Origin: Pseudoxanthomonas mexicana
Lineage (GTDB): Bacteria; Pseudomonadota; Gammaproteobacteria; Xanthomonadales; Xanthomonadaceae
Assembly: GCF_010093385.1 (NCBI RefSeq)
Contig: NZ_PDWV01000006.1
Span: forward strand, 1-64,000
DNA: 64,000 nt
Reading direction: 5' to 3'
In this document: positions 1 through 64,000 of the stretch, in pieces
How the letters are laid out: each line of letters begins with the position of its first letter
Position numbering within the stretch: the stretch's first letter is position 1
Translations under genes and position numbers: made by a program
The notes under the pieces: generated by a model
What the model saw: the letters and a program-made list of their open reading frames with translations, nothing else
Databases searched by the model: none
What the model was told of the DNA's origin: nothing

Positions 1-38
1 GCTCGACCGCGCGGGCTCAAACGGGCATGTTTATGCAG

Positions 39-108
39 GTTCATCCGGGGCTCCTGGGGGCTGGGTTGGCTTCGCAACCCCCATCTTCCAGAGATGCCCC
101 GGATGAAC
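39..108. repeat. Nested inverted repeat (large hairpin)
   Basis: Positions 39-51 and 96-108 are perfect 13-base inverted arms. Inside them a second hairpin has 6-base arms at 63-68 and 75-80 around a six-base loop. It lies just past the stop of the ion-channel gene (minus strand), so it may act as a terminator for that gene, although no T-run follows. It could also be a structured RNA or an intergenic repeat. I do not recognise a known riboswitch. Confidence 0.55.
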
Positions 109-141
109 AACCTACCGAGAGATCACACCTAGGCGGCGGGT

Positions 142-1026
142 TCAGCCCATCGGGACGGGCAGGCGCGCGCCGCAATGGCGGCAGTGCAGGGCGTCGGGGT
201 CGTGGCCCTCCAGGCCGCATTCGGGACAGCCGCGGCGATCGAGGTGGCCGCGCTCGTGGGAGGCTTCGCGCAGGCTGCTGGCCAGTTCGGCGGTGTAGAT
301 GCCGGTGGGCACGGCGATGATGCTGTAACCGATCAGGATCAGCACCGAGGTGATGGCCCTGCCGGCCGTGGTCTGCGGCGCGATGTCGCCGAAGCCGACG
401 GTCGCCATCGTGACGATGGCCCAGTACATGCTGGTGGGAATGCTGGTGAAGCCGTGTTCCGGACCCTCCACCACGTACATCAGTGCGCCGAAGATGACGA
501 CCAGCGTCAGCACCGCGCAGACGAAGACGAAGATCTTGCGCCGGCTTCGCCAGAGCGCGCCCACCAGTTGCCCGCTCTCTTCGACGTACTGGGTCAGCTT
601 CAGGATGCGGAACAGCCGCAGGATGCGCAGGATGCGCACCACCAGCAGGCTCTGCGCACCCGGTACGAGTACCGATATGTAGGTGGGCAGGATCGACAGC
701 AGGTCGATGATGCCCCAGATGCTGACCGCGTAACGCAGCGGGCGGCGGACCGTCGCCAGTCTCAGCACGTATTCCGCGGTGAACAACAGGGTGAAGGCCC
801 ACTCGAGCGCGTACAGGACGCCTGCATGGCGGGCGTGGAAGGCCTGCACGCTGTCCAGCATGATCACGATGACGCTGGCGAGAATCGCCAGCACCAGCGC
901 CAGGTCGAAGTTGCGCGACGGCGGCGTGTCGTGGCGATAGATGATGTCGAACCAGCGCCTTCTCCAGCCCGTGTCGGTGGCGGGATTGAGCTGGGGATCG
1001 GAGAACAGGCGCGGCTGGAACTTCAT
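142..1026 (-). CDS. Voltage-gated potassium/ion channel with C-terminal zinc ribbon
   Basis: This 294-residue inner-membrane protein has the six-helix ion_trans layout. The S4 voltage-sensor helix has regularly spaced arginines (RILRILRLFRILKL, around residue 130). The pore loop carries the selectivity filter TVGFGD (around residue 215), which indicates K+ selectivity. The last 40 residues add a rubredoxin-like zinc ribbon (CPEC ... CRHC), which is less usual for short bacterial channels and may be a cytoplasmic metal-binding or assembly domain. The gene stands alone and diverges from argD across about 115 bases. Channel identity is secure; gating and ion preference are inferred from motifs. 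Confidence 0.9.
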   Translation of the reverse strand: MKFQPRLFSDPQLNPATDTGWRRRWFDIIYRHDTPPSRNFDLALVLAILASVIVIMLDSVQAFHARHAGVLYALEWAFTLLFTAEYVLRLATVRRPLRYAVSIWGIIDLLSILPTYISVLVPGAQSLLVVRILRILRLFRILKLTQYVEESGQLVGALWRSRRKIFVFVCAVLTLVVIFGALMYVVEGPEHGFTSIPTSMYWAIVTMATVGFGDIAPQTTAGRAITSVLILIGYSIIAVPTGIYTAELASSLREASHERGHLDRRGCPECGLEGHDPDALHCRHCGARLPVPMG

Positions 1027-1140
1027 GGGCGCGATGATGCACTAATGGCGACCGTGCGTCCTGCGGGACGGCGGCGCAGATTCCGCCGGTGGTGCCGGCA
1101 TGCGTCACAATACGCCCTCCTTCCTGTTGCCCGTCCGCCC

Positions 1141-2373
1141 ATGAGCGTCTCCACCACCGCCGACCTGCTGGCCCACGGCCAGCGCTATTACCTGCCGGTG
1201 TACCGCCCGCGCGAAGTGATCCTTGAGCGCGGTCAGGGCGCACGCGTCTGGGACAGCGAGGGCCGCGAATACCTGGACCTGTCCGCGGGCATCGCCGTAT
1301 GCGGGCTGGGCCACAACGATCCGGATCTGGTGGCTGCACTCACCGAGCAGGCCGGCAAGCTCTGGCATACCAGCAACGTGTTCTACAGCGAACCGCCACT
1401 GCGATTGGCCGAGGAACTGGTCACCGCGTCGCGCTTCGCCGAACGCGTGTTCCTGTGCAACTCCGGCGCCGAGGCCAACGAGGCCGCGATCAAGCTGGTG
1501 CGCAAGTGGGCGGCATCGCAGGGCCGCGCGCCGGACCAGCGCGTCATCGTGACCTTCCGCGGCAGCTTCCACGGCCGCACGCTGGCCGCGGTCACCGCCA
1601 CCGCGCAACCCAAGTACCAGGAAGGTTACGAGCCCTTGCCCGGCGGCTTCCGCTACGTCGATTTCAACGATGTGACCCAGCTCGAGATCGCCATGTCCTG
1701 CGGCGACGTGGCCGCGGTGATGCTGGAGCCGGTGCAGGGCGAGGGCGGGGTGATGCCGGCCGCGTCCGGTTTCCTGCGCGCGGTGCGCGAGCTGTGCGAC
1801 CACCACGGCGCATTGCTGGTGCTGGACGAGATCCAGGCCGGCATGGGCCGCACCGGCACGCTGTTCGCGCACTGGCAGGATGGCGTGGTGCCCGACATCG
1901 TGACGCTGGCCAAGGCCCTGGGCGGCGGGTTCCCGATCGGTGCGATGCTGGCCGGCCCCAAGGTGGCGCAGGCGATGCAGTTCGGCGCGCATGGCACCAC
2001 CTTCGGCGGCAACCCGCTGGCCGCGGCGGTGGCGCGCGTGGCGCTGCGCAAACTGGCCTCGCCGCAGATCGCCAACAACGTGGCGCGTCAGTCGGCCGCG
2101 CTGCGCAAGGGGCTGGATGCGATGAACGCCGAACTCGGCCTGTTCTCGCAGGTGCGTGGTCGCGGCCTGATGCTGGGCGCCGTGCTCGACGCGAAGTACG
2201 CCGGCCGTGCGGGCGAGGTACTGGACCTGGCCGCCGCGAAGGGCCTGCTGATGCTGCAGGCGGGCCCCGACGTGCTGCGCTTCGTACCGTCGCTGAACAT
2301 CACCGATCAGGAAGTCGGCGAGGGTCTCAGTCGCCTGCACGCAGCGCTGAGGGCGTTCGCGAAGCCGGGCTGA
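1141..2373 (+). CDS. argD: Acetylornithine/succinylornithine aminotransferase
   Basis: A 410-residue class III PLP-dependent aminotransferase that converts N-acetylglutamate semialdehyde and glutamate to N-acetylornithine in arginine synthesis; the same fold can act in lysine synthesis. Visible motifs are the cofactor-contacting NSGAEANEAAIKL, the aspartate of LVLDEIQAGMGRTG, and the Schiff-base lysine in TLAKALGGGFPIGA (around residue 260). The ATG at 1141 gives the usual family length. Its 3' end overlaps the tail of the convergent sensor kinase gene by 47 bases. Ornithine or other omega-amino acid transaminases are alternatives, but length and motifs fit ArgD best. Confidence 0.9.
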   Translation: MSVSTTADLLAHGQRYYLPVYRPREVILERGQGARVWDSEGREYLDLSAGIAVCGLGHNDPDLVAALTEQAGKLWHTSNVFYSEPPLRLAEELVTASRFAERVFLCNSGAEANEAAIKLVRKWAASQGRAPDQRVIVTFRGSFHGRTLAAVTATAQPKYQEGYEPLPGGFRYVDFNDVTQLEIAMSCGDVAAVMLEPVQGEGGVMPAASGFLRAVRELCDHHGALLVLDEIQAGMGRTGTLFAHWQDGVVPDIVTLAKALGGGFPIGAMLAGPKVAQAMQFGAHGTTFGGNPLAAAVARVALRKLASPQIANNVARQSAALRKGLDAMNAELGLFSQVRGRGLMLGAVLDAKYAGRAGEVLDLAAAKGLLMLQAGPDVLRFVPSLNITDQEVGEGLSRLHAALRAFAKPG

Positions 2374-3655
2374 GCCCCGCGCCCTTGCGGAGCGGGAGGT
2401 AGGCCACCGTGCCGTCTTTCTCCTGTTCGAAGCGCAGGTCGATGGCGTGCCGCTCGCACAGCCGGCGCACGATCGACAGGCCCAGCCCGAAGCCCGTGCT
2501 TTCTTCGCCTTTCGCGAAGGGCGCGAAATCGTGCTCACCGACCGCGGCACCCGGATTGGCGATGCGCAGCGCATCGCCGTCGCCCGTGATCGCGATGCGC
2601 CCCGCGCGGGTGTGCGCAAACGCGTTGCCGACCAGGTTGGCGAGCAGGACCTGCAGCACCGGTGCCGGCAGCGTGCTGCCGAGGTCGGTCGCAACGTTCA
2701 CGCTCACCTCAACGGGCTTGCCTTCCAGCAACGGTGATTGCTCGACCACGACACGTTCCAGCAACGGCAGCACGATCGTGTCCGGCACCGCGGCCGGCGA
2801 TTCCTGTTCACGCGCCAGCGCCAGCAGCAGGGCGATGGTCTGCTCAAGGTGCGCGGCCGACTGGCCGATGTGGTCGACACTGGCGCGTGCATCCGCACCC
2901 AGGCCGGGATCGGCGGAAAGCCGTTCGCTGGCGGCGCGGATCACGGTCAGGGGGGTGCGAAGTTCGTGGCTCGCATCGCGGGTGAACTCGCGTTCGCGCT
3001 CCACGAAGGCGCGGATGCGCGCGATCAGATCGTCCAGGCGGCGGGCGAGCAGCCCGACCTCGTCGTCGGGGAAGCCGGCCGCGAAGTGGGGCGGCAGCCG
3101 TTCCGGCGTCGCGTCCCCGACGGCCTCCGCCAGTCGTGAGAGCGGTGCGGTGGTCCGTCGCGCCAGCCAGCCGCCGACCAGCAGCGCGAGCGCCACGGCG
3201 ATCGCGCCGGTCCAGGCCAGCAGCTGCAGCATCTCCGACCGCATCGGCCGGACCGCCAGCAGACCGCTGACCTCGGCGACCAGCCAGGCGCGTGGCGCGG
3301 GCGCGGGAGGATCCAGTGCGCGCAGGTGGTAATGGCGTCCCTGCGTGCCGGCGAACTCCCGGCGCGCCGGCTCCTCGCCAAGCACGTCGCCGATGCCGTC
3401 GGGCAGTGCGTCGGTCCGCTCCACCACGTCCATGAAGCCGTTGCGTGGCGGGGACCAGCGCCCATGCGCGGCGTAGTGCGCCTGTTGCGCCGCGGCTTCG
3501 CGCTCGAGCAGCGTGTCGAACAGCCGGTCTTCGACGGTGTAGACGAAGAGCAGCGCGTAAAGGCCGAACAACATGGCCAGCAACAGCGTGAAGCCGGCGA
3601 ACACCAGCATCAACCGGTTGCGCAACCGTCGACGCGGCAAGGGGGATGCGCTCAT
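2327..3655 (-). CDS. Two-component sensor histidine kinase
   Basis: A 442-residue membrane kinase. It has an N-terminal transmembrane helix (residues about 15-38), a periplasmic domain of about 110 residues, a second helix (about 150-172), a HAMP region, the phospho-acceptor H box FTRDASHELRTPL, an N box NLVGNAFAHT, and a G box GFGLGLSIV. The ATG at 3655 overlaps the stop of the upstream response regulator (ATGA), so the pair is translationally coupled. Overall design resembles QseC/PhoQ-type kinases, but the periplasmic domain gives no clear ligand. The partner is almost certainly the OmpR-type regulator upstream. Confidence 0.88.
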   Translation of the reverse strand: MSASPLPRRRLRNRLMLVFAGFTLLLAMLFGLYALLFVYTVEDRLFDTLLEREAAAQQAHYAAHGRWSPPRNGFMDVVERTDALPDGIGDVLGEEPARREFAGTQGRHYHLRALDPPAPAPRAWLVAEVSGLLAVRPMRSEMLQLLAWTGAIAVALALLVGGWLARRTTAPLSRLAEAVGDATPERLPPHFAAGFPDDEVGLLARRLDDLIARIRAFVEREREFTRDASHELRTPLTVIRAASERLSADPGLGADARASVDHIGQSAAHLEQTIALLLALAREQESPAAVPDTIVLPLLERVVVEQSPLLEGKPVEVSVNVATDLGSTLPAPVLQVLLANLVGNAFAHTRAGRIAITGDGDALRIANPGAAVGEHDFAPFAKGEESTGFGLGLSIVRRLCERHAIDLRFEQEKDGTVAYLPLRKGAGLSPASRTPSALRAGD

Positions 3656-4341
3656 GCGTCGGCCTGCAGGCGGAAGCCTACGCCGTGCACGGTCTTCAGC
3701 ATCGGCGTGGCGAACGGTTTGTCCAGCGCCTGGCGCAGCAGGTAGAGATGCGTGCGCAGCGGATCGGAGTCCGGCGGCGCATCGCCCCACAGGCGCTGGA
3801 TCAGTTCGCTGCGCGTCAGCGTGCGCGGCCATGCTTCGGCCAGGGCGAGCAGGATCTGGTAGGCGGTCTGGTGCAGGTCGAGCGGCCTGTCCTGGCGCGC
3901 CGCCTGGCCCTGCCGGCGGTCGATGCGCAGGGTGCCGATCCGCAGCACGTGCGTCTCGCCGCTGCGGTGGCGGACGGTCAGCGCCTGGCAGCGCGCGAGC
4001 AGTTCCGCACCGGCGAACGGCTTGACCAGATAGTCGTCGGCGCCGGCGCGGAAGCCCTGCAGTTTGTCCTCGAGCGCATCGCGCGCGGTCAGCATCAGCA
4101 CCGGGACATGCCGATCGGCGTGCGTACGCAGGCGCTCGCATAGGCGCAGGCCATCGAGTCCGGGCAGGCCCACGTCGAGCACCAGCACGTCGGGGGGCGC
4201 GTCGAGTGCCATCTGCAATCCGGCCAGGCCGTCCGAGGCGAACTCGACCGCCATGCCGGCGTCGGCGAACAGCCGCTGCAGCTGCGCCCGCAGCAGCGCG
4301 TTGTCTTCGATCACCAGGATACGGGCCGCCGGTGCCGCCAT
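3652..4341 (-). CDS. OmpR/PhoB-family response regulator
   Basis: 229 residues. The receiver domain (1-120) shows the acidic pair in ILVIEDN, the phospho-acceptor aspartate in VLVLDVGLPGLDG (around residue 55), and the conserved lysine in YLVKPF. The C-terminal winged-helix domain (about 130-225) ends with HGVGFRL, typical of the OmpR/PhoB class. It lies 3 bases after the DJ-1 gene and overlaps the kinase gene, so all three form one minus-strand operon. Targets are unknown; autoregulation of the operon including the DJ-1 gene is plausible. Confidence 0.9.
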   Translation of the reverse strand: MAAPAARILVIEDNALLRAQLQRLFADAGMAVEFASDGLAGLQMALDAPPDVLVLDVGLPGLDGLRLCERLRTHADRHVPVLMLTARDALEDKLQGFRAGADDYLVKPFAGAELLARCQALTVRHRSGETHVLRIGTLRIDRRQGQAARQDRPLDLHQTAYQILLALAEAWPRTLTRSELIQRLWGDAPPDSDPLRTHLYLLRQALDKPFATPMLKTVHGVGFRLQADA

Positions 4342-4344
4342 CGT

Positions 4345-5469
4345 TCAGCCGTCGATGCGTTGCAGGAGGGCCTTAGCTTCGGCCATGTCCGGCTTGCCCG
4401 CCAGCACCTGGCGCACCAGCGATTTCGCCTGCTCCCGTTCGCCCAGGCGCAGATGCGCTTCGGCGGCGCCGAGTCTCAATTCCGGCTGCGGCATGTACGG
4501 CAACGCCAGCTGCATCAGCTGCAGGGCGTGGCGCACGTCCTCGTCGCGGGTCGCGGCCTGTGCCTGGTAGTACCCGAGCATGCCGAGCAGGTCCACGTGG
4601 TAGCGCGCGCCATCGGTCGCGAGTGCGGTGGCGGCGGCACCCACGTCGCCAGCACGCACCTGCGCCGCGAGACCCATCGTCAGTTCGTCGCGCCACGGCG
4701 TCCGCGACACCGGCGTGCGCCCCGTGGCACGGATGATGGCGTCCGCGACGCCGGGGGTGGAATACGGATTCTGCCCGGTGACCAGGCGGCCATCCACGAC
4801 GACCTTCGCCATCATCAGCGGCGCTTCCTGCCACTGCGCACCACGCGCGCGCATACGGTCCTCGAGCAGCCACGGAAACTCCTTCGCCCAGCGCTTGCCG
4901 AAGACCGCTTCTTCCTCGTTGGTGAATCCGGTCAACGCCTTGCCCTGCACCAGGGGTGTGCCATCGCGCAGGCGCACGTCGGCCAGGGCGGCCGGTCCGT
5001 GGCAGACCGCGCCGATCACCACGCCGCGTTCGTAGGCATCGCCCAGCAGCGTGGTCAGTGCGGTGTCGCGCGGCAGGTCGAACATCGCGCCCTTGCCGCC
5101 GACCACGTAGATCGCCGCGTAGTCCTCGGCCTTCACCTGGTCCGTCCTGCGCGTGGCGGCCAGCATGCGCGTGGCCTCCGTGTCGGCGAGCAGGGCAGCG
5201 TTGAAGGGTTGTTGCGGGTCGTATCTGTCGGCCTCCACAGCGCCGCCCTGCGGGCTGGCGATATCGATGGCGAAGCCGTTGGCCTGGAAGATCAGCCAGG
5301 CCTGCGAAAGCTCATCGAACTCGTAACCGGGGCGGGTCTTGCCCTGGTCGCGGCCCTCGCCGCTGACGACGATCAGGATCCTGTCCGCCTTCGCCGCGTG
5401 CAGCGGTGTGGCGACGGTGGCCAGCAGGAGTGCGCAGGCCAGGTGGAACGTGCGTGACATGAAGCGCAT
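4345..5469 (-). CDS. Secreted DJ-1/PfpI-family protein with helical C-terminal extension
   Basis: A 374-residue protein with an N-terminal signal peptide ending near HAA. A class I glutamine-amidotransferase-like DJ-1/PfpI domain (about 25-245) contains the nucleophile elbow GAVCHGPAAL, so the catalytic Cys is present. Hsp31-like members act as glyoxalase, deglycase or chaperone. The last 120 residues look like TPR-type helices (LGAAEAHLRLGEREQAKSLV) and are unusual for the family. I chose the ATG at 5469, which has GGAG 10 bases upstream; another ATG lies in frame at 5460. First gene of an operon with a two-component system. Periplasmic location is inferred. Confidence 0.8.
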   Translation of the reverse strand: MRFMSRTFHLACALLLATVATPLHAAKADRILIVVSGEGRDQGKTRPGYEFDELSQAWLIFQANGFAIDIASPQGGAVEADRYDPQQPFNAALLADTEATRMLAATRRTDQVKAEDYAAIYVVGGKGAMFDLPRDTALTTLLGDAYERGVVIGAVCHGPAALADVRLRDGTPLVQGKALTGFTNEEEAVFGKRWAKEFPWLLEDRMRARGAQWQEAPLMMAKVVVDGRLVTGQNPYSTPGVADAIIRATGRTPVSRTPWRDELTMGLAAQVRAGDVGAAATALATDGARYHVDLLGMLGYYQAQAATRDEDVRHALQLMQLALPYMPQPELRLGAAEAHLRLGEREQAKSLVRQVLAGKPDMAEAKALLQRIDG

Positions 5470-5539
5470 GACGACGGTTCTCCGGTGGAGGGACACCAGT
5501 GTCCGGCCGTCGGATCAATCAAGGTTCAAACCAGGCCGA

Positions 5540-6169
5540 TCACCAGCCGGTCTGGGGGCCGAAGGCATAGCGCTTCAGCGCCTTGCCCAGCGTGCGTCCG
5601 TCGGTGACGGTCTCTGCGTGCAGACCGGCCTCGCGTGCGCCCTGCACGTTGGAGAACCTGTCGTCGACGAACAGTGTGCTGGCGGCGTCCCAGCCGAGCA
5701 GCTCCAGCGCATGCGCAAAGGTGGCCGGTGCCGGCTTGCGACGCTGCAGGCCGCCGCTGGTCAGCACCCGGCCTTCGATCCGCGCTGCCAGCGGCGCGAC
5801 GATGCGCGGGATGGCCTGCGTCATCATGGCCCCGTTGTTGGTCAGCACGCCCATCGCCACGTCCGGGTGCAGTGCGGTGACACGGGTCAGCACATCGTCC
5901 ATGGCCGTGCTGCCGGCCATCCGCGAGGCGATCCATGCATCCTCGTCGATGGCGGCACCGATCCCTTCGCCGATCCGGCGCAGGTACGTCGCCGTGTCGA
6001 CGCGGCCGCTGTCGTACTCAACTTCCAGCCCCGATACGAACAGCACCTCGCGCACGCGCTCATGCGCGCAGCCGGCATGCGCCGCGAGGTGTGCGATCCG
6101 GACGTCGTGCCGGTAGTGCGCCAGGACGCCGTCGAAATCGAACAGCACCTGGTGGATCCGCGGCTTCAT
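5540..6169 (-). CDS. HAD-superfamily hydrolase
   Basis: A 209-residue haloacid-dehalogenase-type phosphatase. Motif I is FDFDGVL near the N terminus, motif II the TNNG segment (around residue 110), motif III the lysine in RRKPAP, and motif IV VDDRFSN. The helical cap between motifs I and II is of the small alpha type, as in YihX-like sugar-phosphate phosphatases. Its start overlaps the stop of hemL (ATGA-type), so the two are co-transcribed. The substrate cannot be read from sequence. Confidence 0.85.
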
Positions 6170-7458
6170 CCCGCGGCAACCACCTTGAAGGCCTCGCGGG
6201 CGGCGGAAATCGTCGCGTCGATGACGTCAGGCGTGTGCGCGCTGGACATGAAGCCGGCTTCGAACGCCGACGGTGCCAGGTACACGCCGCGCTCCAGCAT
6301 TGCGTGGAAGAAACGATTGAACGCCGCGGTGTCGCAGGCCACGGCCTGGGCGTAGGTATCGACCTGCTGGTCGGTGAAGAACAGCCCGAACATCGCGCCC
6401 ACGCGGGTGGTGGTCAGCGGCACGCCGGCGTCGCGCGCGGCAGCCTCCATGCCTTCGCACAGCGCTGCCGTCGCGGCAGCGAGCCCGTCGTGGAAACCCG
6501 GCGCCTGGATCAGCCCCAGCATCGCCAGGCCGGCCGCCATCGCCACCGGATTGCCGCTCAGCGTGCCGGCCTGGTAGATCGGACCGGCCGGCGCGATCTG
6601 CTGCATCAGCTCGCGACGCCCGCCATAGGCGCCCACCGGCATGCCGCCGCCGATGATCTTGCCGAAGGTGGTCAGGTCCGGCGTGATGCCGTAGTGCACC
6701 TGCGCGCCGCCCAGCGCCACGCGGAAGCCGGTCATCACTTCGTCGAAGATCAGCAGCGCGCCATGCTGCGTGCACAGGGCGCGCAGATGCTGCAGGTAGC
6801 CTTCGCGCGGGGGCAGGCAGTTGGCGTTGCCGACGACGGGCTCGATGATCAGGCAGGCGATCTCGCTGCCGTACTGCTCGAACAGTGCGGTCGCGCCATC
6901 GAAATTGTTGTAGCTCAGCGTCAGCGTCAGTTCGCTCAGCCCTGCCGGCACGCCGGGCGAGGTGGGCACGCCCAGCGTCAGCATGCCGCTGCCGGCCTTC
7001 ACCAGGAACGAGTCGCCGTGGCCGTGGTAGCAGCCTTCGAACTTGACGATGCGGTTGCGGCCGGTGGCGCCGCGCGCCAGCCGGATCGCCGACAGCGTGG
7101 CCTCGGTGCCCGAGTTGACCATGCGCACCATCTCGCACGACGGCACCAGGCGCGTGATCGTTTCCGCCATCGTCACTTCGGCCGGGCAGGGCGCGCCGTA
7201 CGACAGACCGTTCTGGATGGCTGCCTGCACCGCCTCGCGCACAGCCGGATGGTTGTGGCCGACGATCATCGGGCCCCAGGAGCCGACGTAGTCGATGTAG
7301 CGGTTGCCGTCGACGTCATGCAGGTACGCGCCGTCCGCGCGCTGCACGAAGAACGGCTCGCCTCCCACCGACTTGAACGCGCGCACCGGCGAATTGACGC
7401 CGCCGGGCAGCAACTGCTGGGCGCGGGCGAAGAGGGCGTGGGACTGGTCGTGGTTCAT
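6166..7458 (-). CDS. hemL: Glutamate-1-semialdehyde 2,1-aminomutase
   Basis: A 430-residue PLP enzyme that turns glutamate-1-semialdehyde into 5-aminolevulinate, the first committed porphyrin precursor in the C5 pathway. Diagnostic segments are the N-terminal [18 protein letters not shown], the cofactor region [28 protein letters not shown], and the PLP lysine in [18 protein letters not shown] start at the ATG at 7458, which gives standard length; an upstream in-frame extension is non-conserved. The following HAD gene overlaps by 4 bases. A REP palindrome lies between this gene and thiE. Confidence 0.96.
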
Positions 7459-7486
7459 GGGGATTCCAGGGAGTAGGGGGTCGTCC

Positions 7487-7571
7487 TGTGGGAGCGGTGC
7501 CGGCATGCCGGCACCGGTAAGTCGCGATGGGCCACCATCGGCCCATCATCGCGACTTACGTCGCTCCCACA
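7487..7571. repeat. REP-type palindrome (GTGG class)
   Basis: TGTGGGAGC at the left is mirrored by GCTCCCACA at the right, with inner inverted GTCGCGATG/CATCGCGAC and a GGGCC-type tip. It matches the GTAG/GTGG REPs common between genes in Xanthomonadaceae and sits between thiE and hemL. Confidence 0.75.
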
Positions 7572-7581
7572 ACAGCGGTGG

Positions 7582-8220
7582 TCAGCGGCTTTCGAAGCGC
7601 TGCCGGTAGGCGAGCGCCGCAGCCACCGGATCGGCTGCCTCGAACACGCCGCCGATCACGGCGACCAGGTCGGCGCCCGCGGCCACCAGCGGGCCCATAT
7701 TGTCCGGCGTTATGCCGCCTATCGCCACCCGGGGGACGCCCAGCGCGGCGGCTTCCGCCAGCAGGGCAGGCTTGGCGCGGCGCGTGGTGACCTTGCTGGT
7801 GGTCGGGAAGAAGGCGCCGAACGCCACGTAGCTGGCGCCAGCGGCGACGGCACGTTCGGCCCGCGCATGCGCGTCGTAGCAGGACGCTCCGATGATGGCC
7901 TGGGTACCGAGTTGCGTCCTTGCGGCGGCAATGTCGCCATCCTCTTCGCCCAGATGCACGCCTGCGGCACCGATCGCCGCAGCCAGCGCCACGTCGTCGT
8001 TGATGATCAGGGGCACGCACACCTCCCTGCACAAGGCCTGCAGTCCGGCGGCCTGGACGAGGCGGAGATCGGGACCGGCGCCCTTCTGCCGATACTGCAG
8101 CCAGGTCGCCTGCGGCAGCACCGCGGCCACGCGCGCCAGCAGGCGGGCGGTATTCGGCTCCTCCGGGGTGATCAGGTACAGCCCGCGGGCGGTGCGGACG
8201 GTGGGCGGCAGGGGTGTCAT
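7582..8220 (-). CDS. thiE: Thiamine-phosphate synthase
   Basis: A 212-residue TIM-barrel enzyme that joins hydroxymethylpyrimidine pyrophosphate and thiazole phosphate to make thiamine phosphate. Recognisable segments are the substrate-binding WLQYRQKG near residue 40, [18 protein letters not shown], the pyrophosphate loop [21 protein letters not shown], and AIGGITPDN. The ATG at 8220 gives the normal family length; a longer upstream open frame overlaps the divergent rubredoxin gene and is not needed. No TPP riboswitch-like leader is evident. Confidence 0.94.
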
Positions 8221-8286
8221 CGTCGAACTTCCGGTGCGTGGGCGGCGATGGGACAATGGCCGCCTCTCCAACCCGGCATTATCCCC

Positions 8287-8478
8287 GTGACCGACGCCAC
8301 CGCCACCCTCTACCGCAGCTGGATGTGCGTGGTCTGCGGCTTCATCTACAGCGAAGCCGACGGCCTGCCGGAAGAAGGCATCGCCCCGGGCACGCGATGG
8401 GAAGACATCCCGGACGACTGGACCTGCCCCGACTGCGGCGTGGGCAAGGACGATTTCGAGATGGTGGAGCTGGATTGA
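8287..8478 (+). CDS. Rubredoxin
   Basis: A 63-residue one-iron electron carrier with both CxxC iron-binding knuckles (CVVCGF and CPDCGVGK) and the aromatic and acidic core ([11 protein letters not shown]). The start is GTG at 8287; no ATG fits. The start lies 66 bases from the divergent thiE start, so both promoters must overlap there. A REP pair follows. Rubredoxins of this size usually pass electrons to alkane hydroxylases or oxidative-stress reductases; no such partner is adjacent. Confidence 0.93.
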
Positions 8479-8491
8479 TTTTCCGGGGCAC

Positions 8492-8650
8492 TGTAGGAGC
8501 GACGTGAGTCGCGACCGCATGGATCGGGCGTCCTTGCGGCGGCATGAGCCATGACGTGCTTCCATCAACGCGCTTCGGTGGTTTGACACGCGCGCGACCG
8601 CAGTTCGATGGAAGGGACTTTCCGCGGTCGCGACTTGCGTCGCTCCTACA
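8492..8650. repeat. Paired REP palindromes (GTAG class)
   Basis: TGTAGGAGCGACG followed by GTCGCGACCG at the left end is mirrored by CGGTCGCGAC and CGTCGCTCCTACA at the right end (8641-8650). The roughly 90-base spacer codes for nothing convincing. This is the inverted REP pair arrangement (BIME-like), placed between the convergent rubredoxin and SirB1 genes. Confidence 0.8.
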
Positions 8651-8674
8651 ACGGCGTCGGCAGGCGCTGCGCGT

Positions 8675-9523
8675 TCAATGCATCCGCGACGTGCGCGCCG
8701 CGTTGAGTTCGATCAGTTGTTCGCGCAGTTCCGCGGCGTCCTTCGCGTCCGGCGACAGCTGCAGATAGCGCGCCAGGTCGCGTTGCGCGCCGGCGCGGTA
8801 ATCCATCTTCAGGTACGCCAGTCCGCGGTCACGCAGGGCGTCGGGCTGGTCGGGCGTCAGCTTGAGCACGCGGTCGGCGCTGCGAGCGGCCCGGTCCCAT
8901 TCCTCGCGTTCGGCGTAGACGCCGTGCAGGTTGCGCAGCGTGCGCACCAGGATGGCGCGGTGCGAGGCCGGGTTGAGGATGTGCAGCAGCGCGGCATCGT
9001 CGGGGATGTCGCCGCCCAGATGGGGCTTGGCGCGTTCGCGCAGCTCATCCACGCCGAGCGGGCGGCCACCGTTGAAGGGGTCCATCACCAGCAGGCCGTC
9101 GTCCACCGGCAGGCGCACCAGGAAGTGGCCGGGGAACGACACGCCATCCAGCGGCACGCCCAGCCGCCGCGCGACTTCCATCTGCACCATCGCCAGCGAC
9201 ACCGGATTACCGAGGCGGCGCTCGAACACCTCGTTGAGGTAGCTGTTGCGCGGATCGTAGTACTCGTCGTGGTTGCCGGTGTAGCCCAGTTCGTCGAACA
9301 GATGGCGGTTGATGGCGGCCATCTTCAGCGGCCACGGTTCGATCGTGGCGATCTCGTGGCGCAGGTGCTCGGCGTGGCTCTGGACCAGCGTGTCGTAGAG
9401 GTCGGGGTCCAGGTCGGGATACTCGTCGCGTGCGATCAGCAGCGCGGTTTCCAGCAGCGGCACCGTGTCATCGGGCTGGCTGGCCAACGCATTCCATTCC
9501 GGCAATGTCAGTCGATCCCCCAT
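8675..9523 (-). CDS. SirB1-family protein (transglutaminase-like fold plus TPR)
   Basis: 282 residues. The central part, [19 protein letters not shown], is the hallmark of the SirB1 transglutaminase-like domain, followed by FPGHFLVRL, which carries the conserved histidine. The catalytic cysteine of true transglutaminases is not evident, as is common in this family. C-terminal residues about 200-270 form tetratricopeptide repeats ([19 protein letters not shown]). In other bacteria the gene lies near prmC/hemK, but not here. Cytoplasmic; function unproven. Confidence 0.85.
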
Positions 9524-9561
9524 GCGGACAGACTGGGGCCAATTCCGCCGCGAATCAAGCC

Positions 9562-10026
9562 TCAGCGGACGGGCGGAATGCCTTCGCCGAAGGTCAGCTC
9601 GGCGCCGTCCTGGAGCTTGAGGCGTTCGGCTTCGCCGGCGTTCAGTTCCAGCACGAAGCGGGCCGGCTGGTCGCTGGGATACGCCGGGCATCGGTCGCCA
9701 CCGGAACACGGCGGTACGTTGCGCTGCTGGGTCACCAGCCTGCGTGCGTTGTCGAAGTACAGGATATCCAGCGGAATGCGGGTGTTCTTCATCCAGTAGG
9801 CCTGCGGTTCCTCGGCCTCGTGGATGAACAGCATGCCGGTGCCGTCCTCCAGGCGGTCGCGGAACATCAGTCCGCGGGCGCGCTCTGCATCATCATCGGC
9901 GATCTCCACACGGAAGCGCTCGCCACCGACCTCCACCCAAGGCCCCCCGCTGGCGCAGCCGCTGAGCAGGAGGAGGGAGAAAGCAAGCACAGGCCAAGCT
10001 CGGGAGCGCATGTCGGAGTCCGGCAT
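9562..10026 (-). CDS. DUF192 lipoprotein
   Basis: A 154-residue protein with a lipoprotein signal (LLLLSGCAS, lipobox cysteine about residue 24). A DUF192 domain follows: RARGLMFRDRLEDGTGMLF, YWMKNTRIPLDILYFD. DUF192 proteins are small secreted beta-barrels of unknown function. ATG at 10026 or 10011 could be the start; neither has a strong Shine-Dalgarno and both leave the signal intact. Monocistronic as far as visible. Confidence 0.85.
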   Translation of the reverse strand: MPDSDMRSRAWPVLAFSLLLLSGCASGGPWVEVGGERFRVEIADDDAERARGLMFRDRLEDGTGMLFIHEAEEPQAYWMKNTRIPLDILYFDNARRLVTQQRNVPPCSGGDRCPAYPSDQPARFVLELNAGEAERLKLQDGAELTFGEGIPPVR

Positions 10027-10069
10027 CCAGGGGAGAGGCTAGTGTAGCGCTGCATGTGGCAGGCGCTGG

Positions 10070-10498
10070 TCACTCCTGCAGCAGTCGCGCGGCGATGCGT
10101 TCGGCGACCTGGCGATTGTCGCGGTAGTAAGCGGCGTTGTCGGCCAGGGCCTGCCAGCGTTGCTGATCTTCGAGGTGATGGCGCAACTGGCGAGCCGTGC
10201 CGGCCACCAGCCGTGAAGCGGTGGCCGGATCGGCACGCTGCGCCAGCTGCAGCAGGTCCAGCAGCAACAGGATGCCCTGGTGGCTCCGGTCCGCCTGCCG
10301 GCGCGCGGCCACAAACAGGCGGTCCAGGCCGGCCGGCGCCAGCCGGGCGAGGCCCGGATCGGCCAGGCTGTGGCCCGGGTCGGCCTGCAGCAGATGCAGG
10401 GCATCGTCGAGTGGGGCATGGAGGGGCGCGAGGGCGGCCCCGTCATGCGGGCCGGCAGTGCGTGGCGCATCGGGCGCGTGGGTCTCGAAGAGCATCAT
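10070..10498 (-). CDS. Conserved-looking hypothetical protein
   Basis: A 142-residue helical cytoplasmic protein with no motif I recognise. It is rich in Leu, Ala, Arg and His with DALHLLQADPGHSLADPGLARL in the middle; the C-terminal half looks like a helical bundle. I chose the ATG at 10498 because AAGGAA lies 9 bases upstream; the open frame extends further but without conserved-looking sequence. It diverges from a small HTH protein across an A+T-rich 160-base gap, so the two may share regulation. Confidence 0.6.
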   Translation of the reverse strand: MMLFETHAPDAPRTAGPHDGAALAPLHAPLDDALHLLQADPGHSLADPGLARLAPAGLDRLFVAARRQADRSHQGILLLLDLLQLAQRADPATASRLVAGTARQLRHHLEDQQRWQALADNAAYYRDNRQVAERIAARLLQE

Positions 10499-10658
10499 CG
10501 ACAGTTCCTTGTGTCGGTGGGGAAACCCTGCGGTCGCCGGCTCCGGGTGGATCGAAGGGTTGGCTTCGCAGGACGTCCTGACTGTATGAACTCGATAAGT
10601 CGCGTCAATTAACTTAAGTGGTGAATAAGTGTGATTCGTCGCCGCTAACGTTTCCTCC
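10499..10658. promoter_or_regulatory. Divergent control region between a hypothetical gene and an HTH gene
   Basis: The 160-base gap is A+T-rich in its right half, unlike most local spacers. Between about 10590 and 10640 it contains repeated TAAGT units (ATAAGTCG, CTTAAGTG, AATAAGTG) and a palindromic CTTAAG. These could be operator half-sites for the adjacent HTH protein and promoter elements for both genes. This is inference from composition and spacing. Confidence 0.4.
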
Positions 10659-11048
10659 ATGGGCAACGAGCGCGAAAAATTCTCACAGCGATTGGCGCAC
10701 GCCATGCAGCAGGCGGGATACGAGCCGCGCCCCACCGTCCTGTTCCACCTGTTCAACACGCACTATCGCGGACGCTCCGTCAGCGTGCAGACCACGTCGC
10801 GCTGGCTGGGCGCCCAAGCCATACCCGCGCAGGACAAGCTGCAGGTACTGGCGGATCTGCTGGGGGTGGAGCCGCACACGCTGCGCTTCGGCACCGCGCC
10901 GCGATCGCGCGTGGCGGAACCTCGCATGACGTGGCCCGCAGGCGTCGGCAGCCGCGAGCGGCAGACGATCGATGCCTATCTGCAACTGTCGCCGAAGAAG
11001 CGCGAGCTGGTAGGCGAGTTGGTCAAGGCGCTGTCCGACAGCGCCTGA
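10659..11048 (+). CDS. Small helix-turn-helix regulator
   Basis: 129 residues. The N-terminal 75 residues have an XRE/lambda-repressor-like helix pattern: EKFSQRLAHAMQQAGYEPRPTVL, a recognition-like segment SVSVQTTSRWLGAQAIPAQDKL, and LQVLADLLGVEPHTLRFG. The C-terminal part (RQTIDAYLQLSPKKRELVGELVKAL) is a helix typical of dimerising tails. It diverges from the hypothetical gene ending at 10070 and converges on rpiA. Likely a DNA-binding regulator of itself and its divergent neighbour. Confidence 0.75.
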   Translation: MGNEREKFSQRLAHAMQQAGYEPRPTVLFHLFNTHYRGRSVSVQTTSRWLGAQAIPAQDKLQVLADLLGVEPHTLRFGTAPRSRVAEPRMTWPAGVGSRERQTIDAYLQLSPKKRELVGELVKALSDSA

Positions 11049-11071
11049 GCCGGTCCCGGTTCCGCGCCTGC

Positions 11072-11722
11072 TCAGCGCAGGACGACCGGCGGCTGCCCGC
11101 CGACGATGACGATGTCGGCCGGGCGTCGGGCGAACAGGCCCACGCTGACCACCCCCGGAATCTGGTTGATCTCGCGCTCCATCGCCACCGGATCGGTGAT
11201 CGACAGGTTGTGGATGTCCAGGATCACGTTGCCGTTGTCGGTGACGGTGCCGTCGCGCCAGACCGGCTGGCCGCCGGTGAGCGCCAGGATCTCGCGCGCG
11301 ACCAGGCTGCGCGCCATCGGGATGACTTCCACCGGCAGCGGGAACTTGCCCAGCACCGGCACCTGCTTGCTGGGGTCGACGATGCAGACGAACTGCTTGC
11401 TGGCTTCGGCGATGATCTTCTCGCGCGTCAGCGCCGCGCCGCCGCCCTTGATCAGGCGCTTGTGCGGATCGCATTCGTCGGCGCCGTCCACGTACAGCGA
11501 CAGCGTACCGGTGTGGTTGAGATCGAGTACCTCGATGCCGTGCTGCTTCAGTCGCGCGGTGCTCTGCTCGGAGCTGGACACCGCGCCCTTGATGCGGTCC
11601 TTGACTCGCCCCAGCGCATCGATGAAATAGGCCACGGTGGAGCCGGTGCCCACGCCGACGATCATGCCGTCCTCGACGAACTCGATGGCCTTTTCGCCGG
11701 CCAGACGCTTTGCTTCGCTCAT
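11072..11722 (-). CDS. rpiA: Ribose-5-phosphate isomerase A
   Basis: A 216-residue enzyme interconverting ribose-5-phosphate and ribulose-5-phosphate in the pentose phosphate pathway. Typical RpiA segments are [56 protein letters not shown] (catalytic Asp/Glu/Lys cluster), and TDNGNVILD. The ATG at 11722 gives standard length. A REP pair separates it from the EVE-domain gene on the same strand. Confidence 0.97.
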
Positions 11723-11754
11723 GGGTTCAACACTCGTGTACAGGATGGGGTTGC

Positions 11755-11890
11755 TGTAGGCGCGACGTCAGTCGCGACCGGGGGGATGAGGCATCGGGAA
11801 AACCCGGGATGACAGGGACGTGGACGTCACCGTGCTATCGCGCTGCCCGTCTCCGGGGCTGCATGGTCGCGACCTGCGTCGCTCCTGCAG
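11755..11890. repeat. REP-type inverted pair
   Basis: TGTAGGCGCGACGTCAGTCGCGACCG at the left is mirrored by GGTCGCGACCTGCGTCGCTCCTGCA at the right, with one or two changes from the copy at 8492-8650. It fills the spacer between rpiA and the EVE-domain gene. Confidence 0.75.
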
Positions 11891-11899
11891 GGATATCGA

Positions 11900-12367
11900 T
11901 CATTCCAGCGCCAGCAGGAACTTCCATTGCGCGGCGGTGACCGGCAGCACGGACAGCCGGTTGCCGCGCTGGATCAGCGCAAAGCCATCGCCCAGGGCTT
12001 CGGCATGCTGCTTGATCTCGTCCAGGGTGATGGTGCGCGTGAGCTTGCGTTCGAACGCGACGTCGACCAGCGACCAGCGCGGATCTTCGCGCGTGCTCTT
12101 CGGGTCGTGGTAGTCGGACTTCGGATCGAACTGTGTTTCGTCCGGATACGCGGCACTGGACACGGTCGCCGTACCGACGATGCCCGGCTCCTTGCAGTTG
12201 GAGTGGTAGAACAGCACGCCGTCGCCGACCTGCATGCTGCGCATGAAGTTGCGCGCCTGGTAATTGCGCACGCCGTTCCACGGTTCGGTGCCGACCTTTT
12301 CAAGATCGTCGATGGAGAAGGCATCAGGCTCCGACTTCATCAGCCAGTAGCGCTTGCGGGCGGTCAT
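11900..12367 (-). CDS. EVE-domain protein
   Basis: 155 residues spanning one EVE (PUA-like) domain: YWLMKSEPDAFSIDDL at the N terminus, then WNGVRNYQARNFMR, GDGVLFYHSN, GIVGTATV, and DPRWSLVDV. EVE domains bind modified bases in RNA or DNA. The ATG at 12367 overlaps the end of the fau gene (ATGA), so the two are coupled. This gene commonly follows fau in related genomes. The exact ligand is unknown. Confidence 0.92.
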   Translation of the reverse strand: MTARKRYWLMKSEPDAFSIDDLEKVGTEPWNGVRNYQARNFMRSMQVGDGVLFYHSNCKEPGIVGTATVSSAAYPDETQFDPKSDYHDPKSTREDPRWSLVDVAFERKLTRTITLDEIKQHAEALGDGFALIQRGNRLSVLPVTAAQWKFLLALE

Positions 12368-12990
12368 GGTGGGGCGTCCGGCAAAGAGGAGGAAGGAATC
12401 AGCGTATCGTGCTCGGTGCAGATGGCATCCAGCGGTACGTCCCAGGCCTGCGCGCCGACCGCGTCGATGCGCTGGGCCTCGAAGCCGACACCGACCAGCC
12501 AGGGCGGCGCGGGGCGTTGCAGGCGCGACGCCAGCGTGCGGTCGTACCATCCGCCGCCCATGCCGAGCCGGTGGCCCGCACCGTCGAAGCCGACCAACGG
12601 CACGACGATCAACGCCATGTCCGTGGCGGTCAGGCTGGCGCGAGGATCGACATCCGGTTCGGGAATGCCGTAGCGGTTGGTTACCAGTTCGTCGCCCGGT
12701 CGCCAGGGGGCGAAGTGGAGCGTCTCGTCGTCGGCCAGGACGGGCAGGCAGTAGACCAGGCCGGGTGGCAGGCGCAGCTGCCAGCTGTGCAGGCCGATTT
12801 CGCCATCCATCGCCCAATAGCCGGCGACGTAGCCCTTGGCCGGAAAGAACGGGAGTGCGAACAGGCGCGTGGCCAGTGCATCGGCGCCGGCAATGCGCGC
12901 GGCGGCGGGCAGGGCGCGGCGACGCGCACGCAGTTCACGGCGCAGGGCATTGCGCTCGGCGGCATGGGCGAAAGACAGGGAGTCGGGCAT
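12364..12990 (-). CDS. fau: 5-formyltetrahydrofolate cyclo-ligase
   Basis: A 208-residue enzyme that converts 5-formyl-THF to 5,10-methenyl-THF with ATP. The N-terminal RRELRARRRAL is the nucleotide-binding arginine cluster. The C-terminal signature VPLVGFDGAGHRLGMGGGWYDRTLA is diagnostic. Placement downstream of zapA and 6S RNA on the same strand reproduces the zapA-ssrS-ygfA order of gammaproteobacteria, which supports both calls. Confidence 0.95.
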   Translation of the reverse strand: MPDSLSFAHAAERNALRRELRARRRALPAAARIAGADALATRLFALPFFPAKGYVAGYWAMDGEIGLHSWQLRLPPGLVYCLPVLADDETLHFAPWRPGDELVTNRYGIPEPDVDPRASLTATDMALIVVPLVGFDGAGHRLGMGGGWYDRTLASRLQRPAPPWLVGVGFEAQRIDAVGAQAWDVPLDAICTEHDTLIPSSSLPDAPP

Positions 12991-13072
12991 GCGCGAATTT
13001 TACGGCATGCGTACCGGCGTTGCCGGTGGGACCGCGGGAGCGGCGTCAGTCACGGCCCTGCGCGTCGGGTCC

Positions 13073-13130
13073 CTGGTGCAATCGGCTTCGTTTCGAAGCC
13101 TTCCCGCTCAAGGGCGGGTGCAACTGGACC
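13073..13130. other. Tandem hairpins flanked by GTGCAA repeats
   Basis: Between 6S RNA and fau, two adjacent stable hairpins (GGCTTCG/CGAAGCC around TTT, then CCCGC/GCGGG around TCAAGG) are bracketed by direct repeats GTGCAA. They could be an RNA processing or terminator structure for the ssrS-fau transcript, or a small RNA. Only structure supports this. Confidence 0.4.
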
Positions 13131-13164
13131 GGCCGGGTCGCGGCTGATGCCGCTGCCGCGGGAA

Positions 13165-13356
13165 AAATACGTCCTCCGCCATGCACGATGTTCGCGAAAC
13201 GACCTTGAACCCGGGGTTCAAGTGGGAAGGTTGGGTGACCATCGGGCTTTCCGCTGCGAGGCAGACTTGCACTCCCGGTAACCGTCACCTTCCCGTGGTC
13301 GTCATTAAGGGACAAGGCGAATGTTTGCGCGCACTGTCGAGAACAGCAGAGGACGC
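13165..13356 (-). ncRNA. ssrS: 6S RNA
   Basis: Read on the minus strand, the 5' end GCGTCCTCTGC pairs with GCGGAGGACG at the 3' end to form the closing stem. The conserved internal helix TTGAACC..GGGTTCAAG, a hallmark of gammaproteobacterial 6S RNA, is present (about 13203-13222). A TATACT -10 box lies 7 bases before the inferred 5' end, and a T-run follows the 3' end. The position between zapA and fau is the classical locus. It inhibits sigma70 RNA polymerase by mimicking an open promoter. Ends are accurate to a few bases. Confidence 0.88.
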
Positions 13357-13362
13357 GTGGCC

Positions 13363-13368
13363 AGTATA
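13363..13368 (-). promoter_or_regulatory. -10 box of the 6S RNA promoter
   Basis: TATACT on the minus strand, 7 bases before the inferred first base of 6S RNA (13356). It lies between zapA and ssrS. The -35 region is not convincing by eye. Confidence 0.6.
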
Positions 13369-13439
13369 GCCAATGCGGCGTTTTTGCCTAGCCCGTTCGT
13401 CGGCGGATTCAGTGGGCAGTCGGTGTGGTGCGCGCTGCG

Positions 13440-13736
13440 TTACGGCGTGCCCAGCGCGCTATCCAGCTTGCGGTGCAGGTCCTGCAGCGTGCGCTCGACC
13501 TCGCGGTTGCGCGCCTGCTGCTCGTCGCGCAGCTGCTGCAATTCGTGTGCCAGATTGAGGGCGGCCAGCACGGCCACGCGGTCCACCGCCGCCATGCGGT
13601 TGCTGCCTCGCACCTCGCGCATGCGGCTGTCCAGCAGCTTGGCGGCCGCCATCAGGCTGGAACGTTCGTCGGGCGCGACGCCGACGGTGTACTCGCGGTC
13701 CAGGATATGGACGCTGCCCGGTTCGGTGGCGCTCAT
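13440..13736 (-). CDS. zapA: Cell division protein ZapA
   Basis: 98 residues. An N-terminal beta-rich FtsZ-binding head (VHILDREYTVGVAPDERSSL) is followed by a long coiled coil (ELQQLRDEQQARNREVERTL). ZapA cross-links FtsZ filaments at the division ring. The ATG at 13736 overlaps the stop of the upstream TIGR02449-type gene. Next on the strand are 6S RNA and fau. Confidence 0.93.
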   Translation of the reverse strand: MSATEPGSVHILDREYTVGVAPDERSSLMAAAKLLDSRMREVRGSNRMAAVDRVAVLAALNLAHELQQLRDEQQARNREVERTLQDLHRKLDSALGTP

Positions 13737-13954
13737 GTGTGCTGCTCCAGCGACTTCAGGCGGCTGATCATCGCTTCCACGCGCGAGCGCGCCTGTTCGT
13801 TCTTGGCCAGCAGCTGCGAGCGTTCGCCGACCAGGTGCTCCTGTTGCTGGCGCAGGCTGCGGTTCTCGTCCGCCAGGCGCTGGCAACGGTCCACCAGGTC
13901 CTGGATGCGCGTACCGAGCGTGCGGAGCTGGTCGAGAAGGTCGGCGTTATCCAT
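13733..13954 (-). CDS. Small coiled-coil protein (TIGR02449-like, ZapB-like)
   Basis: 73 residues, almost wholly coiled coil with heptad leucines (LLDQLRTLGTRIQDLVDRC ... LRQQQEHLVGERSQLLAKN). Small proteins of this kind precede zapA in xanthomonads and pseudomonads. By position and shape it could be a division-ring partner like ZapB, but that is inference. Coupled to zapA by a 4-base overlap. Confidence 0.85.
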   Translation of the reverse strand: MDNADLLDQLRTLGTRIQDLVDRCQRLADENRSLRQQQEHLVGERSQLLAKNEQARSRVEAMISRLKSLEQHT

Positions 13955-14013
13955 GGTGGCACATTAGGCATGCGCCCGGCGGACGGTCAAGGGCGGGCGG
14001 GGCAGCGGCCCTA

Positions 14014-14091
14014 CCGTAGGAGCGGGCCATGCCCGCGATGCTTTTCGGTCGGACCACGCAGGAGCATCGCGGGCATGGCCCGCTCTACAGG
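14014..14091. repeat. REP-type palindrome
   Basis: CGTAGGAGCGGGCCATGCCCGCGATGC at the left is mirrored by GCATCGCGGGCATGGCCCGCTCTACAG at the right. A second REP subfamily with the same GTAG head but a different body. It lies downstream of the GGDEF-EAL gene and could act as its terminator. Confidence 0.75.
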
Positions 14092-14092
14092 G

Positions 14093-16354
14093 TCAGGAGG
14101 CCACGCGCATGCCCGAGCCCGGGTAGTACTCGCGGATGAAACGCAGGCACTGGTCCGCGCCCAGCGCCTGCGAAACCCAGTGCCCCTGCACCTCGTCGCA
14201 GCCGTGGTTGCGCAGGAACTCGTACTGGTCCCAGGTCTCGACGCCCTCGGCGACCACCTTCAGCGCCAGCGACTGCCCCATCGTGATGATGGTGCTGGTG
14301 ATGGCCTCGTCGTCGGTGTCGTGGGTCAGGTCGCCGATGAACTCGCGGTCGATCTTGAGCGTGGTCAGTGGCAGGCGCTTCAGGTAGGCCAGCGACGAGT
14401 AGCCGGTGCCGAAGTCGTCGATGGCCAGCGAGATGCCCAGGCGGCGGCACGCGCGCAGGGTGTCGGCGTTCTGCTCGGGGTGGGTCATGATGACGCTCTC
14501 GGTGAGCTCCAGCTCCAGCCGGTTGGCGGGAATGCCGGTCTCCGGCGGCGTGCGCGCCACCACCGCCTGCAGATCACCGCGCTGCAGCTGGGTGGACGAG
14601 ACGTTGACCGCCATCGAAAGCTCCTCCAGCCCCTGCTCGTGCCATTCGCGCAGCGTCAGGCAGGCCTCGCGCAGCGCCCAGGCGCCCAGCTCGAGGATCA
14701 TTCCGGATTCTTCCGCCAGCGGGATGAACTGCGCCGGCGAGACCATGCCGAATTCCTTGCTGTCCCAACGCAGCAGGGCCTCTACGCCGGTGACGCGCTG
14801 GCGCGAGATCGACAGCCGCGGCTGGAACACCAGCGACAGTTCGTTGCGGTCGATCGCCCGCCGCAAAGCGCTGGCCAGGATGGCGCGATGGCGGTTCTTC
14901 TCGTCCATCGATTCCGAATACACCTGGTAGGTGTGCCGGCCCATCGCCTTGGCCTGGTACATCGCCGTGTCGGCATGCTTGAGCAGTTCGGTGGGGACCT
15001 GCGCGTGCTCGGGGTACAGGCTGATGCCGATCGAAGGAGATACCGCCAGCTCTAGCCTTTCGCCGAAATTCAGCGGCGCGTGGAATGCGTGGATGATCCG
15101 CTGCGCCACGTCTTCGGCATCGGGCATGCCGTTGATGTCCTCCAGCACCACCGTGAACTCGTCACCGCTCAGCCGTGCGACGGTGTGCTGCGTGCCCACC
15201 GTCTGCTGCACGCGCGCGGCGGCCGCCCGCAGGATGCGGTCGCCGGTGGCGTGGCCCAGTGAGTCGTTGATGTCCTTGAAGCGGTCCAGGTCGATGAACA
15301 GCACCGCCACGTGTCCGTGTTCACGGCGGGCCCGCACGATGGCGCGCGACAGGCGCTCGGACAGCAGCGAGCGGTTGGGCAGGCTGGTCAGCGTGTCGTA
15401 GTTGGCCAGGTAGCGCAGTTCCTGTTCGGCGCGCTTCTGTTCGGTGATGTCGGTGAGCACCTGCACGTACAGCGGGCGCTCGCCGCTGGCATCGGGCACC
15501 ACGTTGGTCTCGATCCGGCAGAGGATCTCCTCGCCATCCTTGCGTACCTTCCACACCTCGCCGGACCAGCGGCCGGTCAGGCGCAGTTCGCGGTTCATCC
15601 GCTCGAAGAAGGCGTCCTCGTGCTGGTCGCTGTCCAGCATCGTCATCGGCTGGCCGATGATCTCCTCTTCGGCATAGCCGGTGATGCGGGTGAAGGCCGG
15701 GTTGATGGTGATGAACTGGTGCGCCCAGTCCAGCACCGCCACCGCCTCGTTCATGCTGCGCATCACCTCGCCGGCGATGCGGTGCTCGTACTCGGCGTTG
15801 CGGCTGGCGGTGATGTCGCGCGCGGTGCCGGCGATGCGCACCGGCTGGCCGTCGGCGTCGCGTTCCACCACCCGGCCGCGGGCGCGCACCCATACCCACG
15901 TGCCGTTGCCCTGCATGTCCATGCGGTGCTCGGAGGTGAAGATGGGCGCCTTGCCCTGCAGGTGCAGGCGCAGGCGTTCCATCACCAGCGGCAGGTCTTC
16001 CTCGTGGATGGTGGGCACCTCGCCCTGGCGGGTGAGCACCGTGATGTCCGAAGTCTGCACCGCGGTCTCGTCCGCCCGCATGCGGTACAGCCGACGCTGC
16101 ACCAAGTCGTAGTCCCAGAACTGTTCGCCCGAGGCCCACAGGGCCAGCTTCAGGCGTTCGTCGCGGTTGCGCAGTGCGTCGCTGCGCAACGGCTCCTGCG
16201 GCGCCTGGCGCGCCGCCAGCCAGTCCTGCCACCAGCGTCGCGTGCCGATCGCCACCACGCCCAGCAGCACCGCGCCGGCGAGCAGCATGACCGGCGCTCG
16301 GGACGACAGCGGGGACGCCGTTGCGAGGACTGCAGCGACAGGAAGAGCGAGCAT
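14093..16354 (-). CDS. PAS-GGDEF-EAL membrane protein (c-di-GMP metabolism)
   Basis: About 753 residues: one N-terminal transmembrane helix (VMLLAGAVLLGVVAIG), two PAS domains (about 60-310; PAC ends at ...GTARDITASRNAEYE and ...LTDITEQKRAEQEL), a GGDEF domain with RLSGDEF as active site and LFIDLDRFKDIND, and an EAL domain with GVEALLRW, ELTESVI, DDFGTGYSSLAYLKRLP and AEGVET. Both catalytic motifs look intact, so it may make and degrade c-di-GMP. Start is uncertain: ATG at 16354 or 16402, neither with a clear ribosome site. Divergent from ygfB. Confidence 0.9.
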   Translation of the reverse strand: MLALPVAAVLATASPLSSRAPVMLLAGAVLLGVVAIGTRRWWQDWLAARQAPQEPLRSDALRNRDERLKLALWASGEQFWDYDLVQRRLYRMRADETAVQTSDITVLTRQGEVPTIHEEDLPLVMERLRLHLQGKAPIFTSEHRMDMQGNGTWVWVRARGRVVERDADGQPVRIAGTARDITASRNAEYEHRIAGEVMRSMNEAVAVLDWAHQFITINPAFTRITGYAEEEIIGQPMTMLDSDQHEDAFFERMNRELRLTGRWSGEVWKVRKDGEEILCRIETNVVPDASGERPLYVQVLTDITEQKRAEQELRYLANYDTLTSLPNRSLLSERLSRAIVRARREHGHVAVLFIDLDRFKDINDSLGHATGDRILRAAAARVQQTVGTQHTVARLSGDEFTVVLEDINGMPDAEDVAQRIIHAFHAPLNFGERLELAVSPSIGISLYPEHAQVPTELLKHADTAMYQAKAMGRHTYQVYSESMDEKNRHRAILASALRRAIDRNELSLVFQPRLSISRQRVTGVEALLRWDSKEFGMVSPAQFIPLAEESGMILELGAWALREACLTLREWHEQGLEELSMAVNVSSTQLQRGDLQAVVARTPPETGIPANRLELELTESVIMTHPEQNADTLRACRRLGISLAIDDFGTGYSSLAYLKRLPLTTLKIDREFIGDLTHDTDDEAITSTIITMGQSLALKVVAEGVETWDQYEFLRNHGCDEVQGHWVSQALGADQCLRFIREYYPGSGMRVAS

Positions 16355-16398
16355 GGAGGTGGACGGGCTGTCCGGGCCGAGGCGATACCGGAGTGTAG

Positions 16399-16414
16399 GC
16401 ATGCGTACGCATGC
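16399..16414. promoter_or_regulatory. 16-base perfect palindrome
   Basis: GCATGCGTACGCATGC is a perfect palindrome in the spacer between the GGDEF-EAL gene and ygfB. It would cover the upstream candidate start codon of the GGDEF-EAL gene. A dimeric regulator could bind it; nothing else supports a function. Confidence 0.35.
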
Positions 16415-16490
16415 ACAACAAGCCGGGATGCGGCTTTTCGTTGGTACACTTGCGCGGGTGTCCGAAACCTGCGGCGGATTGCGTTCTTCT

Positions 16491-17033
16491 ATGCCCGACC
16501 TTCCCGATATCGCCGCCGTCGACGCGGCTTCCCGCCAGCTGGGACTGGCCATGGACGCCTCCGAACTGCACGGCGCGCTGTGCGGCTGGCTGGCCGGTGG
16601 CGGCGCCACCGACGGCACCTGGCTGGCGCGCGCGCTGGCCGACGATGCCCTGCCCGCGCCGGCGCCCGGTAGCGTGCTGGACCAGCTGCGCGAAGCGGCC
16701 ATCGTCCAGCTCGAGGATCGCGGCTTCTCGTTCGACCTGCTGTTGCCCGTCGCCGATCGCTCGCTGGACGAGCGCGCCGAAGCCCTGTTCTCCTGGTGCC
16801 GGGGTTTCCTGGGCGCGTTCGGGCTGGCGGCCGGCGCCGCGCCGCCGCTGTCGGAGGAGGGCAGTGAAGCGCTGCAGGACCTGGCACGCCTGGCCAAGGC
16901 CTCGGCCGAGAGCAGCGAGGACGAGGAAGACGAGGACGCGCTGGCCGAACTGGAAGAGTTCGTGCGCGTCGCCGCCCTGTTGCTGCATGGCGATTGCGTG
17001 CTGGGGCCCCGGCACCGCCGGAGCCTGAACTGA
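16491..17033 (+). CDS. ygfB: UPF0149/YgfB family protein
   Basis: 180 residues. Family features are the start with LPDIAAVDAASRQLG, ELHGALCGWLAGG, the central WCRGFLGAFG, and an acidic C-terminal third (SEDEEDEDALAELEEFVRVAALLL). Pseudomonas YgfB has been linked to control of alpA/ampDh3 expression; a role here is inference. Its stop overlaps the pepP start (TGATG), forming the conserved ygfB-pepP operon. Opposite strand from zapA, as in most gammaproteobacteria. Confidence 0.9.
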   Translation: MPDLPDIAAVDAASRQLGLAMDASELHGALCGWLAGGGATDGTWLARALADDALPAPAPGSVLDQLREAAIVQLEDRGFSFDLLLPVADRSLDERAEALFSWCRGFLGAFGLAAGAAPPLSEEGSEALQDLARLAKASAESSEDEEDEDALAELEEFVRVAALLLHGDCVLGPRHRRSLN

Positions 17034-18358
17034 TGAAGGCGCTGACCGGCATCGCCGCGGCGGAGTTCGCCCGCCGGCGCCGGCAGCTGATGCGCATGGC
17101 GGGCGAGGACGCCATCCTGGTGCTGCCGGCCGCGCCGGAGCGCGTGCGCAGCCACGACACCCATTATCCGTACCGTCAGGACTCGGATTTCTGGTACCTG
17201 AGCGGCTTTCCCGAACCGGACGCGGTGCTGGTGCTGGTGCCGGGCCGCAAGCATGGCGAGGCCATCCTGTTCTGCCGCGAGCGCGATCCCGAACGGGAAG
17301 GCTGGGACGGCCCGCGCGCCGGTCAGGACGGCGCGGTGAACGACTACGGGATGGACGATGCCTATCCCATCGACGACCTGGACGAGATCCTGCCGGGGCT
17401 GCTGGAAGGGCGCTCGCGCGTCTACTACCACTTCGGCCGCGATGCCGACTTCGACCTCAAGCTGATCGGCTGGGTGCGCCATGTGCGTGCGCACGTGAAG
17501 CAGGGCGCGCAGCCGCCGCACGAATTCCTGGAACTGGGCCACCTGCTGCACGAGTTGCGCCTGTTCAAGTCGAAGGACGAGATCAAGCTGATGCGGCGCG
17601 CCGCCGACATCAGCGTGCATGCGCACCGGGCCGCGATGCGCGTCGCGCGCCCGGGCATCCGCGAGTACGAGCTGCAGGCCGACCTGGAGCGCGTGTTCCG
17701 TGCCCACGACGCCTGGCCGGCCTACAACAGCATCGTCGGCGCCGGCCGCAATGCATGCGTGCTGCATTACCGCGCCAACACGGCGCAGGCGCGCGACGGC
17801 GAGCTGGTACTGATCGACGCCGGCGCCGAGTACCGCGGCTACGCCGCCGACATCACCCGCACGTTCCCGGTCAACGGGCGCTTCACGCCCGCGCAGCGCG
17901 CGCTGCACGACCTGGTCGGCGCCGCACAGCGCGCCGCATTGGACTGCGCGCGCGTCGGGGTGCCCTATGAGGCCGGCCACGTGGCCGCGGTCGAGACGCT
18001 GACCGAGGGGCTGCTCAAGCTGGGCCTGCTGAAGGGGAAGCTGGAGAAGAACCTCGCCGAGGGCACGTACCGCCGCTTCTACCGCCACAAGACCGGCCAC
18101 TGGCTGGGGCTGGACGTGCACGACGTGGGCGACTACCGCATCGACGGCGAATCGCGCCTGCTGGAGCCCGGCATGGTGTTCACCATCGAACCGGGCCTGT
18201 ACGTGTCCCACGACGACACCACGGTGGATGCGAAGTGGCGCGGCATCGGCATCCGCACCGAGGACGATGTGCTGGTCACCGCCGAGGGGCCGCTCGTGCT
18301 GACCGATGCGCTGGCGCGCAGCGCCGACGAGATCGAAGCGGAGATGACGGCGGCCTGA
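17033..18358 (+). CDS. pepP: Xaa-Pro aminopeptidase P
   Basis: A 441-residue M24B peptidase that removes N-terminal residues preceding proline. The N-terminal domain (FARRRRQLMRMAG, YRQDSDFWYLSGFPEP) is typical. Metal ligands are seen in LIDAGAEYRGYAADITRTFPV (two Asp), HKTGHWLGLDVHDVG (His), FTIEPGLYV (Glu) and GIGIRTEDDVLVT (Glu). The ATG overlaps the ygfB stop. In other genomes ubiH/visC follows; here the next gene is on the other strand, so the operon is shortened. Confidence 0.95.
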   Translation: MKALTGIAAAEFARRRRQLMRMAGEDAILVLPAAPERVRSHDTHYPYRQDSDFWYLSGFPEPDAVLVLVPGRKHGEAILFCRERDPEREGWDGPRAGQDGAVNDYGMDDAYPIDDLDEILPGLLEGRSRVYYHFGRDADFDLKLIGWVRHVRAHVKQGAQPPHEFLELGHLLHELRLFKSKDEIKLMRRAADISVHAHRAAMRVARPGIREYELQADLERVFRAHDAWPAYNSIVGAGRNACVLHYRANTAQARDGELVLIDAGAEYRGYAADITRTFPVNGRFTPAQRALHDLVGAAQRAALDCARVGVPYEAGHVAAVETLTEGLLKLGLLKGKLEKNLAEGTYRRFYRHKTGHWLGLDVHDVGDYRIDGESRLLEPGMVFTIEPGLYVSHDDTTVDAKWRGIGIRTEDDVLVTAEGPLVLTDALARSADEIEAEMTAA

Positions 18359-18392
18359 TCGCCTTGCCGGCGCGTCGATACCTTCCGGCGGA

Positions 18393-18839
18393 TCAGTCGG
18401 TGGTCCACCGGACGTCGGCGATCCACAGCTGGCGCCAGCGCGCCGTCTTCTCGTCCGGTTCCAGCTTCTGCGGCGACGCCGGCACGACAGGCGCGAACCC
18501 GTCGCGCGCCTCCAGGCAGCGCGCATTGACGGCGGCGTACGTACGGGCGCCGTCCTCGAACACGACGGCCACCAGCACGCCGCAGTCGCCGCACAGCAGG
18601 AACTGTGCGGCCAGCGATCCCTGGCGGTAGCGGCGCACGCGGTCCGGCCGGTGCGCATGGAGGACCAGCTGTGCCGCCGCACCCGAGACCCAGGCCGCGC
18701 CATGCGCGCGGCAGAAGCTGCAGTCGCAGGCACGCGGCGCCGTGTCCGCCGGCACCCGCGCGGTCGAGAAGGCCAGGGTGATGGCACCGCAGTGGCAGCC
18801 GCCTTCGAGCACGCAGGGCGTTTCCGTGATGGGCGCCAT
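18393..18839 (-). CDS. GFA/CENP-V-domain protein
   Basis: 148 residues. The zinc-binding motifs of glutathione-dependent formaldehyde-activating (GFA) domains are present: GGCHCGAITLAF, CDCSFCRAHG, and LLCGDCGVLV. A C-terminal tail of about 50 residues is not part of the core. The start at 18839 touches the stop of the YCII-type gene, so the two are co-transcribed. Formaldehyde activity is unproven in most family members. Confidence 0.87.
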   Translation of the reverse strand: MAPITETPCVLEGGCHCGAITLAFSTARVPADTAPRACDCSFCRAHGAAWVSGAAAQLVLHAHRPDRVRRYRQGSLAAQFLLCGDCGVLVAVVFEDGARTYAAVNARCLEARDGFAPVVPASPQKLEPDEKTARWRQLWIADVRWTTD

Positions 18840-19234
18840 CAGCCGTCGTTCGAGCGCCAGGCTGGCGGCGTTTCGTTCGTCACCTCGTCCGCCCGCGCGC
18901 GCGCGGCCTCCAGCGGCCGGATCTCCAGTTCCAGGCCGAAGGCGAGGCACGGGTTCTGTGCGGCGATGCGTGCGGCGTCCTCCAGCGAGTCGGCGACGAT
19001 GAACCAGTAGCCGCCCACCAGCTCCTTCGCTTCGGCGAACGGTCCGTCGGTGATGCCGTCGCGGGTGACGCGCTTGCCGCGCATCTCCAGCCGGCTGCCG
19101 GGCTTCAATACGCCGTCGGCCAGGCCGCGTTCGTACCATGCGTAGAAGCGGTCGATGGCCGCCTGCACGTCCTGCGGCGATGCGGATTCGTCCCACTGGC
19201 CGCGGGAGATCAACAGATAGTCGGACTGGGTCAT
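18839..19234 (-). CDS. YCII/DGPF-domain protein
   Basis: 131 residues. The family hallmark DGITDGPFAEAKELVGGYWFI (DGPF motif) sits mid-protein, with IAAQNPCLAFGLELEIRPL near the end. In many genomes this family neighbours ECF sigma factors and VOC proteins, and here a VOC protein lies two genes upstream; no ECF sigma factor is visible. Function unknown, probably ligand binding or a small catalytic ferredoxin-like fold. Confidence 0.87.
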   Translation of the reverse strand: MTQSDYLLISRGQWDESASPQDVQAAIDRFYAWYERGLADGVLKPGSRLEMRGKRVTRDGITDGPFAEAKELVGGYWFIVADSLEDAARIAAQNPCLAFGLELEIRPLEAARARADEVTNETPPAWRSNDG

Positions 19235-19297
19235 TGCGGTTCGCCTTCAGGTTCGAAAGAAATCCAATCAGTGAGTGGCCGGGGCGGGGCCTTCATG

Positions 19298-19528
19298 TCA
19301 CTGCCCCATTCGAAACACCAGGAAAAACAGCGTGATCGCCGTGCCCCAGAACACCAGGCCGGTCATCATGGCGCCGGTTTCGCCGGGGTCGTGCTTCGGG
19401 CGCAGCAGTCGCAGGATCATCACGCCCGTACCGCGCAGGATCACGTCCACGATGATCTCGAACACGATCCGTACGATGAAGCGGAACGCACCGCTCAGCG
19501 CTTCACCCGCGACGTCACCCAGTGGCAT
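19298..19528 (-). CDS. Small membrane protein
   Basis: 76 residues with two predicted transmembrane helices (FIVRIVFEIIVDVILRGTGV and MMTGLVFWGTAITLFFLVF) joined by a short basic/acidic loop (RLLRPKHDPGET). Length and codon use look real, and it is packed between the VOC gene (8 bases away) and the YCII gene. No family assigned. Confidence 0.65.
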   Translation of the reverse strand: MPLGDVAGEALSGAFRFIVRIVFEIIVDVILRGTGVMILRLLRPKHDPGETGAMMTGLVFWGTAITLFFLVFRMGQ

Positions 19529-19536
19529 GTGTGCTC

Positions 19537-19917
19537 CTACTGTCCCGCGGGCGGTTCCCACAGCTCGATCTTGTTGCCTTCCGGGTCCAGCACCCAGCCG
19601 AACTTGCCCTGTTCGGAGACCTGCGGATCGCCGACGACGTTGCAGCCTTCTTCGCGCAGTACGGCCAGGAGTGCATCCAGATCGGCCACGCGGAAGTTGA
19701 TCATGAAGCTCGCGGTGCTGGGCGCCATGTAGGTGGTGTCCTGCTTGAACGGGCTCCACAGGGTCATGCCCGTGGGGCTTCCTTCACCGCCCCACGGGAA
19801 GATCGCGCCGCCCCAGTCGGCCGTGTCCAGCCCCAGGTGGTCGCGGTACCAGGCGCTGAGCGCCTGGGGGTCCGCCGACTTGAAGAAGATGCCGCCGATG
19901 CCGGTGACGCGTTTCAT
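19537..19917 (-). CDS. VOC-family (glyoxalase/bleomycin-resistance fold) protein
   Basis: A 126-residue vicinal-oxygen-chelate protein: GIGGIFFKSADPQALSAWY at the start, the paired beta-alpha-beta modules, and FGWVLDPEGNKIELWEPP at the end, where the glutamate is a metal ligand. Such proteins bind or modify small molecules; substrate unknown. First gene of a likely minus-strand cluster with the small membrane, YCII and GFA genes. Confidence 0.9.
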   Translation of the reverse strand: MKRVTGIGGIFFKSADPQALSAWYRDHLGLDTADWGGAIFPWGGEGSPTGMTLWSPFKQDTTYMAPSTASFMINFRVADLDALLAVLREEGCNVVGDPQVSEQGKFGWVLDPEGNKIELWEPPAGQ

Positions 19918-19973
19918 GCTGGACCTCCGGGTGTCTTGACGGTGCGTCGCGTGCGCTGCAGGCGCGGAGTGTG

Positions 19974-20303
19974 TCAGCCCGTTGGCGGCATCGCCAGTGA
20001 GGCCGCGCCCAGCGCGGCGAAGACGCCCAGCAGGATCACCAGGCCGTAGCGCAGTCGGAAGGGGATGTCGGGTCGGCCGTACAAGCGCTCGGCTTCACGG
20101 GTGTCGAGCCGCCAGCCGTGGTGGCAGACCGGGCACGCGAGCTGATAGCGCCGGCCGTAGACGAAGCCGAACAGCAGGTCGAAGCGGCCGTACTTGTACG
20201 CGAACTGCGGCTCGAAATCGCGCACCTGGTCGCAGCGCGGGCAGTGCTGCGGCTCGGGCGGACCGACTGCCACCACGTTCTCGCCCTGGCCGATCATGAA
20301 CAT
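19974..20303 (-). CDS. Zinc-ribbon membrane protein
   Basis: 109 residues. The N-terminal half has two CxxC knuckles (CPRCDQ and CPVCHHG), a zinc ribbon; the C-terminal third is a single transmembrane helix (YGLVILLGVFAALGAASLA). The segment FDLLFGFVYGRRYQLACPVC is like conserved hypothetical zinc-ribbon proteins of proteobacteria. Start taken at ATG 20303. Function unknown. Confidence 0.7.
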   Translation of the reverse strand: MFMIGQGENVVAVGPPEPQHCPRCDQVRDFEPQFAYKYGRFDLLFGFVYGRRYQLACPVCHHGWRLDTREAERLYGRPDIPFRLRYGLVILLGVFAALGAASLAMPPTG

Positions 20304-20436
20304 CCGCGTCTTCCTCTTGTCGACGCACTGCAACCTGTTCGGAGCGCTGAAGCATAGAGGCGAATCGGGACGGCGGTGGATCACGCTCGACGCGGAACAT
20401 GCTCGCGTCGGCATAACCCAGGCCCGTGGCCCGCAC

Positions 20437-20871
20437 TCATTCTTCGTGGGCTCCATTCAGCTGCGGCGCAGCGTCAGCAGAATCGGCCCTCCTAATCGCC
20501 ACCCATCTCCGTCGCAGGCGGAACGGAATGAGGAAGGCAGCGAGAATGCCCGTCATGATAGAAACAATCGGTACCCCGTGCTCAGCGAATCTGAAGATCG
20601 CCGTCCCGAGCGTCATGTAGCCTCGGGCGTGCAGGTCGGGGGCGATGAATATCTTGAGGGCCTCCAGTGGTAGCAGCACGGCAGTCGCTAAGGTCATGAC
20701 GCCATACGTCAGCAGTAGGCAGGTGAACGCGAACGAGTGCCGGTGCGTGCTGGGCATCGCGCTGCGCCAGGCAATTCCCCAGGCGATCCAAGCGGGCAGC
20801 AGTAGAACGACGACCATGCCCAACGCGGCCAATGTGGTCAGCGCGGTCATCACGACCAGATCTGTGTCCAT
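20437..20871 (-). CDS. Hypothetical membrane protein
   Basis: 144 residues with about four transmembrane helices (first TALTTLAALGMVVVLLLPAWIAW). Base composition is less G+C-rich than its neighbours, and codon use looks different, suggesting a recent arrival. No family recognised. It sits alone between the zinc-ribbon gene and pepQ on the same strand. Confidence 0.55.
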   Translation of the reverse strand: MDTDLVVMTALTTLAALGMVVVLLLPAWIAWGIAWRSAMPSTHRHSFAFTCLLLTYGVMTLATAVLLPLEALKIFIAPDLHARGYMTLGTAIFRFAEHGVPIVSIMTGILAAFLIPFRLRRRWVAIRRADSADAAPQLNGAHEE

Positions 20872-20931
20872 GGAGGTCCTGTACGGCGTCGAGCGATGGG
20901 AGGACGGGATCGCGTTGCGAATCGCCTGCTG

Positions 20932-22272
20932 TCAATCAGCCTCTCCGAACGCCGGCCGCGTAAGGTTGTCCGCATCGCCCCCGGTGCACAGCACTTCGTC
21001 CTCGATGCGGATGCCGCCGTAGGGGCGGAACGCATCGACGCGCGCCCAGTCGACGCTGGCGGCGTGGCCGTTCTTCTTCAGCTCCTCCAGCAGCAGGTCG
21101 ATGAAATACAGGCCGGGTTCGATGGTGACGACCATGCCCGGTTCCAGCACACGGGTCATGCGCAGGTAGGGGTGGCCGGCCGGGCGTTCGATGCGACCAC
21201 CGCGATCGCTGGCGGCGAAACCGGCCACGTCGTGCACCTGCAGGCCGATGGGATGGCCCAGGCCGTGCGGGAAGAACGCCGCGCTGACGCCGGTGGCGAC
21301 CGCAGCCTCGGGCGACACGGTGATCACGCCGAAGTCCTTCAGGATGCCCATCAGCGTGTGGTGGGCGTCCACGTGCAGTTGCCTGTAGTCCACGCCGCTG
21401 CGCACGCCGGCGCACATCTTCTGCTGGGCGGCATCCACGGCATCGATCATCGCCTGGAACTCGCTGCGGGTGTCGTAGGCGTAGCTGCGGGTGATGTCGC
21501 TGGCATAGCCGTGGAAGCTGGCGCCGGCGTCGATCAGGAAGCTGCGCAGTGGGTCGGGTGCGACGCGCTGCAGCTCCATGTAGTGCAGCACCGCGGCGTG
21601 CTCGTTGAGGCCGATGATGTTGCCGTAGGGCAAGTCATTGGCGTCCTGGCCCACCGCCGTGCAGTAGGCCATGTGGATGCCGAACTCGCTTTCCCCCGCG
21701 CGGAAGGCTGCTTCGGCGGCGCGGTGGCCACGCACGGCCAGGCGCTGCGCCTGCCGCATCAGCGCGATCTCGTACGGCGTCTTGTAAGAGCGCTGGTACT
21801 CCAGGTACTGGATCACGGGTTCCGGATTGTTCGGCGCATGGTCGCCGAGCGTGCTCTGCGGCTCGCCGAGGATGGCGCTGCGTGCGGCAGGCGGCAGCAG
21901 GGCCGCGGCTTCGTCGGGCGTGCGGATGATGTGGACATCACAGTGGTCCACCCACCAGCCGCTGGGCGCGTCCGGTACCACGTGCCAGTAGTCGAACGGC
22001 TGGTAGTAGATCACCTTGGGCCGTTCGCCCGGCGTGTACACCAGCCAGCTGTAGGGCAGGCGCGTGAGCGGCAGCCAGGCCTTGAACTGCGGATTGACCG
22101 CATACGGGTAGTCGCGGTCGTCGAAGACCTGCCAGTGCTGCGTGCCACTGGGCACGACCAGGTGATCGAAACCGCCCCGCGCCAACGCTTCGTCGGCACG
22201 CCGCTTCATCGTCGCCAGATGATCGGCGTACAGCGGGACGAGGTCGATGTCGAAGGAAGCGGCGGCGTTCAT
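20932..22272 (-). CDS. pepQ: Xaa-Pro dipeptidase-like M24 peptidase
   Basis: 446 residues, PepQ-sized. It has the M24 pita-bread metal ligands: LIDAGASFHGYASDITRSY (two Asp), FFPHGLGHPIGLQVHDVAG (His), VVTIEPGLYFI (Glu), and GGIRIEDEVLCTGG (Glu). The N-terminal domain includes HLVVPSGTQHWQVFDDRDYPYAVNP, typical of Xaa-Pro dipeptidases/organophosphorus hydrolases. The ATG at 22272 matches the family start. Cleaves dipeptides with C-terminal proline in the cytoplasm. Confidence 0.93.
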   Translation of the reverse strand: MNAAASFDIDLVPLYADHLATMKRRADEALARGGFDHLVVPSGTQHWQVFDDRDYPYAVNPQFKAWLPLTRLPYSWLVYTPGERPKVIYYQPFDYWHVVPDAPSGWWVDHCDVHIIRTPDEAAALLPPAARSAILGEPQSTLGDHAPNNPEPVIQYLEYQRSYKTPYEIALMRQAQRLAVRGHRAAEAAFRAGESEFGIHMAYCTAVGQDANDLPYGNIIGLNEHAAVLHYMELQRVAPDPLRSFLIDAGASFHGYASDITRSYAYDTRSEFQAMIDAVDAAQQKMCAGVRSGVDYRQLHVDAHHTLMGILKDFGVITVSPEAAVATGVSAAFFPHGLGHPIGLQVHDVAGFAASDRGGRIERPAGHPYLRMTRVLEPGMVVTIEPGLYFIDLLLEELKKNGHAASVDWARVDAFRPYGGIRIEDEVLCTGGDADNLTRPAFGEAD

Positions 22273-22339
22273 GGTGGCGACTCGTGCGGAAGAGTCGCCA
22301 TTTTGCCGCATCCGGCCCGGACGGGCCGTGGTGTGGGTC

Positions 22340-22687
22340 CTATTCGGCTTCGGGCCCGGCGTTGACCCACTGGCGCAGCCGCTCCAGCGGCTCGCGGTCG
22401 ATGGTCAGAAAGCGCAGGCCGGCGAACGCCTGCCCGGGCGTGTTCGCCGCCGCGGACCAGACCAGGTGCGCGCCCACGTCGATGGGGACGTCCTGGCCAC
22501 GCTCGTCGCGCAGGTGGAAGCGCAACTGGTACAGCGCATCGTCGACCACCGGTTCGGTGGCCACCAACAGCATGCCGGATTCGGACAGGTTGCCCACGCG
22601 GCCGATCACCTGTTCGGTCATCAGGTCGAACACGGCCACCGGCTTGGGCACGTTGCGCCGGCGGGCGCGGCGGAATTCGCGCATCAT
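22340..22687 (-). CDS. PilZ-domain protein
   Basis: 115 residues, nearly all PilZ. The N-terminal RRARRRNVP resembles the RxxxR c-di-GMP-binding box, and VGNLSESGMLLV corresponds to the (D/N)xSxxG box (NLSESG). Probable c-di-GMP receptor. Its start overlaps the stop of the DUF1631 gene by 4 bases, so both are translated from one message and may work together. Confidence 0.88.
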   Translation of the reverse strand: MMREFRRARRRNVPKPVAVFDLMTEQVIGRVGNLSESGMLLVATEPVVDDALYQLRFHLRDERGQDVPIDVGAHLVWSAAANTPGQAFAGLRFLTIDREPLERLRQWVNAGPEAE

Positions 22688-25173
22688 GCGGCACCTCCGG
22701 CGGGTTCGGCTTCGCCGCGACGGCCGGTCAGGCTGCGCAGCGCATTGAGGGTGGCGTTCCAGGCGCGGTCGATCAGGCGGCCGCGGTCTTCGGTGACCAC
22801 CTGCGCCTGGCCCTTGGCCATCAGGTGCGCCAGCGTGTCCAGCGAATGTTCACCCACGCGCTGGCCGCGCTGGTTGACGAACAGCGCGTTGCCGGTGACC
22901 GGGCTGAACCACGACAGCCGCTGCCGCTGCACGTCGCCCTGCTGGTTGCGGGTGAACTCGAACCAGGTGCCGAACGGCAGCGTGCGCAGGTAGTCGTAGC
23001 ATTCCTGCTCTTCAGGGGTGCGCGGCTGCGCCGGCTTCTTCTTGACCTCGCTCTGTCCACCCAGGCGCGCGCGCGCCTTGAGCCTGGCCGTCAGTTCGGT
23101 GCGCGAGGTCGTCTCGTCTTCCTCGGCGCTGGAGAGACGGCGCGCGATCGCCGCCGCCTCGTCTTCGTGGTAGCCCACCTGGACCAGCGATTTCTCGACC
23201 TTGCCGGCCAGTTCCGCATTGGCTCCCTGCGCGGTGGTGGTGGCCGCCACGATTTCCAGGGTGGTCTGCAGCGCGTCGGCCCACTCGCCGGATGTTTCGC
23301 CATTGCGCAGCTGGGTGAGCGTGAGCACGTCGGCCCACGCCTGGCTGAGCAGGGCCTGCACGAACTTCTGCGGCTTGGCCTCGGCCATGGCCGACTCGAT
23401 GGTCTCGGCGGCGCGCTGCTTGGCGATCTCCAGGCGGTCCTTGCCGCGGGCGGCCTCGACCTGCCGTCGTTCGGCCAGGTCGGCCTTGCGCGCGGCGGCC
23501 TGCAGGTGCTGCTGCACCTCGCGGCTGGCGTCCTCGAAGACGGTCTCGTCGCCTTCGTAGGTCTCCACCACGGTCTCGACCGCCTGGTGCAGTTTCTGCA
23601 GCAGCTGCGGGTCCACGTCCTCCTCGCCCAGCCAGGTGGCGCCCGACTCGGCCACGGTGTTGAGCAGGTCGCGCGCCGGATGCTGTGCGCGCAGGAAGAA
23701 GTTGCGGTCGCGCAGGGCGGCCTGCACCACCGGCACCTGCAGCCGCACCAGCATGTCGGCGGCGGGCGCATCGTGCTGCACTTCGCGTTCGATCTCGTTG
23801 TAGAGCAGGTCGAGCAGTTCGAAGGTGTCCGAATCCGCGCTGGCCAGCGTGGCATCGGGTCCATGCCGCGCGCGGGCGGCCGCCAGCATCGCCTGCTGCA
23901 GGTCCTGCACCGTGCGGCGCGGCTGCTCTGGCGTGCGCGCGGGCAGGGGCGCGGCCTGCATGGCCCGCAAGGTGTCCAGTACGTCGGGGGTGGGAAGCAG
24001 TCGCGGTGCGCCGGCGCCCGGCCCCGACGGAGTGCCGGCGCCGCCACGGCCGCCGGGCCCGGTCGGGCCTGCGGGGTGGCCGCCTGCGCCCTGCGCCAGC
24101 GTACCGTGTCCCCCCGGCTGGACGGCGGCATCGGCGAGCGCCTGTGCATCGGCCTGCAGGCCGCCGCGGCGGATCGCCAGCAGCTTCTGCAGCACTTCGC
24201 ACGAGCCTGCCGCATCGCCCGGTGTTTCAGCGTTGTCCGCGGAGGTGCGTGGAGCCTCGCCCGCCTGAGCGACCGCCGCTGCCGCACCTGTGCCCACGCC
24301 CGCGCCGGACGCCGTGCTGCTGCCGGTCAGGGCGCCCGCCACCGCGTTCAGCTGCTCGGGCGTGAGCGTGGCCCAGTGCGAGGCAGCACCCTGCCAGCCG
24401 GTCAGGGGGCGGGCTGTGCCGTCGGCCGCGTCGCGCGGATGGCGAATGGCCTCCTGCACGCGGACACGCCGCGGCATGTAGACCAGTCCCGGCAGGATGC
24501 CTTCGCGCGACAGGAACTGGTTCACCGTCCCGGCCCATTCGCTGTAGTTCTGCATCACCTTGTGGTCGAAGGTGCGATACAGCACCAGCTGCGCATCCAG
24601 CGACAGCTGCAGGCAGGTGGCGGCCTCCTTCAGCACCTGGCAGAGACGGTGGGGGCCCAGCGGCAGCGTATCCGCGTCGTAGGCGGGTGCCCGGGCCAGC
24701 ACGCCGAAACGCTGGCCCAGCATGAGGATCTGCGCATTGCCGCGCTGCTCGTGCCGGCGCGCGACTTCGCGCAGCACGATTTCCTGGTCCATCACCGCGT
24801 CTTCGACTAGCGTGAGCGTCTGGTAGTCCAGGCGCAGCGCCGATGCGGTCTCCGCTGCCGGGCGCGGCGTGCGGATGCCGGCCAGCTCGGCTTCCAGGCC
24901 GAACATGTAGTGCGGGACCAGCTCGGTCCGGTGCTTCTGCAGGGCACGCAGGTCGACGAAGACCTGGGCCTGCAGATGGTTGCTGCGTGCCTGCTCGGCC
25001 TGCTTGAACAGCTGCTGCTCGAACTCCACCAGCATCGCGTTCAGCGCGGCGATGAAGTCGGTCGCGATATGGTCGTACAGGTTCTGCAGCACGCGGCGCA
25101 CGCGCGGCGGCAAGGCCGACGACGCGATGGTGGTCGGCGTGGCAGCGGGCGAAGGCGGTCGTGTGCCGGTCAT
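22684..25173 (-). CDS. DUF1631 protein
   Basis: 829 residues, the usual size of DUF1631 proteins in xanthomonads and pseudomonads. The N-terminal region (LQNLYDHIATDFIAALNAML ... LFKQAEQARSN) and C-terminal region (LRTLPFGTWFEFTRNQQGDVQRQRLSW) are typical; the middle (about 290-420) is a low-complexity Ala/Gly/Pro linker. The C-terminal beta-rich domain may itself be PilZ-like. No enzyme motif is visible. Coupled to a downstream PilZ gene, which suggests a c-di-GMP-linked role. Cytoplasmic. Confidence 0.88.
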   Translation of the reverse strand: MTGTRPPSPAATPTTIASSALPPRVRRVLQNLYDHIATDFIAALNAMLVEFEQQLFKQAEQARSNHLQAQVFVDLRALQKHRTELVPHYMFGLEAELAGIRTPRPAAETASALRLDYQTLTLVEDAVMDQEIVLREVARRHEQRGNAQILMLGQRFGVLARAPAYDADTLPLGPHRLCQVLKEAATCLQLSLDAQLVLYRTFDHKVMQNYSEWAGTVNQFLSREGILPGLVYMPRRVRVQEAIRHPRDAADGTARPLTGWQGAASHWATLTPEQLNAVAGALTGSSTASGAGVGTGAAAAVAQAGEAPRTSADNAETPGDAAGSCEVLQKLLAIRRGGLQADAQALADAAVQPGGHGTLAQGAGGHPAGPTGPGGRGGAGTPSGPGAGAPRLLPTPDVLDTLRAMQAAPLPARTPEQPRRTVQDLQQAMLAAARARHGPDATLASADSDTFELLDLLYNEIEREVQHDAPAADMLVRLQVPVVQAALRDRNFFLRAQHPARDLLNTVAESGATWLGEEDVDPQLLQKLHQAVETVVETYEGDETVFEDASREVQQHLQAAARKADLAERRQVEAARGKDRLEIAKQRAAETIESAMAEAKPQKFVQALLSQAWADVLTLTQLRNGETSGEWADALQTTLEIVAATTTAQGANAELAGKVEKSLVQVGYHEDEAAAIARRLSSAEEDETTSRTELTARLKARARLGGQSEVKKKPAQPRTPEEQECYDYLRTLPFGTWFEFTRNQQGDVQRQRLSWFSPVTGNALFVNQRGQRVGEHSLDTLAHLMAKGQAQVVTEDRGRLIDRAWNATLNALRSLTGRRGEAEPAGGAA

Positions 25174-25261
25174 CGGTGCAGTGGGCTCCCCTGTAGCCGC
25201 ATCATTATCACACCCGCCGTTGCCGGCGCATCCATCCGTCGCCCTGGCAGGGCGATGGGCG

Positions 25262-26416
25262 TCAATGGTCCAGGAACAGTTCGATCACGTCGTTCGTGAA
25301 GCGGCGCCCCAGCGCGGTGGGCATCACATGCGTCCCGGACAGCGCCAGCCAGCCGCTCTGACGGGCCTGTTCCAACGGCGTCGCGATGTGTTCTGCCGGC
25401 AGCCCGGTGGTGGCGGTGAAATCGGCCAGGGCGAAGCCGTCCTGCAGCCGCAGCGCGTGGAGCATGAATTCGAACGGGCGCCGTTCCGGCGTGATGTCGT
25501 CGTCCCCGCCGATCGCGTCCGGCGTGCCCGCTGAGGCGAGATAGGCAGTGGGATGCTTGACCTTCCAGCGCCGCAGGACCTGTTGCGTGGCGCCCACGGT
25601 GATCTTGCCGTGCGCGCCGGCGCCGATGCCGATGTAATCGCCATAACGCCAGTAGTTGAGGTTGTGCGCGCAGCGGCGACCCGCGCGGGCATAGGCGCTG
25701 ACTTCGTAATGCTGGTAGCCGGCGTCGGCCAGCAGCGCCTGGCAATGCTCCTGCATGTCCCAGGCCAGGTCGTCGTCGGGAATTCCCTGTGGCGGCCGGG
25801 CGAAGAAGACCGTGTTGGGTTCCAGCGTGAGCTGGTAGTGGGAGACGTGCGCAGGCTGCAGGGCGAACGCGCGCTGCAGGTCATGCTCGGCCATCGCCAG
25901 CGTCTGGCCGGGCAGGGCGTACATCAGGTCCAGGTTGAGGTTGTCGAAGCCGGCATCCTGCGCCAGCTTCACCGCATGTTCGGCCTCGCGGCTGTCGTGG
26001 ATGCGCCCCAGCTTCTGCAGGCTGGCATCGTCGAAGCTCTGGATGCCGAAGCTGATGCGGTTCACGCCGGCAGCGCGGTAGTGCTCGAAGCGCCCGTGTT
26101 CGGCCGTGCCGGGATTGGTCTCCAGCGTCACTTCCAGTCCCGGCGCGAAGCGCAGCCGACTGCTGGCGCCCTGCAGGAAGCGGTCGATCATCTCGGGCGG
26201 GAACAGGCTCGGCGTGCCGCCGCCGAAGAACACGCTGTGCACGGTGCGGCCCCAGACCAGCGGCAGGTCGTGGTCCAGATCGCGCAGCAGGGCGTCCACG
26301 TAAGCGTCGAACGGCAGCCCGCCCTTGCCCTGGTGCGAATTGAAATCGCAGTACGGACATTTGCGCACGCACCATGGCAGGTGCACGTAGAGCGCCAGGG
26401 GCGGCGGGATCAGCAT
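25262..26416 (-). CDS. hemW: Radical SAM heme chaperone/coproporphyrinogen-oxidase-like protein
   Basis: 384 residues. The radical-SAM cluster CxxxCxxC is seen as CVRKCPYC (residues 16-23) after YVHLPW. Other HemW traits are SVFFGGGTPSL, ETNPGT, RISFGIQSFDD, LDLMYALPGQT, and the absence of the long HemN N-terminal extension. HemW proteins bind heme and are thought to insert it into haem enzymes. It follows rdgB on the same strand after 3 bases, matching the rph-rdgB-hemW order of gammaproteobacteria. Confidence 0.94.
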   Translation of the reverse strand: MLIPPPLALYVHLPWCVRKCPYCDFNSHQGKGGLPFDAYVDALLRDLDHDLPLVWGRTVHSVFFGGGTPSLFPPEMIDRFLQGASSRLRFAPGLEVTLETNPGTAEHGRFEHYRAAGVNRISFGIQSFDDASLQKLGRIHDSREAEHAVKLAQDAGFDNLNLDLMYALPGQTLAMAEHDLQRAFALQPAHVSHYQLTLEPNTVFFARPPQGIPDDDLAWDMQEHCQALLADAGYQHYEVSAYARAGRRCAHNLNYWRYGDYIGIGAGAHGKITVGATQQVLRRWKVKHPTAYLASAGTPDAIGGDDDITPERRPFEFMLHALRLQDGFALADFTATTGLPAEHIATPLEQARQSGWLALSGTHVMPTALGRRFTNDVIELFLDH

Positions 26417-26419
26417 GGG

Positions 26420-27013
26420 CTAGGCCAGTGCGAGCAGGCGCTGCTTCAGCGCCGCCAGCGCCTTGCCGCGGTGGCTGATGCGGTTCTTCTCGTCCAGCGG
26501 CATCTCCGCGGCCGACTGGCCGAACTGCGGGTCGAAGAACACCGGGTCGTAACCGTGGCCGCCCGTGCCGCGGCGTTCGTGCAGGATGCGGCCCTGCCAT
26601 TCGCCTTCGACGATCAGCGGCTGCGGGTCGTGCGCATGGCGCAGCAGCACCAGCACGCAGTAGAAGTGCGCGCCGCGCTGCTCGCCCGGCACCCCATGCA
26701 GCGCGTCCAGCAGTTTGTCGATGTTGCGCTGGGCGTCGCCGTGTCCGCCGGCATAGCGGGCCGAATAAAGCCCCGGCGCGCCGTTGAGCGCGTCCACGCA
26801 GATGCCCGAATCGTCGGCCAGTGCGGGCAGGCCGGTCTGCAGGCTGGCGTGACGGGCCTTGATCAGGGCGTTCTCGACGAAGGTGGTGCCGGTTTCGTCG
26901 GCGTCCTCCACACCCAGATCGGACTGCGCGACCAGTTCGATGCCGCTGTCGGCCAGCAGGCCGCGCAGTTCTTCCAGCTTGCCCTGGTTGGAGGAGGCGA
27001 GGACGAGTTTCAT
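26420..27013 (-). CDS. rdgB: dITP/XTP pyrophosphatase
   Basis: A 197-residue HAM1-family enzyme that removes non-canonical purine nucleotides (dITP, XTP). Motifs: LVLASSNQGKLEEL at the N terminus, TTFVENALIKARHA, ADDSGICVDALNGAPGLYSARYAG, GYDPVFF, and NRISHRGKAL at the end. The ATG at 27013 gives family length. It lies between hemW and a VOC gene on the same strand. Confidence 0.96.
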   Translation of the reverse strand: MKLVLASSNQGKLEELRGLLADSGIELVAQSDLGVEDADETGTTFVENALIKARHASLQTGLPALADDSGICVDALNGAPGLYSARYAGGHGDAQRNIDKLLDALHGVPGEQRGAHFYCVLVLLRHAHDPQPLIVEGEWQGRILHERRGTGGHGYDPVFFDPQFGQSAAEMPLDEKNRISHRGKALAALKQRLLALA

Positions 27014-27017
27014 GCGG

Positions 27018-27407
27018 TCATCCTTTCGGTTGCAGCAGGTCCCAGCGGTTGCCGTAGGCATCGCGGAAGACGGCGACGGTGGCGTAGCTTTCTTCGCGCG
27101 GGGACTCGAGGAACTCGACGCCAGCCGCCGACATCCGCGCATGGTCGCGCCAGAAATCGTCCGTCTGCAGGAAGAAGCCCACGCGCCCGCCGGTCTGGTC
27201 GCCGATGCGCGCGCGCTGTGCGTCGGTGGTGGCCACGGCCAGCAGCAGGTCGGTGGTGCCGTCACCGGGCGGCGCGACGCGCACCCAGCGCTTGCCGCCG
27301 CCCAGGTCGGTATCCTCGCGCAGCGCGAAGCCCAGCGCGCCGCAGTAGTGCGCGATGGCGCGGTCGTAGTCGTCGACCAGCAGGGTGACCAGGCTGAGGA
27401 TCTGCAT
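27018..27407 (-). CDS. VOC-family protein
   Basis: 129 residues. The paired glyoxalase-like modules start with ILSLVTLLVDDYDRAIAHYCGALGF and end with VAVFRDAYGNRWDLLQPK. It lies between rph and rdgB, four bases before rdgB, so it has been inserted into the usual rph-rdgB operon. Substrate unknown. ATG at 27407 is chosen because the upstream open frame is out-of-frame rph sequence. Confidence 0.88.
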   Translation of the reverse strand: MQILSLVTLLVDDYDRAIAHYCGALGFALREDTDLGGGKRWVRVAPPGDGTTDLLLAVATTDAQRARIGDQTGGRVGFFLQTDDFWRDHARMSAAGVEFLESPREESYATVAVFRDAYGNRWDLLQPKG

Positions 27408-27438
27408 GAGGATTGCCGGATATCTGGAGGAGCGGAAC

Positions 27439-28164
<726 letters not shown>

Positions 28165-28275
28165 GGGGGCATCCGCGGTGAGGGGGGCGAAGTTTAGCAG
28201 TCCGTCCCCGGCACGCCGGGACGCCGGCGCCCGTACTGCTAAGATGCGCCGCTCATTGTTCGCATGGGCTTCCGC

Positions 28276-29136
28276 ATGATCCGCAGCATGACGGCGTTCG
28301 CCGCCGCCGAACGCGCCACCGAGGGTGGCACGCTGGCGGCCGAACTGCGGGCGGTCAACCACCGCTTCCTCGAACTGGGCGTGCGCCTGCCCGATGAGCT
28401 GCGCGTGCTGGAACCGGCATTGCGCGAGCGCGTCGTCGCGCGGGTTTCGCGCGGCAAGCTGGACCTGACCCTGCGCCTGCGCGCGCCCGACGGCACCGGC
28501 GCGCTGCAGCTCAACCCGCGCGTGGTGGCGCAGTTGTCGGAACTGGCGCTGGACCTGTCCTCGCGCATGCCGAACCTGCGCACCGGGCTGACCGACCTGC
28601 TGCAGTTCCCCGGCGTGCTGCAGAGCAAGGGCGTGGACATGGAGGCCCTGCAGGCCGAAGCGCTGGCGTTGCTCGACGCGGTGCTGGACCAGTTCGTCGC
28701 CGCGCGCGAGCGCGAGGGCGGCAAGCTGGTCGCGGCGATCCTGGAGCGGGTGGACGGCATCGCCGCCCTGGCGGCCGAGGTGCGTACCCTCATCCCGCAG
28801 ATCCGTGCCGGCCAGCGGCAGAAGCTGGAGGCCCGCCTGGCCGACGTGGCCCAGAACATGGAGCCGGGCAGGCTGGAGCAGGAACTGGTGTTGTGGCTGC
28901 AGAAGCTGGACGTGGACGAGGAACTGGACCGGCTGGACAGCCATGTGAAGGAGATTCGCCGCATCTTCACCCAGAAGGAGCCTCAGGGACGCCGGCTGGA
29001 CTTCCTGCTGCAGGAGTTCAACCGCGAGGCCAACACACTGGGGTCCAAGTCCGTGGACATCCGCACCACCAACATCGCGGTCGAGTTGAAGGTGCTGATC
29101 GACCAGATCCGCGAACAGGCGCAGAACATCGAATGA
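28276..29136 (+). CDS. yicC: YicC-family endoribonuclease
   Basis: 286 residues starting with the family hallmark MIRSMTAFA (ATG 28276; an ATG at 28264 is in frame but not conserved). The C-terminal DUF1732 region reads [20 protein letters not shown], diagnostic of YicC. E. coli YicC is an endoribonuclease that acts with PNPase on the small RNA RyhB. Its stop overlaps the gmk start (ATGA), so yicC-gmk is a coupled operon. Confidence 0.95.
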
Positions 29137-29750
29137 AGCGCGGAACCCTCTATATCGTCGCGGCGCCGTCCGGGGCCGGCAAGAGCAGCATCGTCAACGC
29201 CGTGCTGGCCCGGGACGCCGAGATCGCCCTGTCCATCTCGTTCACCTCGCGCGGCGCGCGACCGGGCGAACGCCATGCGCAGCATTACCACTTCATCAGC
29301 GCCGAGGAGTTCGAGGCGATGATCTGCGCCGGCGATTTCTTCGAGTACGCCCGCGTGCACGGCGACTGGAAAGGCACCGCGCGCCAGTCGGTGGAGCCGC
29401 AGCTGGCCGCCGGCAAGGACGTGTTGCTGGAGATCGACTGGCAGGGCGCGCGCCAGGTGCGCGAGAAGGTGCCGGATGCGGTCAGCGTGTTCATCCTGCC
29501 GCCGTCGCGCCGGGCGCTGGAGCAGCGCATGCGCGCCCGTGGACAGGACAGCGAGGAGGTCATCCAGCGACGCCTGGCGGCGGCCCGCGAGGAGATGTCG
29601 CATTACGGCGAATTCGACTACGTGATCGTCAATGACGTGTTCGAGGAGGCGGTGGCCCAGATGCATGCCATCTTCACCGCCAGCCGGCTGCGCCGTGAGG
29701 CCCAGGATGTCCGCCACGCCGGCCTGATTGCCGCCCTGCTGGCCGATTGA
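29133..29750 (+). CDS. gmk: Guanylate kinase
   Basis: A 205-residue kinase converting GMP to GDP. Walker A is [10 protein letters not shown]; the GMP-binding segment [19 protein letters not shown] shows the conserved Arg, Gly-Glu and Tyr; [13 protein letters not shown] and FDYVIVND follow. Overlaps yicC by 4 bases; rpoZ follows with its own promoter. Confidence 0.96.
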
Positions 29751-29803
29751 GGGCGGCGCAGCGCCGGTTTTCCCGGATAACTGGTTGATTTTAAAAGAAA
29801 GGC

Positions 29804-29832
29804 TTGCCTTGCCGGGCCCCGCTGCCTACAAT
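29804..29832 (+). promoter_or_regulatory. Sigma70 promoter of rpoZ
   Basis: TTGCCT (29804-29809) and TACAAT (29827-29832) are separated by exactly 17 bases, in the gmk-rpoZ spacer. The match to the sigma70 consensus and spacing is good. Likely drives rpoZ and perhaps spoT. Confidence 0.7.
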
Positions 29833-29883
29833 CGCCGCCCCTTTCCGTATTCACTGGGCGGCCAACGGTCGCCGGGAGCCCGC

Positions 29884-30183
29884 ATGGCCCGCATCACCGT
29901 CGAAGATTGCCTGGAAGTCGTCAACAACCGTTTCGAGCTGGTCACCATGGCCGCCAAGCGCGCCCGCCAGCTGGCCAACGGCGTCGATGCCCAGATCGAC
30001 AACACCGAAGCGCAGGACAAGCCGACCGTGCTGGCGCTGCGCGAGATCGCCGCGCGCAAGATCGACAACGACCTGATCGACCGCGTGGAGAAGGCCGAGC
30101 GCGAGCGCGCCGAGCGTGAGGCGCTGGAATGGGCCGCCGCCGAAGTGGTCGCCGACGACGACCTGTCCAAGGGCGACGACTGA
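29884..30183 (+). CDS. rpoZ: RNA polymerase omega subunit
   Basis: 99 residues: [19 protein letters not shown] at the start and AAKRARQL in helix 2 are invariant in omega. It binds the beta' subunit and helps assembly, and forms part of ppGpp site 1. A hairpin terminator follows at 30226-30248, ahead of spoT. Confidence 0.97.
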
Positions 30184-30225
30184 TCGCATCCGTCCATCGT
30201 TCCCATCGGAACGGACGATCGCTGG

Positions 30226-30248
30226 AAAGCCCGCGCAAGCGGGCTTTT
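30226..30248 (+). terminator. Rho-independent terminator after rpoZ
   Basis: AAAGCCCGC (30226-30234), loop GCAA, then GCGGGCTTT (30239-30247) with TTTT at the end. A classic stem with GNRA-like loop and short T-run, located 43 bases after the rpoZ stop. It may attenuate read-through into spoT. Confidence 0.85.
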
Positions 30249-30308
30249 CGCGTTTCCGGACGCCATGTGCGCGTTGCCGTGACGACCTGACTGGCATAGT
30301 CTGGCGGC

Positions 30309-32480
30309 ATGAATCCAGGTCGTTCCGCCAAGGCCCTCCGCAGCCCGTCTTCATCGCGCGACGACGGCTTGCCGGATTACGTGGCCCAGTTCGAGAAGAC
30401 GGCGGCGTACCTCCCCAGGGAGCAGCTGCCGCTGCGGCGGCGGGCGTGGGAAGTCGGTGCCGCCGCGCATGCCGGCCAGACCCGCAAGTCGGGCGAACCG
30501 TACATCACCCATCCCGTGGCCGTGGCGGGCGTGCTGGCCGAACTGGGCATGGATGCCGAGACGCTGATCGCGGCCATTCTGCACGACACCATCGAGGACA
30601 CGCCGCTCACCCGTGAGGAAATCGCCGGCGAGTTCGGCGAATCCGTCGCCGAACTGGTCGATGGCGTCACCAAGCTGGACAAGCTGAAGTCCCGCGACCG
30701 CCAGGAAGCCGCGGCCGAAAGCTTCCGCAAGATGCTGCTGGCCATGTCGCGCGACCTGCGCGTGATCATGATCAAGCTGGCCGACCGCCTGCACAACATG
30801 CGCACCCTGGGCGCGCAGAGTGCCGAGGCCCGTGGGCGCATCGCCCGCGAGACGCTGGAGATCTACGCGCCCATCGCCCAGCGGCTGGGCATGAACCTGG
30901 TCAAGTCCGAACTGCAGGCCCTCGGTTTCCGCGCCCTGCATCCGTGGCGGCACGCGGTCATCGACAAGCACATCCGCAGCCAGCCGGTGATGCGCCGCGA
31001 ATCGATGGCGCAGATCGAAGCGCACCTGTCGCAGCGGCTGGCCAAGGAGGGCATCGAGCACCGCCTGGTCAGCCGGGTGAAGACGCCCTGGAGCATCTAC
31101 AACAAGATGCGCAGCGAGGGAAAGAGCTTCGACCGGGTGATGGACGTGTTCGGCTTCCGCGTGGTCGTCGATTCGGTGCCGTCGTGCTATCACGCCCTGG
31201 GCGCCGTACATGCGCAGTACAAGCCGCTGGACGGCCGCTTCCGCGATTTCATCGCCATTCCCAAGGCCAACGGCTACCAGTCGCTGCACACGGTGCTGTT
31301 CGGGCCGTACGGCTCGCCGATCGAGGTGCAGATCCGCACCACCGAGATGGACCTGATCGCCGAGCGCGGCATCGCCGCGCACTGGACCTACAAGTACGGC
31401 ACCGACTCGCCCAACAGCGCGCAGAACCGCGCGCATGCGTGGATCGTCGAGCTGATCGACAACCAGCGCGCGGCCGGTTCGTCGCTGGAGTTCCTCGACA
31501 ACGTGAAGGTGGACCTGTTCCCGGACGAGGTGTACCTGTTCACGCCGAAGGGCAAGATCCTGTCGCTGCCGCGCAATGCCACCGCGCTGGACTTCGCCTA
31601 CGCGGTGCATACCGATGTCGGCAACCAGGCGGTGGCCTCGCGCGTGGACAAGAAGCTGGTGCCGCTGCGTACCAAGCTGGCCAGCGGGCAGAGCGTGGAG
31701 ATCATCACCGCCAAGTCGGCCGCGCCCAAGCCGCAGTGGCTGGAGTTCGTGGTGACCAGCAAGGCGCGCACCGCGATCCGCCACCAGTTGAAGCAGCTCG
31801 AGCACGAGGACGCGGTGCAGCTGGGACATCGCATGCTCGACCGCGCGCTGGAGGACCTGGACAGCTCGCTCGAGCGCCTGCCGCAGCAGCGCCTGGAGGC
31901 TTTCCTCAGCGAGCACAAGTACCCGCGCCTGGAGGCGTTCCTGGCCGACGTCGCCCTGGGCAACTGGATGCCCTCGCAGGCGGCGCAGGCGCTGACCGCC
32001 TTCGCCGAGCTGCGCGGTGGCGGCCATTCGAAGCATTCGCAGGAAAAGATCCTGATCACCGGCGGCGAACGCGGCGTGGTCAGTTTCGCGCAGTGCTGCC
32101 AGCCGATCCCGGGCGACGAGATCATGGGCTATCACACCGCCGGCAAGGGCATCGTGGTGCACCGCCTGGACTGCCCCAACGTCACCGAGTTCCGCAAGTC
32201 GCCGGAACGCTGGGTGCCGATCGCCTGGGACGCCAAGGTCACCGGCGACTACGACGCCGCGCTGCTGATCGACGTGGAGAACCGTCCCGGCGTGCTGGCG
32301 CAGGTCGCCGCCGCGGTCGCCAAGAGCCAGTCCAACATCGAACGTGTGGAGTACCTGGAGCGCGACATCAACGTTGCCGTGCTGCGCTTCTCCATCCAGG
32401 TGCGCGACCGCAACCACCTGGCGGAAGTGATGCGCCGGTTGCGGCGGCTCAACGTCGTGCACGGCGTGCGTCGGCAGTAA
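30309..32480 (+). CDS. spoT: Bifunctional (p)ppGpp synthetase/hydrolase
   Basis: 723 residues in the Rel/SpoT order. The HD hydrolase domain (about 40-190) keeps HPVAVAGVLAEL and the metal-binding HDTIEDT and KLADRLHNMRT. The synthetase domain (about 230-345) has RVKTPWSIYNKM, FGFRVVV and ANGYQSLHT. A TGS domain starts at VYLFTPKGKI (about 405), and a C-terminal ACT domain includes LIDVENRPGVLAQV. An intact HD motif marks it as SpoT rather than RelA. The rpoZ-spoT order is conserved in gammaproteobacteria. Regulates stringent response. Confidence 0.96.
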   Translation: MNPGRSAKALRSPSSSRDDGLPDYVAQFEKTAAYLPREQLPLRRRAWEVGAAAHAGQTRKSGEPYITHPVAVAGVLAELGMDAETLIAAILHDTIEDTPLTREEIAGEFGESVAELVDGVTKLDKLKSRDRQEAAAESFRKMLLAMSRDLRVIMIKLADRLHNMRTLGAQSAEARGRIARETLEIYAPIAQRLGMNLVKSELQALGFRALHPWRHAVIDKHIRSQPVMRRESMAQIEAHLSQRLAKEGIEHRLVSRVKTPWSIYNKMRSEGKSFDRVMDVFGFRVVVDSVPSCYHALGAVHAQYKPLDGRFRDFIAIPKANGYQSLHTVLFGPYGSPIEVQIRTTEMDLIAERGIAAHWTYKYGTDSPNSAQNRAHAWIVELIDNQRAAGSSLEFLDNVKVDLFPDEVYLFTPKGKILSLPRNATALDFAYAVHTDVGNQAVASRVDKKLVPLRTKLASGQSVEIITAKSAAPKPQWLEFVVTSKARTAIRHQLKQLEHEDAVQLGHRMLDRALEDLDSSLERLPQQRLEAFLSEHKYPRLEAFLADVALGNWMPSQAAQALTAFAELRGGGHSKHSQEKILITGGERGVVSFAQCCQPIPGDEIMGYHTAGKGIVVHRLDCPNVTEFRKSPERWVPIAWDAKVTGDYDAALLIDVENRPGVLAQVAAAVAKSQSNIERVEYLERDINVAVLRFSIQVRDRNHLAEVMRRLRRLNVVHGVRRQ

Positions 32481-32495
32481 GGAATCCACAAAGGT

Positions 32496-32876
32496 ATGCG
32501 GCCTGCGCCCGAGATCGTCGGTTTCGAATTTGACTGGCTCGCGATCGATAAGGAAGGTCGTTTGGCGCTTTTTTCTACCGCAGGCTCAGGGATGGCACCA
32601 AAGTCTGCGATAGATGCCCGCGAATCGCTGGACGCCGTACTGTCGCTGATCGAGACGCCCAACTGGGGGACGGTGCACGTCTGGGATGACTATGCTTCTG
32701 TCGGTCTCTATGTGTACGACTGGGATCTTTCGAGTGGCGTTTATCGCCGTCTGAGAGTACCTGCAGGCTCGGCTAACCGCGCGCCGCTGGCATCGCTCAA
32801 GATCGTGGGTGGGGTACCACGTGTCGATTGCGACTTCGCGTTTCAGGACGACATACGACCCGAAATTCTGCGTTAG
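32496..32876 (+). CDS. Hypothetical protein, immunity-protein-like
   Basis: 126 residues with visibly lower G+C and unlike codon use, wedged between spoT and ridA, which are normally adjacent or separated by recG. The opening [23 protein letters not shown] resembles a motif seen in small uncharacterised proteins that sit beside toxin or insertion loci and are often suspected of immunity function. No signal peptide or catalytic motif is visible. The gene starts 15 bases after spoT and probably shares its transcript. Function is not assigned. Confidence 0.6.
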
Positions 32877-32908
32877 CACTGTCAAACTTTCTTCATACAG
32901 GACAACCC

Positions 32909-33292
32909 ATGACCAAGCAGATCATCCACACCGACCACGCGCCCGCCGCCATCGGTCCCTATTCGCAGGCCGTGCGCGCCGGCACCACGGTGTACTTTTC
33001 CGGGCAGATCCCGCTGGATCCGGCCACCGGCAACCTGGTGGAAGGCGACATCGCGGCGCAGGCGCGTCGCGCGTTCGACAACCTCAAGGCCGTCGCCGAG
33101 GCCGCAGGCGGTTCGCTGGACCGGATCGTGCGCCTGGGCCTGTACCTGACCGACCTGTCGCAGTTCGCGGCGGTCAATGCGGTGATGCAGGACTACTTCG
33201 CCGCGCCCTATCCCGCGCGCTCGACCATCGAAGTGTCGGGCCTGCCAAAGGGCGCGGCGTTCGAAGTCGATGCGGTGATGGTGCTCGACTGA
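32909..33292 (+). CDS. ridA: RidA-family enamine/imine deaminase
   Basis: A 127-residue YjgF/YER057c/UK114 protein that hydrolyses reactive enamine/imine intermediates from PLP enzymes. It has [10 protein letters not shown] near the start, FSGQIPLDP, and the catalytic arginine in [18 protein letters not shown] at 32909. A strong GC hairpin follows at 33309-33330. The spoT-ridA order is typical; the intervening small gene is the oddity. Confidence 0.96.
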
Positions 33293-33308
33293 CCGGCTGA
33301 GGCGCGGG

Positions 33309-33330
33309 GCGCCGGGACCGCCCGGCGCCG
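33309..33330. terminator. Possible bidirectional terminator hairpin
   Basis: GGCGCCGGG (33309-33317), loop ACCG, CCCGGCGCC (33322-33330). It lies between the convergent ridA and AraC-type genes. No T-run, so it may only be an RNA end-protecting hairpin. Confidence 0.45.
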
Positions 33331-33386
33331 AACACCTTCGATCGGCGTTGCCCCGGGGAGGGAAACGCCGTGACGCGGGCGCTGCC

Positions 33387-34424
33387 CTACGTCGGCGTGC
33401 CGCGCATCTCGCTGGGCGTGTGCCCGGTCCAGCGCTTGAACGCGCGGCGGAACTCGCGCACGTCGGTGAAGCCGATCTGGCTGCCGACCGCGGCGATGGT
33501 CAGTTCCAGGTCCTGCAGCAGTTCGAGCGCGCGTTCGGTGCGCACACGGTCGTGCACGGCGCTGAAGCTGGTGCTTTCCTCGGCCAGCTGCCGGCGCAGC
33601 GTGCGTTCGCTCAGGTGCAGCGCGGCGGCGACATCGGTCATCTGCGGATTGTCGCGAAGGCGCGGGCGCAGCTGGCGTTCGACCGCCGCGGTGGTCTCGC
33701 CGCGCAGGGACATGGCGGCCAGCTGCGCCTGGCACAACGCCAGTGCCTGCCGTGAGGTCACCGGGTTGTAGCTGGCGAACGGCAGTTCCAGCCAGCGGCG
33801 ATCCACCACCATCGCGTGCTGCGTCTGGTTGAAGCGGATCTCGCAGCCGAACAGGTCGTCGTAACGCCTGGCATAACGCGGTGCGGGATAGCCCAGTTCC
33901 AGCCAGAGCGGGCGGAAGTCGGGGCCTGCCAGCTCGCGCGCCAGCATCAGCGTGCTGGCGAACATTTCCTCGCACAGGAAGGGCAGCAGGTCGGCGGCCT
34001 CCTCCGGCGCCGTGGCGACGACGGCGAGCGCGCCATCTTCGCGATCCTGTACGTCCAGGTCCATCAGCGGGCCGAGGTTGCGCTGGTACTCCAGGCCGAT
34101 CTGCACGGCGTCGCCGAAGGTGGGCGCGGTCTTCATCGCCAGGCCGAGCAGGCCGAAGTTGCCGCCGTTCTGCTTCTCGCCCATGGCCAGGCCCACGCCG
34201 TCGATCGGCAGGGTCGGCAGGGCGCGACGGATGATCTCGCTGGCCTGGCGGTAGGACACCCGCGCCTGCGGGTCGTGGATTTCCTGCACGTTGAGGCGCA
34301 TGCCGGCGAACCAGCTTTCGGCATTCACGCCGAATTCGCCGGCCAGCAGCACCAGGCCGCACAACATGTTGGTCGGCAGGTTGGCCACCAGCAGGCGGTT
34401 GCCGAGTCCGGTTTTCCAGCGCAT
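33387..34424 (-). CDS. AraC-family transcriptional regulator (OruR/ArgR-like sensor domain)
   Basis: 345 residues. The N-terminal 200 residues match the Arabinose_bd-type sensor domain of OruR-like regulators (ASEIIRRALPTLPIDGVGLAMG, FGLLGLAMKTAPTFGDAVQ). The C-terminal AraC/XylS DNA-binding domain shows MTDVAAALHLSERTLRRQL and the second helix-turn-helix VGSQIGFTDVREFRRAFKRWTG. It is divergent from the beta-helix / cytochrome / TonB-receptor operon and probably controls it. The inducer is not evident. Confidence 0.9.
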   Translation of the reverse strand: MRWKTGLGNRLLVANLPTNMLCGLVLLAGEFGVNAESWFAGMRLNVQEIHDPQARVSYRQASEIIRRALPTLPIDGVGLAMGEKQNGGNFGLLGLAMKTAPTFGDAVQIGLEYQRNLGPLMDLDVQDREDGALAVVATAPEEAADLLPFLCEEMFASTLMLARELAGPDFRPLWLELGYPAPRYARRYDDLFGCEIRFNQTQHAMVVDRRWLELPFASYNPVTSRQALALCQAQLAAMSLRGETTAAVERQLRPRLRDNPQMTDVAAALHLSERTLRRQLAEESTSFSAVHDRVRTERALELLQDLELTIAAVGSQIGFTDVREFRRAFKRWTGHTPSEMRGTPT

Positions 34425-34544
34425 CGAAGCCCCTCCAGCTTGTCCGCTTTCCCCCCCTTAGTATGCCGCTCCCGCCCTCTGCGTGACGTGGGGCGGCGCA
34501 CCAGACTGCCAGGCACTACGCAGCCGTATGGGGAGAGGCGATTC

Positions 34545-35780
34545 ATGCAGCGCAGCATTTCCGTGGCAGTGGCCGGCGCCCTGGCGCTGCTGGCCGTGGG
34601 TTGCCAGCCCGACGCGCCTCCGGCGGCCGAGGTGCCCGCCGGCGACGCGGCCTTCGCCACCACCCTGCAGGAGCGCCTGTTGGATGCCAAGCCGGGCGAC
34701 GTGATCGAGATCCCGGCCGGTCGCCACGCCTTCGACCGCAGCCTGACCCTGCGCGCGAGCGGGGTGACCATCCGCGGCGCCGGCATGGACAAGAGCGTGC
34801 TGAGCTTCAAGGGCCAGAAGGCCGGCGCCGAAGGGCTGCTGGTCAACGGCGACGACTTCACCATCGAGAACCTCACCATCGAGGACTCCAAGGGCGACGG
34901 CCTGAAGATCAGCGAGTCGTCCAACATCACCGTGCGCGGCGTGAAGGTGCAGTGGACTGGCGGCCCCAGCACCAAGAACGGCGCCTATGGCATCTATCCG
35001 GTGCTGACGAAGAACGTGTTGATCGAGGACACGGTGTCCATCGGCGCATCCGATGCCGGCATCTACGTGGGCCAGTCCGATGGCGTGATCGTGCGCCGCA
35101 GCCGCGCCGAGCAGAACGTGGCCGGCATCGAGATAGAGAACACCCTCAACGCCGACGTCTACGACAACGTGGCGACCGGCAATACCGGCGGCATCCTGGT
35201 GTTCAACATGCCGGGCCTGTCGCAGCAGGGCGGCAACATCCGCGTCTACGACAACAAGGTGATCGCCAACAACCACGAGAACTTCGGCGCCAAGGGCACG
35301 CCGGTGGCCAGCGTGCCAGCGGGGTCGGGCATCGTCATCAACTCCAACGACGACATCGAGATCTTCGGCAACGAGATCCGCGACAACGCGACGGCGAACA
35401 TCATCGTCTCCAGCGTCTACTCCACCGGCTACAAGGACAGCAGCGCGTCACCGAACTTCGATCCGTATCCGGAGCGCATCTACATCCATGGCAACACGCT
35501 GTCCGGCGGCGGCGATTCGCCCGACGGCTTCGACCTGAAGGCGCTGAAGGTGGCGACCTACGGGCTGCGCGGCCGTTTCCCCGACGTGCTGTGGGATGGC
35601 TACTTCAACAAGGAGCGGCTGGTCGACGGCAAGAAGATCGGGCCGCAGATCTGCCTGCGCGACGTCAGTGGCGTGGTCAACGCCGATGGTCCCGGCGGTT
35701 TCGGCAACCCCAGCAAGGATGCGAAGGCCCACGACTGCGAGCTGCCCCGGCTGCCCGCGGTCGATCTGAAGCGCGGGTAA
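34545..35780 (+). CDS. Parallel beta-helix lipoprotein (TIGR03805-like)
   Basis: 411 residues with a lipoprotein signal (ALALLAVGCQ, Cys about residue 20). The body is a right-handed parallel beta helix with repeated NxxI/V turns (FTIENLTIEDSKGDGLKIS, NITVRGVKVQW, DVYDNVATGNTGGILVF). From memory, TIGR03805 beta-helix proteins pair with TIGR03806 (SO2930-type) diheme cytochromes, and exactly that gene follows after 3 bases. Probably outer-membrane anchored or periplasmic; a carbohydrate-related role is only a guess. First gene of a three-gene operon opposite an AraC regulator. Confidence 0.85.
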   Translation: MQRSISVAVAGALALLAVGCQPDAPPAAEVPAGDAAFATTLQERLLDAKPGDVIEIPAGRHAFDRSLTLRASGVTIRGAGMDKSVLSFKGQKAGAEGLLVNGDDFTIENLTIEDSKGDGLKISESSNITVRGVKVQWTGGPSTKNGAYGIYPVLTKNVLIEDTVSIGASDAGIYVGQSDGVIVRRSRAEQNVAGIEIENTLNADVYDNVATGNTGGILVFNMPGLSQQGGNIRVYDNKVIANNHENFGAKGTPVASVPAGSGIVINSNDDIEIFGNEIRDNATANIIVSSVYSTGYKDSSASPNFDPYPERIYIHGNTLSGGGDSPDGFDLKALKVATYGLRGRFPDVLWDGYFNKERLVDGKKIGPQICLRDVSGVVNADGPGGFGNPSKDAKAHDCELPRLPAVDLKRG

Positions 35781-35783
35781 GGC

Positions 35784-36944
35784 ATGCGCAAACCTTACTG
35801 GCACGGGCTCCTGCTCGTGATCGCCTCCCTGGGCCTGGTGCTCTCGGCGTGCCGTCCGTCGGCAGGCGTGCACTTCTTCGCCGAGGGGCAGCCGAAGACG
35901 CTGGATGAGTGGGGCGTGCTGCGCATCGAAGACGGGAAGCTCCGCCTCAACCCAGGCGTGGTGCCTTACGATCTCAACACGCCGTTGTTCAGCGACTACG
36001 CGCACAAGTTGCGCACGGTGTGGATGCCCGAGGGCACATCGGCGACGTACCGGCCGGAACAGAGTTTCGATTTCCCGGTGGGCACCATCCTCAGCAAGAC
36101 CTTCTACTTCCCGCTGCCGGCAGGTACGACGTGGGACGGGAAATCCGTCGCGCGCACGCCGCCGTCGCAGTCCTCACTCGAAGGTGAAGCCCTCGATCTC
36201 GCCAAGGTGCGCCTGATCGAGACCCGCCTGCTGGTGCATCGCGCGGAGGGGTGGGTCGCGCTGCCTTATGTCTGGAACGAGGCACAGACGCAGGCCACGC
36301 TCAAGCGCACCGGCGAGCTGGTCACGCTGGATCTGGTCGACGCCGCCGGCGCGCGCGAGACGGCCGAGTACCAGGTGCCCGACCAGAATCAGTGCGGCGG
36401 CTGCCACATCACCGACAACAAGTCGCGCAAGTTGTTGCCGATCGGGCCGAAGGCCCGCCCCCTCAACCGCGCCTTCGACTACGCGGGGGGCCGCGAGACC
36501 CAGCTCGCGCACCTCGTGCGCGTCGGCTACCTGGCCGGCGTGCCGGCCAACCCGCCGCGGCTGGTCGATGCGATGGAGGCCGCGGCGCCGCTGGACGCGC
36601 GGGCGCGTGCCTACCTGGACATCAACTGCGGCCATTGCCACAGCGCCACCGGTCCCGCGATCACCTCGGGCCTGTGGCTGGACGCGCAGACGCAGGACCG
36701 ACTGAAACTGGGCTTCTGCAAGCAGCCGATCGCAGCGGGGAAGGGGACCGGCAACCGCCTGCACGACATCGAGCCGGGGAATGCCGCAGCTTCCATCTTC
36801 GAATTCCGCATGGACAGCGCCGATCCCGCGATCATGATGCCGGAGGTCGGCCGCTCAGTCGTGCACCGCGAGGGCGTGCAGCTGATCCGCGACTGGATCA
36901 ACGCGCAGCCGGGGAGTTGCGGGAGCGCTGCAGGGGAATCGTGA
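35784..36944 (+). CDS. SO2930-type diheme cytochrome c lipoprotein
   Basis: 386 residues with a lipoprotein signal (LGLVLSACRP). Two haem-binding CxxCH motifs: CGGCH (around residue 205) and CGHCH (around residue 278). Other landmarks are LNTPLFSDYAHKLRTVWMPEG and YPFPVGTILSKTFYF-like sequence, typical of the SO2930 family (TIGR03806). Starts 3 bases after the beta-helix gene and precedes the TonB receptor. Likely electron carrier to or from a periplasmic partner of the beta-helix protein. Confidence 0.9.
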   Translation: MRKPYWHGLLLVIASLGLVLSACRPSAGVHFFAEGQPKTLDEWGVLRIEDGKLRLNPGVVPYDLNTPLFSDYAHKLRTVWMPEGTSATYRPEQSFDFPVGTILSKTFYFPLPAGTTWDGKSVARTPPSQSSLEGEALDLAKVRLIETRLLVHRAEGWVALPYVWNEAQTQATLKRTGELVTLDLVDAAGARETAEYQVPDQNQCGGCHITDNKSRKLLPIGPKARPLNRAFDYAGGRETQLAHLVRVGYLAGVPANPPRLVDAMEAAAPLDARARAYLDINCGHCHSATGPAITSGLWLDAQTQDRLKLGFCKQPIAAGKGTGNRLHDIEPGNAAASIFEFRMDSADPAIMMPEVGRSVVHREGVQLIRDWINAQPGSCGSAAGES

Positions 36945-37001
36945 ACATGCCGCCGGCACGTTGAGGCCGGCTTCCGCACCAACGCTTCTTGGGAGGGAGT
37001 G

Positions 37002-39452
37002 ATGAAAGTGACGCAACGGAATCTGGTGGTCGGGCTGCGGCGCGCGCTGTTCGGCGGCTGCGTGGTGCTGGGGACGGGCGGTACGGCATGGGCCCAGTCG
37101 ACGCCGCAGGGCGAGCAGGACGCCACCAACCTGGACGCCATCGTCGTCACCGCGCAGAGCCGCCAGCAGGAGCTGCAGGACGTGCCGATCGCGCTGCAGG
37201 TCGTGGACCAGCAGCTGCTCGATGACGTGGCGGCGGACAACCTGGGCGACATCGATGCCTTCGTACCAGGCCTGGTCGTGGATGCGGCGCAGCCGACCCA
37301 GCCTTCGTTCCGGCTGCGGGGCGTGGAGACCAGCGACTTCGGTATCGGCACCGATCCGGCGGTGGGCGTGTTCGTCGATGGCGTCTACGGCGGCCGCGGT
37401 GGCGGCGTGCTGCTGCCCTTCGTCGATGTCGAGCGGATCGAGGTGCTGAAGGGCCCGCAGGGTACGCTGTTCGGCCGAAACACGGCTGCCGGCGCAATCT
37501 CGCTGGTGACCCGGCGACCTCAGGACGAGCTGGAGGCCCGCCTGCGCCTTCGCCTGGGCAACTATGGCAAGCAGTACGCCGATGCGATGTGGAACCTCCC
37601 GACCGGCGACAACTCGGCCCTGCGTTTCAACGCGCTGTTCAACCACAGCGACGGTTGGTTCAAGGACGGTGCCACCGGCAAGGATCTGGGCGGCGAGAAC
37701 GTGTGGGCCACGCGCGCCGCCTGGCAGGTGGGACTGGGCGATAACACCACCGCGCTGGTCAGCTGGGACCACGAGAGCCTGGACCAGAACGGCCGCGTGG
37801 CCACCGGCATCGTGCCGCTGCCAGCCTATCCGCAGCGGCCGCCGGCCCCGGTGGATCCCGACGACTCCCTCGATCCGCGCGACATCCCGACCTACAGCGA
37901 CGCCACCAACGCCGAGTGGCGCACCTTCGACGGCGTCACCCTGATCGTGGACCACGCGCTGACCTGGGGACACCTGACCTCGACCACGTCCTGGCGGCAG
38001 TACGACGCGCTGAACCAGACCGAGGAGGACGGCACCAACCGCGCCGACCTGTACATCGACTCGGTCAACACCGAGAGCAACGAGACGTTCTACCAGGAGT
38101 TCAAGTTCGCCGGCAGCAACGCGCGTCTGGACTGGGTGGCCGGCGCCAGCTTCTTCAAGGAGGACGCCGATCAGACCAGCGAGGTGAACACCAATACCGC
38201 CGCGGTCGACAACATCGTGCGCAATCTTGGCATCGCGCCAACCCCGGACGGCAGCCTGTTCGGGTTCACTTCGTTCCTGGCCCAGAGTGCCGGCATCCCG
38301 GTCTCCCTGGTCGGCGACCGCTGGAACGAGCGCTTCACCAACACGCTGTCGACGACCGCCTACGCGGCCTTCGGCGACGTGATCTGGCGCGCCACCGACA
38401 AGCTCAACCTGACCTTCGGCCTGCGCTACACCCGCGACGAGAAGGACTTCACCTGGCTCAACACGCCCCGCAACGCGCCCGAGCTGGAAGCCAAGCTGGA
38501 CCTGCTGGAATCGCTGGGCTTCTTCGATGCGCTGGCGCAGATGGGCATCCCGATCACCCGCGAGCTGCTGACCTTCGACATGGCCTTCATCGATCCGCCG
38601 GCGATGGTCAACAAGGGCGTGCTGGTGCGCGACAAGCGCAGCTGGAGCGACTTCAGCCCGCGCTTCGTCGTCGACTACCACTTCAACGACAGGGCGATGG
38701 TGTTCGGTTCGCTGGCCAAGGGCTACAAGGCGGGCGGTTTCAACGCGCTGCAGATCGGCCCGGCGTTCGAGAACGAGGACGTGTGGAACGCGGAAGTGGG
38801 CATCAAGCAGTCGTTCGGCCGCTTCTCCTACAACGCGTCGCTGTTCCACTACCGCTACGACAACCGCCAGTCGATCCGGCTGATCGATCCGGACCCGAAC
38901 AATCCGGTCGACATCCCGCGTTTCGTGTTCGACACCGGCGATCTCGAGGCCACGGGCATCGACTTCGACATGCGCTGGAAGGTGACGGACGCCTTCACCC
39001 TGGACGCGCAGGCGGAGTGGATCGACTCCAAGTACAAGGACTACGTGACGCCGGAAGGCGTGGATCTGGACGGCGAGCCGACCGGCGAGCCGCGTTTCAC
39101 CGCCTCGGTCGGCGCGGCCTACAAGATGAGCCTGGGCGACAGCGGCGACCTGCGCTTGTCCGCGCGCCATGCCTACCGCGGGCGCACGCGCTGCAATGCG
39201 GGCTCGGACCTGCAGGGCGACTGCGGCGTGAACGCCCTGCTGGACATCGGCGAGCCGCGCGAGCGCACCGATGTGCGGGTCGGCTGGACTTCGCCGCAAG
39301 GCACCTGGAGTTGGGCCGTCTACGGCAACAACATCTTCGACAACCAGTACGTGAAGGGCCTGAACACCTATGGCCGCGGTCCGCTGGGCGTCGTCGGCGC
39401 GACCATCAGCGAGCCGCGCACCTACGGGATGGAAGTGGCCGTGAAGTTCTGA
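37002..39452 (+). CDS. TonB-dependent outer-membrane receptor
   Basis: 816 residues with signal peptide. The TonB box region is NLDAIVVTAQSRQQELQDVPIAL. The plug domain includes FRLRGVETSDFGIGTDPAVGVFVDG, ERIEVLKGPQGTLFGRNTAAGAI and the beta-barrel ends with an aromatic C-terminal (VAVKF). Start at ATG 37002; GTG 36999 is in frame but closer to the GGAGG site. Substrate unknown; operon partners suggest a sugar- or haem-linked compound, not an iron-siderophore. Ends at a strong terminator. Confidence 0.93.
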   Translation: MKVTQRNLVVGLRRALFGGCVVLGTGGTAWAQSTPQGEQDATNLDAIVVTAQSRQQELQDVPIALQVVDQQLLDDVAADNLGDIDAFVPGLVVDAAQPTQPSFRLRGVETSDFGIGTDPAVGVFVDGVYGGRGGGVLLPFVDVERIEVLKGPQGTLFGRNTAAGAISLVTRRPQDELEARLRLRLGNYGKQYADAMWNLPTGDNSALRFNALFNHSDGWFKDGATGKDLGGENVWATRAAWQVGLGDNTTALVSWDHESLDQNGRVATGIVPLPAYPQRPPAPVDPDDSLDPRDIPTYSDATNAEWRTFDGVTLIVDHALTWGHLTSTTSWRQYDALNQTEEDGTNRADLYIDSVNTESNETFYQEFKFAGSNARLDWVAGASFFKEDADQTSEVNTNTAAVDNIVRNLGIAPTPDGSLFGFTSFLAQSAGIPVSLVGDRWNERFTNTLSTTAYAAFGDVIWRATDKLNLTFGLRYTRDEKDFTWLNTPRNAPELEAKLDLLESLGFFDALAQMGIPITRELLTFDMAFIDPPAMVNKGVLVRDKRSWSDFSPRFVVDYHFNDRAMVFGSLAKGYKAGGFNALQIGPAFENEDVWNAEVGIKQSFGRFSYNASLFHYRYDNRQSIRLIDPDPNNPVDIPRFVFDTGDLEATGIDFDMRWKVTDAFTLDAQAEWIDSKYKDYVTPEGVDLDGEPTGEPRFTASVGAAYKMSLGDSGDLRLSARHAYRGRTRCNAGSDLQGDCGVNALLDIGEPRERTDVRVGWTSPQGTWSWAVYGNNIFDNQYVKGLNTYGRGPLGVVGATISEPRTYGMEVAVKF

Positions 39453-39480
39453 GCCGCGCGGCGACGCGCTGGACGTGGGC

Positions 39481-39510
39481 ACCCCGGCACCTCACGGTGC
39501 CGGGGTTTTT
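39481..39510 (+). terminator. Rho-independent terminator after the TonB receptor
   Basis: Perfect 11-base stem ACCCCGGCACC (39481-39491) / GGTGCCGGGGT (39496-39506), loop TCAC, followed by a five-T run. It closes the beta-helix/cytochrome/receptor operon 30 bases before recG. Confidence 0.92.
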
Positions 39511-39540
39511 GTTTGGCGCTTATCACGGCATGCTTGTGCG

Positions 39541-40569
39541 ATGCCCGTGCGTCGCAACGTCCCCGTCGTCGATCTCTCCGCCGAACCCCTGAGCCGCCTG
39601 CCGGGCGTCGGTCCGCGCGTGGCGGAGAAACTGGCGGCGCGCGGCCTGGTGACGTTGCAGGACCTGTGGTTGCACCTGCCGCTGCGGTACGAGGATCGCA
39701 CGACGCTCACGCCGATCCGGCTGCTGCAGCCGGGCGTGCCCGCGCAGGTGGAAGGCCGGGTGGAAGCCGTCGAGCGCGGCTTCCGCTATCGCCCCGTGCT
39801 TCGGGTGGCGATAGGCGACGAAGGGCATGGCACGCTGGTGCTGCGGTTCTTCCATTTCCGCGCGGCGAAGGTGGCGCAGTTCGCGGTGGGCACCCGCCTC
39901 CGCTGCTACGGCACGCCCAAGCCCGGCCAGCATGGGCTGGAGATCATCCACCCCAGCTACCGGGTGCTGGGCGAAGCGGACGACGTCGCGCTGCGCGATG
40001 CGCTGGACCCGATCTACCCGGCCGTCGAAGGGCTGGGCCCGGCGACGCTGCGCAAACTGATCGGTCAGGCACTCGAGCGCCTGCCGGAAGCGGGCGCGCT
40101 GGAGCTGCTGCCCTCGCCGTTGCTCGAAGGCCTCGGATTGCCGTCGCTGCGCGACGCGCTGCTGACCATGCATCGTCCGCCACGCGATGCGGACGTGGCC
40201 GCGCTGGCGCTGGGGACGCACCCGGCGCAGCGCCGGCTGGCGATCGAAGAGCTGCTCGCGCACCACCTGAGCCTGCGGCGCCAGCGGCTGGCCCTGCAGC
40301 AACACCGGGCGCCTGCGCTGAAGGGGCGGGGCACGCTGGTGAAAGCGCTGGTCAAGGCCTTGCCGTTCGCGCTGACCGGTGCGCAGACGCGCGTCTTCGA
40401 ACAGATCCGCGAGGACATCGCGCGCCCGTCGCCGATGCTGCGCCTGGTGCAGGGCGATGTGGGCACCGGAATGTTAGCATCGATGGGCGTACACAGAAGA
40501 CCTTTTCGATGCAGAAGAGCTCCAATAGGCTACCAAAGCCTGAAGGAAAGAGGGCGGGGCTTACCTTAA
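39541..40569 (+). pseudogene. recG: recG 5' part, interrupted inside Walker A
   Basis: Residues 1-310 are the RecG wedge and linker: LSRLPGVGPRVAEKLAARGL, LWLHLPLRYEDRT, then LTGAQTRVFEQIREDI and the start of the helicase domain LRLVQGDVGTG. The Walker A should continue as GKT, but after the codons GAT GTG GGC ACC GG (to about 40469) foreign sequence begins and the frame ends at 40569 after about 32 unrelated residues. All helicase motifs are lost, so the product should be inactive. No 3' half exists within this window. RecG normally reverses stalled forks. Confidence 0.93.
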
Positions 40570-43070
40570 GCGCTCAGAGTAAGCGGGGTGCCCTTCGATG
40601 GCATGTCAAGTTGTTCCTGGCGTACTTACTAGATGCCATCCAGGAGTCCTGGCGGGAAGGCGCTCGGGCGCGCCGTCCAAAAGACATCAAGGCAACGGTG
40701 GCTGTCCACACCAAATGTGGCGCGATCCAAATCCCCTTGCTTCGGCCAGCAGGTGGATGGACTGAAAAGCTTCTGGAGCGCATTCAATCCACATTGAAAG
40801 AGCAGGCTGATCTCGTGTGGGTCGGAGCTACACAGTGTTTGGAAAGCGAAGCGTTTCCCCGCTCTTCACTGAAAGCCCTGGTGACGCGTCTAGTGGGGCG
40901 GGTTTATCCGCCCTCTAGAATGGAAGCGGTGATTAAGAAGATGGAAGCATTCCTCGCAGACTATGCAATCTGCGAGAAGCGTAACGAAGCGAAAGTCTGC
41001 CATGCCAGCGCAATCATCGAACAAGCCGAAGCCCGCGGCTTCTCTAGCAGCGCGATAAGCGTAACGCCAAAGGGGCCACGAGCGCGCCTGGTTGTCATCT
41101 TCTCGCAGCTACGGCTGCGACTTCCCGGCGGCCCTGGAACCGGGGAGTGGGCGGCACTTCAAGAGAGAATGAACGCGGCCGCCGTCAAATTCAAAGCGTG
41201 CCAAGGCAACTTAGTCTTCCTCCCGACAGAGAACAACCCCCACGGACGTAGGACATACCCAGGGTACGTTGTGGACTTCGAACAACTGGGAGTTCGGCAG
41301 GGCGGCCTCTTGACGGAAGTGTTGGATGCGATGCCAACTCCCGTAAGTCATCAGTACTTCCAAAGGCTGATGCGTCACGTTGAATGGATCTGCGCGACGT
41401 CGTGCATTTCGCAAGCTAGGGTTCGTGCAATCCTAAGCTCACGATCTGACATTCTTCAGGAAGATGATCTCCAAGTTCTCACCAATGCACTGATCTCATG
41501 TTGTGATGCCCGCCCTCTAGAGCCGCGGTCAAGAAGCGGCTACCTGAGCGCGTTCCAAGAGGCCTTTCATGGCGCATTTCAATCGCTAGGAACTCGTGCG
41601 AGCAAGGTTCAACTGGATAGCACGAAGCACTGGGCGAGAAGAAGTCGCGGACTCATCAGTGAGGTTGCCGATCCTGGAGCGATATCGCCGGAGAACCGCC
41701 CTCCAATCATTCACGTCGTAGGAGGTGATGGCGCACTGAGTAGAGAGCGTGCTGCGGAACACTTGGAAGATAGGCTGAAGCGTATCGAGAATGCGTGTGA
41801 CCATGCATTAGCAGAGTTCATCAACTGGCGGAAATTCATGCTTCGCGCCGGTGAGATGGGCGTTGATGACTCTTTCCGGTCCTACGTGGATCAAATGAAG
41901 GGGCTTGGTGACGGGCGAGAGGATTTCCGGCAATGGCTGAGAGGTGCTGCCACTGAGGACATTGCAAGAGTCACCTTCTTTGCCGCTCAGAAGCACGAGC
42001 TTTATCGAGAGGCTCGCGATAGGGAGCTTCGTTCGAATGTCCACCAAGGTCGCTTCAACCGCGCATTCGGACGGATCAGCGAAGAGTACCCAGAACTGGT
42101 GAACTGGTGCGGAGGTCGTTCATCACCATTCTACTCTTTTGCCATTCAAATGATCTGGTGGGTGCCACGCTGGGTTCAGTTGGCAATTGAAATGAAGATA
42201 CAGATAGTCACTTCATGGAATCGCGACACGGTGAAGCATCTGGAGGCTAATGGGGTTCGTCGCGAGGGGGCGCGATTGGAGTTCCAGTCATTGAAGGGAA
42301 AAAATGGAGAGATGGAAAACGCCAGTGTGGAGCCGGTCGATAAGCTCCTTCAGGCTGGCATCGATCTTATGATTGAGCACAACGCCAACGTCGATCGCTA
42401 CTGGTCTCGCGAATCGCCAGGCTTGTTTGTTACCTTCATCGAGAAAGGGGTGGGCCGTCGAGTCTTTGGGCGAGGTACAGACCATAAAATTCTGTCGAGA
42501 TTCATTGCCTACTACGAGCTTCCGCACTTTACACGGGAGCAGCTTCGAAATCAGAGCGCGGGTGCTGACTATCTTAGCCATGACGATCCACATGCGACAC
42601 AAGGACGCCTGGGGCACACAAGCATCAGGACAACTGCGGGCTATCTTGACGGCACCGTATTTCGGGTATTGAACTCAGCCAACATTGCGAAGTTCCAGAA
42701 GGTGCTAAGCGCCTCGATTGTGTGGGCCGCTGGTGGCGAGGATGCGGTGACAAAGAGCGGGATGCCTCTTTCGTACGTGGACAAGAGGCTGCTATTTCCC
42801 GTGAGTGACAGTGCGGTGACGGATCGTCTGATGCCGCCGGAGTGTGACGTCTGGATGGTTGACCCAGAGCAGCCTTTGGTACTGGACAAGATCAGGGTCA
42901 TGCATCTCATTCGACAGAGGGCCTACTACGCACAGAACTGGCAAAGATTACGCGCTGAATCATCGGAGAGATTCTCCAAGGTCCATCTTCCACGGATCGA
43001 GTTTACAGCCGCACTCTGGGCACTCATCTCGGACTCCGAGTATGCGTGTTTGCTGGAGCAGAGGGTATGA
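40509..43070 (+). CDS. Large tyrosine recombinase (first of three)
   Basis: 853 residues. The catalytic domain lies at about 500-720: HFTREQL supplies HxxR (around residue 672) and GRLGHTSIRTTAGYL gives the second His and the tyrosine nucleophile (around 711). The long N-terminal region is not recognisable. The ATG at 40509 is only 40 bases inside the island and overlaps the dead recG frame, so its promoter is probably recG read-through or very close to the end. Corresponds in position to ginA. Base composition is lower in G+C than the chromosome. Its stop overlaps the next start. Confidence 0.88.
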   Translation: MQKSSNRLPKPEGKRAGLTLSAQSKRGALRWHVKLFLAYLLDAIQESWREGARARRPKDIKATVAVHTKCGAIQIPLLRPAGGWTEKLLERIQSTLKEQADLVWVGATQCLESEAFPRSSLKALVTRLVGRVYPPSRMEAVIKKMEAFLADYAICEKRNEAKVCHASAIIEQAEARGFSSSAISVTPKGPRARLVVIFSQLRLRLPGGPGTGEWAALQERMNAAAVKFKACQGNLVFLPTENNPHGRRTYPGYVVDFEQLGVRQGGLLTEVLDAMPTPVSHQYFQRLMRHVEWICATSCISQARVRAILSSRSDILQEDDLQVLTNALISCCDARPLEPRSRSGYLSAFQEAFHGAFQSLGTRASKVQLDSTKHWARRSRGLISEVADPGAISPENRPPIIHVVGGDGALSRERAAEHLEDRLKRIENACDHALAEFINWRKFMLRAGEMGVDDSFRSYVDQMKGLGDGREDFRQWLRGAATEDIARVTFFAAQKHELYREARDRELRSNVHQGRFNRAFGRISEEYPELVNWCGGRSSPFYSFAIQMIWWVPRWVQLAIEMKIQIVTSWNRDTVKHLEANGVRREGARLEFQSLKGKNGEMENASVEPVDKLLQAGIDLMIEHNANVDRYWSRESPGLFVTFIEKGVGRRVFGRGTDHKILSRFIAYYELPHFTREQLRNQSAGADYLSHDDPHATQGRLGHTSIRTTAGYLDGTVFRVLNSANIAKFQKVLSASIVWAAGGEDAVTKSGMPLSYVDKRLLFPVSDSAVTDRLMPPECDVWMVDPEQPLVLDKIRVMHLIRQRAYYAQNWQRLRAESSERFSKVHLPRIEFTAALWALISDSEYACLLEQRV

Positions 43071-45346
43071 AAAAAGGCGTGAAAGTTGACGCTGGTTTGA
43101 TTGCGCCATCGCCAAACCGAGATTCAGATGAGGGCGCTTGGCCCACGGGAGTTGCACGAGATAGAAGGATTCTAAGCGATTGGAATGACCCGGTTCTACG
43201 GGTGGCCAACGGTGACAAGATTAGGCTCATCGACCTCTCCCGAATTCCGCTGCCAGCCAATGGTCCTGACGGACCCTTCTCGGAAAGCTTCACTCTTGGG
43301 AAATTTCCGCACTGGGTAGATGTTGCGCGCGCGCAATTTTGCAACGTTCTGTCAGCCGGGACCGGGCATGACGCTCTAGGTAAAGCGGTCAACTCGCTCA
43401 ATCATACGTCCAGGTTTTTCGCATGGTGCGTGAAGAATCGGATCTACAAGTTGGCCGATGTGACCTTGGACGATATGAGGAGGCTGGCGCTCGAGTTGCA
43501 ACCCAAGGGGTGGTTCAGCGCCCTAAACACGGAGGCCGAGCTGAGGGAGCTAGTCAGGCGCTGCGAAGACGATAAAGCCCTACTTCTGCAGGTTGCTTCA
43601 TCTCATGATGGGGCGACTTGCAGCATCTCTTCGGAGCGACTCTCCTCTTACCTTGGATACGTAGTCACATCGCGGGAGTATCCGATGTTCCTCCGTAAGG
43701 AAATAGCTGGTCTGATGCAGAAGGTGACAGTCGGGGCGGAACGGAGAAGCGACGATATGCAGCCCTGGTCCGAGGCGTCGTTCAAGAACTGCTTCGGTGC
43801 ACTGAATGGACTTTGCATTCTTCCCGCGACGCTTGACAGGCTGAGCTTTGAACCCTTCGCTAACGCCCGGCTTCATGCGCGCCTTGCCAACGGGATTCCG
43901 GATGGGCGGACCGCCAACTTGACGGTGGAGGATGCTGCTAAGTTGCTAGCGGAGTCGCTTGAGTGGCTTTACAACAAGGCTGATGCAGTTATCGAGCTCG
44001 TGGCGTTCTGGCGAGAGACGCTTGTTGGGACAGCATCTGAGTACAAAGGCGAGGCGAACGTCAGCACGCGCGTGAATGCAGCGATACGTGAACGATACGC
44101 AGAGCTAAAGTCGCGTGTGGACTTTCCCTATGAAGTGGCCTCGTTCACCACTGCAACCGGTGAGAGCATCTCCCTGCTGGTGAAGAATCTCTTGACGGCG
44201 GCTTTCGTCCTGATTGCCATTACGCAAGCAAGAAGAAAGAATGAGGTAGTCGGAGAGGGGAGTCGGCCATGGGGCATCTACGCGGCGTGCCTTGAGAAGA
44301 TTGATCCCGATATCGATGCATATGCCCTGGACATCTACATCGAGAAGACCTGGAATGCCTGGATGAAGATGCCGGCATCAGCGCTGACGGTGCATGCAGT
44401 GGACGTGCTGACAAGATTGAGGGCCGCCGCTCTTCCCGGCGAGGAGGTCGGAACCTCGGATCAGGATAGGCGTGCCCAGAAGCTGTTCTCCTTCCCCGGC
44501 AGCGCGGCGCTTCTCGGGGATGCGAGCGCCATGTTTGGTTTTTCCTTTGACGAACACAGCGGGGAACTGTATTCGCTGGCGGGAGTTGCTGATTCTGAAC
44601 GCAAGACTCACATGTTCCGACGTTTCTTTGCGCTGGTGTACTTCTATCGATGGGAACACCCCAAGTTGCAGGCCTTGTCGGAGTTCCTTGCACACTTTGA
44701 TCTCGAAACGACCAGGGTCTACATCACCGACCCAGCCATGCGAGACAAGGCAGATCGAATTGAGGCACTACATCGGCACAGAGCGGATTGTTTCCCAGAG
44801 CAAGAGATGTCAGAAGCCCAGCGCCACTACGCGGATGCGCAGTTGGATGCGATGCTAACTTCCGACGGTGCCGGGGGGCCAATGACGAGGCGTGTACATC
44901 GTTGGATTCAGCGCATCTGGCGGCACGTCGAGTTTCCTGATCGCGACCCAGCGACCCTGAAAAGCGAAATCCGAAAGCAGTTTAAGAGCAGGGGGTACGC
45001 GCCAACCCCGATGTCTCATGGGGTCTGTTGGGCGGAAGAATCTGGCGCGCGGGTCGGCTTGAGAGGGCGTTGTAGCAAGGAGGGGACAATTCGTAGGGAG
45101 CTGGCAGGAGTGGATATCTGCGGCGCCTGTGTATTTCACAGTACATCGAGCTCCTTTTTGCTGAACGTGGAGCAGGATGCCAAGCGCCTGGATGAGCAGG
45201 CAGCTCTGGCAACCGACCCGCGAGAAGCGCAAGTTCTTCGCGCCACCGCCTCGTGCTCTCGAGAGCTTGTAGAGTTGGAACTGTCGCTTATCCAACGTCA
45301 GCGATGCCCACTGACCAAGCCACCAGGAAAGAAGGTGCCGGAATGA
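43067..45346 (+). CDS. Tyrosine recombinase (second of three)
   Basis: 759 residues starting at ATG 43067, overlapping the preceding stop (ATGA). Catalytic residues: Arg I in ARRKNEV (around 388), a beta-strand lysine region YIEKTW, HMFRRF (HxxR, around 514), and LAHFDLETTRVYI with His and nucleophile Tyr (around 551). After the catalytic domain the last 110 residues hold several Cys/His (GVCW, GRCSKEG, CGACVFH), which look like a zinc-binding module. Its stop overlaps the next start by ATGA. Probably acts with the other two recombinases in insertion and excision. Confidence 0.88.
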   Translation: MKKGVKVDAGLIAPSPNRDSDEGAWPTGVARDRRILSDWNDPVLRVANGDKIRLIDLSRIPLPANGPDGPFSESFTLGKFPHWVDVARAQFCNVLSAGTGHDALGKAVNSLNHTSRFFAWCVKNRIYKLADVTLDDMRRLALELQPKGWFSALNTEAELRELVRRCEDDKALLLQVASSHDGATCSISSERLSSYLGYVVTSREYPMFLRKEIAGLMQKVTVGAERRSDDMQPWSEASFKNCFGALNGLCILPATLDRLSFEPFANARLHARLANGIPDGRTANLTVEDAAKLLAESLEWLYNKADAVIELVAFWRETLVGTASEYKGEANVSTRVNAAIRERYAELKSRVDFPYEVASFTTATGESISLLVKNLLTAAFVLIAITQARRKNEVVGEGSRPWGIYAACLEKIDPDIDAYALDIYIEKTWNAWMKMPASALTVHAVDVLTRLRAAALPGEEVGTSDQDRRAQKLFSFPGSAALLGDASAMFGFSFDEHSGELYSLAGVADSERKTHMFRRFFALVYFYRWEHPKLQALSEFLAHFDLETTRVYITDPAMRDKADRIEALHRHRADCFPEQEMSEAQRHYADAQLDAMLTSDGAGGPMTRRVHRWIQRIWRHVEFPDRDPATLKSEIRKQFKSRGYAPTPMSHGVCWAEESGARVGLRGRCSKEGTIRRELAGVDICGACVFHSTSSSFLLNVEQDAKRLDEQAALATDPREAQVLRATASCSRELVELELSLIQRQRCPLTKPPGKKVPE

Positions 45347-45939
45347 GTGTCTCTGATCAGCATGTTTCACGTCGCTTGCGTGCTCAGGCAGATCTTGCCA
45401 TGAGTGCAAAGAAGGATCTCATGACGCGCTGGGCGCGTGATGGAGTTCCCGTGTGCGTCGGCTCGGAGCATCCAAAACAGCTTGAGTGGTATCCGACCAG
45501 TCTTCGGAGCTTCAGTGCCTGGGATGGTAGTCAGAACTCTGCGGCGGTCCGTGAGTCCGAACCGCTTCTTCGCAAGACGGCGTTCCAAACGCTCAAATCT
45601 AATGCCTCGCTGCATCTGGCTATCAACCAGTTGCTTCGCCAGTTGGAGGTCACAGCCGAAGCTTGTCGGAGAGCCTTGAATCCTGAGCTTGCTGTGGAAG
45701 ATGCAAAGGAGAAGGCGGAGGTCGAGCGCGCTAAGCGCGCCGGAGCACTACTGGGGTATCGTCAGGCAAGAGCCGAAGTCCGCACGGCCCGGAGAGATCT
45801 CGGTGCCGAGAAGAGGGCGCACCAGGGAACCTTGGGGCTGCTAAGGGAGAAAGAGCGCGAACTGGCTCAGGCACATGAGCAAATCGCAGCGCTAACTAAG
45901 ACCTTGCGTAAGACGACGAGCCTCAAGTCGGTTCGATAG
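45343..45939 (+). CDS. Coiled-coil accessory protein of the recombinase operon
   Basis: 198 residues. The C-terminal half is a long heptad coiled coil (EKAEVERAKRAGALLGYRQ ... ALLREKERELAQAHEQI-like). No enzyme motif. The ATG overlaps the preceding stop and the stop abuts the next start at 45940. Size and place suit the fourth GInt component (ginD, a small putative helix-loop-helix protein) or Tn554 TnpC. Homology itself cannot be shown here. Likely helps the recombinases bind or synapse. Confidence 0.7.
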   Translation: MSVSDQHVSRRLRAQADLAMSAKKDLMTRWARDGVPVCVGSEHPKQLEWYPTSLRSFSAWDGSQNSAAVRESEPLLRKTAFQTLKSNASLHLAINQLLRQLEVTAEACRRALNPELAVEDAKEKAEVERAKRAGALLGYRQARAEVRTARRDLGAEKRAHQGTLGLLREKERELAQAHEQIAALTKTLRKTTSLKSVR

Positions 45940-47976
45940 ATGATGCCGCCAGAACAGAGACAGCAAATCACCGCCATGTATCACCATCATGACCTCGCTC
46001 CTGGCCTGGCACTTGCTGTGGCTCTGGGTGCGGGTATAGAGCCCGCGAAGGGCTTTAAAAAGCTCCAGTCCACGGGCCTGGTGGAGCGGTGGCAGGTACC
46101 GCTCTACCTTCCGTCGCGCTATCTAGATGCGCGAGTACCCATTGAGCGCTTCTTTGGCCTTACCGGCCAGGGACAGGAAGTTGTAGTTGTGGGACGTTAC
46201 GCAGGCAACATGCGTACGAAGTGGGGTGCAGGGCGCTGGGGAGGCAAGCGCAGCCCGCAAGCGCAAGGGGCACTCCTTGATGAGGAGGGGATGCAGCTAC
46301 GTTTCTCGGTCTTCGGCGATGCGCGAACGCTGCAGAAGACACTCGAAGAGTCCGAGGGGCCGATCGCACTCGCGGGTACGCTTACCCAGGTGGGCGCGCA
46401 TGTCTATTTGAACAATCCGACATTGCTGGATCAGAGTCTGATTGGTGCGGTAGTGCCCCACTACCCAGGCAAGGCGCGGGTGCTGTCCCTGGCCATGGCC
46501 CGTCGAGTCATGGCAGCTCTACTGCCGTCTACCATCCCCCTGTGTGCTGCAGAACTCCGAGCAAGGGCACGAGCCTTTGTGAGCGACGGGCAACTGAGAA
46601 GACTGCTGGGAAGGCCCGAAGGAACCCTAGAGGACTTGCTGGTTAGAGCCCACTTCCCTTCGTCGCCGGACGTGGGAGAGCGCGCGCAATGGCACCTTGA
46701 GCGTTTGTCAGCGCTCATCACGGTGGGGGATCTTAGGGCAGCCAAGCAGTGTCCAGTCGCGGTGAGAAAGCCGCTGGCCCTCTCGCCTTGGCAGGATCTC
46801 GCATCGCGTGCGCCTTTTGTCCTCACGCACGAGCAGGCTAGGGCGGTCGATCGCCTGACAGAGCGCTTTGGTGGGACAGAGGCGTCCTCTACCTTAATCA
46901 ATGCCGATGTCGGCATGGGGAAGTCGATCGTCTACCAAATGGCGGTTGCCTCCGCTGTCCGTTCGGCTGCACGCGCGGCCGTTCTCCTGCCCAACGAACG
47001 ACTGGCTGTGCAGGCTCATCAGGAGATCTGTCGTCTATTTCCTGAGTTCGATGCCGCCCTGGTTACCGGGAAGACGAATGATCGAGCGATGACGAACGCG
47101 CGTTGGCTCGTCGGAACAACGGCCCTACTGTTTCGTGACATTGGCCACTTGGATGTGTGCGTCATCGATGAGCAGCATCGCTTCTCGGTGGAGCAGCGAC
47201 GTGCCTTGGTAAAGGATGGAACGCATGTTGTCGAGATCAGCGCCACTCCTATTCCTCGCACACAGGCCATGCTGCTGTACGGGAAGTTGGATGTGCTGCG
47301 ATTGACGGAACGCCACAGTCCGCAAGACATCCGTACCCAGATTGTGCATCGAAACGGCACATCGGACATGGTTGAGCATCTCAGGAGCCTGCTGAATGCA
47401 GGCGCTCGAGTTCTGATCGTGTGTCCTCGGAGGGAGGAGGGGGAGGACGATGAAGGGCCTGACCTTCCATCGGTGGCGCGCGTGGCACATAAGTGGAGCA
47501 CCATGTTCCCTGGATTAGTGCGCGCCCTGCATGGGGCCTCGGGTGAGGCGGATGTACACCAGGCTTTCGAAGACATGGCAACGGGCGCTGCCCGCATCTT
47601 AGTCGCCACAACCGTGGTTGAGGTGGGCTTGAACATTGCCAATCTGCGAGGCGTCGTTATCGTCCATGCAGAACGCTTTGGTCTGTCGCAGCTACACCAG
47701 TTGCGTGGGCGCTTGGCACGGGAGGGGGGAGAGGGTCACTGCTACTTGTACCTGCCCCGCGCGGTGGGTTTAGATGCAGATGTAAGGCTACAGGCGCTGG
47801 TTGATACCAACGATGGATTCGTTCTTGCCGAACACGACATGAGAATACGCGGCATTGGGGATGTCTCAGACGCCGGTGCTCGCCAGCATGGCAGCGCCGG
47901 TAGCCTTCTGATGAATCGCCAAGTAGGTATGTCCACTGTCATGGAGATCATGGAGATGCTCGGTGACGAGGACTGA
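45940..47976 (+). CDS. RecG-like DNA helicase carried by the island
   Basis: 678 residues, full RecG length. An N-terminal wedge-like OB region (GFKKLQSTGLVERWQVPLYLPSRYLDA, split here for length) precedes helicase motifs: LTHEQARAVDRL (Q motif), Walker A NADVGMGKS (around 321-329), DEQHRF (around 410), SATPIPRTQAMLLYG, TTVVEVGLNIANLRGVVIVHAERFGL and QLHQLRGRLAR (motif VI). Walker A is intact (GKS). It differs strongly from the host recG fragment. It sits between the coiled-coil and third recombinase genes, directly abutting and overlapping both. It may replace lost RecG activity or serve in recombination; neither is proven. Confidence 0.9.
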   Translation: MMPPEQRQQITAMYHHHDLAPGLALAVALGAGIEPAKGFKKLQSTGLVERWQVPLYLPSRYLDARVPIERFFGLTGQGQEVVVVGRYAGNMRTKWGAGRWGGKRSPQAQGALLDEEGMQLRFSVFGDARTLQKTLEESEGPIALAGTLTQVGAHVYLNNPTLLDQSLIGAVVPHYPGKARVLSLAMARRVMAALLPSTIPLCAAELRARARAFVSDGQLRRLLGRPEGTLEDLLVRAHFPSSPDVGERAQWHLERLSALITVGDLRAAKQCPVAVRKPLALSPWQDLASRAPFVLTHEQARAVDRLTERFGGTEASSTLINADVGMGKSIVYQMAVASAVRSAARAAVLLPNERLAVQAHQEICRLFPEFDAALVTGKTNDRAMTNARWLVGTTALLFRDIGHLDVCVIDEQHRFSVEQRRALVKDGTHVVEISATPIPRTQAMLLYGKLDVLRLTERHSPQDIRTQIVHRNGTSDMVEHLRSLLNAGARVLIVCPRREEGEDDEGPDLPSVARVAHKWSTMFPGLVRALHGASGEADVHQAFEDMATGAARILVATTVVEVGLNIANLRGVVIVHAERFGLSQLHQLRGRLAREGGEGHCYLYLPRAVGLDADVRLQALVDTNDGFVLAEHDMRIRGIGDVSDAGARQHGSAGSLLMNRQVGMSTVMEIMEMLGDED

Positions 47977-49285
47977 AGCTTTGGTGGAGTGGGTAGGAGT
48001 CGGCACTGAGCGTTTGCCAGTCTTCTACAACGCGAAGCTACGTCTCATGGACGAGTTTCATGACTACGTGTGCTATGTCGCCGAGACCGAGGCCAAGAGT
48101 GGATCGAGCCAAGCGTACACATCCAAGGTGCAAGCAGTGTCATACGCGTTGCTGGCGTGGCTGCGATTTCTGGACGGCACAAGCGCCAGTTGGAAGGATG
48201 CCGACAATGCCAAGCTACGGGGATTCAAAGATCTTGCGCTTAAGCGGGTGAAAGCATCGGTGCGTGGCAAGGGGAATGAGAACGCAGCAAAGCGAACGGT
48301 CAATATCCAGCTCAAGTGGATCTACCGCTACTACGCTTGGGCAGAGCGGACGGAGCGATGCGGAACGATTCTTGGGCCCGGCGAAGACGCGCCGATCAAA
48401 TCGACACTCAACATGCCCTCGGCTAACAGTAAACGGAAAAGTGGTCTGGACAAGAATGCCTATCCGCTGCTGTTCGGGAGATTGGGGAATCGATCGGGTG
48501 CTCAGTACTTTGCGAGCGGCCAAGACAAAAGGAAGGTCGCGGAAGTCCTGTCCGAGGCAAACGACCCTTTCATCGCTGAGCGAAACCTCATCATTCTTGA
48601 GCTCGCATCACGTGTAGGTTGGCGTGCCGGCACAATGACGTTTCTGGAGAGCGGTGACTTTCCAACGCATCCGAATGAGAAAATGCCTGGCGATGGCGTT
48701 CCGATCCGACCCGCGATTCAGAAAGGCGGACACTCTGACTCATTTGGCGTTCCTCTAACGCTTGCTCTACGCATCTCACGATTCATTCAATGGCGAGAGC
48801 GCTGGCTGATTCAGGGGGGATGGAGTGAGAAAGAAGCGAAGGGTCGACTCTTCGTGAGTGGGAAAACCGGCACGCCCCTGGGCAACAAGACGATAACGCA
48901 GATGATTGGCTCTGCTTTCAGGAAAATTGGGGTTGAGGCCGGTCGCGGCGCGGGCGTTCACTCGTTTCGTCGCAAGTATGCAGAGGATTCCACGCGCGAC
49001 GATCTTTCCTCGCGGCGCGCGGGCGGCTACTCGACCGCGATGGAGGATGTCATGCACGGCACCGCTCATAGGCTGGGGCACAGGAGCTTGTCCTCTCAAG
49101 TGGCCTATCAGCGAGCAGTCCATGCCAGTACGCATAAAGACCACACACATGAGCTGCGAACGAGCTTGGAAGAAGCCGAATCAGAGCTCGCAGTAGCCAA
49201 GGCGGAGAACGCTGCGCTGCGGGCGGAGCTATCTCGACGAGGCGCTCCTGCTAACCCGAAAGGCGGAAAGAAGAAGTTGCGATAG
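47963..49285 (+). CDS. Tyrosine recombinase (third of three)
   Basis: 440 residues. Catalytic residues: Arg I in GWRAGTM (around 218), HSFRRKYAED (HxxR, around 333), and HRLGHRSLSSQVAYQRA, with the His and probable nucleophile Tyr (around 382). A C-terminal coiled coil and basic tail follow (EEAESELAVAKAENAALRAEL, KGGKKKLR). The start is GTG at 47963, overlapping the RecG-like gene by 14 bases. It is the last gene of the operon. Size resembles Tn554 TnpA. The C-terminal coil may interact with the coiled-coil partner. Confidence 0.9.
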   Translation: MTRTEALVEWVGVGTERLPVFYNAKLRLMDEFHDYVCYVAETEAKSGSSQAYTSKVQAVSYALLAWLRFLDGTSASWKDADNAKLRGFKDLALKRVKASVRGKGNENAAKRTVNIQLKWIYRYYAWAERTERCGTILGPGEDAPIKSTLNMPSANSKRKSGLDKNAYPLLFGRLGNRSGAQYFASGQDKRKVAEVLSEANDPFIAERNLIILELASRVGWRAGTMTFLESGDFPTHPNEKMPGDGVPIRPAIQKGGHSDSFGVPLTLALRISRFIQWRERWLIQGGWSEKEAKGRLFVSGKTGTPLGNKTITQMIGSAFRKIGVEAGRGAGVHSFRRKYAEDSTRDDLSSRRAGGYSTAMEDVMHGTAHRLGHRSLSSQVAYQRAVHASTHKDHTHELRTSLEEAESELAVAKAENAALRAELSRRGAPANPKGGKKKLR

Positions 49286-49314
49286 GGCGCACGGCGCCAG
49301 CGACTACTCGGAAT

Positions 49315-49962
49315 TCATGGGCCGCAGCACTTCTTCCACTTTCGTCCGCTACCGCATGGGCAAGGATCATTTCGACCGATTTTTTGGTTGCCTTCTCCGC
49401 CTCGAAGCACTTGCCTCATGGCGGCATTCCGTGACACTGGCGGGACCTGTTCCTCTCGGGCCACAGCGGCATCGAGTTGATCATCCTGATGCCAAGGTTC
49501 TGCCAGTCGCATGCCGAATCTTAGCCGGGCCTGGTCTGGGGCCAGGCACAGGCCGAACCATAGGTCGGCCTTCTGCAGGTATTTTCGGCGCGTCGTCAGC
49601 ACGGCCAGCCTCTGAGACGCCTCTAGGTCATTTTCCGCACTGATCAGCACCGTGAGTCCACTCTTATCCGCGAACATGAGCGCGAGGCTGTGCGGCTTGC
49701 CATCACGGGCGGCCTGCTGCGCCTGCCCGTCAATCAGCCGGTTGAGATCGTCCCGCGTTGGGCCATCTAACTCCAACAGTTGGAATCCCTGATCAAGAAC
49801 CGCAGGCTCAGGTCTGACTTGAATCTCTTGCAAGATGCGGCTTAGCGTCGTTCCTTCATGGTGGGTCAGTAGCCCTGGTGGCGTCGCGGCGCCAGGTAGT
49901 GCGCGTCGTCGCGCGGCCATAGCGATGTCAATGCCGAGCGAGAACCCCTCATCCATGTGCAC
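49315..49962 (-). CDS. SEC-C-motif protein, N terminus possibly truncated
   Basis: 215 residues from GTG 49962, or 213 from ATG 49956. The C terminus is a SEC-C zinc motif ([16 protein letters not shown]). The rest is not recognised; the middle reads [20 protein letters not shown]. The open frame continues upstream of both starts with plausible coding sequence to about 49,990-50,000, where the sequence turns into a yqaA fragment. No ribosome site precedes either start, so the true N terminus was probably removed. Converges on the third recombinase gene. Confidence 0.6.
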
Positions 49963-49994
49963 CAGTTTCTGCTCGTCATCAAACCAGAGGTTGT

Positions 49995-50171
49995 GCCGAG
50001 CGCTATGGCAGTTGGTCGTTGCTGCTGAGCTGGGTGCCGATCATTGGTGATCCGCTGACCTTGGCCGCCGGGGTCATGAAAGAGCCGCTCTGGCGCTTCC
50101 TGCTGCTGGTGACGCTGGCCAAGGTGGGCCGTTACCTCGTGCTGACGCTGATTACCCTGCAGGTGCTGTAG
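49995..50171 (+). pseudogene. yqaA 3' fragment (YqaA/DedA-like membrane protein)
   Basis: Translating from about 49995 gives a C-terminal piece [24 protein letters not shown] followed by VMKEPLWRFLLLVTLAKVGRYLVL and the stop at 50171. RYGxWxLLLSW(L/V)PIxGDPLT is the signature of YqaA proteins. Only about 57 residues survive; the 5' part is gone at the junction near 50,000. Probably part of the original metal-resistance segment. Confidence 0.75.
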
Positions 50172-50195
50172 CCGTCGCTGCGCTCGTGCGCAAAG

Positions 50196-50387
50196 CTATG
50201 ACGGCTGGCCGCGACGTGCCTGGATCTTGGCCCGCCGCCGCGGCACGTGCGACAGAATGCTGCGTCGCTTGTGCTCGGTGTACTTGCGCCAACTGCGGAT
50301 CTCCTCGGTGGTGCGAAAGCAGCCCACGCATACGTCGGTCTTCCGATCGAACTGGCAGATGTCCGTGCAAGGGGAGGGGCGGCTCAT
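50196..50387 (-). CDS. DUF1289 small cysteine protein
   Basis: 63 residues, SPCTDICQFDRKTDVCVGCFRTTEEI, a DUF1289 (Fe-S/zinc-like) motif with four Cys, followed by a basic tail. Function unknown. The ATG overlaps the stop of dmeF (ATGA), so it is in the dmeF operon. Confidence 0.85.
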   Translation of the reverse strand: MSRPSPCTDICQFDRKTDVCVGCFRTTEEIRSWRKYTEHKRRSILSHVPRRRAKIQARRGQPS

Positions 50388-51364
50388 CGCGGCGTTTCAC
50401 TGAGCGCGGTCCGCGCCTCGATGGTCACGTGCACGATCTCCTCGTGAATGGCCAAGGCATGCTTGAAATGATCCGGATGCACGGGATCTTCGGTCACGAC
50501 CTCGGCCACACAGGCGAACTTGCCACGGCCTACCTGCCAGACGTGCAGATCGCTGATACGCGCCGGCACCGAGCCTTGCTCGATGGCTTCGCGGATTTCT
50601 TCCACTACGGGAGCATCCATCTGCGCATCGAGCAAGACCTTGCTGGTCTGGCGAATCAGGCCCCAGGCCCACACCGAGACCAGGGCCGCGCCCACTAGCC
50701 CCATCACCGGGTCCAGCCAGGCCGCACCGAAGTACATGCCACCCAGCAGCGCGATGATCGCCAACACGGAGGTCGCCGCATCGGCGATGACATGCAGGTA
50801 AGCCGAGCGCTGGTTCAGATCGTGATGGGCGCTGTGTCCGTGATCGCCATGATGCTCATGGTGATGGTGATGGTGATGGTGATCGTCGTGCCCGTGCCCG
50901 TGATCATGGTGATCCCGCAGCCACCAGGCGCACAGCAGGTTGACCGCCAGGCCCACGATGGCAATGGCAATGGCCTGCTCGTAGTGGATGGTGCTGGGGC
51001 GGAACAGGCGCTCGATGGACTGGAAGGCCATCAGGCCTGCCACACCCAGCAGCAGGATTGCGCTGGTGTAACCGCCCAGGATTTCGATCTTCCACGTGCC
51101 GAAGGCAAAGCGACGGTCCTGCGCGAAGCGGCGCGCACAGGCGTAGGCGAAGACCGACAGGCCCAGTGCCAACGCGTGGGAGCTCATGTGCCATCCATCG
51201 GCCAACACGGCCATCGAGTTGTACCACCAGCCTCCGGTGATCTCCACGACCATCATGATCAGGGTCAGGATCATGGCCCGACGCGTGTTGCGCTCGGCGA
51301 GCGGGTTGCCTTGGTCGAAGGCGTGGGAATGGCGCCGCGTAGCGGCCAGGGCATCGAGGTTCAT
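50384..51364 (-). CDS. dmeF: CDF-family Co/Ni efflux transporter DmeF
   Basis: 326 residues. It opens with HSHAFDQGNPLAERNTRRAM, typical of DmeF-type cation diffusion facilitators. Six transmembrane helices carry the DGWHMSSHALALGLSVFAY (HxxxD-type) site and HVIADAATSVLAI (HxxxD). A very His/Asp-rich cytosolic loop lies between helices 4 and 5 (residues about 151-182). Exports Co2+, Ni2+ or Zn2+ across the inner membrane. It diverges from dmeR across a palindromic operator. Confidence 0.94.
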   Translation of the reverse strand: MNLDALAATRRHSHAFDQGNPLAERNTRRAMILTLIMMVVEITGGWWYNSMAVLADGWHMSSHALALGLSVFAYACARRFAQDRRFAFGTWKIEILGGYTSAILLLGVAGLMAFQSIERLFRPSTIHYEQAIAIAIVGLAVNLLCAWWLRDHHDHGHGHDDHHHHHHHHEHHGDHGHSAHHDLNQRSAYLHVIADAATSVLAIIALLGGMYFGAAWLDPVMGLVGAALVSVWAWGLIRQTSKVLLDAQMDAPVVEEIREAIEQGSVPARISDLHVWQVGRGKFACVAEVVTEDPVHPDHFKHALAIHEEIVHVTIEARTALSETPR

Positions 51365-51388
51365 GACGGGGCAGGGATGGGTTGCTGG

Positions 51389-51405
51389 ATACCCCCATAG
51401 GGTAT
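51389..51405. promoter_or_regulatory. DmeR/RcnR-type operator
   Basis: ATACCC-CCATA-GGGTAT is a 6-base inverted repeat with a C/G-rich centre, as known for CsoR/RcnR-family operators. It lies in the 53-base gap between dmeF and dmeR, so one site could control both. Confidence 0.75.
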
Positions 51406-51417
51406 ATGATCGCTTCC

Positions 51418-51690
51418 ATGGCGCATACCCACCGCGACAAAAAGAAGCTGCTCACCCGCGTTCGCCGCATCGGCGGTCAGGTCGCGGCATTGGAGCGCGC
51501 ACTGGAAGCCGAAGGCGACTGCGGTGATCTGCTGATCCAGATTGCCGCGGCTAAGGGCGCCATGCATGCGCTGATGATGGAAGTGCTCGCCGGTCATCTG
51601 AGCGAGCATGTGGTGACCGCCGAAACCGAGGCCGAGCGGGCCAAGGAAGCCGGCGCCATCATGGACTTGCTGACCCGTTATGCCCGTTGA
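51418..51690 (+). CDS. dmeR: Metal-sensing repressor, RcnR/FrmR (CsoR) family
   Basis: 90 residues. The Ni/Co ligand fingerprint of RcnR is complete: His3, Cys35, His60, His64. Helices RRIGGQVAALERALEAEGDC and AKGAMHALMMEVLAGHLSEHV are typical. A four-helix-bundle repressor that releases DNA on metal binding. The ATG at 51418 is chosen because His3 then fits. Regulates dmeF and itself via the palindrome at 51389-51405; may also affect the czc genes. Confidence 0.9.
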   Translation: MAHTHRDKKKLLTRVRRIGGQVAALERALEAEGDCGDLLIQIAAAKGAMHALMMEVLAGHLSEHVVTAETEAERAKEAGAIMDLLTRYAR

Positions 51691-51768
51691 TCGCAGACCG
51701 TTGGTGGGTGCTGCTTTCCCGAACGTCTGTGCTGGACAGGCCCGTCCTTAACCCCGTAGGCTAATGCA

Positions 51769-52140
51769 GTGATCCGGTTTTCCGCCCGCGCCAAGAGTGT
51801 CTTGCACGTCAGCATGCTGTTGCTGCTGGTGCTGGGCGTTCTCGTGCGGCCGGCACTGAATTTCGTGGGTGAAATCCACGGGGCCGCGCATGCGGCCGAA
51901 GTCGCGAGCGAGCACGGCCACGGCCATCCTGGCGATGCCCTCGATGCCGATCACGACCAAGACCACGCCTCGGGCACGCACCTGCTGATGCACCAGGCCG
52001 ATTCGGGTTCTTCCTCCGGCCTGCTCACCAGTTTCCGCCTGCCGCCCGTCGAAGTGGCTGCCTCTCAGCGTCTGCAGTGGACGCCGGCTTCTTCGCTTCC
52101 CCAGCGACTCTCTTCGCCGTTTAGACCTCCGATTGCCTGA
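51769..52140 (+). CDS. His-rich CzcI-like periplasmic protein
   Basis: 123 residues from GTG 51769. An N-terminal hydrophobic signal (VSMLLLLVLGVLV) leads to a His/Asp/Glu-rich segment (HGHGHPGDALDADHDQDHASGTHLL). Small proteins like this precede czcC in Cupriavidus and related czc clusters (czcI). Probably binds metal in the periplasm or modulates expression of czc. The start codon is uncertain; the reading frame is clear. Confidence 0.7.
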   Translation: MIRFSARAKSVLHVSMLLLLVLGVLVRPALNFVGEIHGAAHAAEVASEHGHGHPGDALDADHDQDHASGTHLLMHQADSGSSSGLLTSFRLPPVEVAASQRLQWTPASSLPQRLSSPFRPPIA

Positions 52141-52206
52141 TGACAGGGCCGGCCGCCGTTAGCGCGGCCTGAGTACGTCTGTCCATCAACCAATCGGAGA
52201 TGTTCC

Positions 52207-53453
52207 GTGAACTTGTGTTATGCATGGGTTCTGGCCTTGGCCGGAGCCTGTGGTGTTGTGCCATGGGCACACGCCACTGAACCTCTGCGCCTGCAGGAGG
52301 CGGTTTCCCGCGCCTTAGGTGCAAATCCGGCCCTAGCGGCCGAAGCAGCTCAACTCGATGCCGTCCGTGCCCGCGCCGAGCGCGAGGGCTTGGCCCCGCA
52401 GTACTTCGTCACCGGCGAACTGGAGAACGTGGGCGGTACCGGTTCACTCAGCGGAGTGAATTCGGCCGAAAGCACCTTGCGGATCGGCCGTCTGATCGAG
52501 TTGGGCGGCAAGCGCGCCGCTCGCCAGGCCTTGGGCGCTGCCGAGATCGATCAGCAGCAAACCGCTGCCGACGCCACGCGTATCGAACTGACCAGTCGCA
52601 CGGCGGCCCGCTTCATCGAAGTCGCAGTGGATCAGCAGCGCCTGGACTTTGCCAACGAACGCGTTCGCCAAGCCGAGCGTACGCGCCGCGAGGTAGCAGG
52701 CTGGGTCTGGGCCGCACGCAACCCCGAGTCGGATCTGCGTGCGGCTGAAATCGTCGTGGCCAACGCAGAGCTGGATCGTGAGCATGCCGAGCACGAGCTC
52801 AGCAGCGCCCGCACCACCTTGGCCGCGACCTGGGGCGACACGATCCCGGACTTCGACACGGTGGCTGCTGATCTGACCGATCTGCCCGAGGTCGAACCGC
52901 TGGACACGCTGCTGGCGCGCTTGCCGAACACGATCGATCAGCAAGCCTTCTCGCGTGAGGCTCGCCTGGCCGAAGCCCGTCGTCGTATCGCTGAGGCGGC
53001 TCGCAAACCCGATCTGAACTTCAACGTCGGCGTGCGTCGTCTGGAAGGGCCCAGTGATCAAGGTCTGGTGATGTCGGTGTCCGTACCGTTGGGCAGCCGC
53101 ACGCGGGCGGGGTACTCCATCGCCGAAGCCGACGCGCAACTGGCGGCCATCGAAGCGCGCCGAAAAGCCGAGCAGTTCGAGCGCCATCAACTGGTCTTTG
53201 AGAAGTACCAGGAACTGGGCCATGCACGCACCGAGGTGGAGTCGTTGCGCGGACGTGTGGTGCCCAAAGCCGAGCAAGCCCTGGCCTTTACCCGGCGCGG
53301 CTTCGAAGCAGGGCGGTTCTCATTTCTCTCGCTCTCCCAGGCGCAGACCACGCTCTTTGAACTGCGCGAGCGCCTCGTCGAGGCCTATGCGCGCTATCAC
53401 ACCTTGCTGGTGGAGCTCGATCGGCTCACCGCAACCACCCAGGACACCTTTCC

Positions 53454-53457
<4 letters not shown>
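52207..53457 (+). CDS. czcC: CzcC-type outer-membrane factor
   Basis: 416 residues with signal peptide (to about WAHA). TolC-family outer-membrane channel of an HME-RND pump: SRALGANPALAAEAAQLDAVRARA, then IGRLIELGGKRAARQALG, and SVPLGSRTRAGYSIAEADAQL in the second repeat. It overlaps czcB by 4 bases (ATGA). Carries metal ions out from the periplasm/inner-membrane pump. Confidence 0.9.
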
Positions 53458-57888
<4,431 letters not shown>

Positions 57889-57949
57889 TCCAGTGGGGTG
57901 GGGCGCGCGTGCGCTCCACCCCCTCCTGATCCCTTCCACATACCTATAG

Positions 57950-58696
57950 ATGCGAATGAACTCACTTCTCTACAAACCCTCCGGATGGGGCGGCATGATC
58001 TCCGCCTCCACCACGCGCACGCTGGTTCTGTTGGCGGGCCTGCTGCTGTTGTTGTTCACCGCCAACGGCGCGCTGGCCCATGCCGTAGCCGAAGGTGATA
58101 AGGGCTACATCCAGGAAATCAGCGGGGTGCACCTGCTGTCGTTTGCCTACCTGGGCGCCAAGCACATGGCCACCGGGTACGACCACATCCTGTTCCTGCT
58201 GGGCGTGATCTTCTTCCTGTACCGCATGAAGCAGATCGCCTTGTACGTCACGCTGTTCGCGGTGGGTCACTCCACCACGATGCTGTTGGGCGTGTACTTC
58301 AACGTGGGCATCAACAGCTTCCTGATCGACGCGATCATCGGCCTGTCGGTGGTCTACAAGGCGCTGGACAACATGGGCGCCTACCAACGCTGGCTGGGTT
58401 TTCAACCCAACACCAAGGCGGCCACGTTGATCTTCGGTCTGTTCCACGGCTTTGGCCTGTCGACCAAGATCATCGAGTACGACATCTCTCCCGATGGTCT
58501 GGTGCCCAACCTGTTGGCCTTCAACGTCGGCGTGGAAATCGGCCAGCTGCTGGCCTTGGGCGCAATCCTGATTGTGATGGGCTACTGGCGCCGCTCGCGC
58601 GGCTTCTGGAAGCACGCCTATACCGCCAACGTCGCGATGATGTGCGCCGGTTTCATCCTGATCGGCATGCAGCTCACTGGCTACTTCGTTTCCTAA
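57950..58696 (+). CDS. HupE/UreJ-like membrane protein
   Basis: 248 residues. After a signal-like helix (TLVLLAGLLLLLFTANGALAH), about six transmembrane helices hold HLLSFAYLGAKHMATGYDHILFLLGV, GHSTTMLL, and LFHGFGLS, the HupE/UreJ_2 signature with conserved His and Asp. Such proteins facilitate Ni/Co movement and are common in czc clusters. Part of the probable operon after czcA. Start could also be 57956. Confidence 0.88.
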   Translation: MRMNSLLYKPSGWGGMISASTTRTLVLLAGLLLLLFTANGALAHAVAEGDKGYIQEISGVHLLSFAYLGAKHMATGYDHILFLLGVIFFLYRMKQIALYVTLFAVGHSTTMLLGVYFNVGINSFLIDAIIGLSVVYKALDNMGAYQRWLGFQPNTKAATLIFGLFHGFGLSTKIIEYDISPDGLVPNLLAFNVGVEIGQLLALGAILIVMGYWRRSRGFWKHAYTANVAMMCAGFILIGMQLTGYFVS

Positions 58697-58720
58697 TTCA
58701 AGACATTGCGAGAACACACC

Positions 58721-59365
58721 ATGTACAACAGCAAGCCTCTCAACACCGATCTGCCGTCCTCGCGCCAGTTGCTGCGCTCGACCATCATCGCCTTCATCGT
58801 GGCCGTCGTCCTGTTGGTCACCGTCGTGCTGCCGTCCGAGTACGCCATCGACCCCACCGGTGTCGGCCGCATGCTCGGGCTAACCGAGATGGGTGAGATC
58901 AAGGGTCAGTTGGCTGAAGAAGCCGCCGCCGATGCCGCACGTGATGCGGCCGCGGCCGCGGCAGGCGCGCCGATCTCATCGGCCGCCTCATCCGCCAGCC
59001 CCGCAGCACCGGCAGCGGCGGCAGCACCGGCCGTGGACACCACGCAATGGCGCGATCAGATGCAGGTCGTTCTGGCGCCAGGAGAAGGCGCGGAGGTCAA
59101 GTTGGCGATGACAGCCGGTCAAAAGGCGAACTTCACCTGGACCGCGCAGGGCGGTGTCGTGAACTTCGACACCCATGGCGATGGCGGTACCGGCGGCGAA
59201 TCCACCAGCTACGAAAAAGGACGCGGCGTGGCCGCCGACGAAGGCGTGCTGGAAGCGGCCTTCAACGGCAGCCACGGCTGGTTCTGGCGTAACCGCAGCG
59301 AGGCCACGGTGACGATCACCCTGCGTACGGCCGGCGACTACGCCCAGATCAAGCGCGTGATGTAA
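58721..59365 (+). CDS. Single-helix membrane-anchored periplasmic protein
   Basis: 214 residues: one transmembrane helix near the N terminus (IIAFIVAVVLLVTVVL), an Ala/Pro-rich linker (about 75-105), then a beta-rich domain with QMQVVLAPGEGAEVKLAM, FTWTAQGGVVNFDTHGD, and HGWFWRNRSEATVTITL. It corresponds to the 'transmembrane anchor protein' that often follows the HupE-like gene in metal clusters. Role unknown; a scaffold or sensor for the pump is possible. Confidence 0.75.
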   Translation: MYNSKPLNTDLPSSRQLLRSTIIAFIVAVVLLVTVVLPSEYAIDPTGVGRMLGLTEMGEIKGQLAEEAAADAARDAAAAAAGAPISSAASSASPAAPAAAAAPAVDTTQWRDQMQVVLAPGEGAEVKLAMTAGQKANFTWTAQGGVVNFDTHGDGGTGGESTSYEKGRGVAADEGVLEAAFNGSHGWFWRNRSEATVTITLRTAGDYAQIKRVM

Positions 59366-59485
59366 CCCCGTGGCGGCCAGGCGCCTTAAGCGGGTCGTGG
59401 CATCGCCTCGACCCACCGTCGCGAGCCTGGGTCCTCGCGACACCTACCCATCCTCGGCCACGCGCCGATCACGAAGGAACTGAAG

Positions 59486-59746
59486 ATGAAAGCTCGTTCA
59501 CTGTCCATTGCCGGCCTGGTTGCGCTGTCGCTGGTCTCGCTGTCGGCCCTGGCCCATCCGGGCGCGCACGACGAAGAGAAGGAAATCCCCAAGACCTGTG
59601 AGGATCTGAAGGACACCAAGCGTTTCACCGACGACTCCGCCTTCCCTGAAGTCAAGGCGCTCAAGCAGAAGTGCGGCGTGCCGGAAAAGCCGGCCAAGGC
59701 CGACGGCGCCAAGAAGCCGGCCCCGGAAGCCAAGAAGACCAACTGA
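59486..59746 (+). CDS. Small secreted protein of the metal cluster
   Basis: 86 residues. A signal peptide (SIAGLVALSLVSLSALAH) releases a mature protein of about 60 residues with two Cys (KTCEDLKDTKRF, LKQKCGV) that could form a disulphide, and a Lys/Pro/Ala-rich tail. ATG at 59486 has AGGAA 8 bases upstream. Seen in similar positions in metal islands; function unknown. Confidence 0.7.
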   Translation: MKARSLSIAGLVALSLVSLSALAHPGAHDEEKEIPKTCEDLKDTKRFTDDSAFPEVKALKQKCGVPEKPAKADGAKKPAPEAKKTN

Positions 59747-59812
59747 TCGTTCGCCGTCCCAGGCGGTCGGCTTCCCGATCGCCTTGGGACACCTTCTCTG
59801 TCGAGGTGAGGT

Positions 59813-60676
59813 ATGTCCGCTCAATCTAGCGCAGACCAAGGGCGCATCAAGCACGCCGTGGTTCGCCTGGCACGCGAGGTGATGGAGCTGCCCGGACTCC
59901 GGCGTGTCGGCAAACCGATGTATCGACGGTATTTCTCCAAGCCCTACGAGCACGGCAATCTGTACTACGGCATCTACCGCAGCTACGAGGACGCGCTGCT
60001 CGATGCCGAGCGCCTGTCCTCGGAGGTCTTGCCCGCCAGCTACGACCTGGATCAGGTCACGATCATGTACCGCCAGCAGCTCAACCGGCTGCGTGCCTGC
60101 GACTACCCGGCGCTGTACTGGATCCATCAGCTCATTGCTGATGGCGCCAGGCGCATCTTCGATCTGGGCGGACACGTAGGCTTGGCCTACTACGGCTTTG
60201 GTCGCTACATCGACTATCCGGCCGGACTGATCTGGAACGTCCATGACCTGGACAAGGTGCTGCAGGCTGGTCGGCTGTTGTCCGCGCGACGGGATCGGTC
60301 GGGTCAGTTGCGCTTCGTCCACATTCCTGAGGTCGCCGACGGCTGCGATGTCCTGATCAGTACCGGCGCACTGCAGTACCTGGAGTACAGCCTGCCCGAG
60401 TTGCTGGACCGGCTGATCGCGCCGCCGCGCCATGTCCTGTTCAACCTCACGCCGCTGCATGCCACCCGCGAGTTCTTCACCTTGCAGAACCTGGGTGTGG
60501 CGGTGTGTCCGTATCGGGTCCAGTCCGATGCCGCGCTGGTGCAACAGATGGCCGAACGCGGCTATCAGATACGCGATCGCTGGGAGCTACCCGAGCGCCA
60601 TCTGCGCGTGCCCTTCGAGCCGGACTACGAAGTGAATGCCTACTCCGGCATCTATTTCGAACGTCAGAGGCTGTAG
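59813..60676 (+). CDS. TIGR04325-like putative methyltransferase
   Basis: 287 residues. GARRIFDLGGHVGLAYYGFG is a SAM-binding motif I. Other marks are YPAGLIWNVHDLDKVL, DVLISTGALQYLEY, and ending ...FERQRL. From memory this is the TIGR04325 (LIC12133-type) family, often beside surface-polysaccharide genes. Its presence in a metal-resistance operon is unusual. GAGGTGAGG precedes the ATG. Substrate unknown; cytoplasmic. Confidence 0.75.
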   Translation: MSAQSSADQGRIKHAVVRLAREVMELPGLRRVGKPMYRRYFSKPYEHGNLYYGIYRSYEDALLDAERLSSEVLPASYDLDQVTIMYRQQLNRLRACDYPALYWIHQLIADGARRIFDLGGHVGLAYYGFGRYIDYPAGLIWNVHDLDKVLQAGRLLSARRDRSGQLRFVHIPEVADGCDVLISTGALQYLEYSLPELLDRLIAPPRHVLFNLTPLHATREFFTLQNLGVAVCPYRVQSDAALVQQMAERGYQIRDRWELPERHLRVPFEPDYEVNAYSGIYFERQRL

Positions 60677-60715
60677 CGATACCCGTACTGCCGCCACCAC
60701 TGCTGAGGTCTTCCC

Positions 60716-62041
60716 ATGTTGGATGTCCTGACCAACCTCACTTTCCGTAAGCTCTTTGCCGCCCAGGTCATCGCCTTGCTGGGCACGGGCTTGGCGACCG
60801 TGGCGCTGGCCTTGCTGGCCTACGACCTGGCCGGCGATCAGGCCGGGCAGGTGCTCGGCCTGGCCCTGGCCATCAAGATGATCGTGTACGTGCTGCTCTC
60901 GCCGGTCTCCGGTGCGGTGGTGCCGCCGCACCGGCGCAAGATCGTGCTGATCGGGCTGGACGTGATCCGGGCCCTGGTCGCACTGGCGCTGCCGTTCGTC
61001 ACCGAGATCTGGCAGATCTACGTGCTGATCGCCGTGCTGCAGTCGGCCTCGGCGTGCTTTACGCCCCTGTTCCAGTCGGTCATCCCGCAGATCCTGCCCG
61101 ATGAGGCCAAGTACACCCGGGCCTTGTCGCTCTCGCGGCTGGCCTACGACCTGGAGAGTCTGCTCAGTCCGGCCCTGGCCGCCGCGCTGCTGACGGTAAT
61201 CGCGTTCCAAGGATTGTTCGTGGGCACCTCGGCCGGCTTCCTGCTGTCGGCGCTGCTGGTGATGTGGACGACGTTCCCTGTCGGTACGCGCAGCGCCAGC
61301 GCCGGTGGTCCCTACGCGCGGGCCATCCGCGGCATGAAGATCTACCTGCGCACGCCACGCCTGCGCGGCTTGCTGCTGCTCAATCTCTGCGCCGCCGCCG
61401 GCGGGGCGATGGTGTTCGTCAACACGGTCGTGGTCGCGCGCACGGTGTTGCAAGGCGGCGAGCGGGAGGTGGCCTGGCTGTTGGCCGCCTTCGGCGTGGG
61501 CTCGATGCTGGTGGCTCTGTGCCTGCCGCGCCTGCTCGATCGCATCGCCGATCGCCGCATCATGCTCTCGGCCGCCACGGCGATGACGGTGGTGCTGAGC
61601 GCGGCCACCGTGTACTGGTTCAGTGTCGGCGGCAAGCCTGCCTGGCCGGTCGTGGCGGGCATCTGGCTGCTGCTGGGCATGTCGTACGCGGGCCTGGTAA
61701 CGCCCGGTGGCCGACTCATCCGTCGTTCCGGCGCCGAAGAGGATCTGCCGTTCCTGTTCGCCGCACAGTTTTCCCTCTCGCACGTGTGTTGGCTGCTGGC
61801 GTACCCGATCGCAGGTTTCCTGGGCGCCAAGCTGGGATTTGCAGCAGCGTTGGGGATTTTGTCCATGGTGGCCTTGCTGAGCGCAGTGCTGGCCCGCTGG
61901 GTGTGGAGCTCTCGTGATCCCGAACAGATCACACATACCCACGAGGAGCTGCCCGAGGGTCACGCCCATCTGGGGCAGGGCGGAAAGCAGCATGCCCACC
62001 GCTATGTCATCGACGACCTGCATTCGCGGTGGCCGCAGTGA
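60716..62041 (+). CDS. MFS transporter with His-rich C terminus (NreB-like)
   Basis: 441 residues with 10-12 transmembrane helices of the major facilitator fold (FRKLFAAQVIALLGTGLATVALALLAYDL, split here by length; SGAVVPPHRRKIVLIGLD as the loop 2-3 motif). The last 35 residues are His-rich (HTHEELPEGHAHLGQGGKQH), like nickel-exporter NreB. Likely exports Ni2+ or Co2+. Starts 40 bases after the methyltransferase gene, with TGAGG upstream. Confidence 0.85.
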   Translation: MLDVLTNLTFRKLFAAQVIALLGTGLATVALALLAYDLAGDQAGQVLGLALAIKMIVYVLLSPVSGAVVPPHRRKIVLIGLDVIRALVALALPFVTEIWQIYVLIAVLQSASACFTPLFQSVIPQILPDEAKYTRALSLSRLAYDLESLLSPALAAALLTVIAFQGLFVGTSAGFLLSALLVMWTTFPVGTRSASAGGPYARAIRGMKIYLRTPRLRGLLLLNLCAAAGGAMVFVNTVVVARTVLQGGEREVAWLLAAFGVGSMLVALCLPRLLDRIADRRIMLSAATAMTVVLSAATVYWFSVGGKPAWPVVAGIWLLLGMSYAGLVTPGGRLIRRSGAEEDLPFLFAAQFSLSHVCWLLAYPIAGFLGAKLGFAAALGILSMVALLSAVLARWVWSSRDPEQITHTHEELPEGHAHLGQGGKQHAHRYVIDDLHSRWPQ

Positions 62042-62075
62042 AGGCGTACGCACGCGTCCTGTCAGGAACCGCGAC

Positions 62076-62828
62076 GTGATCTACGCGCTGTCGGCCATCT
62101 TCATGCTGGGCGTGGGCCTGGGCACGGTCGGTGCCTTCGTGATGCCCTGGAGCGGGATGCACTTCGCGCTGGCGTGGCTGGGATCGGTGATCGGGGCGGT
62201 CTTCCTTACCTTGCTCGCGCTGCACGGATGGGACGTCAGGCTCGCGGCCACGCAGGGGGATCTGGCCTCCCTGAAACGCTTCTGGCACGCGCTGCGTCCT
62301 TCGCTAGCCGACATGCTATTAGCGGGGGTCCTGACAATCGCCGGCCTCTGGCTGGCAGGTACAGCCACCTCGCTCTCGCTGCTGCAGATCGCCGTGTCGG
62401 GTCTGCCGGTGTATCTGCTGGCCGTGGCGCGGATCGCGACCAAGCTCGGACGCCCCCATGTGGCGGCGCCCAAGACACGGGCCCTTGTTTTGTGTGCCGC
62501 GCTGCTGCTGATGAGCGTGGGCAGCCTGTACATGATTTGGCTGGTCGTCGCCGGCGATGTACCGGTGCTGGCGCAGGCCTGGGTGATCGCTCTGCAGCTG
62601 GTGAGCGCGCTGTGCTGTTACATCGCTGCCTCCAACTATCAAGTGGCGATGGCCACCGGTGAGATTCGGCGATCTCCCACCGTGATGCTGATGCTCAAGG
62701 AGCTGTCCGCGGTGGGCATGGGCGATATCGCCACGCCCGATCCCAAGGGCAAGCGGGTCACGCAGGACGCGTTGCCAACCTTCAGGAAGCGGCCGAACAA
62801 ACGACCGCGACGATCGCGCAACCGATAG
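62076..62828 (+). CDS. Hypothetical multi-pass membrane protein
   Basis: 250 residues from GTG 62076 (CAGGA 9 bases upstream); a longer frame begins inside the MFS gene and is not favoured. About six or seven transmembrane helices (IYALSAIFMLGVGLGTVGAFV, WLGSVIGAVFLTLLAL, and others), then a basic tail (FRKRPNKRPRRSRNR). No family recognised. Same strand as the MFS gene, 34 bases downstream. Confidence 0.65.
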   Translation: MIYALSAIFMLGVGLGTVGAFVMPWSGMHFALAWLGSVIGAVFLTLLALHGWDVRLAATQGDLASLKRFWHALRPSLADMLLAGVLTIAGLWLAGTATSLSLLQIAVSGLPVYLLAVARIATKLGRPHVAAPKTRALVLCAALLLMSVGSLYMIWLVVAGDVPVLAQAWVIALQLVSALCCYIAASNYQVAMATGEIRRSPTVMLMLKELSAVGMGDIATPDPKGKRVTQDALPTFRKRPNKRPRRSRNR

Positions 62829-62963
62829 GCCGCATCCACGCTCCAGCGTGCTGCCGCCTCGCCAGAGCACCTTGCATCACTACGAGGAAAGGGCCAGCCA
62901 AGTAGGCCCGGCCCCAATCAAGAATGAGTCTCAGTTGACGTTTGCGGCTGTGGCCGTCATCCT

Positions 62964-62989
62964 AATATTTCATCATATGTTGAAATATT
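62964..62989. promoter_or_regulatory. ArsR-family operator
   Basis: AATATTTCA (62964-62972) and TGAAATATT (62981-62989) are perfect 9-base arms around TCATATGT, just before the ATG at 62993. A+T-rich inverted repeats of this type are typical operators of ArsR/SmtB repressors, so autoregulation is likely. Confidence 0.8.
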
Positions 62990-62992
62990 GAA

Positions 62993-63358
62993 ATGAACGA
63001 GACCGCGGCGCTACGGGGATTCGGGGCCATCGCCCATGCGGATCGTCTGCGCATCGTTCGCATGCTCGTCGTGGCCGGCGCGGACGGCATGTCTGCAGGC
63101 GCGATCGCCGCCGCGCTCGATGGCGCACAACCCTCCCGGGTGTCATTTCACCTCAAGGAACTGGAGCAGGCTGGGTTAACGCTGGCTCGCCGAGAGGGCA
63201 AATCGATCATCTACAGCGCGGACTTCCCCGCGCTCTCGGATCTTGTCGCGTTCTTGATGCACGACTGTTGCCATGGGCACTGCATCTACTGCGACAAGGC
63301 GATCAAGTTGTTCGCGCAATGCACTGGACGTCCCACGGGACCTGACGAACTGCCGTGA
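62993..63358 (+). CDS. ArsR/SmtB-family metal-responsive regulator
   Basis: 121 residues. The winged-helix core has AHADRLRIVRMLVVAG, DGMSAGAIAAALDGAQPSRVSFHLKELEQAGL, and REGKSIIYSADF. The C-terminal part is Cys/His-rich: HDCCHGHCIYC plus Cys near the end (FAQCTG), a likely metal site not in the usual alpha3 position. Controls itself and perhaps the following FTR1/cytochrome gene. Metal preference is not readable; a soft or transition metal is likely. Confidence 0.88.
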   Translation: MNETAALRGFGAIAHADRLRIVRMLVVAGADGMSAGAIAAALDGAQPSRVSFHLKELEQAGLTLARREGKSIIYSADFPALSDLVAFLMHDCCHGHCIYCDKAIKLFAQCTGRPTGPDELP

Positions 63359-63418
63359 TCAGCCGCCGCCATCACGCATAGCCGCCAGCCGGCCCCTCTC
63401 CCTACTGTTGATACCTAC

Positions 63419-64000
63419 ATGACCTTTCGATCGATCGTCCTCGTGCTTGCAGGCCTGGCGGCGCTCCTGCATAGCAATGTCTCCTTTGCGTCCGAGAAGA
63501 ACGTGCCCACGACGTGGCGGCTACTGGACTACATCGCCGTCGACTATCGGGAGGCCGTCCGCGAGGGCGAGGTGGTCAACGAGGTTGAGTACGCCGAGAT
63601 GAAGGAATTCTCGGCGACCGCTGCCGAGGCCATCGGTCAGCTGCCCGCTAAAGCCGAATCCGCGCAGTTGAAGCAAGATGCGACTGCACTGCAGGGGGCA
63701 ATCCAGGCAAAAGCTGCGCCTGAGCAGATCGCAGAGCAAGCGCGTGCGCTGGCTGCGCTCCTGGTGAAGGCCTATCCGATTCCCCTGCTTCCAATGCAAT
63801 CGCCCAATTACGGACGTGGCAAGGTTCTCTACGCGCAGCTGTGTGCGGCCTGCCATGGCCCCTCGGGTGCAGGTGATGGACCCGCCGGTGCAGGCTTGGA
63901 TCCCCCACCGATTGATTTCACCGATCGCGCGCGCGCCGAGGAGCGCAGCGTCTTTGCCCTTTACCAGGTCATCGACCAAGGCCTGGAAGGCACCTCGATG
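63419..64000 (+). CDS. Cytochrome c / FTR1-type iron(-lead) permease, N-terminal part
   Basis: Cut by the window end; 194 codons seen from ATG 63419. Signal peptide (LVLAGLAALLHSNVSFA), then TWRLLDYIAVDYREAVREGEVVNE, as in the periplasmic domain of FTR1/PbrT-like permeases, and a haem-binding CAACHGPSGAGDGPAG at about residue 141. Fusions of cytochrome c to FTR1 permease occur in metal islands (PbrT takes up Pb2+). The membrane domain with REXXE motifs should follow beyond 64,000. Confidence 0.82.
   Translation, partial: MTFRSIVLVLAGLAALLHSNVSFASEKNVPTTWRLLDYIAVDYREAVREGEVVNEVEYAEMKEFSATAAEAIGQLPAKAESAQLKQDATALQGAIQAKAAPEQIAEQARALAALLVKAYPIPLLPMQSPNYGRGKVLYAQLCAACHGPSGAGDGPAGAGLDPPPIDFTDRARAEERSVFALYQVIDQGLEGTSM

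What the first reader, a model, noticed from the sequence alone, without database searches (positions are those of the whole stretch)
45940..47976. Mobile element that destroys recG carries its own full-length RecG-like helicase
The island encodes a 678-residue RecG-like protein with wedge region and all helicase motifs, while the host recG is truncated before any. A substitute for the target gene would lower the cost of insertion. Because it is divergent and embedded in the recombinase operon, it may also act in integration or excision (branch migration of Holliday junctions made by tyrosine recombinases is what RecG does). I know of no described element with this design.
Basis: partly seen in the sequence, partly recalled or inferred. 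Interest (0 to 1): 0.92.

Follow-up and report, generated by a model that had tools for sequence, protein, structure and literature searches.

The report
Island breaks recG, carries RecG stand-in
A mobile DNA element that inserts into and destroys a bacterium's recG repair gene carries a RecG-type helicase of another, plasmid-related lineage; a second element with a different recombinase set, breaking recG at another spot, carries the same kind of helicase, which suggests that it stands in for the gene destroyed.

Summary
Window 45940-47976 encodes a full-length 678-aa helicase of RecG architecture inside a recombinase operon. The element (window 40470 to contig 93377, 52.9 kb) splits host recG in the motif I (Walker A) codons; recG's 3' half survives at its far end. 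The genome shows no other full-length RecG.
The helicase does not derive from host recG: it nests in a clade of plasmid-type helicases (100/99 support).
All 7 loci found of its own sub-clade lie in elements that break recG. Most telling is genome G054: another recombinase set, inserted at motif V, with the helicase outside the recombinase operon and its start codon overlapping the stop of broken recG (the two contigs there are assumed to join). Relatives of that element in rtcB and in a gene I read as ykgJ-like lack it.
Against: relatives of the window's element carry a RecD2-like helicase in the same operon slot, one of them inserted in a tRNA-Leu gene, so a recombination role remains possible.
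Best reading: a GInt/SE/Tn554-like element that compensates for its damage. No function has been shown.

The parts
39541..40468 (+). host recG 5' fragment (wedge and start of motif I); its 3' half lies beyond contig G000:C82 93377, outside the window
40456..40479 (+). attL: recG GATGTGG - spacer GCACCG - element end GAATGTTAGCA; attR at contig 93365-93391 reads CTTGCTAACATAA - GCAGCG - GCAAGACC
40509..43070 (+). R1: large tyrosine-recombinase-like protein (853 aa); first catalytic Arg and box-II His not conserved, Arg680, His703 (Trp in L033) and Tyr712 kept; resembles Tfp/GinC by description only
   Evidence: no Pfam match
43046..45346 (+). R2: large tyrosine recombinase (766 aa) with R397, H522 (Arg in L021), R525, H550, Y559 and a C-terminal Cys/His motif
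   Evidence: no Pfam match
45343..45939 (+). R3: small protein (198 aa), TnpC/Srap/GinD-like by position and size; ATGA overlap with R2
45940..47976 (+). RecGi: 678-aa RecG-architecture helicase of the plasmid-type lineage, starts right after R3
47963..49285 (+). R4: ordinary-size tyrosine recombinase (440 aa) with R221, K254, H333, R336, Y382; overlaps RecGi
49315..64000 (.). start of variable cargo (SEC-C protein, cation efflux, metal-sensitive repressor, OEP/HlyD/RND efflux, HupE/UreJ, MFS); cargo runs to contig 93377

Best explanation
The window holds the left part of a site-specific integrative element of the broad GInt/SE/Tn554 kind (two complete tyrosine recombinases, one incomplete one and a small partner protein) that inserts at one spot in recG, in the codons of the Walker A motif. 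Shown: the insertion splits recG; the element ends are inverted repeats around what looks like a 6-bp spacer; the operon points the way recG does and, in the window, starts within the tail of the broken recG frame. Shown: the operon carries a helicase of full RecG architecture (wedge homology plus all helicase motifs) of a separate, plasmid-related lineage, the only full-length RecG-type helicase found in this genome. Inferred: it is expressed from recG's own transcription unit and takes over RecG's work (fork regression, Holliday-junction branch migration), so that insertion costs the host little. Inferred: it may also help process the element's own recombination junctions.
For: (1) All 7 loci found of the RecGi sub-clade are in recG-breaking elements: window, L005, L006, L007, L008, G1616, G054; L008 and G1616 have identical R1-R4 proteins and the same left spacer, so they may be one insertion. 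(2) Two separate systems: family A (R1-R4, Walker A site, helicase inside the operon) and G054's family B (recombinases related to L023/L036; motif V site; recombinase operon at the opposite end, pointing inward; helicase next to the promoter-proximal recG half, its ATG overlapping the stop of broken recG as ATGCTGA). (3) Family-B relatives inserted in rtcB (L036; Pfam RtcB in both halves) and in a gene I read as ykgJ-like (L023) show no such helicase in the stretches searched, which reach the far half of each target. (4) The helicases of A and B form one clade, 100/100 support, inside the plasmid-type lineage. (5) In the genus, 2 of 38 genomes have split recG and exactly those 2 carry RecGi; 34 have a RecG over the cut-off and no RecGi match; 2 have no RecG found. 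(6) RecGi is the most conserved of the four proteins compared: 62-69% identity against 36-49% for R1, R2 and R4, dN 0.26-0.34 against 0.50-0.74, synonymous sites saturated. (7) Full RecG domain order.
Against: The same operon slot holds a RecD2-like helicase in L021 and L033, and L033 sits in a tRNA-Leu gene, so a helicase can be there for another reason. RecGi is far from chromosomal RecG in sequence and might not do its work (277.7 bits for TIGR00643; ordinary RecGs score 592-833, though only 7 of 31 genomes there pass the strict cut-off of 659.4). RecGi in families A and B shares one ancestor, so there are two associations with recG but one origin of the gene. The elements in rtcB and the ykgJ-like gene carry no second copy of those genes by the motifs I scanned, so compensation is not a general rule. 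Two genomes of the genus show no RecG at all (G1383, reported 99% complete, and G1384, 89%), so recG loss may be bearable. The MAG holding L006 has two more RecG genes, 57-59% identical to the broken one's 3' half, probably foreign to the bin. In G054 the two recG halves are on different contigs, so the single insertion there is inferred; the same holds for L005, L007 and L008 (only the window, L006 and G1616 have both halves on one contig).
Confidence: 0.62

Rival explanations
1. RecGi is a working part of the recombination machinery: it branch-migrates or unwinds the Holliday junction or fork left after the first strand exchange; its presence at recG is incidental.
For: It lies between R3 and R4 in the operon; sister operons carry a RecD2-like helicase in that slot, one inserted in tRNA-Leu. 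For SEs, studied relatives, a model with exchange of one strand and a junction resolved by replication is given (PMC10214605, passages seen).
Against: Related operons exist without a helicase gene in them (L020, L023, L035, L036). In G054 the helicase is outside the recombinase operon, next to broken recG, and the two family-B elements in other genes lack it. It would not explain why all 7 loci found are at recG.
Confidence: 0.25
2. Chance association: the RecG-like helicase is ordinary plasmid-derived cargo picked up once by elements that happen to use recG, then passed to another element in the same site.
For: Plasmid-borne RecG-like helicases are common (251 plasmid records matched, 56 of them over at least 80% of the query); the sub-clade is monophyletic; the hosts whose kinship is told are of one family or its order.
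Against: Open frame intact in 7 of 7 loci, constrained more than the recombinases, in two different gene positions; the cargo after the operon differs between the near-identical elements of the window, L005 and L006.
Confidence: 0.1
3. RecGi is a degenerate remnant or duplicate of host recG.
For: Same domain order as RecG.
Against: The tree puts it with plasmid helicases, outside the 18 ordinary chromosomal RecGs in it; all motifs intact; no frame damage in 7 of 7 loci.
Confidence: 0.02

Closest known systems
GInt islands (ginABCD; PMC5385486, parts 1 and 2 of 6 of the text read, plus a word search)
   Same: Three tyrosine-recombinase-type genes plus one small gene, all at one end, long variable cargo, site-specific insertion, imperfect flanking repeats with 6-nt staggered cuts proposed; transcription from outside into the operon reported there
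   Different: Here the ordinary-size recombinase comes last and a helicase is inserted before it. The words recG and helicase do not occur in that paper's main text; its authors expect that insertion probably does not fully inactivate target genes, whereas here recG is cut through its core.
[quoted passage not shown] PMC10214605, passages read)
   Same: Two complete and one incomplete recombinase plus a small protein; 6-bp spacer/footprint
   Different: Gene order permuted; helicase present; the words helicase and recG do not occur in that paper's main text
Tn554 (tnpABC, radC target; recalled, and table in PMC10214605)
   Same: Large plus ordinary recombinase and TnpC; inserts in a DNA-repair-annotated gene (recalled)
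   Different: No third recombinase gene and no helicase (as recalled)
RecG-like helicases of large plasmids (annotated 'helicase-related protein' or 'DEAD/DEAH box helicase')
   Same: Closest relatives of RecGi in sequence and tree outside its sub-clade
   Different: 29-37% identity in the rows listed; several near mobH, tra, ssb or PRTRC genes; no annotated recombinase in the 11 regions inspected (4 with 10 kb, 7 with 3 kb on each side; plasmid gene tables are incomplete). Of the 11 plasmids PLSDB types 1 as conjugative, 3 as mobilizable, 7 as non-mobilizable.
Chromosomal RecG
   Same: Wedge, helicase domains, motifs
   Different: Deep split in the trees; 277.7 bits for TIGR00643 against 592-833 for ordinary RecGs

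Membership tests
RecG (TIGR00643 equivalog) | Score over the curated cut-off of 659.4 bits | tested here: not met
   277.7 bits; the cut-off is strict, passed in 7 of 31 genomes and 34 of 38
RecG (TIGR00643 equivalog) | Wedge/OB domain plus SF2 helicase motifs in RecG order | tested here: met
   the Pfam wedge model itself did not fire
RecG (TIGR00643 equivalog) | Groups with chromosomal RecG in a tree | tested here: not met
   Groups with plasmid helicases
RecG (TIGR00643 equivalog) | Fork or Holliday-junction remodelling activity | not testable with these tools
   Needs biochemistry or complementation
GInt | Three recombinase-type genes plus one small protein at one end of an island | tested here: met
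GInt | Gene order with the small gene last (ginABCD) | tested here: not met
   Order is large-large-small-helicase-ordinary
GInt | Direct sequence membership of GinC and GinD clusters | not tested
   Gin sequences were not fetched; only weak matches of R2 to operons that I take to be GInt/SE-like (L022, L034, L025)
SE | Order intA-tfp-intB-srap | tested here: not met
   Permuted, with a helicase inserted
SE | 6-bp footprint between inverted element ends | tested here: inconclusive
   Both ends seen in 6 of 6 family-A loci and consistent with a 6-bp spacer; left and right spacers identical only in L005; which end carries the imported copy is not known
SE | Strand-biased circularization | not testable with these tools
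   Needs DNA from cells
Tn554 | Two recombinases plus TnpC, radC target | tested here: not met
   Three recombinase-type genes, recG target

The most novel reading that the evidence does not exclude
A class of mobile elements that pay for the damage they do: elements with two different recombinase sets, using different sites in the same important gene, carry a dedicated lineage of non-orthologous stand-in for exactly that gene, placed so that the broken gene's own transcription and translation drive it.
Probability: 0.5. Interest if true: 0.87.

Novelty: new variant of a known kind. Interest (0 to 1): 0.8.

Why it matters
If true, an integrative element can use a conserved catalytic motif of an important repair gene as its home because it brings its own replacement. 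That gives a testable example of selection on target damage, a natural non-orthologous replacement of RecG that could show which RecG activities a cell needs, and a marker helicase for finding recG-breaking islands. It also adds helicase-bearing branches (RecG-like and RecD2-like) to the little-studied GInt/SE/Tn554 kind.

Tried and rejected
Rejected: recG duplicate (trees); 'recG merely truncated' (3' half found). Structure models of RecGi and R2 were of low confidence (mean pLDDT 48.5 and 45.5) and were not used or searched. Viral contigs gave no relatives of RecGi or R2. Phage records: 54 matched, none over 80% of the query. The operon has no near match on plasmids. A solved-structure search with R4 found nothing. 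Surveys with R2 profiles: 397 order genomes, 369 class (42), 398 phylum (43), 20 (81), 250 (82) and 147 (85), partly overlapping; apart from the window's genome only G702 and G1136 (the L007 genome) gave long matches, all others were short and weak. Whether the rtcB or ykgJ-like elements carry their own substitutes was checked by motif scan: none seen; a substitute without these motifs would be missed. Pfam names both rtcB halves but matches neither short ykgJ-like piece, so that name is my reading. The tRNA-Leu remnant at L033 is found neither by ARAGORN nor by an Rfam scan of that stretch, but it matches annotated tRNA-Leu genes at 74-79%; no replacement tRNA was seen on the stretches held, and the element may run off the contig. 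Paper searches on recG, on such islands and on RecG-like helicases showed no such report in the listings (I read listings, not the papers, except the two named); most subscription papers are not in that library. Rows dropped: in the trees, 5 of 24 fetched chromosomal loci (L075, L076, L078, L081, L082) fell to my motif filter, and one search leaves out 6 more chromosomal rows to save time.

Full report
WHAT IS THERE. Window 45940-47976 is an intact 678-aa ORF with full-length, colinear but sub-cut-off matches to RecG models and all helicase motifs. It is the fourth of five genes in one direction, R1 40509-43070, R2 43046-45346, R3 45343-45939, RecGi 45940-47976, R4 47963-49285, with overlaps or no gaps. 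R2 and R4 keep the tyrosine-recombinase catalytic residues; R1 lacks the first Arg and the box-II His but keeps Arg680, His703 and Tyr712 (residue roles recalled). Pfam sees none of the three; L021's R1 and R4 and L020's R4 do match Phage_integrase (E 3.5e-7, 6.4e-5, 0.0016), which links the set to tyrosine recombinases.

THE INSERTION. Host recG runs from 39541 to the Walker A codons (GATGTGG-GCACCG, to 40468) and then meets the element end GAATGTTAGCA. At contig 93365 the mirror end CTTGCTAACATAA is followed by GCAGCG-GCAAGACC and the rest of recG. The element is 52,908 bp. No other full-length RecG was found in the genome. In 12 intact recG genes of the genus looked at, of 34 over the cut-off, 10 have the spacer GCAGCG, so the left spacer of the window may be imported, as in the 6-bp footprint reported for SEs (PMC10214605, passages); which end is imported is my inference.

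RELATIVES WITH THE SAME HELICASE. One scan of 84,980 species genomes, by short exact peptide patterns and so blind to distant relatives, gave 4 loci: L005 (Pseudoxanthomonas sp. Root630, RecGi 100%), L006 (MAG, 99.9%), L007 (Rhodanobacter MAG, 69%), L008 (MAG, 62%). In 4 of 4 the element sits at the same recG codons, the helicase lies between R3 and R4, and the 3' half of recG was found behind the same right end, on the same contig in L006 and on another contig in the other three. The near-identical elements in the window, L005 and L006 have different spacers and different host recG flanks (92% and 84% protein identity to the window's fragment), which indicates separate insertions of one moving element. 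A profile search of 198 family genomes (E up to 1e-75) gave 4: the window's genome, G1616 (element proteins R1-R4 identical to L008's, same left spacer, one-contig genome, element 34,852 bp in recG), G054, and G1573, which is of the plasmid type. L008 and G1616 may be one inherited insertion.

G054. Here recG is broken at motif V (ACCACCGTGATC|). The helicase (48% identical to RecGi) follows at once: its ATG at 16976 of the reversed stretch overlaps the stop TGA at 16980 of the broken recG frame. The rest of recG lies on another contig behind the inverted end TTTCTAGGGAAA (left end TTTCCCTAGAAA), next to a four-gene operon of 677, 770, 210 and 474 aa pointing inward. These recombinases match L023 and L036 (R4 32-33%, R2 27-31% over about 400 aa) and only weakly the window's R2 (41 aa, E 2e-4). 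So the recombinase set, the recG site and the position of the helicase gene all differ, while the helicase is of the same sub-clade. No intact RecG was found in G054 or G1616; the long frames of 1180 and 1182 aa I take for Mfd. That the two G054 contigs join is inferred.

CONTROLS ON THE ASSOCIATION. L036 sits in rtcB (both halves match Pfam RtcB) and L023 in a gene I read as ykgJ-like; the two halves of each target lie about 28 and 48 kb apart, one copy only of the scanned target motifs was seen, and tblastn with RecGi, G054's helicase and the RecD2-like protein found nothing in these stretches. L033 sits in a tRNA-Leu gene cut near the anticodon (annotated tRNA-Leu matches) and L021 lies on an Alteromonas plasmid, target not resolved; both have R1-R2-R3-small-RecD2-like-R4. 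L020 (Methylibium plasmid) and L035 have operons without a helicase gene in them. In the genus, 2 of 38 genomes have split recG and RecGi, 34 have RecG over the cut-off and no RecGi match, 2 have no RecG found.

RARITY. R2 profile surveys of 397, 369, 398, 20, 250 and 147 genomes (partly overlapping sets) gave long matches only in the window's genome, G702 (the L033 genome) and G1136 (the L007 genome). The number of independent element lineages behind my argument is therefore small.

WHERE THE HELICASE COMES FROM. In trees of 37 and 33 rows RecGi (with G054's helicase, 100/100) lies inside a clade with 11 and 12 helicases of the plasmid type (100/99; its place among them has 90/91 and 97/95), away from ordinary chromosomal RecG (18 and 12 rows) and Mfd (4); one chromosomal row (L084) is a long branch of unsure place. 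Five fetched chromosomal loci fell to my motif filter and 6 rows were left out for speed. The plasmid relatives come from a search matching 251 records, 56 over at least 80% of the query; I inspected 11 regions: several lie by mobH, tra, ssb or PRTRC genes, none by an annotated recombinase.

MECHANISM. Shown by sequence: split recG, intact helicase with wedge homology, operon in the direction of recG, starting inside the tail of the broken frame in the window and L008 and 27 bp after it in L007, and in G054 an overlapping start. Inferred: expression with recG and replacement of RecG. The rival, a helper for junctions made by the recombinases, is supported by the RecD2-like protein in the same slot. 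The two are not exclusive: a slot that once held a recombination helicase could have taken a RecG-type one when the element moved to recG. G054 tips the balance, since there the gene is tied to recG and not to the recombinase operon.

SELECTION. Between the window, L007 and L008, RecGi has 62-69% identity and dN 0.26-0.34, the recombinases 36-49% and 0.50-0.74, with synonymous change saturated. Helicases may simply evolve more slowly, so this only shows constraint.

LITERATURE. GInts (PMC5385486, parts 1-2 of 6 read and a word search) and SEs (PMC10214605, passages read) are the closest described elements; neither main text contains 'recG' or 'helicase'. Searches for recG-targeting elements or such helicases showed no such report in their listings.

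Noticed in passing
RecGi Walker A codons, window 46900-46927: RecGi's own motif I DNA (GATGTCGGCATGGGGAAGTC) resembles the element's recG target, with changes in the spacer and right arm; it could be partly recoded for self-immunity or still be a weak target.
   Followed up: partly
plasmid records: A family of RecG-architecture helicases on many large plasmids, several near mobH/tra, ssb or PRTRC genes; I know of no description of it.
   Followed up: partly
L033 (G702:C32) and L021 (Alteromonas plasmid): Sister recombinase operons with a RecD2-like helicase and an extra small gene between R3 and R4; one is inserted in tRNA-Leu near the anticodon.
   Followed up: partly
L036 (G1033) and L023 (G115): Relatives without helicase inserted inside rtcB and inside a gene read as ykgJ-like, both targets cut in two.
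   Followed up: yes
L025 (G046) and L034 (G1017): Four-gene recombinase operons (ordinary-large-large-small) directly before an ssb-like gene, the site described for several GInts.
   Followed up: no
G1383 and G1384: Two genomes of the genus with no RecG match beyond Mfd, one reported 99% complete: recG lost or in an assembly gap.
   Followed up: no
G1397:C21:31237-33474: recG open frame of 821 aa with about 95 extra residues in frame between profile positions 384 and 385.
   Followed up: no
window 50384-62041: Cargo rich in metal/cation efflux genes (Cation_efflux, metal-sensitive repressor, OEP-HlyD-RND, HupE/UreJ).
   Followed up: partly
G1135 (L060, L061): The MAG with L006 holds two further RecG genes, 57-59% identical to the broken one's 3' half, probably from other organisms in the bin.
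   Followed up: yes
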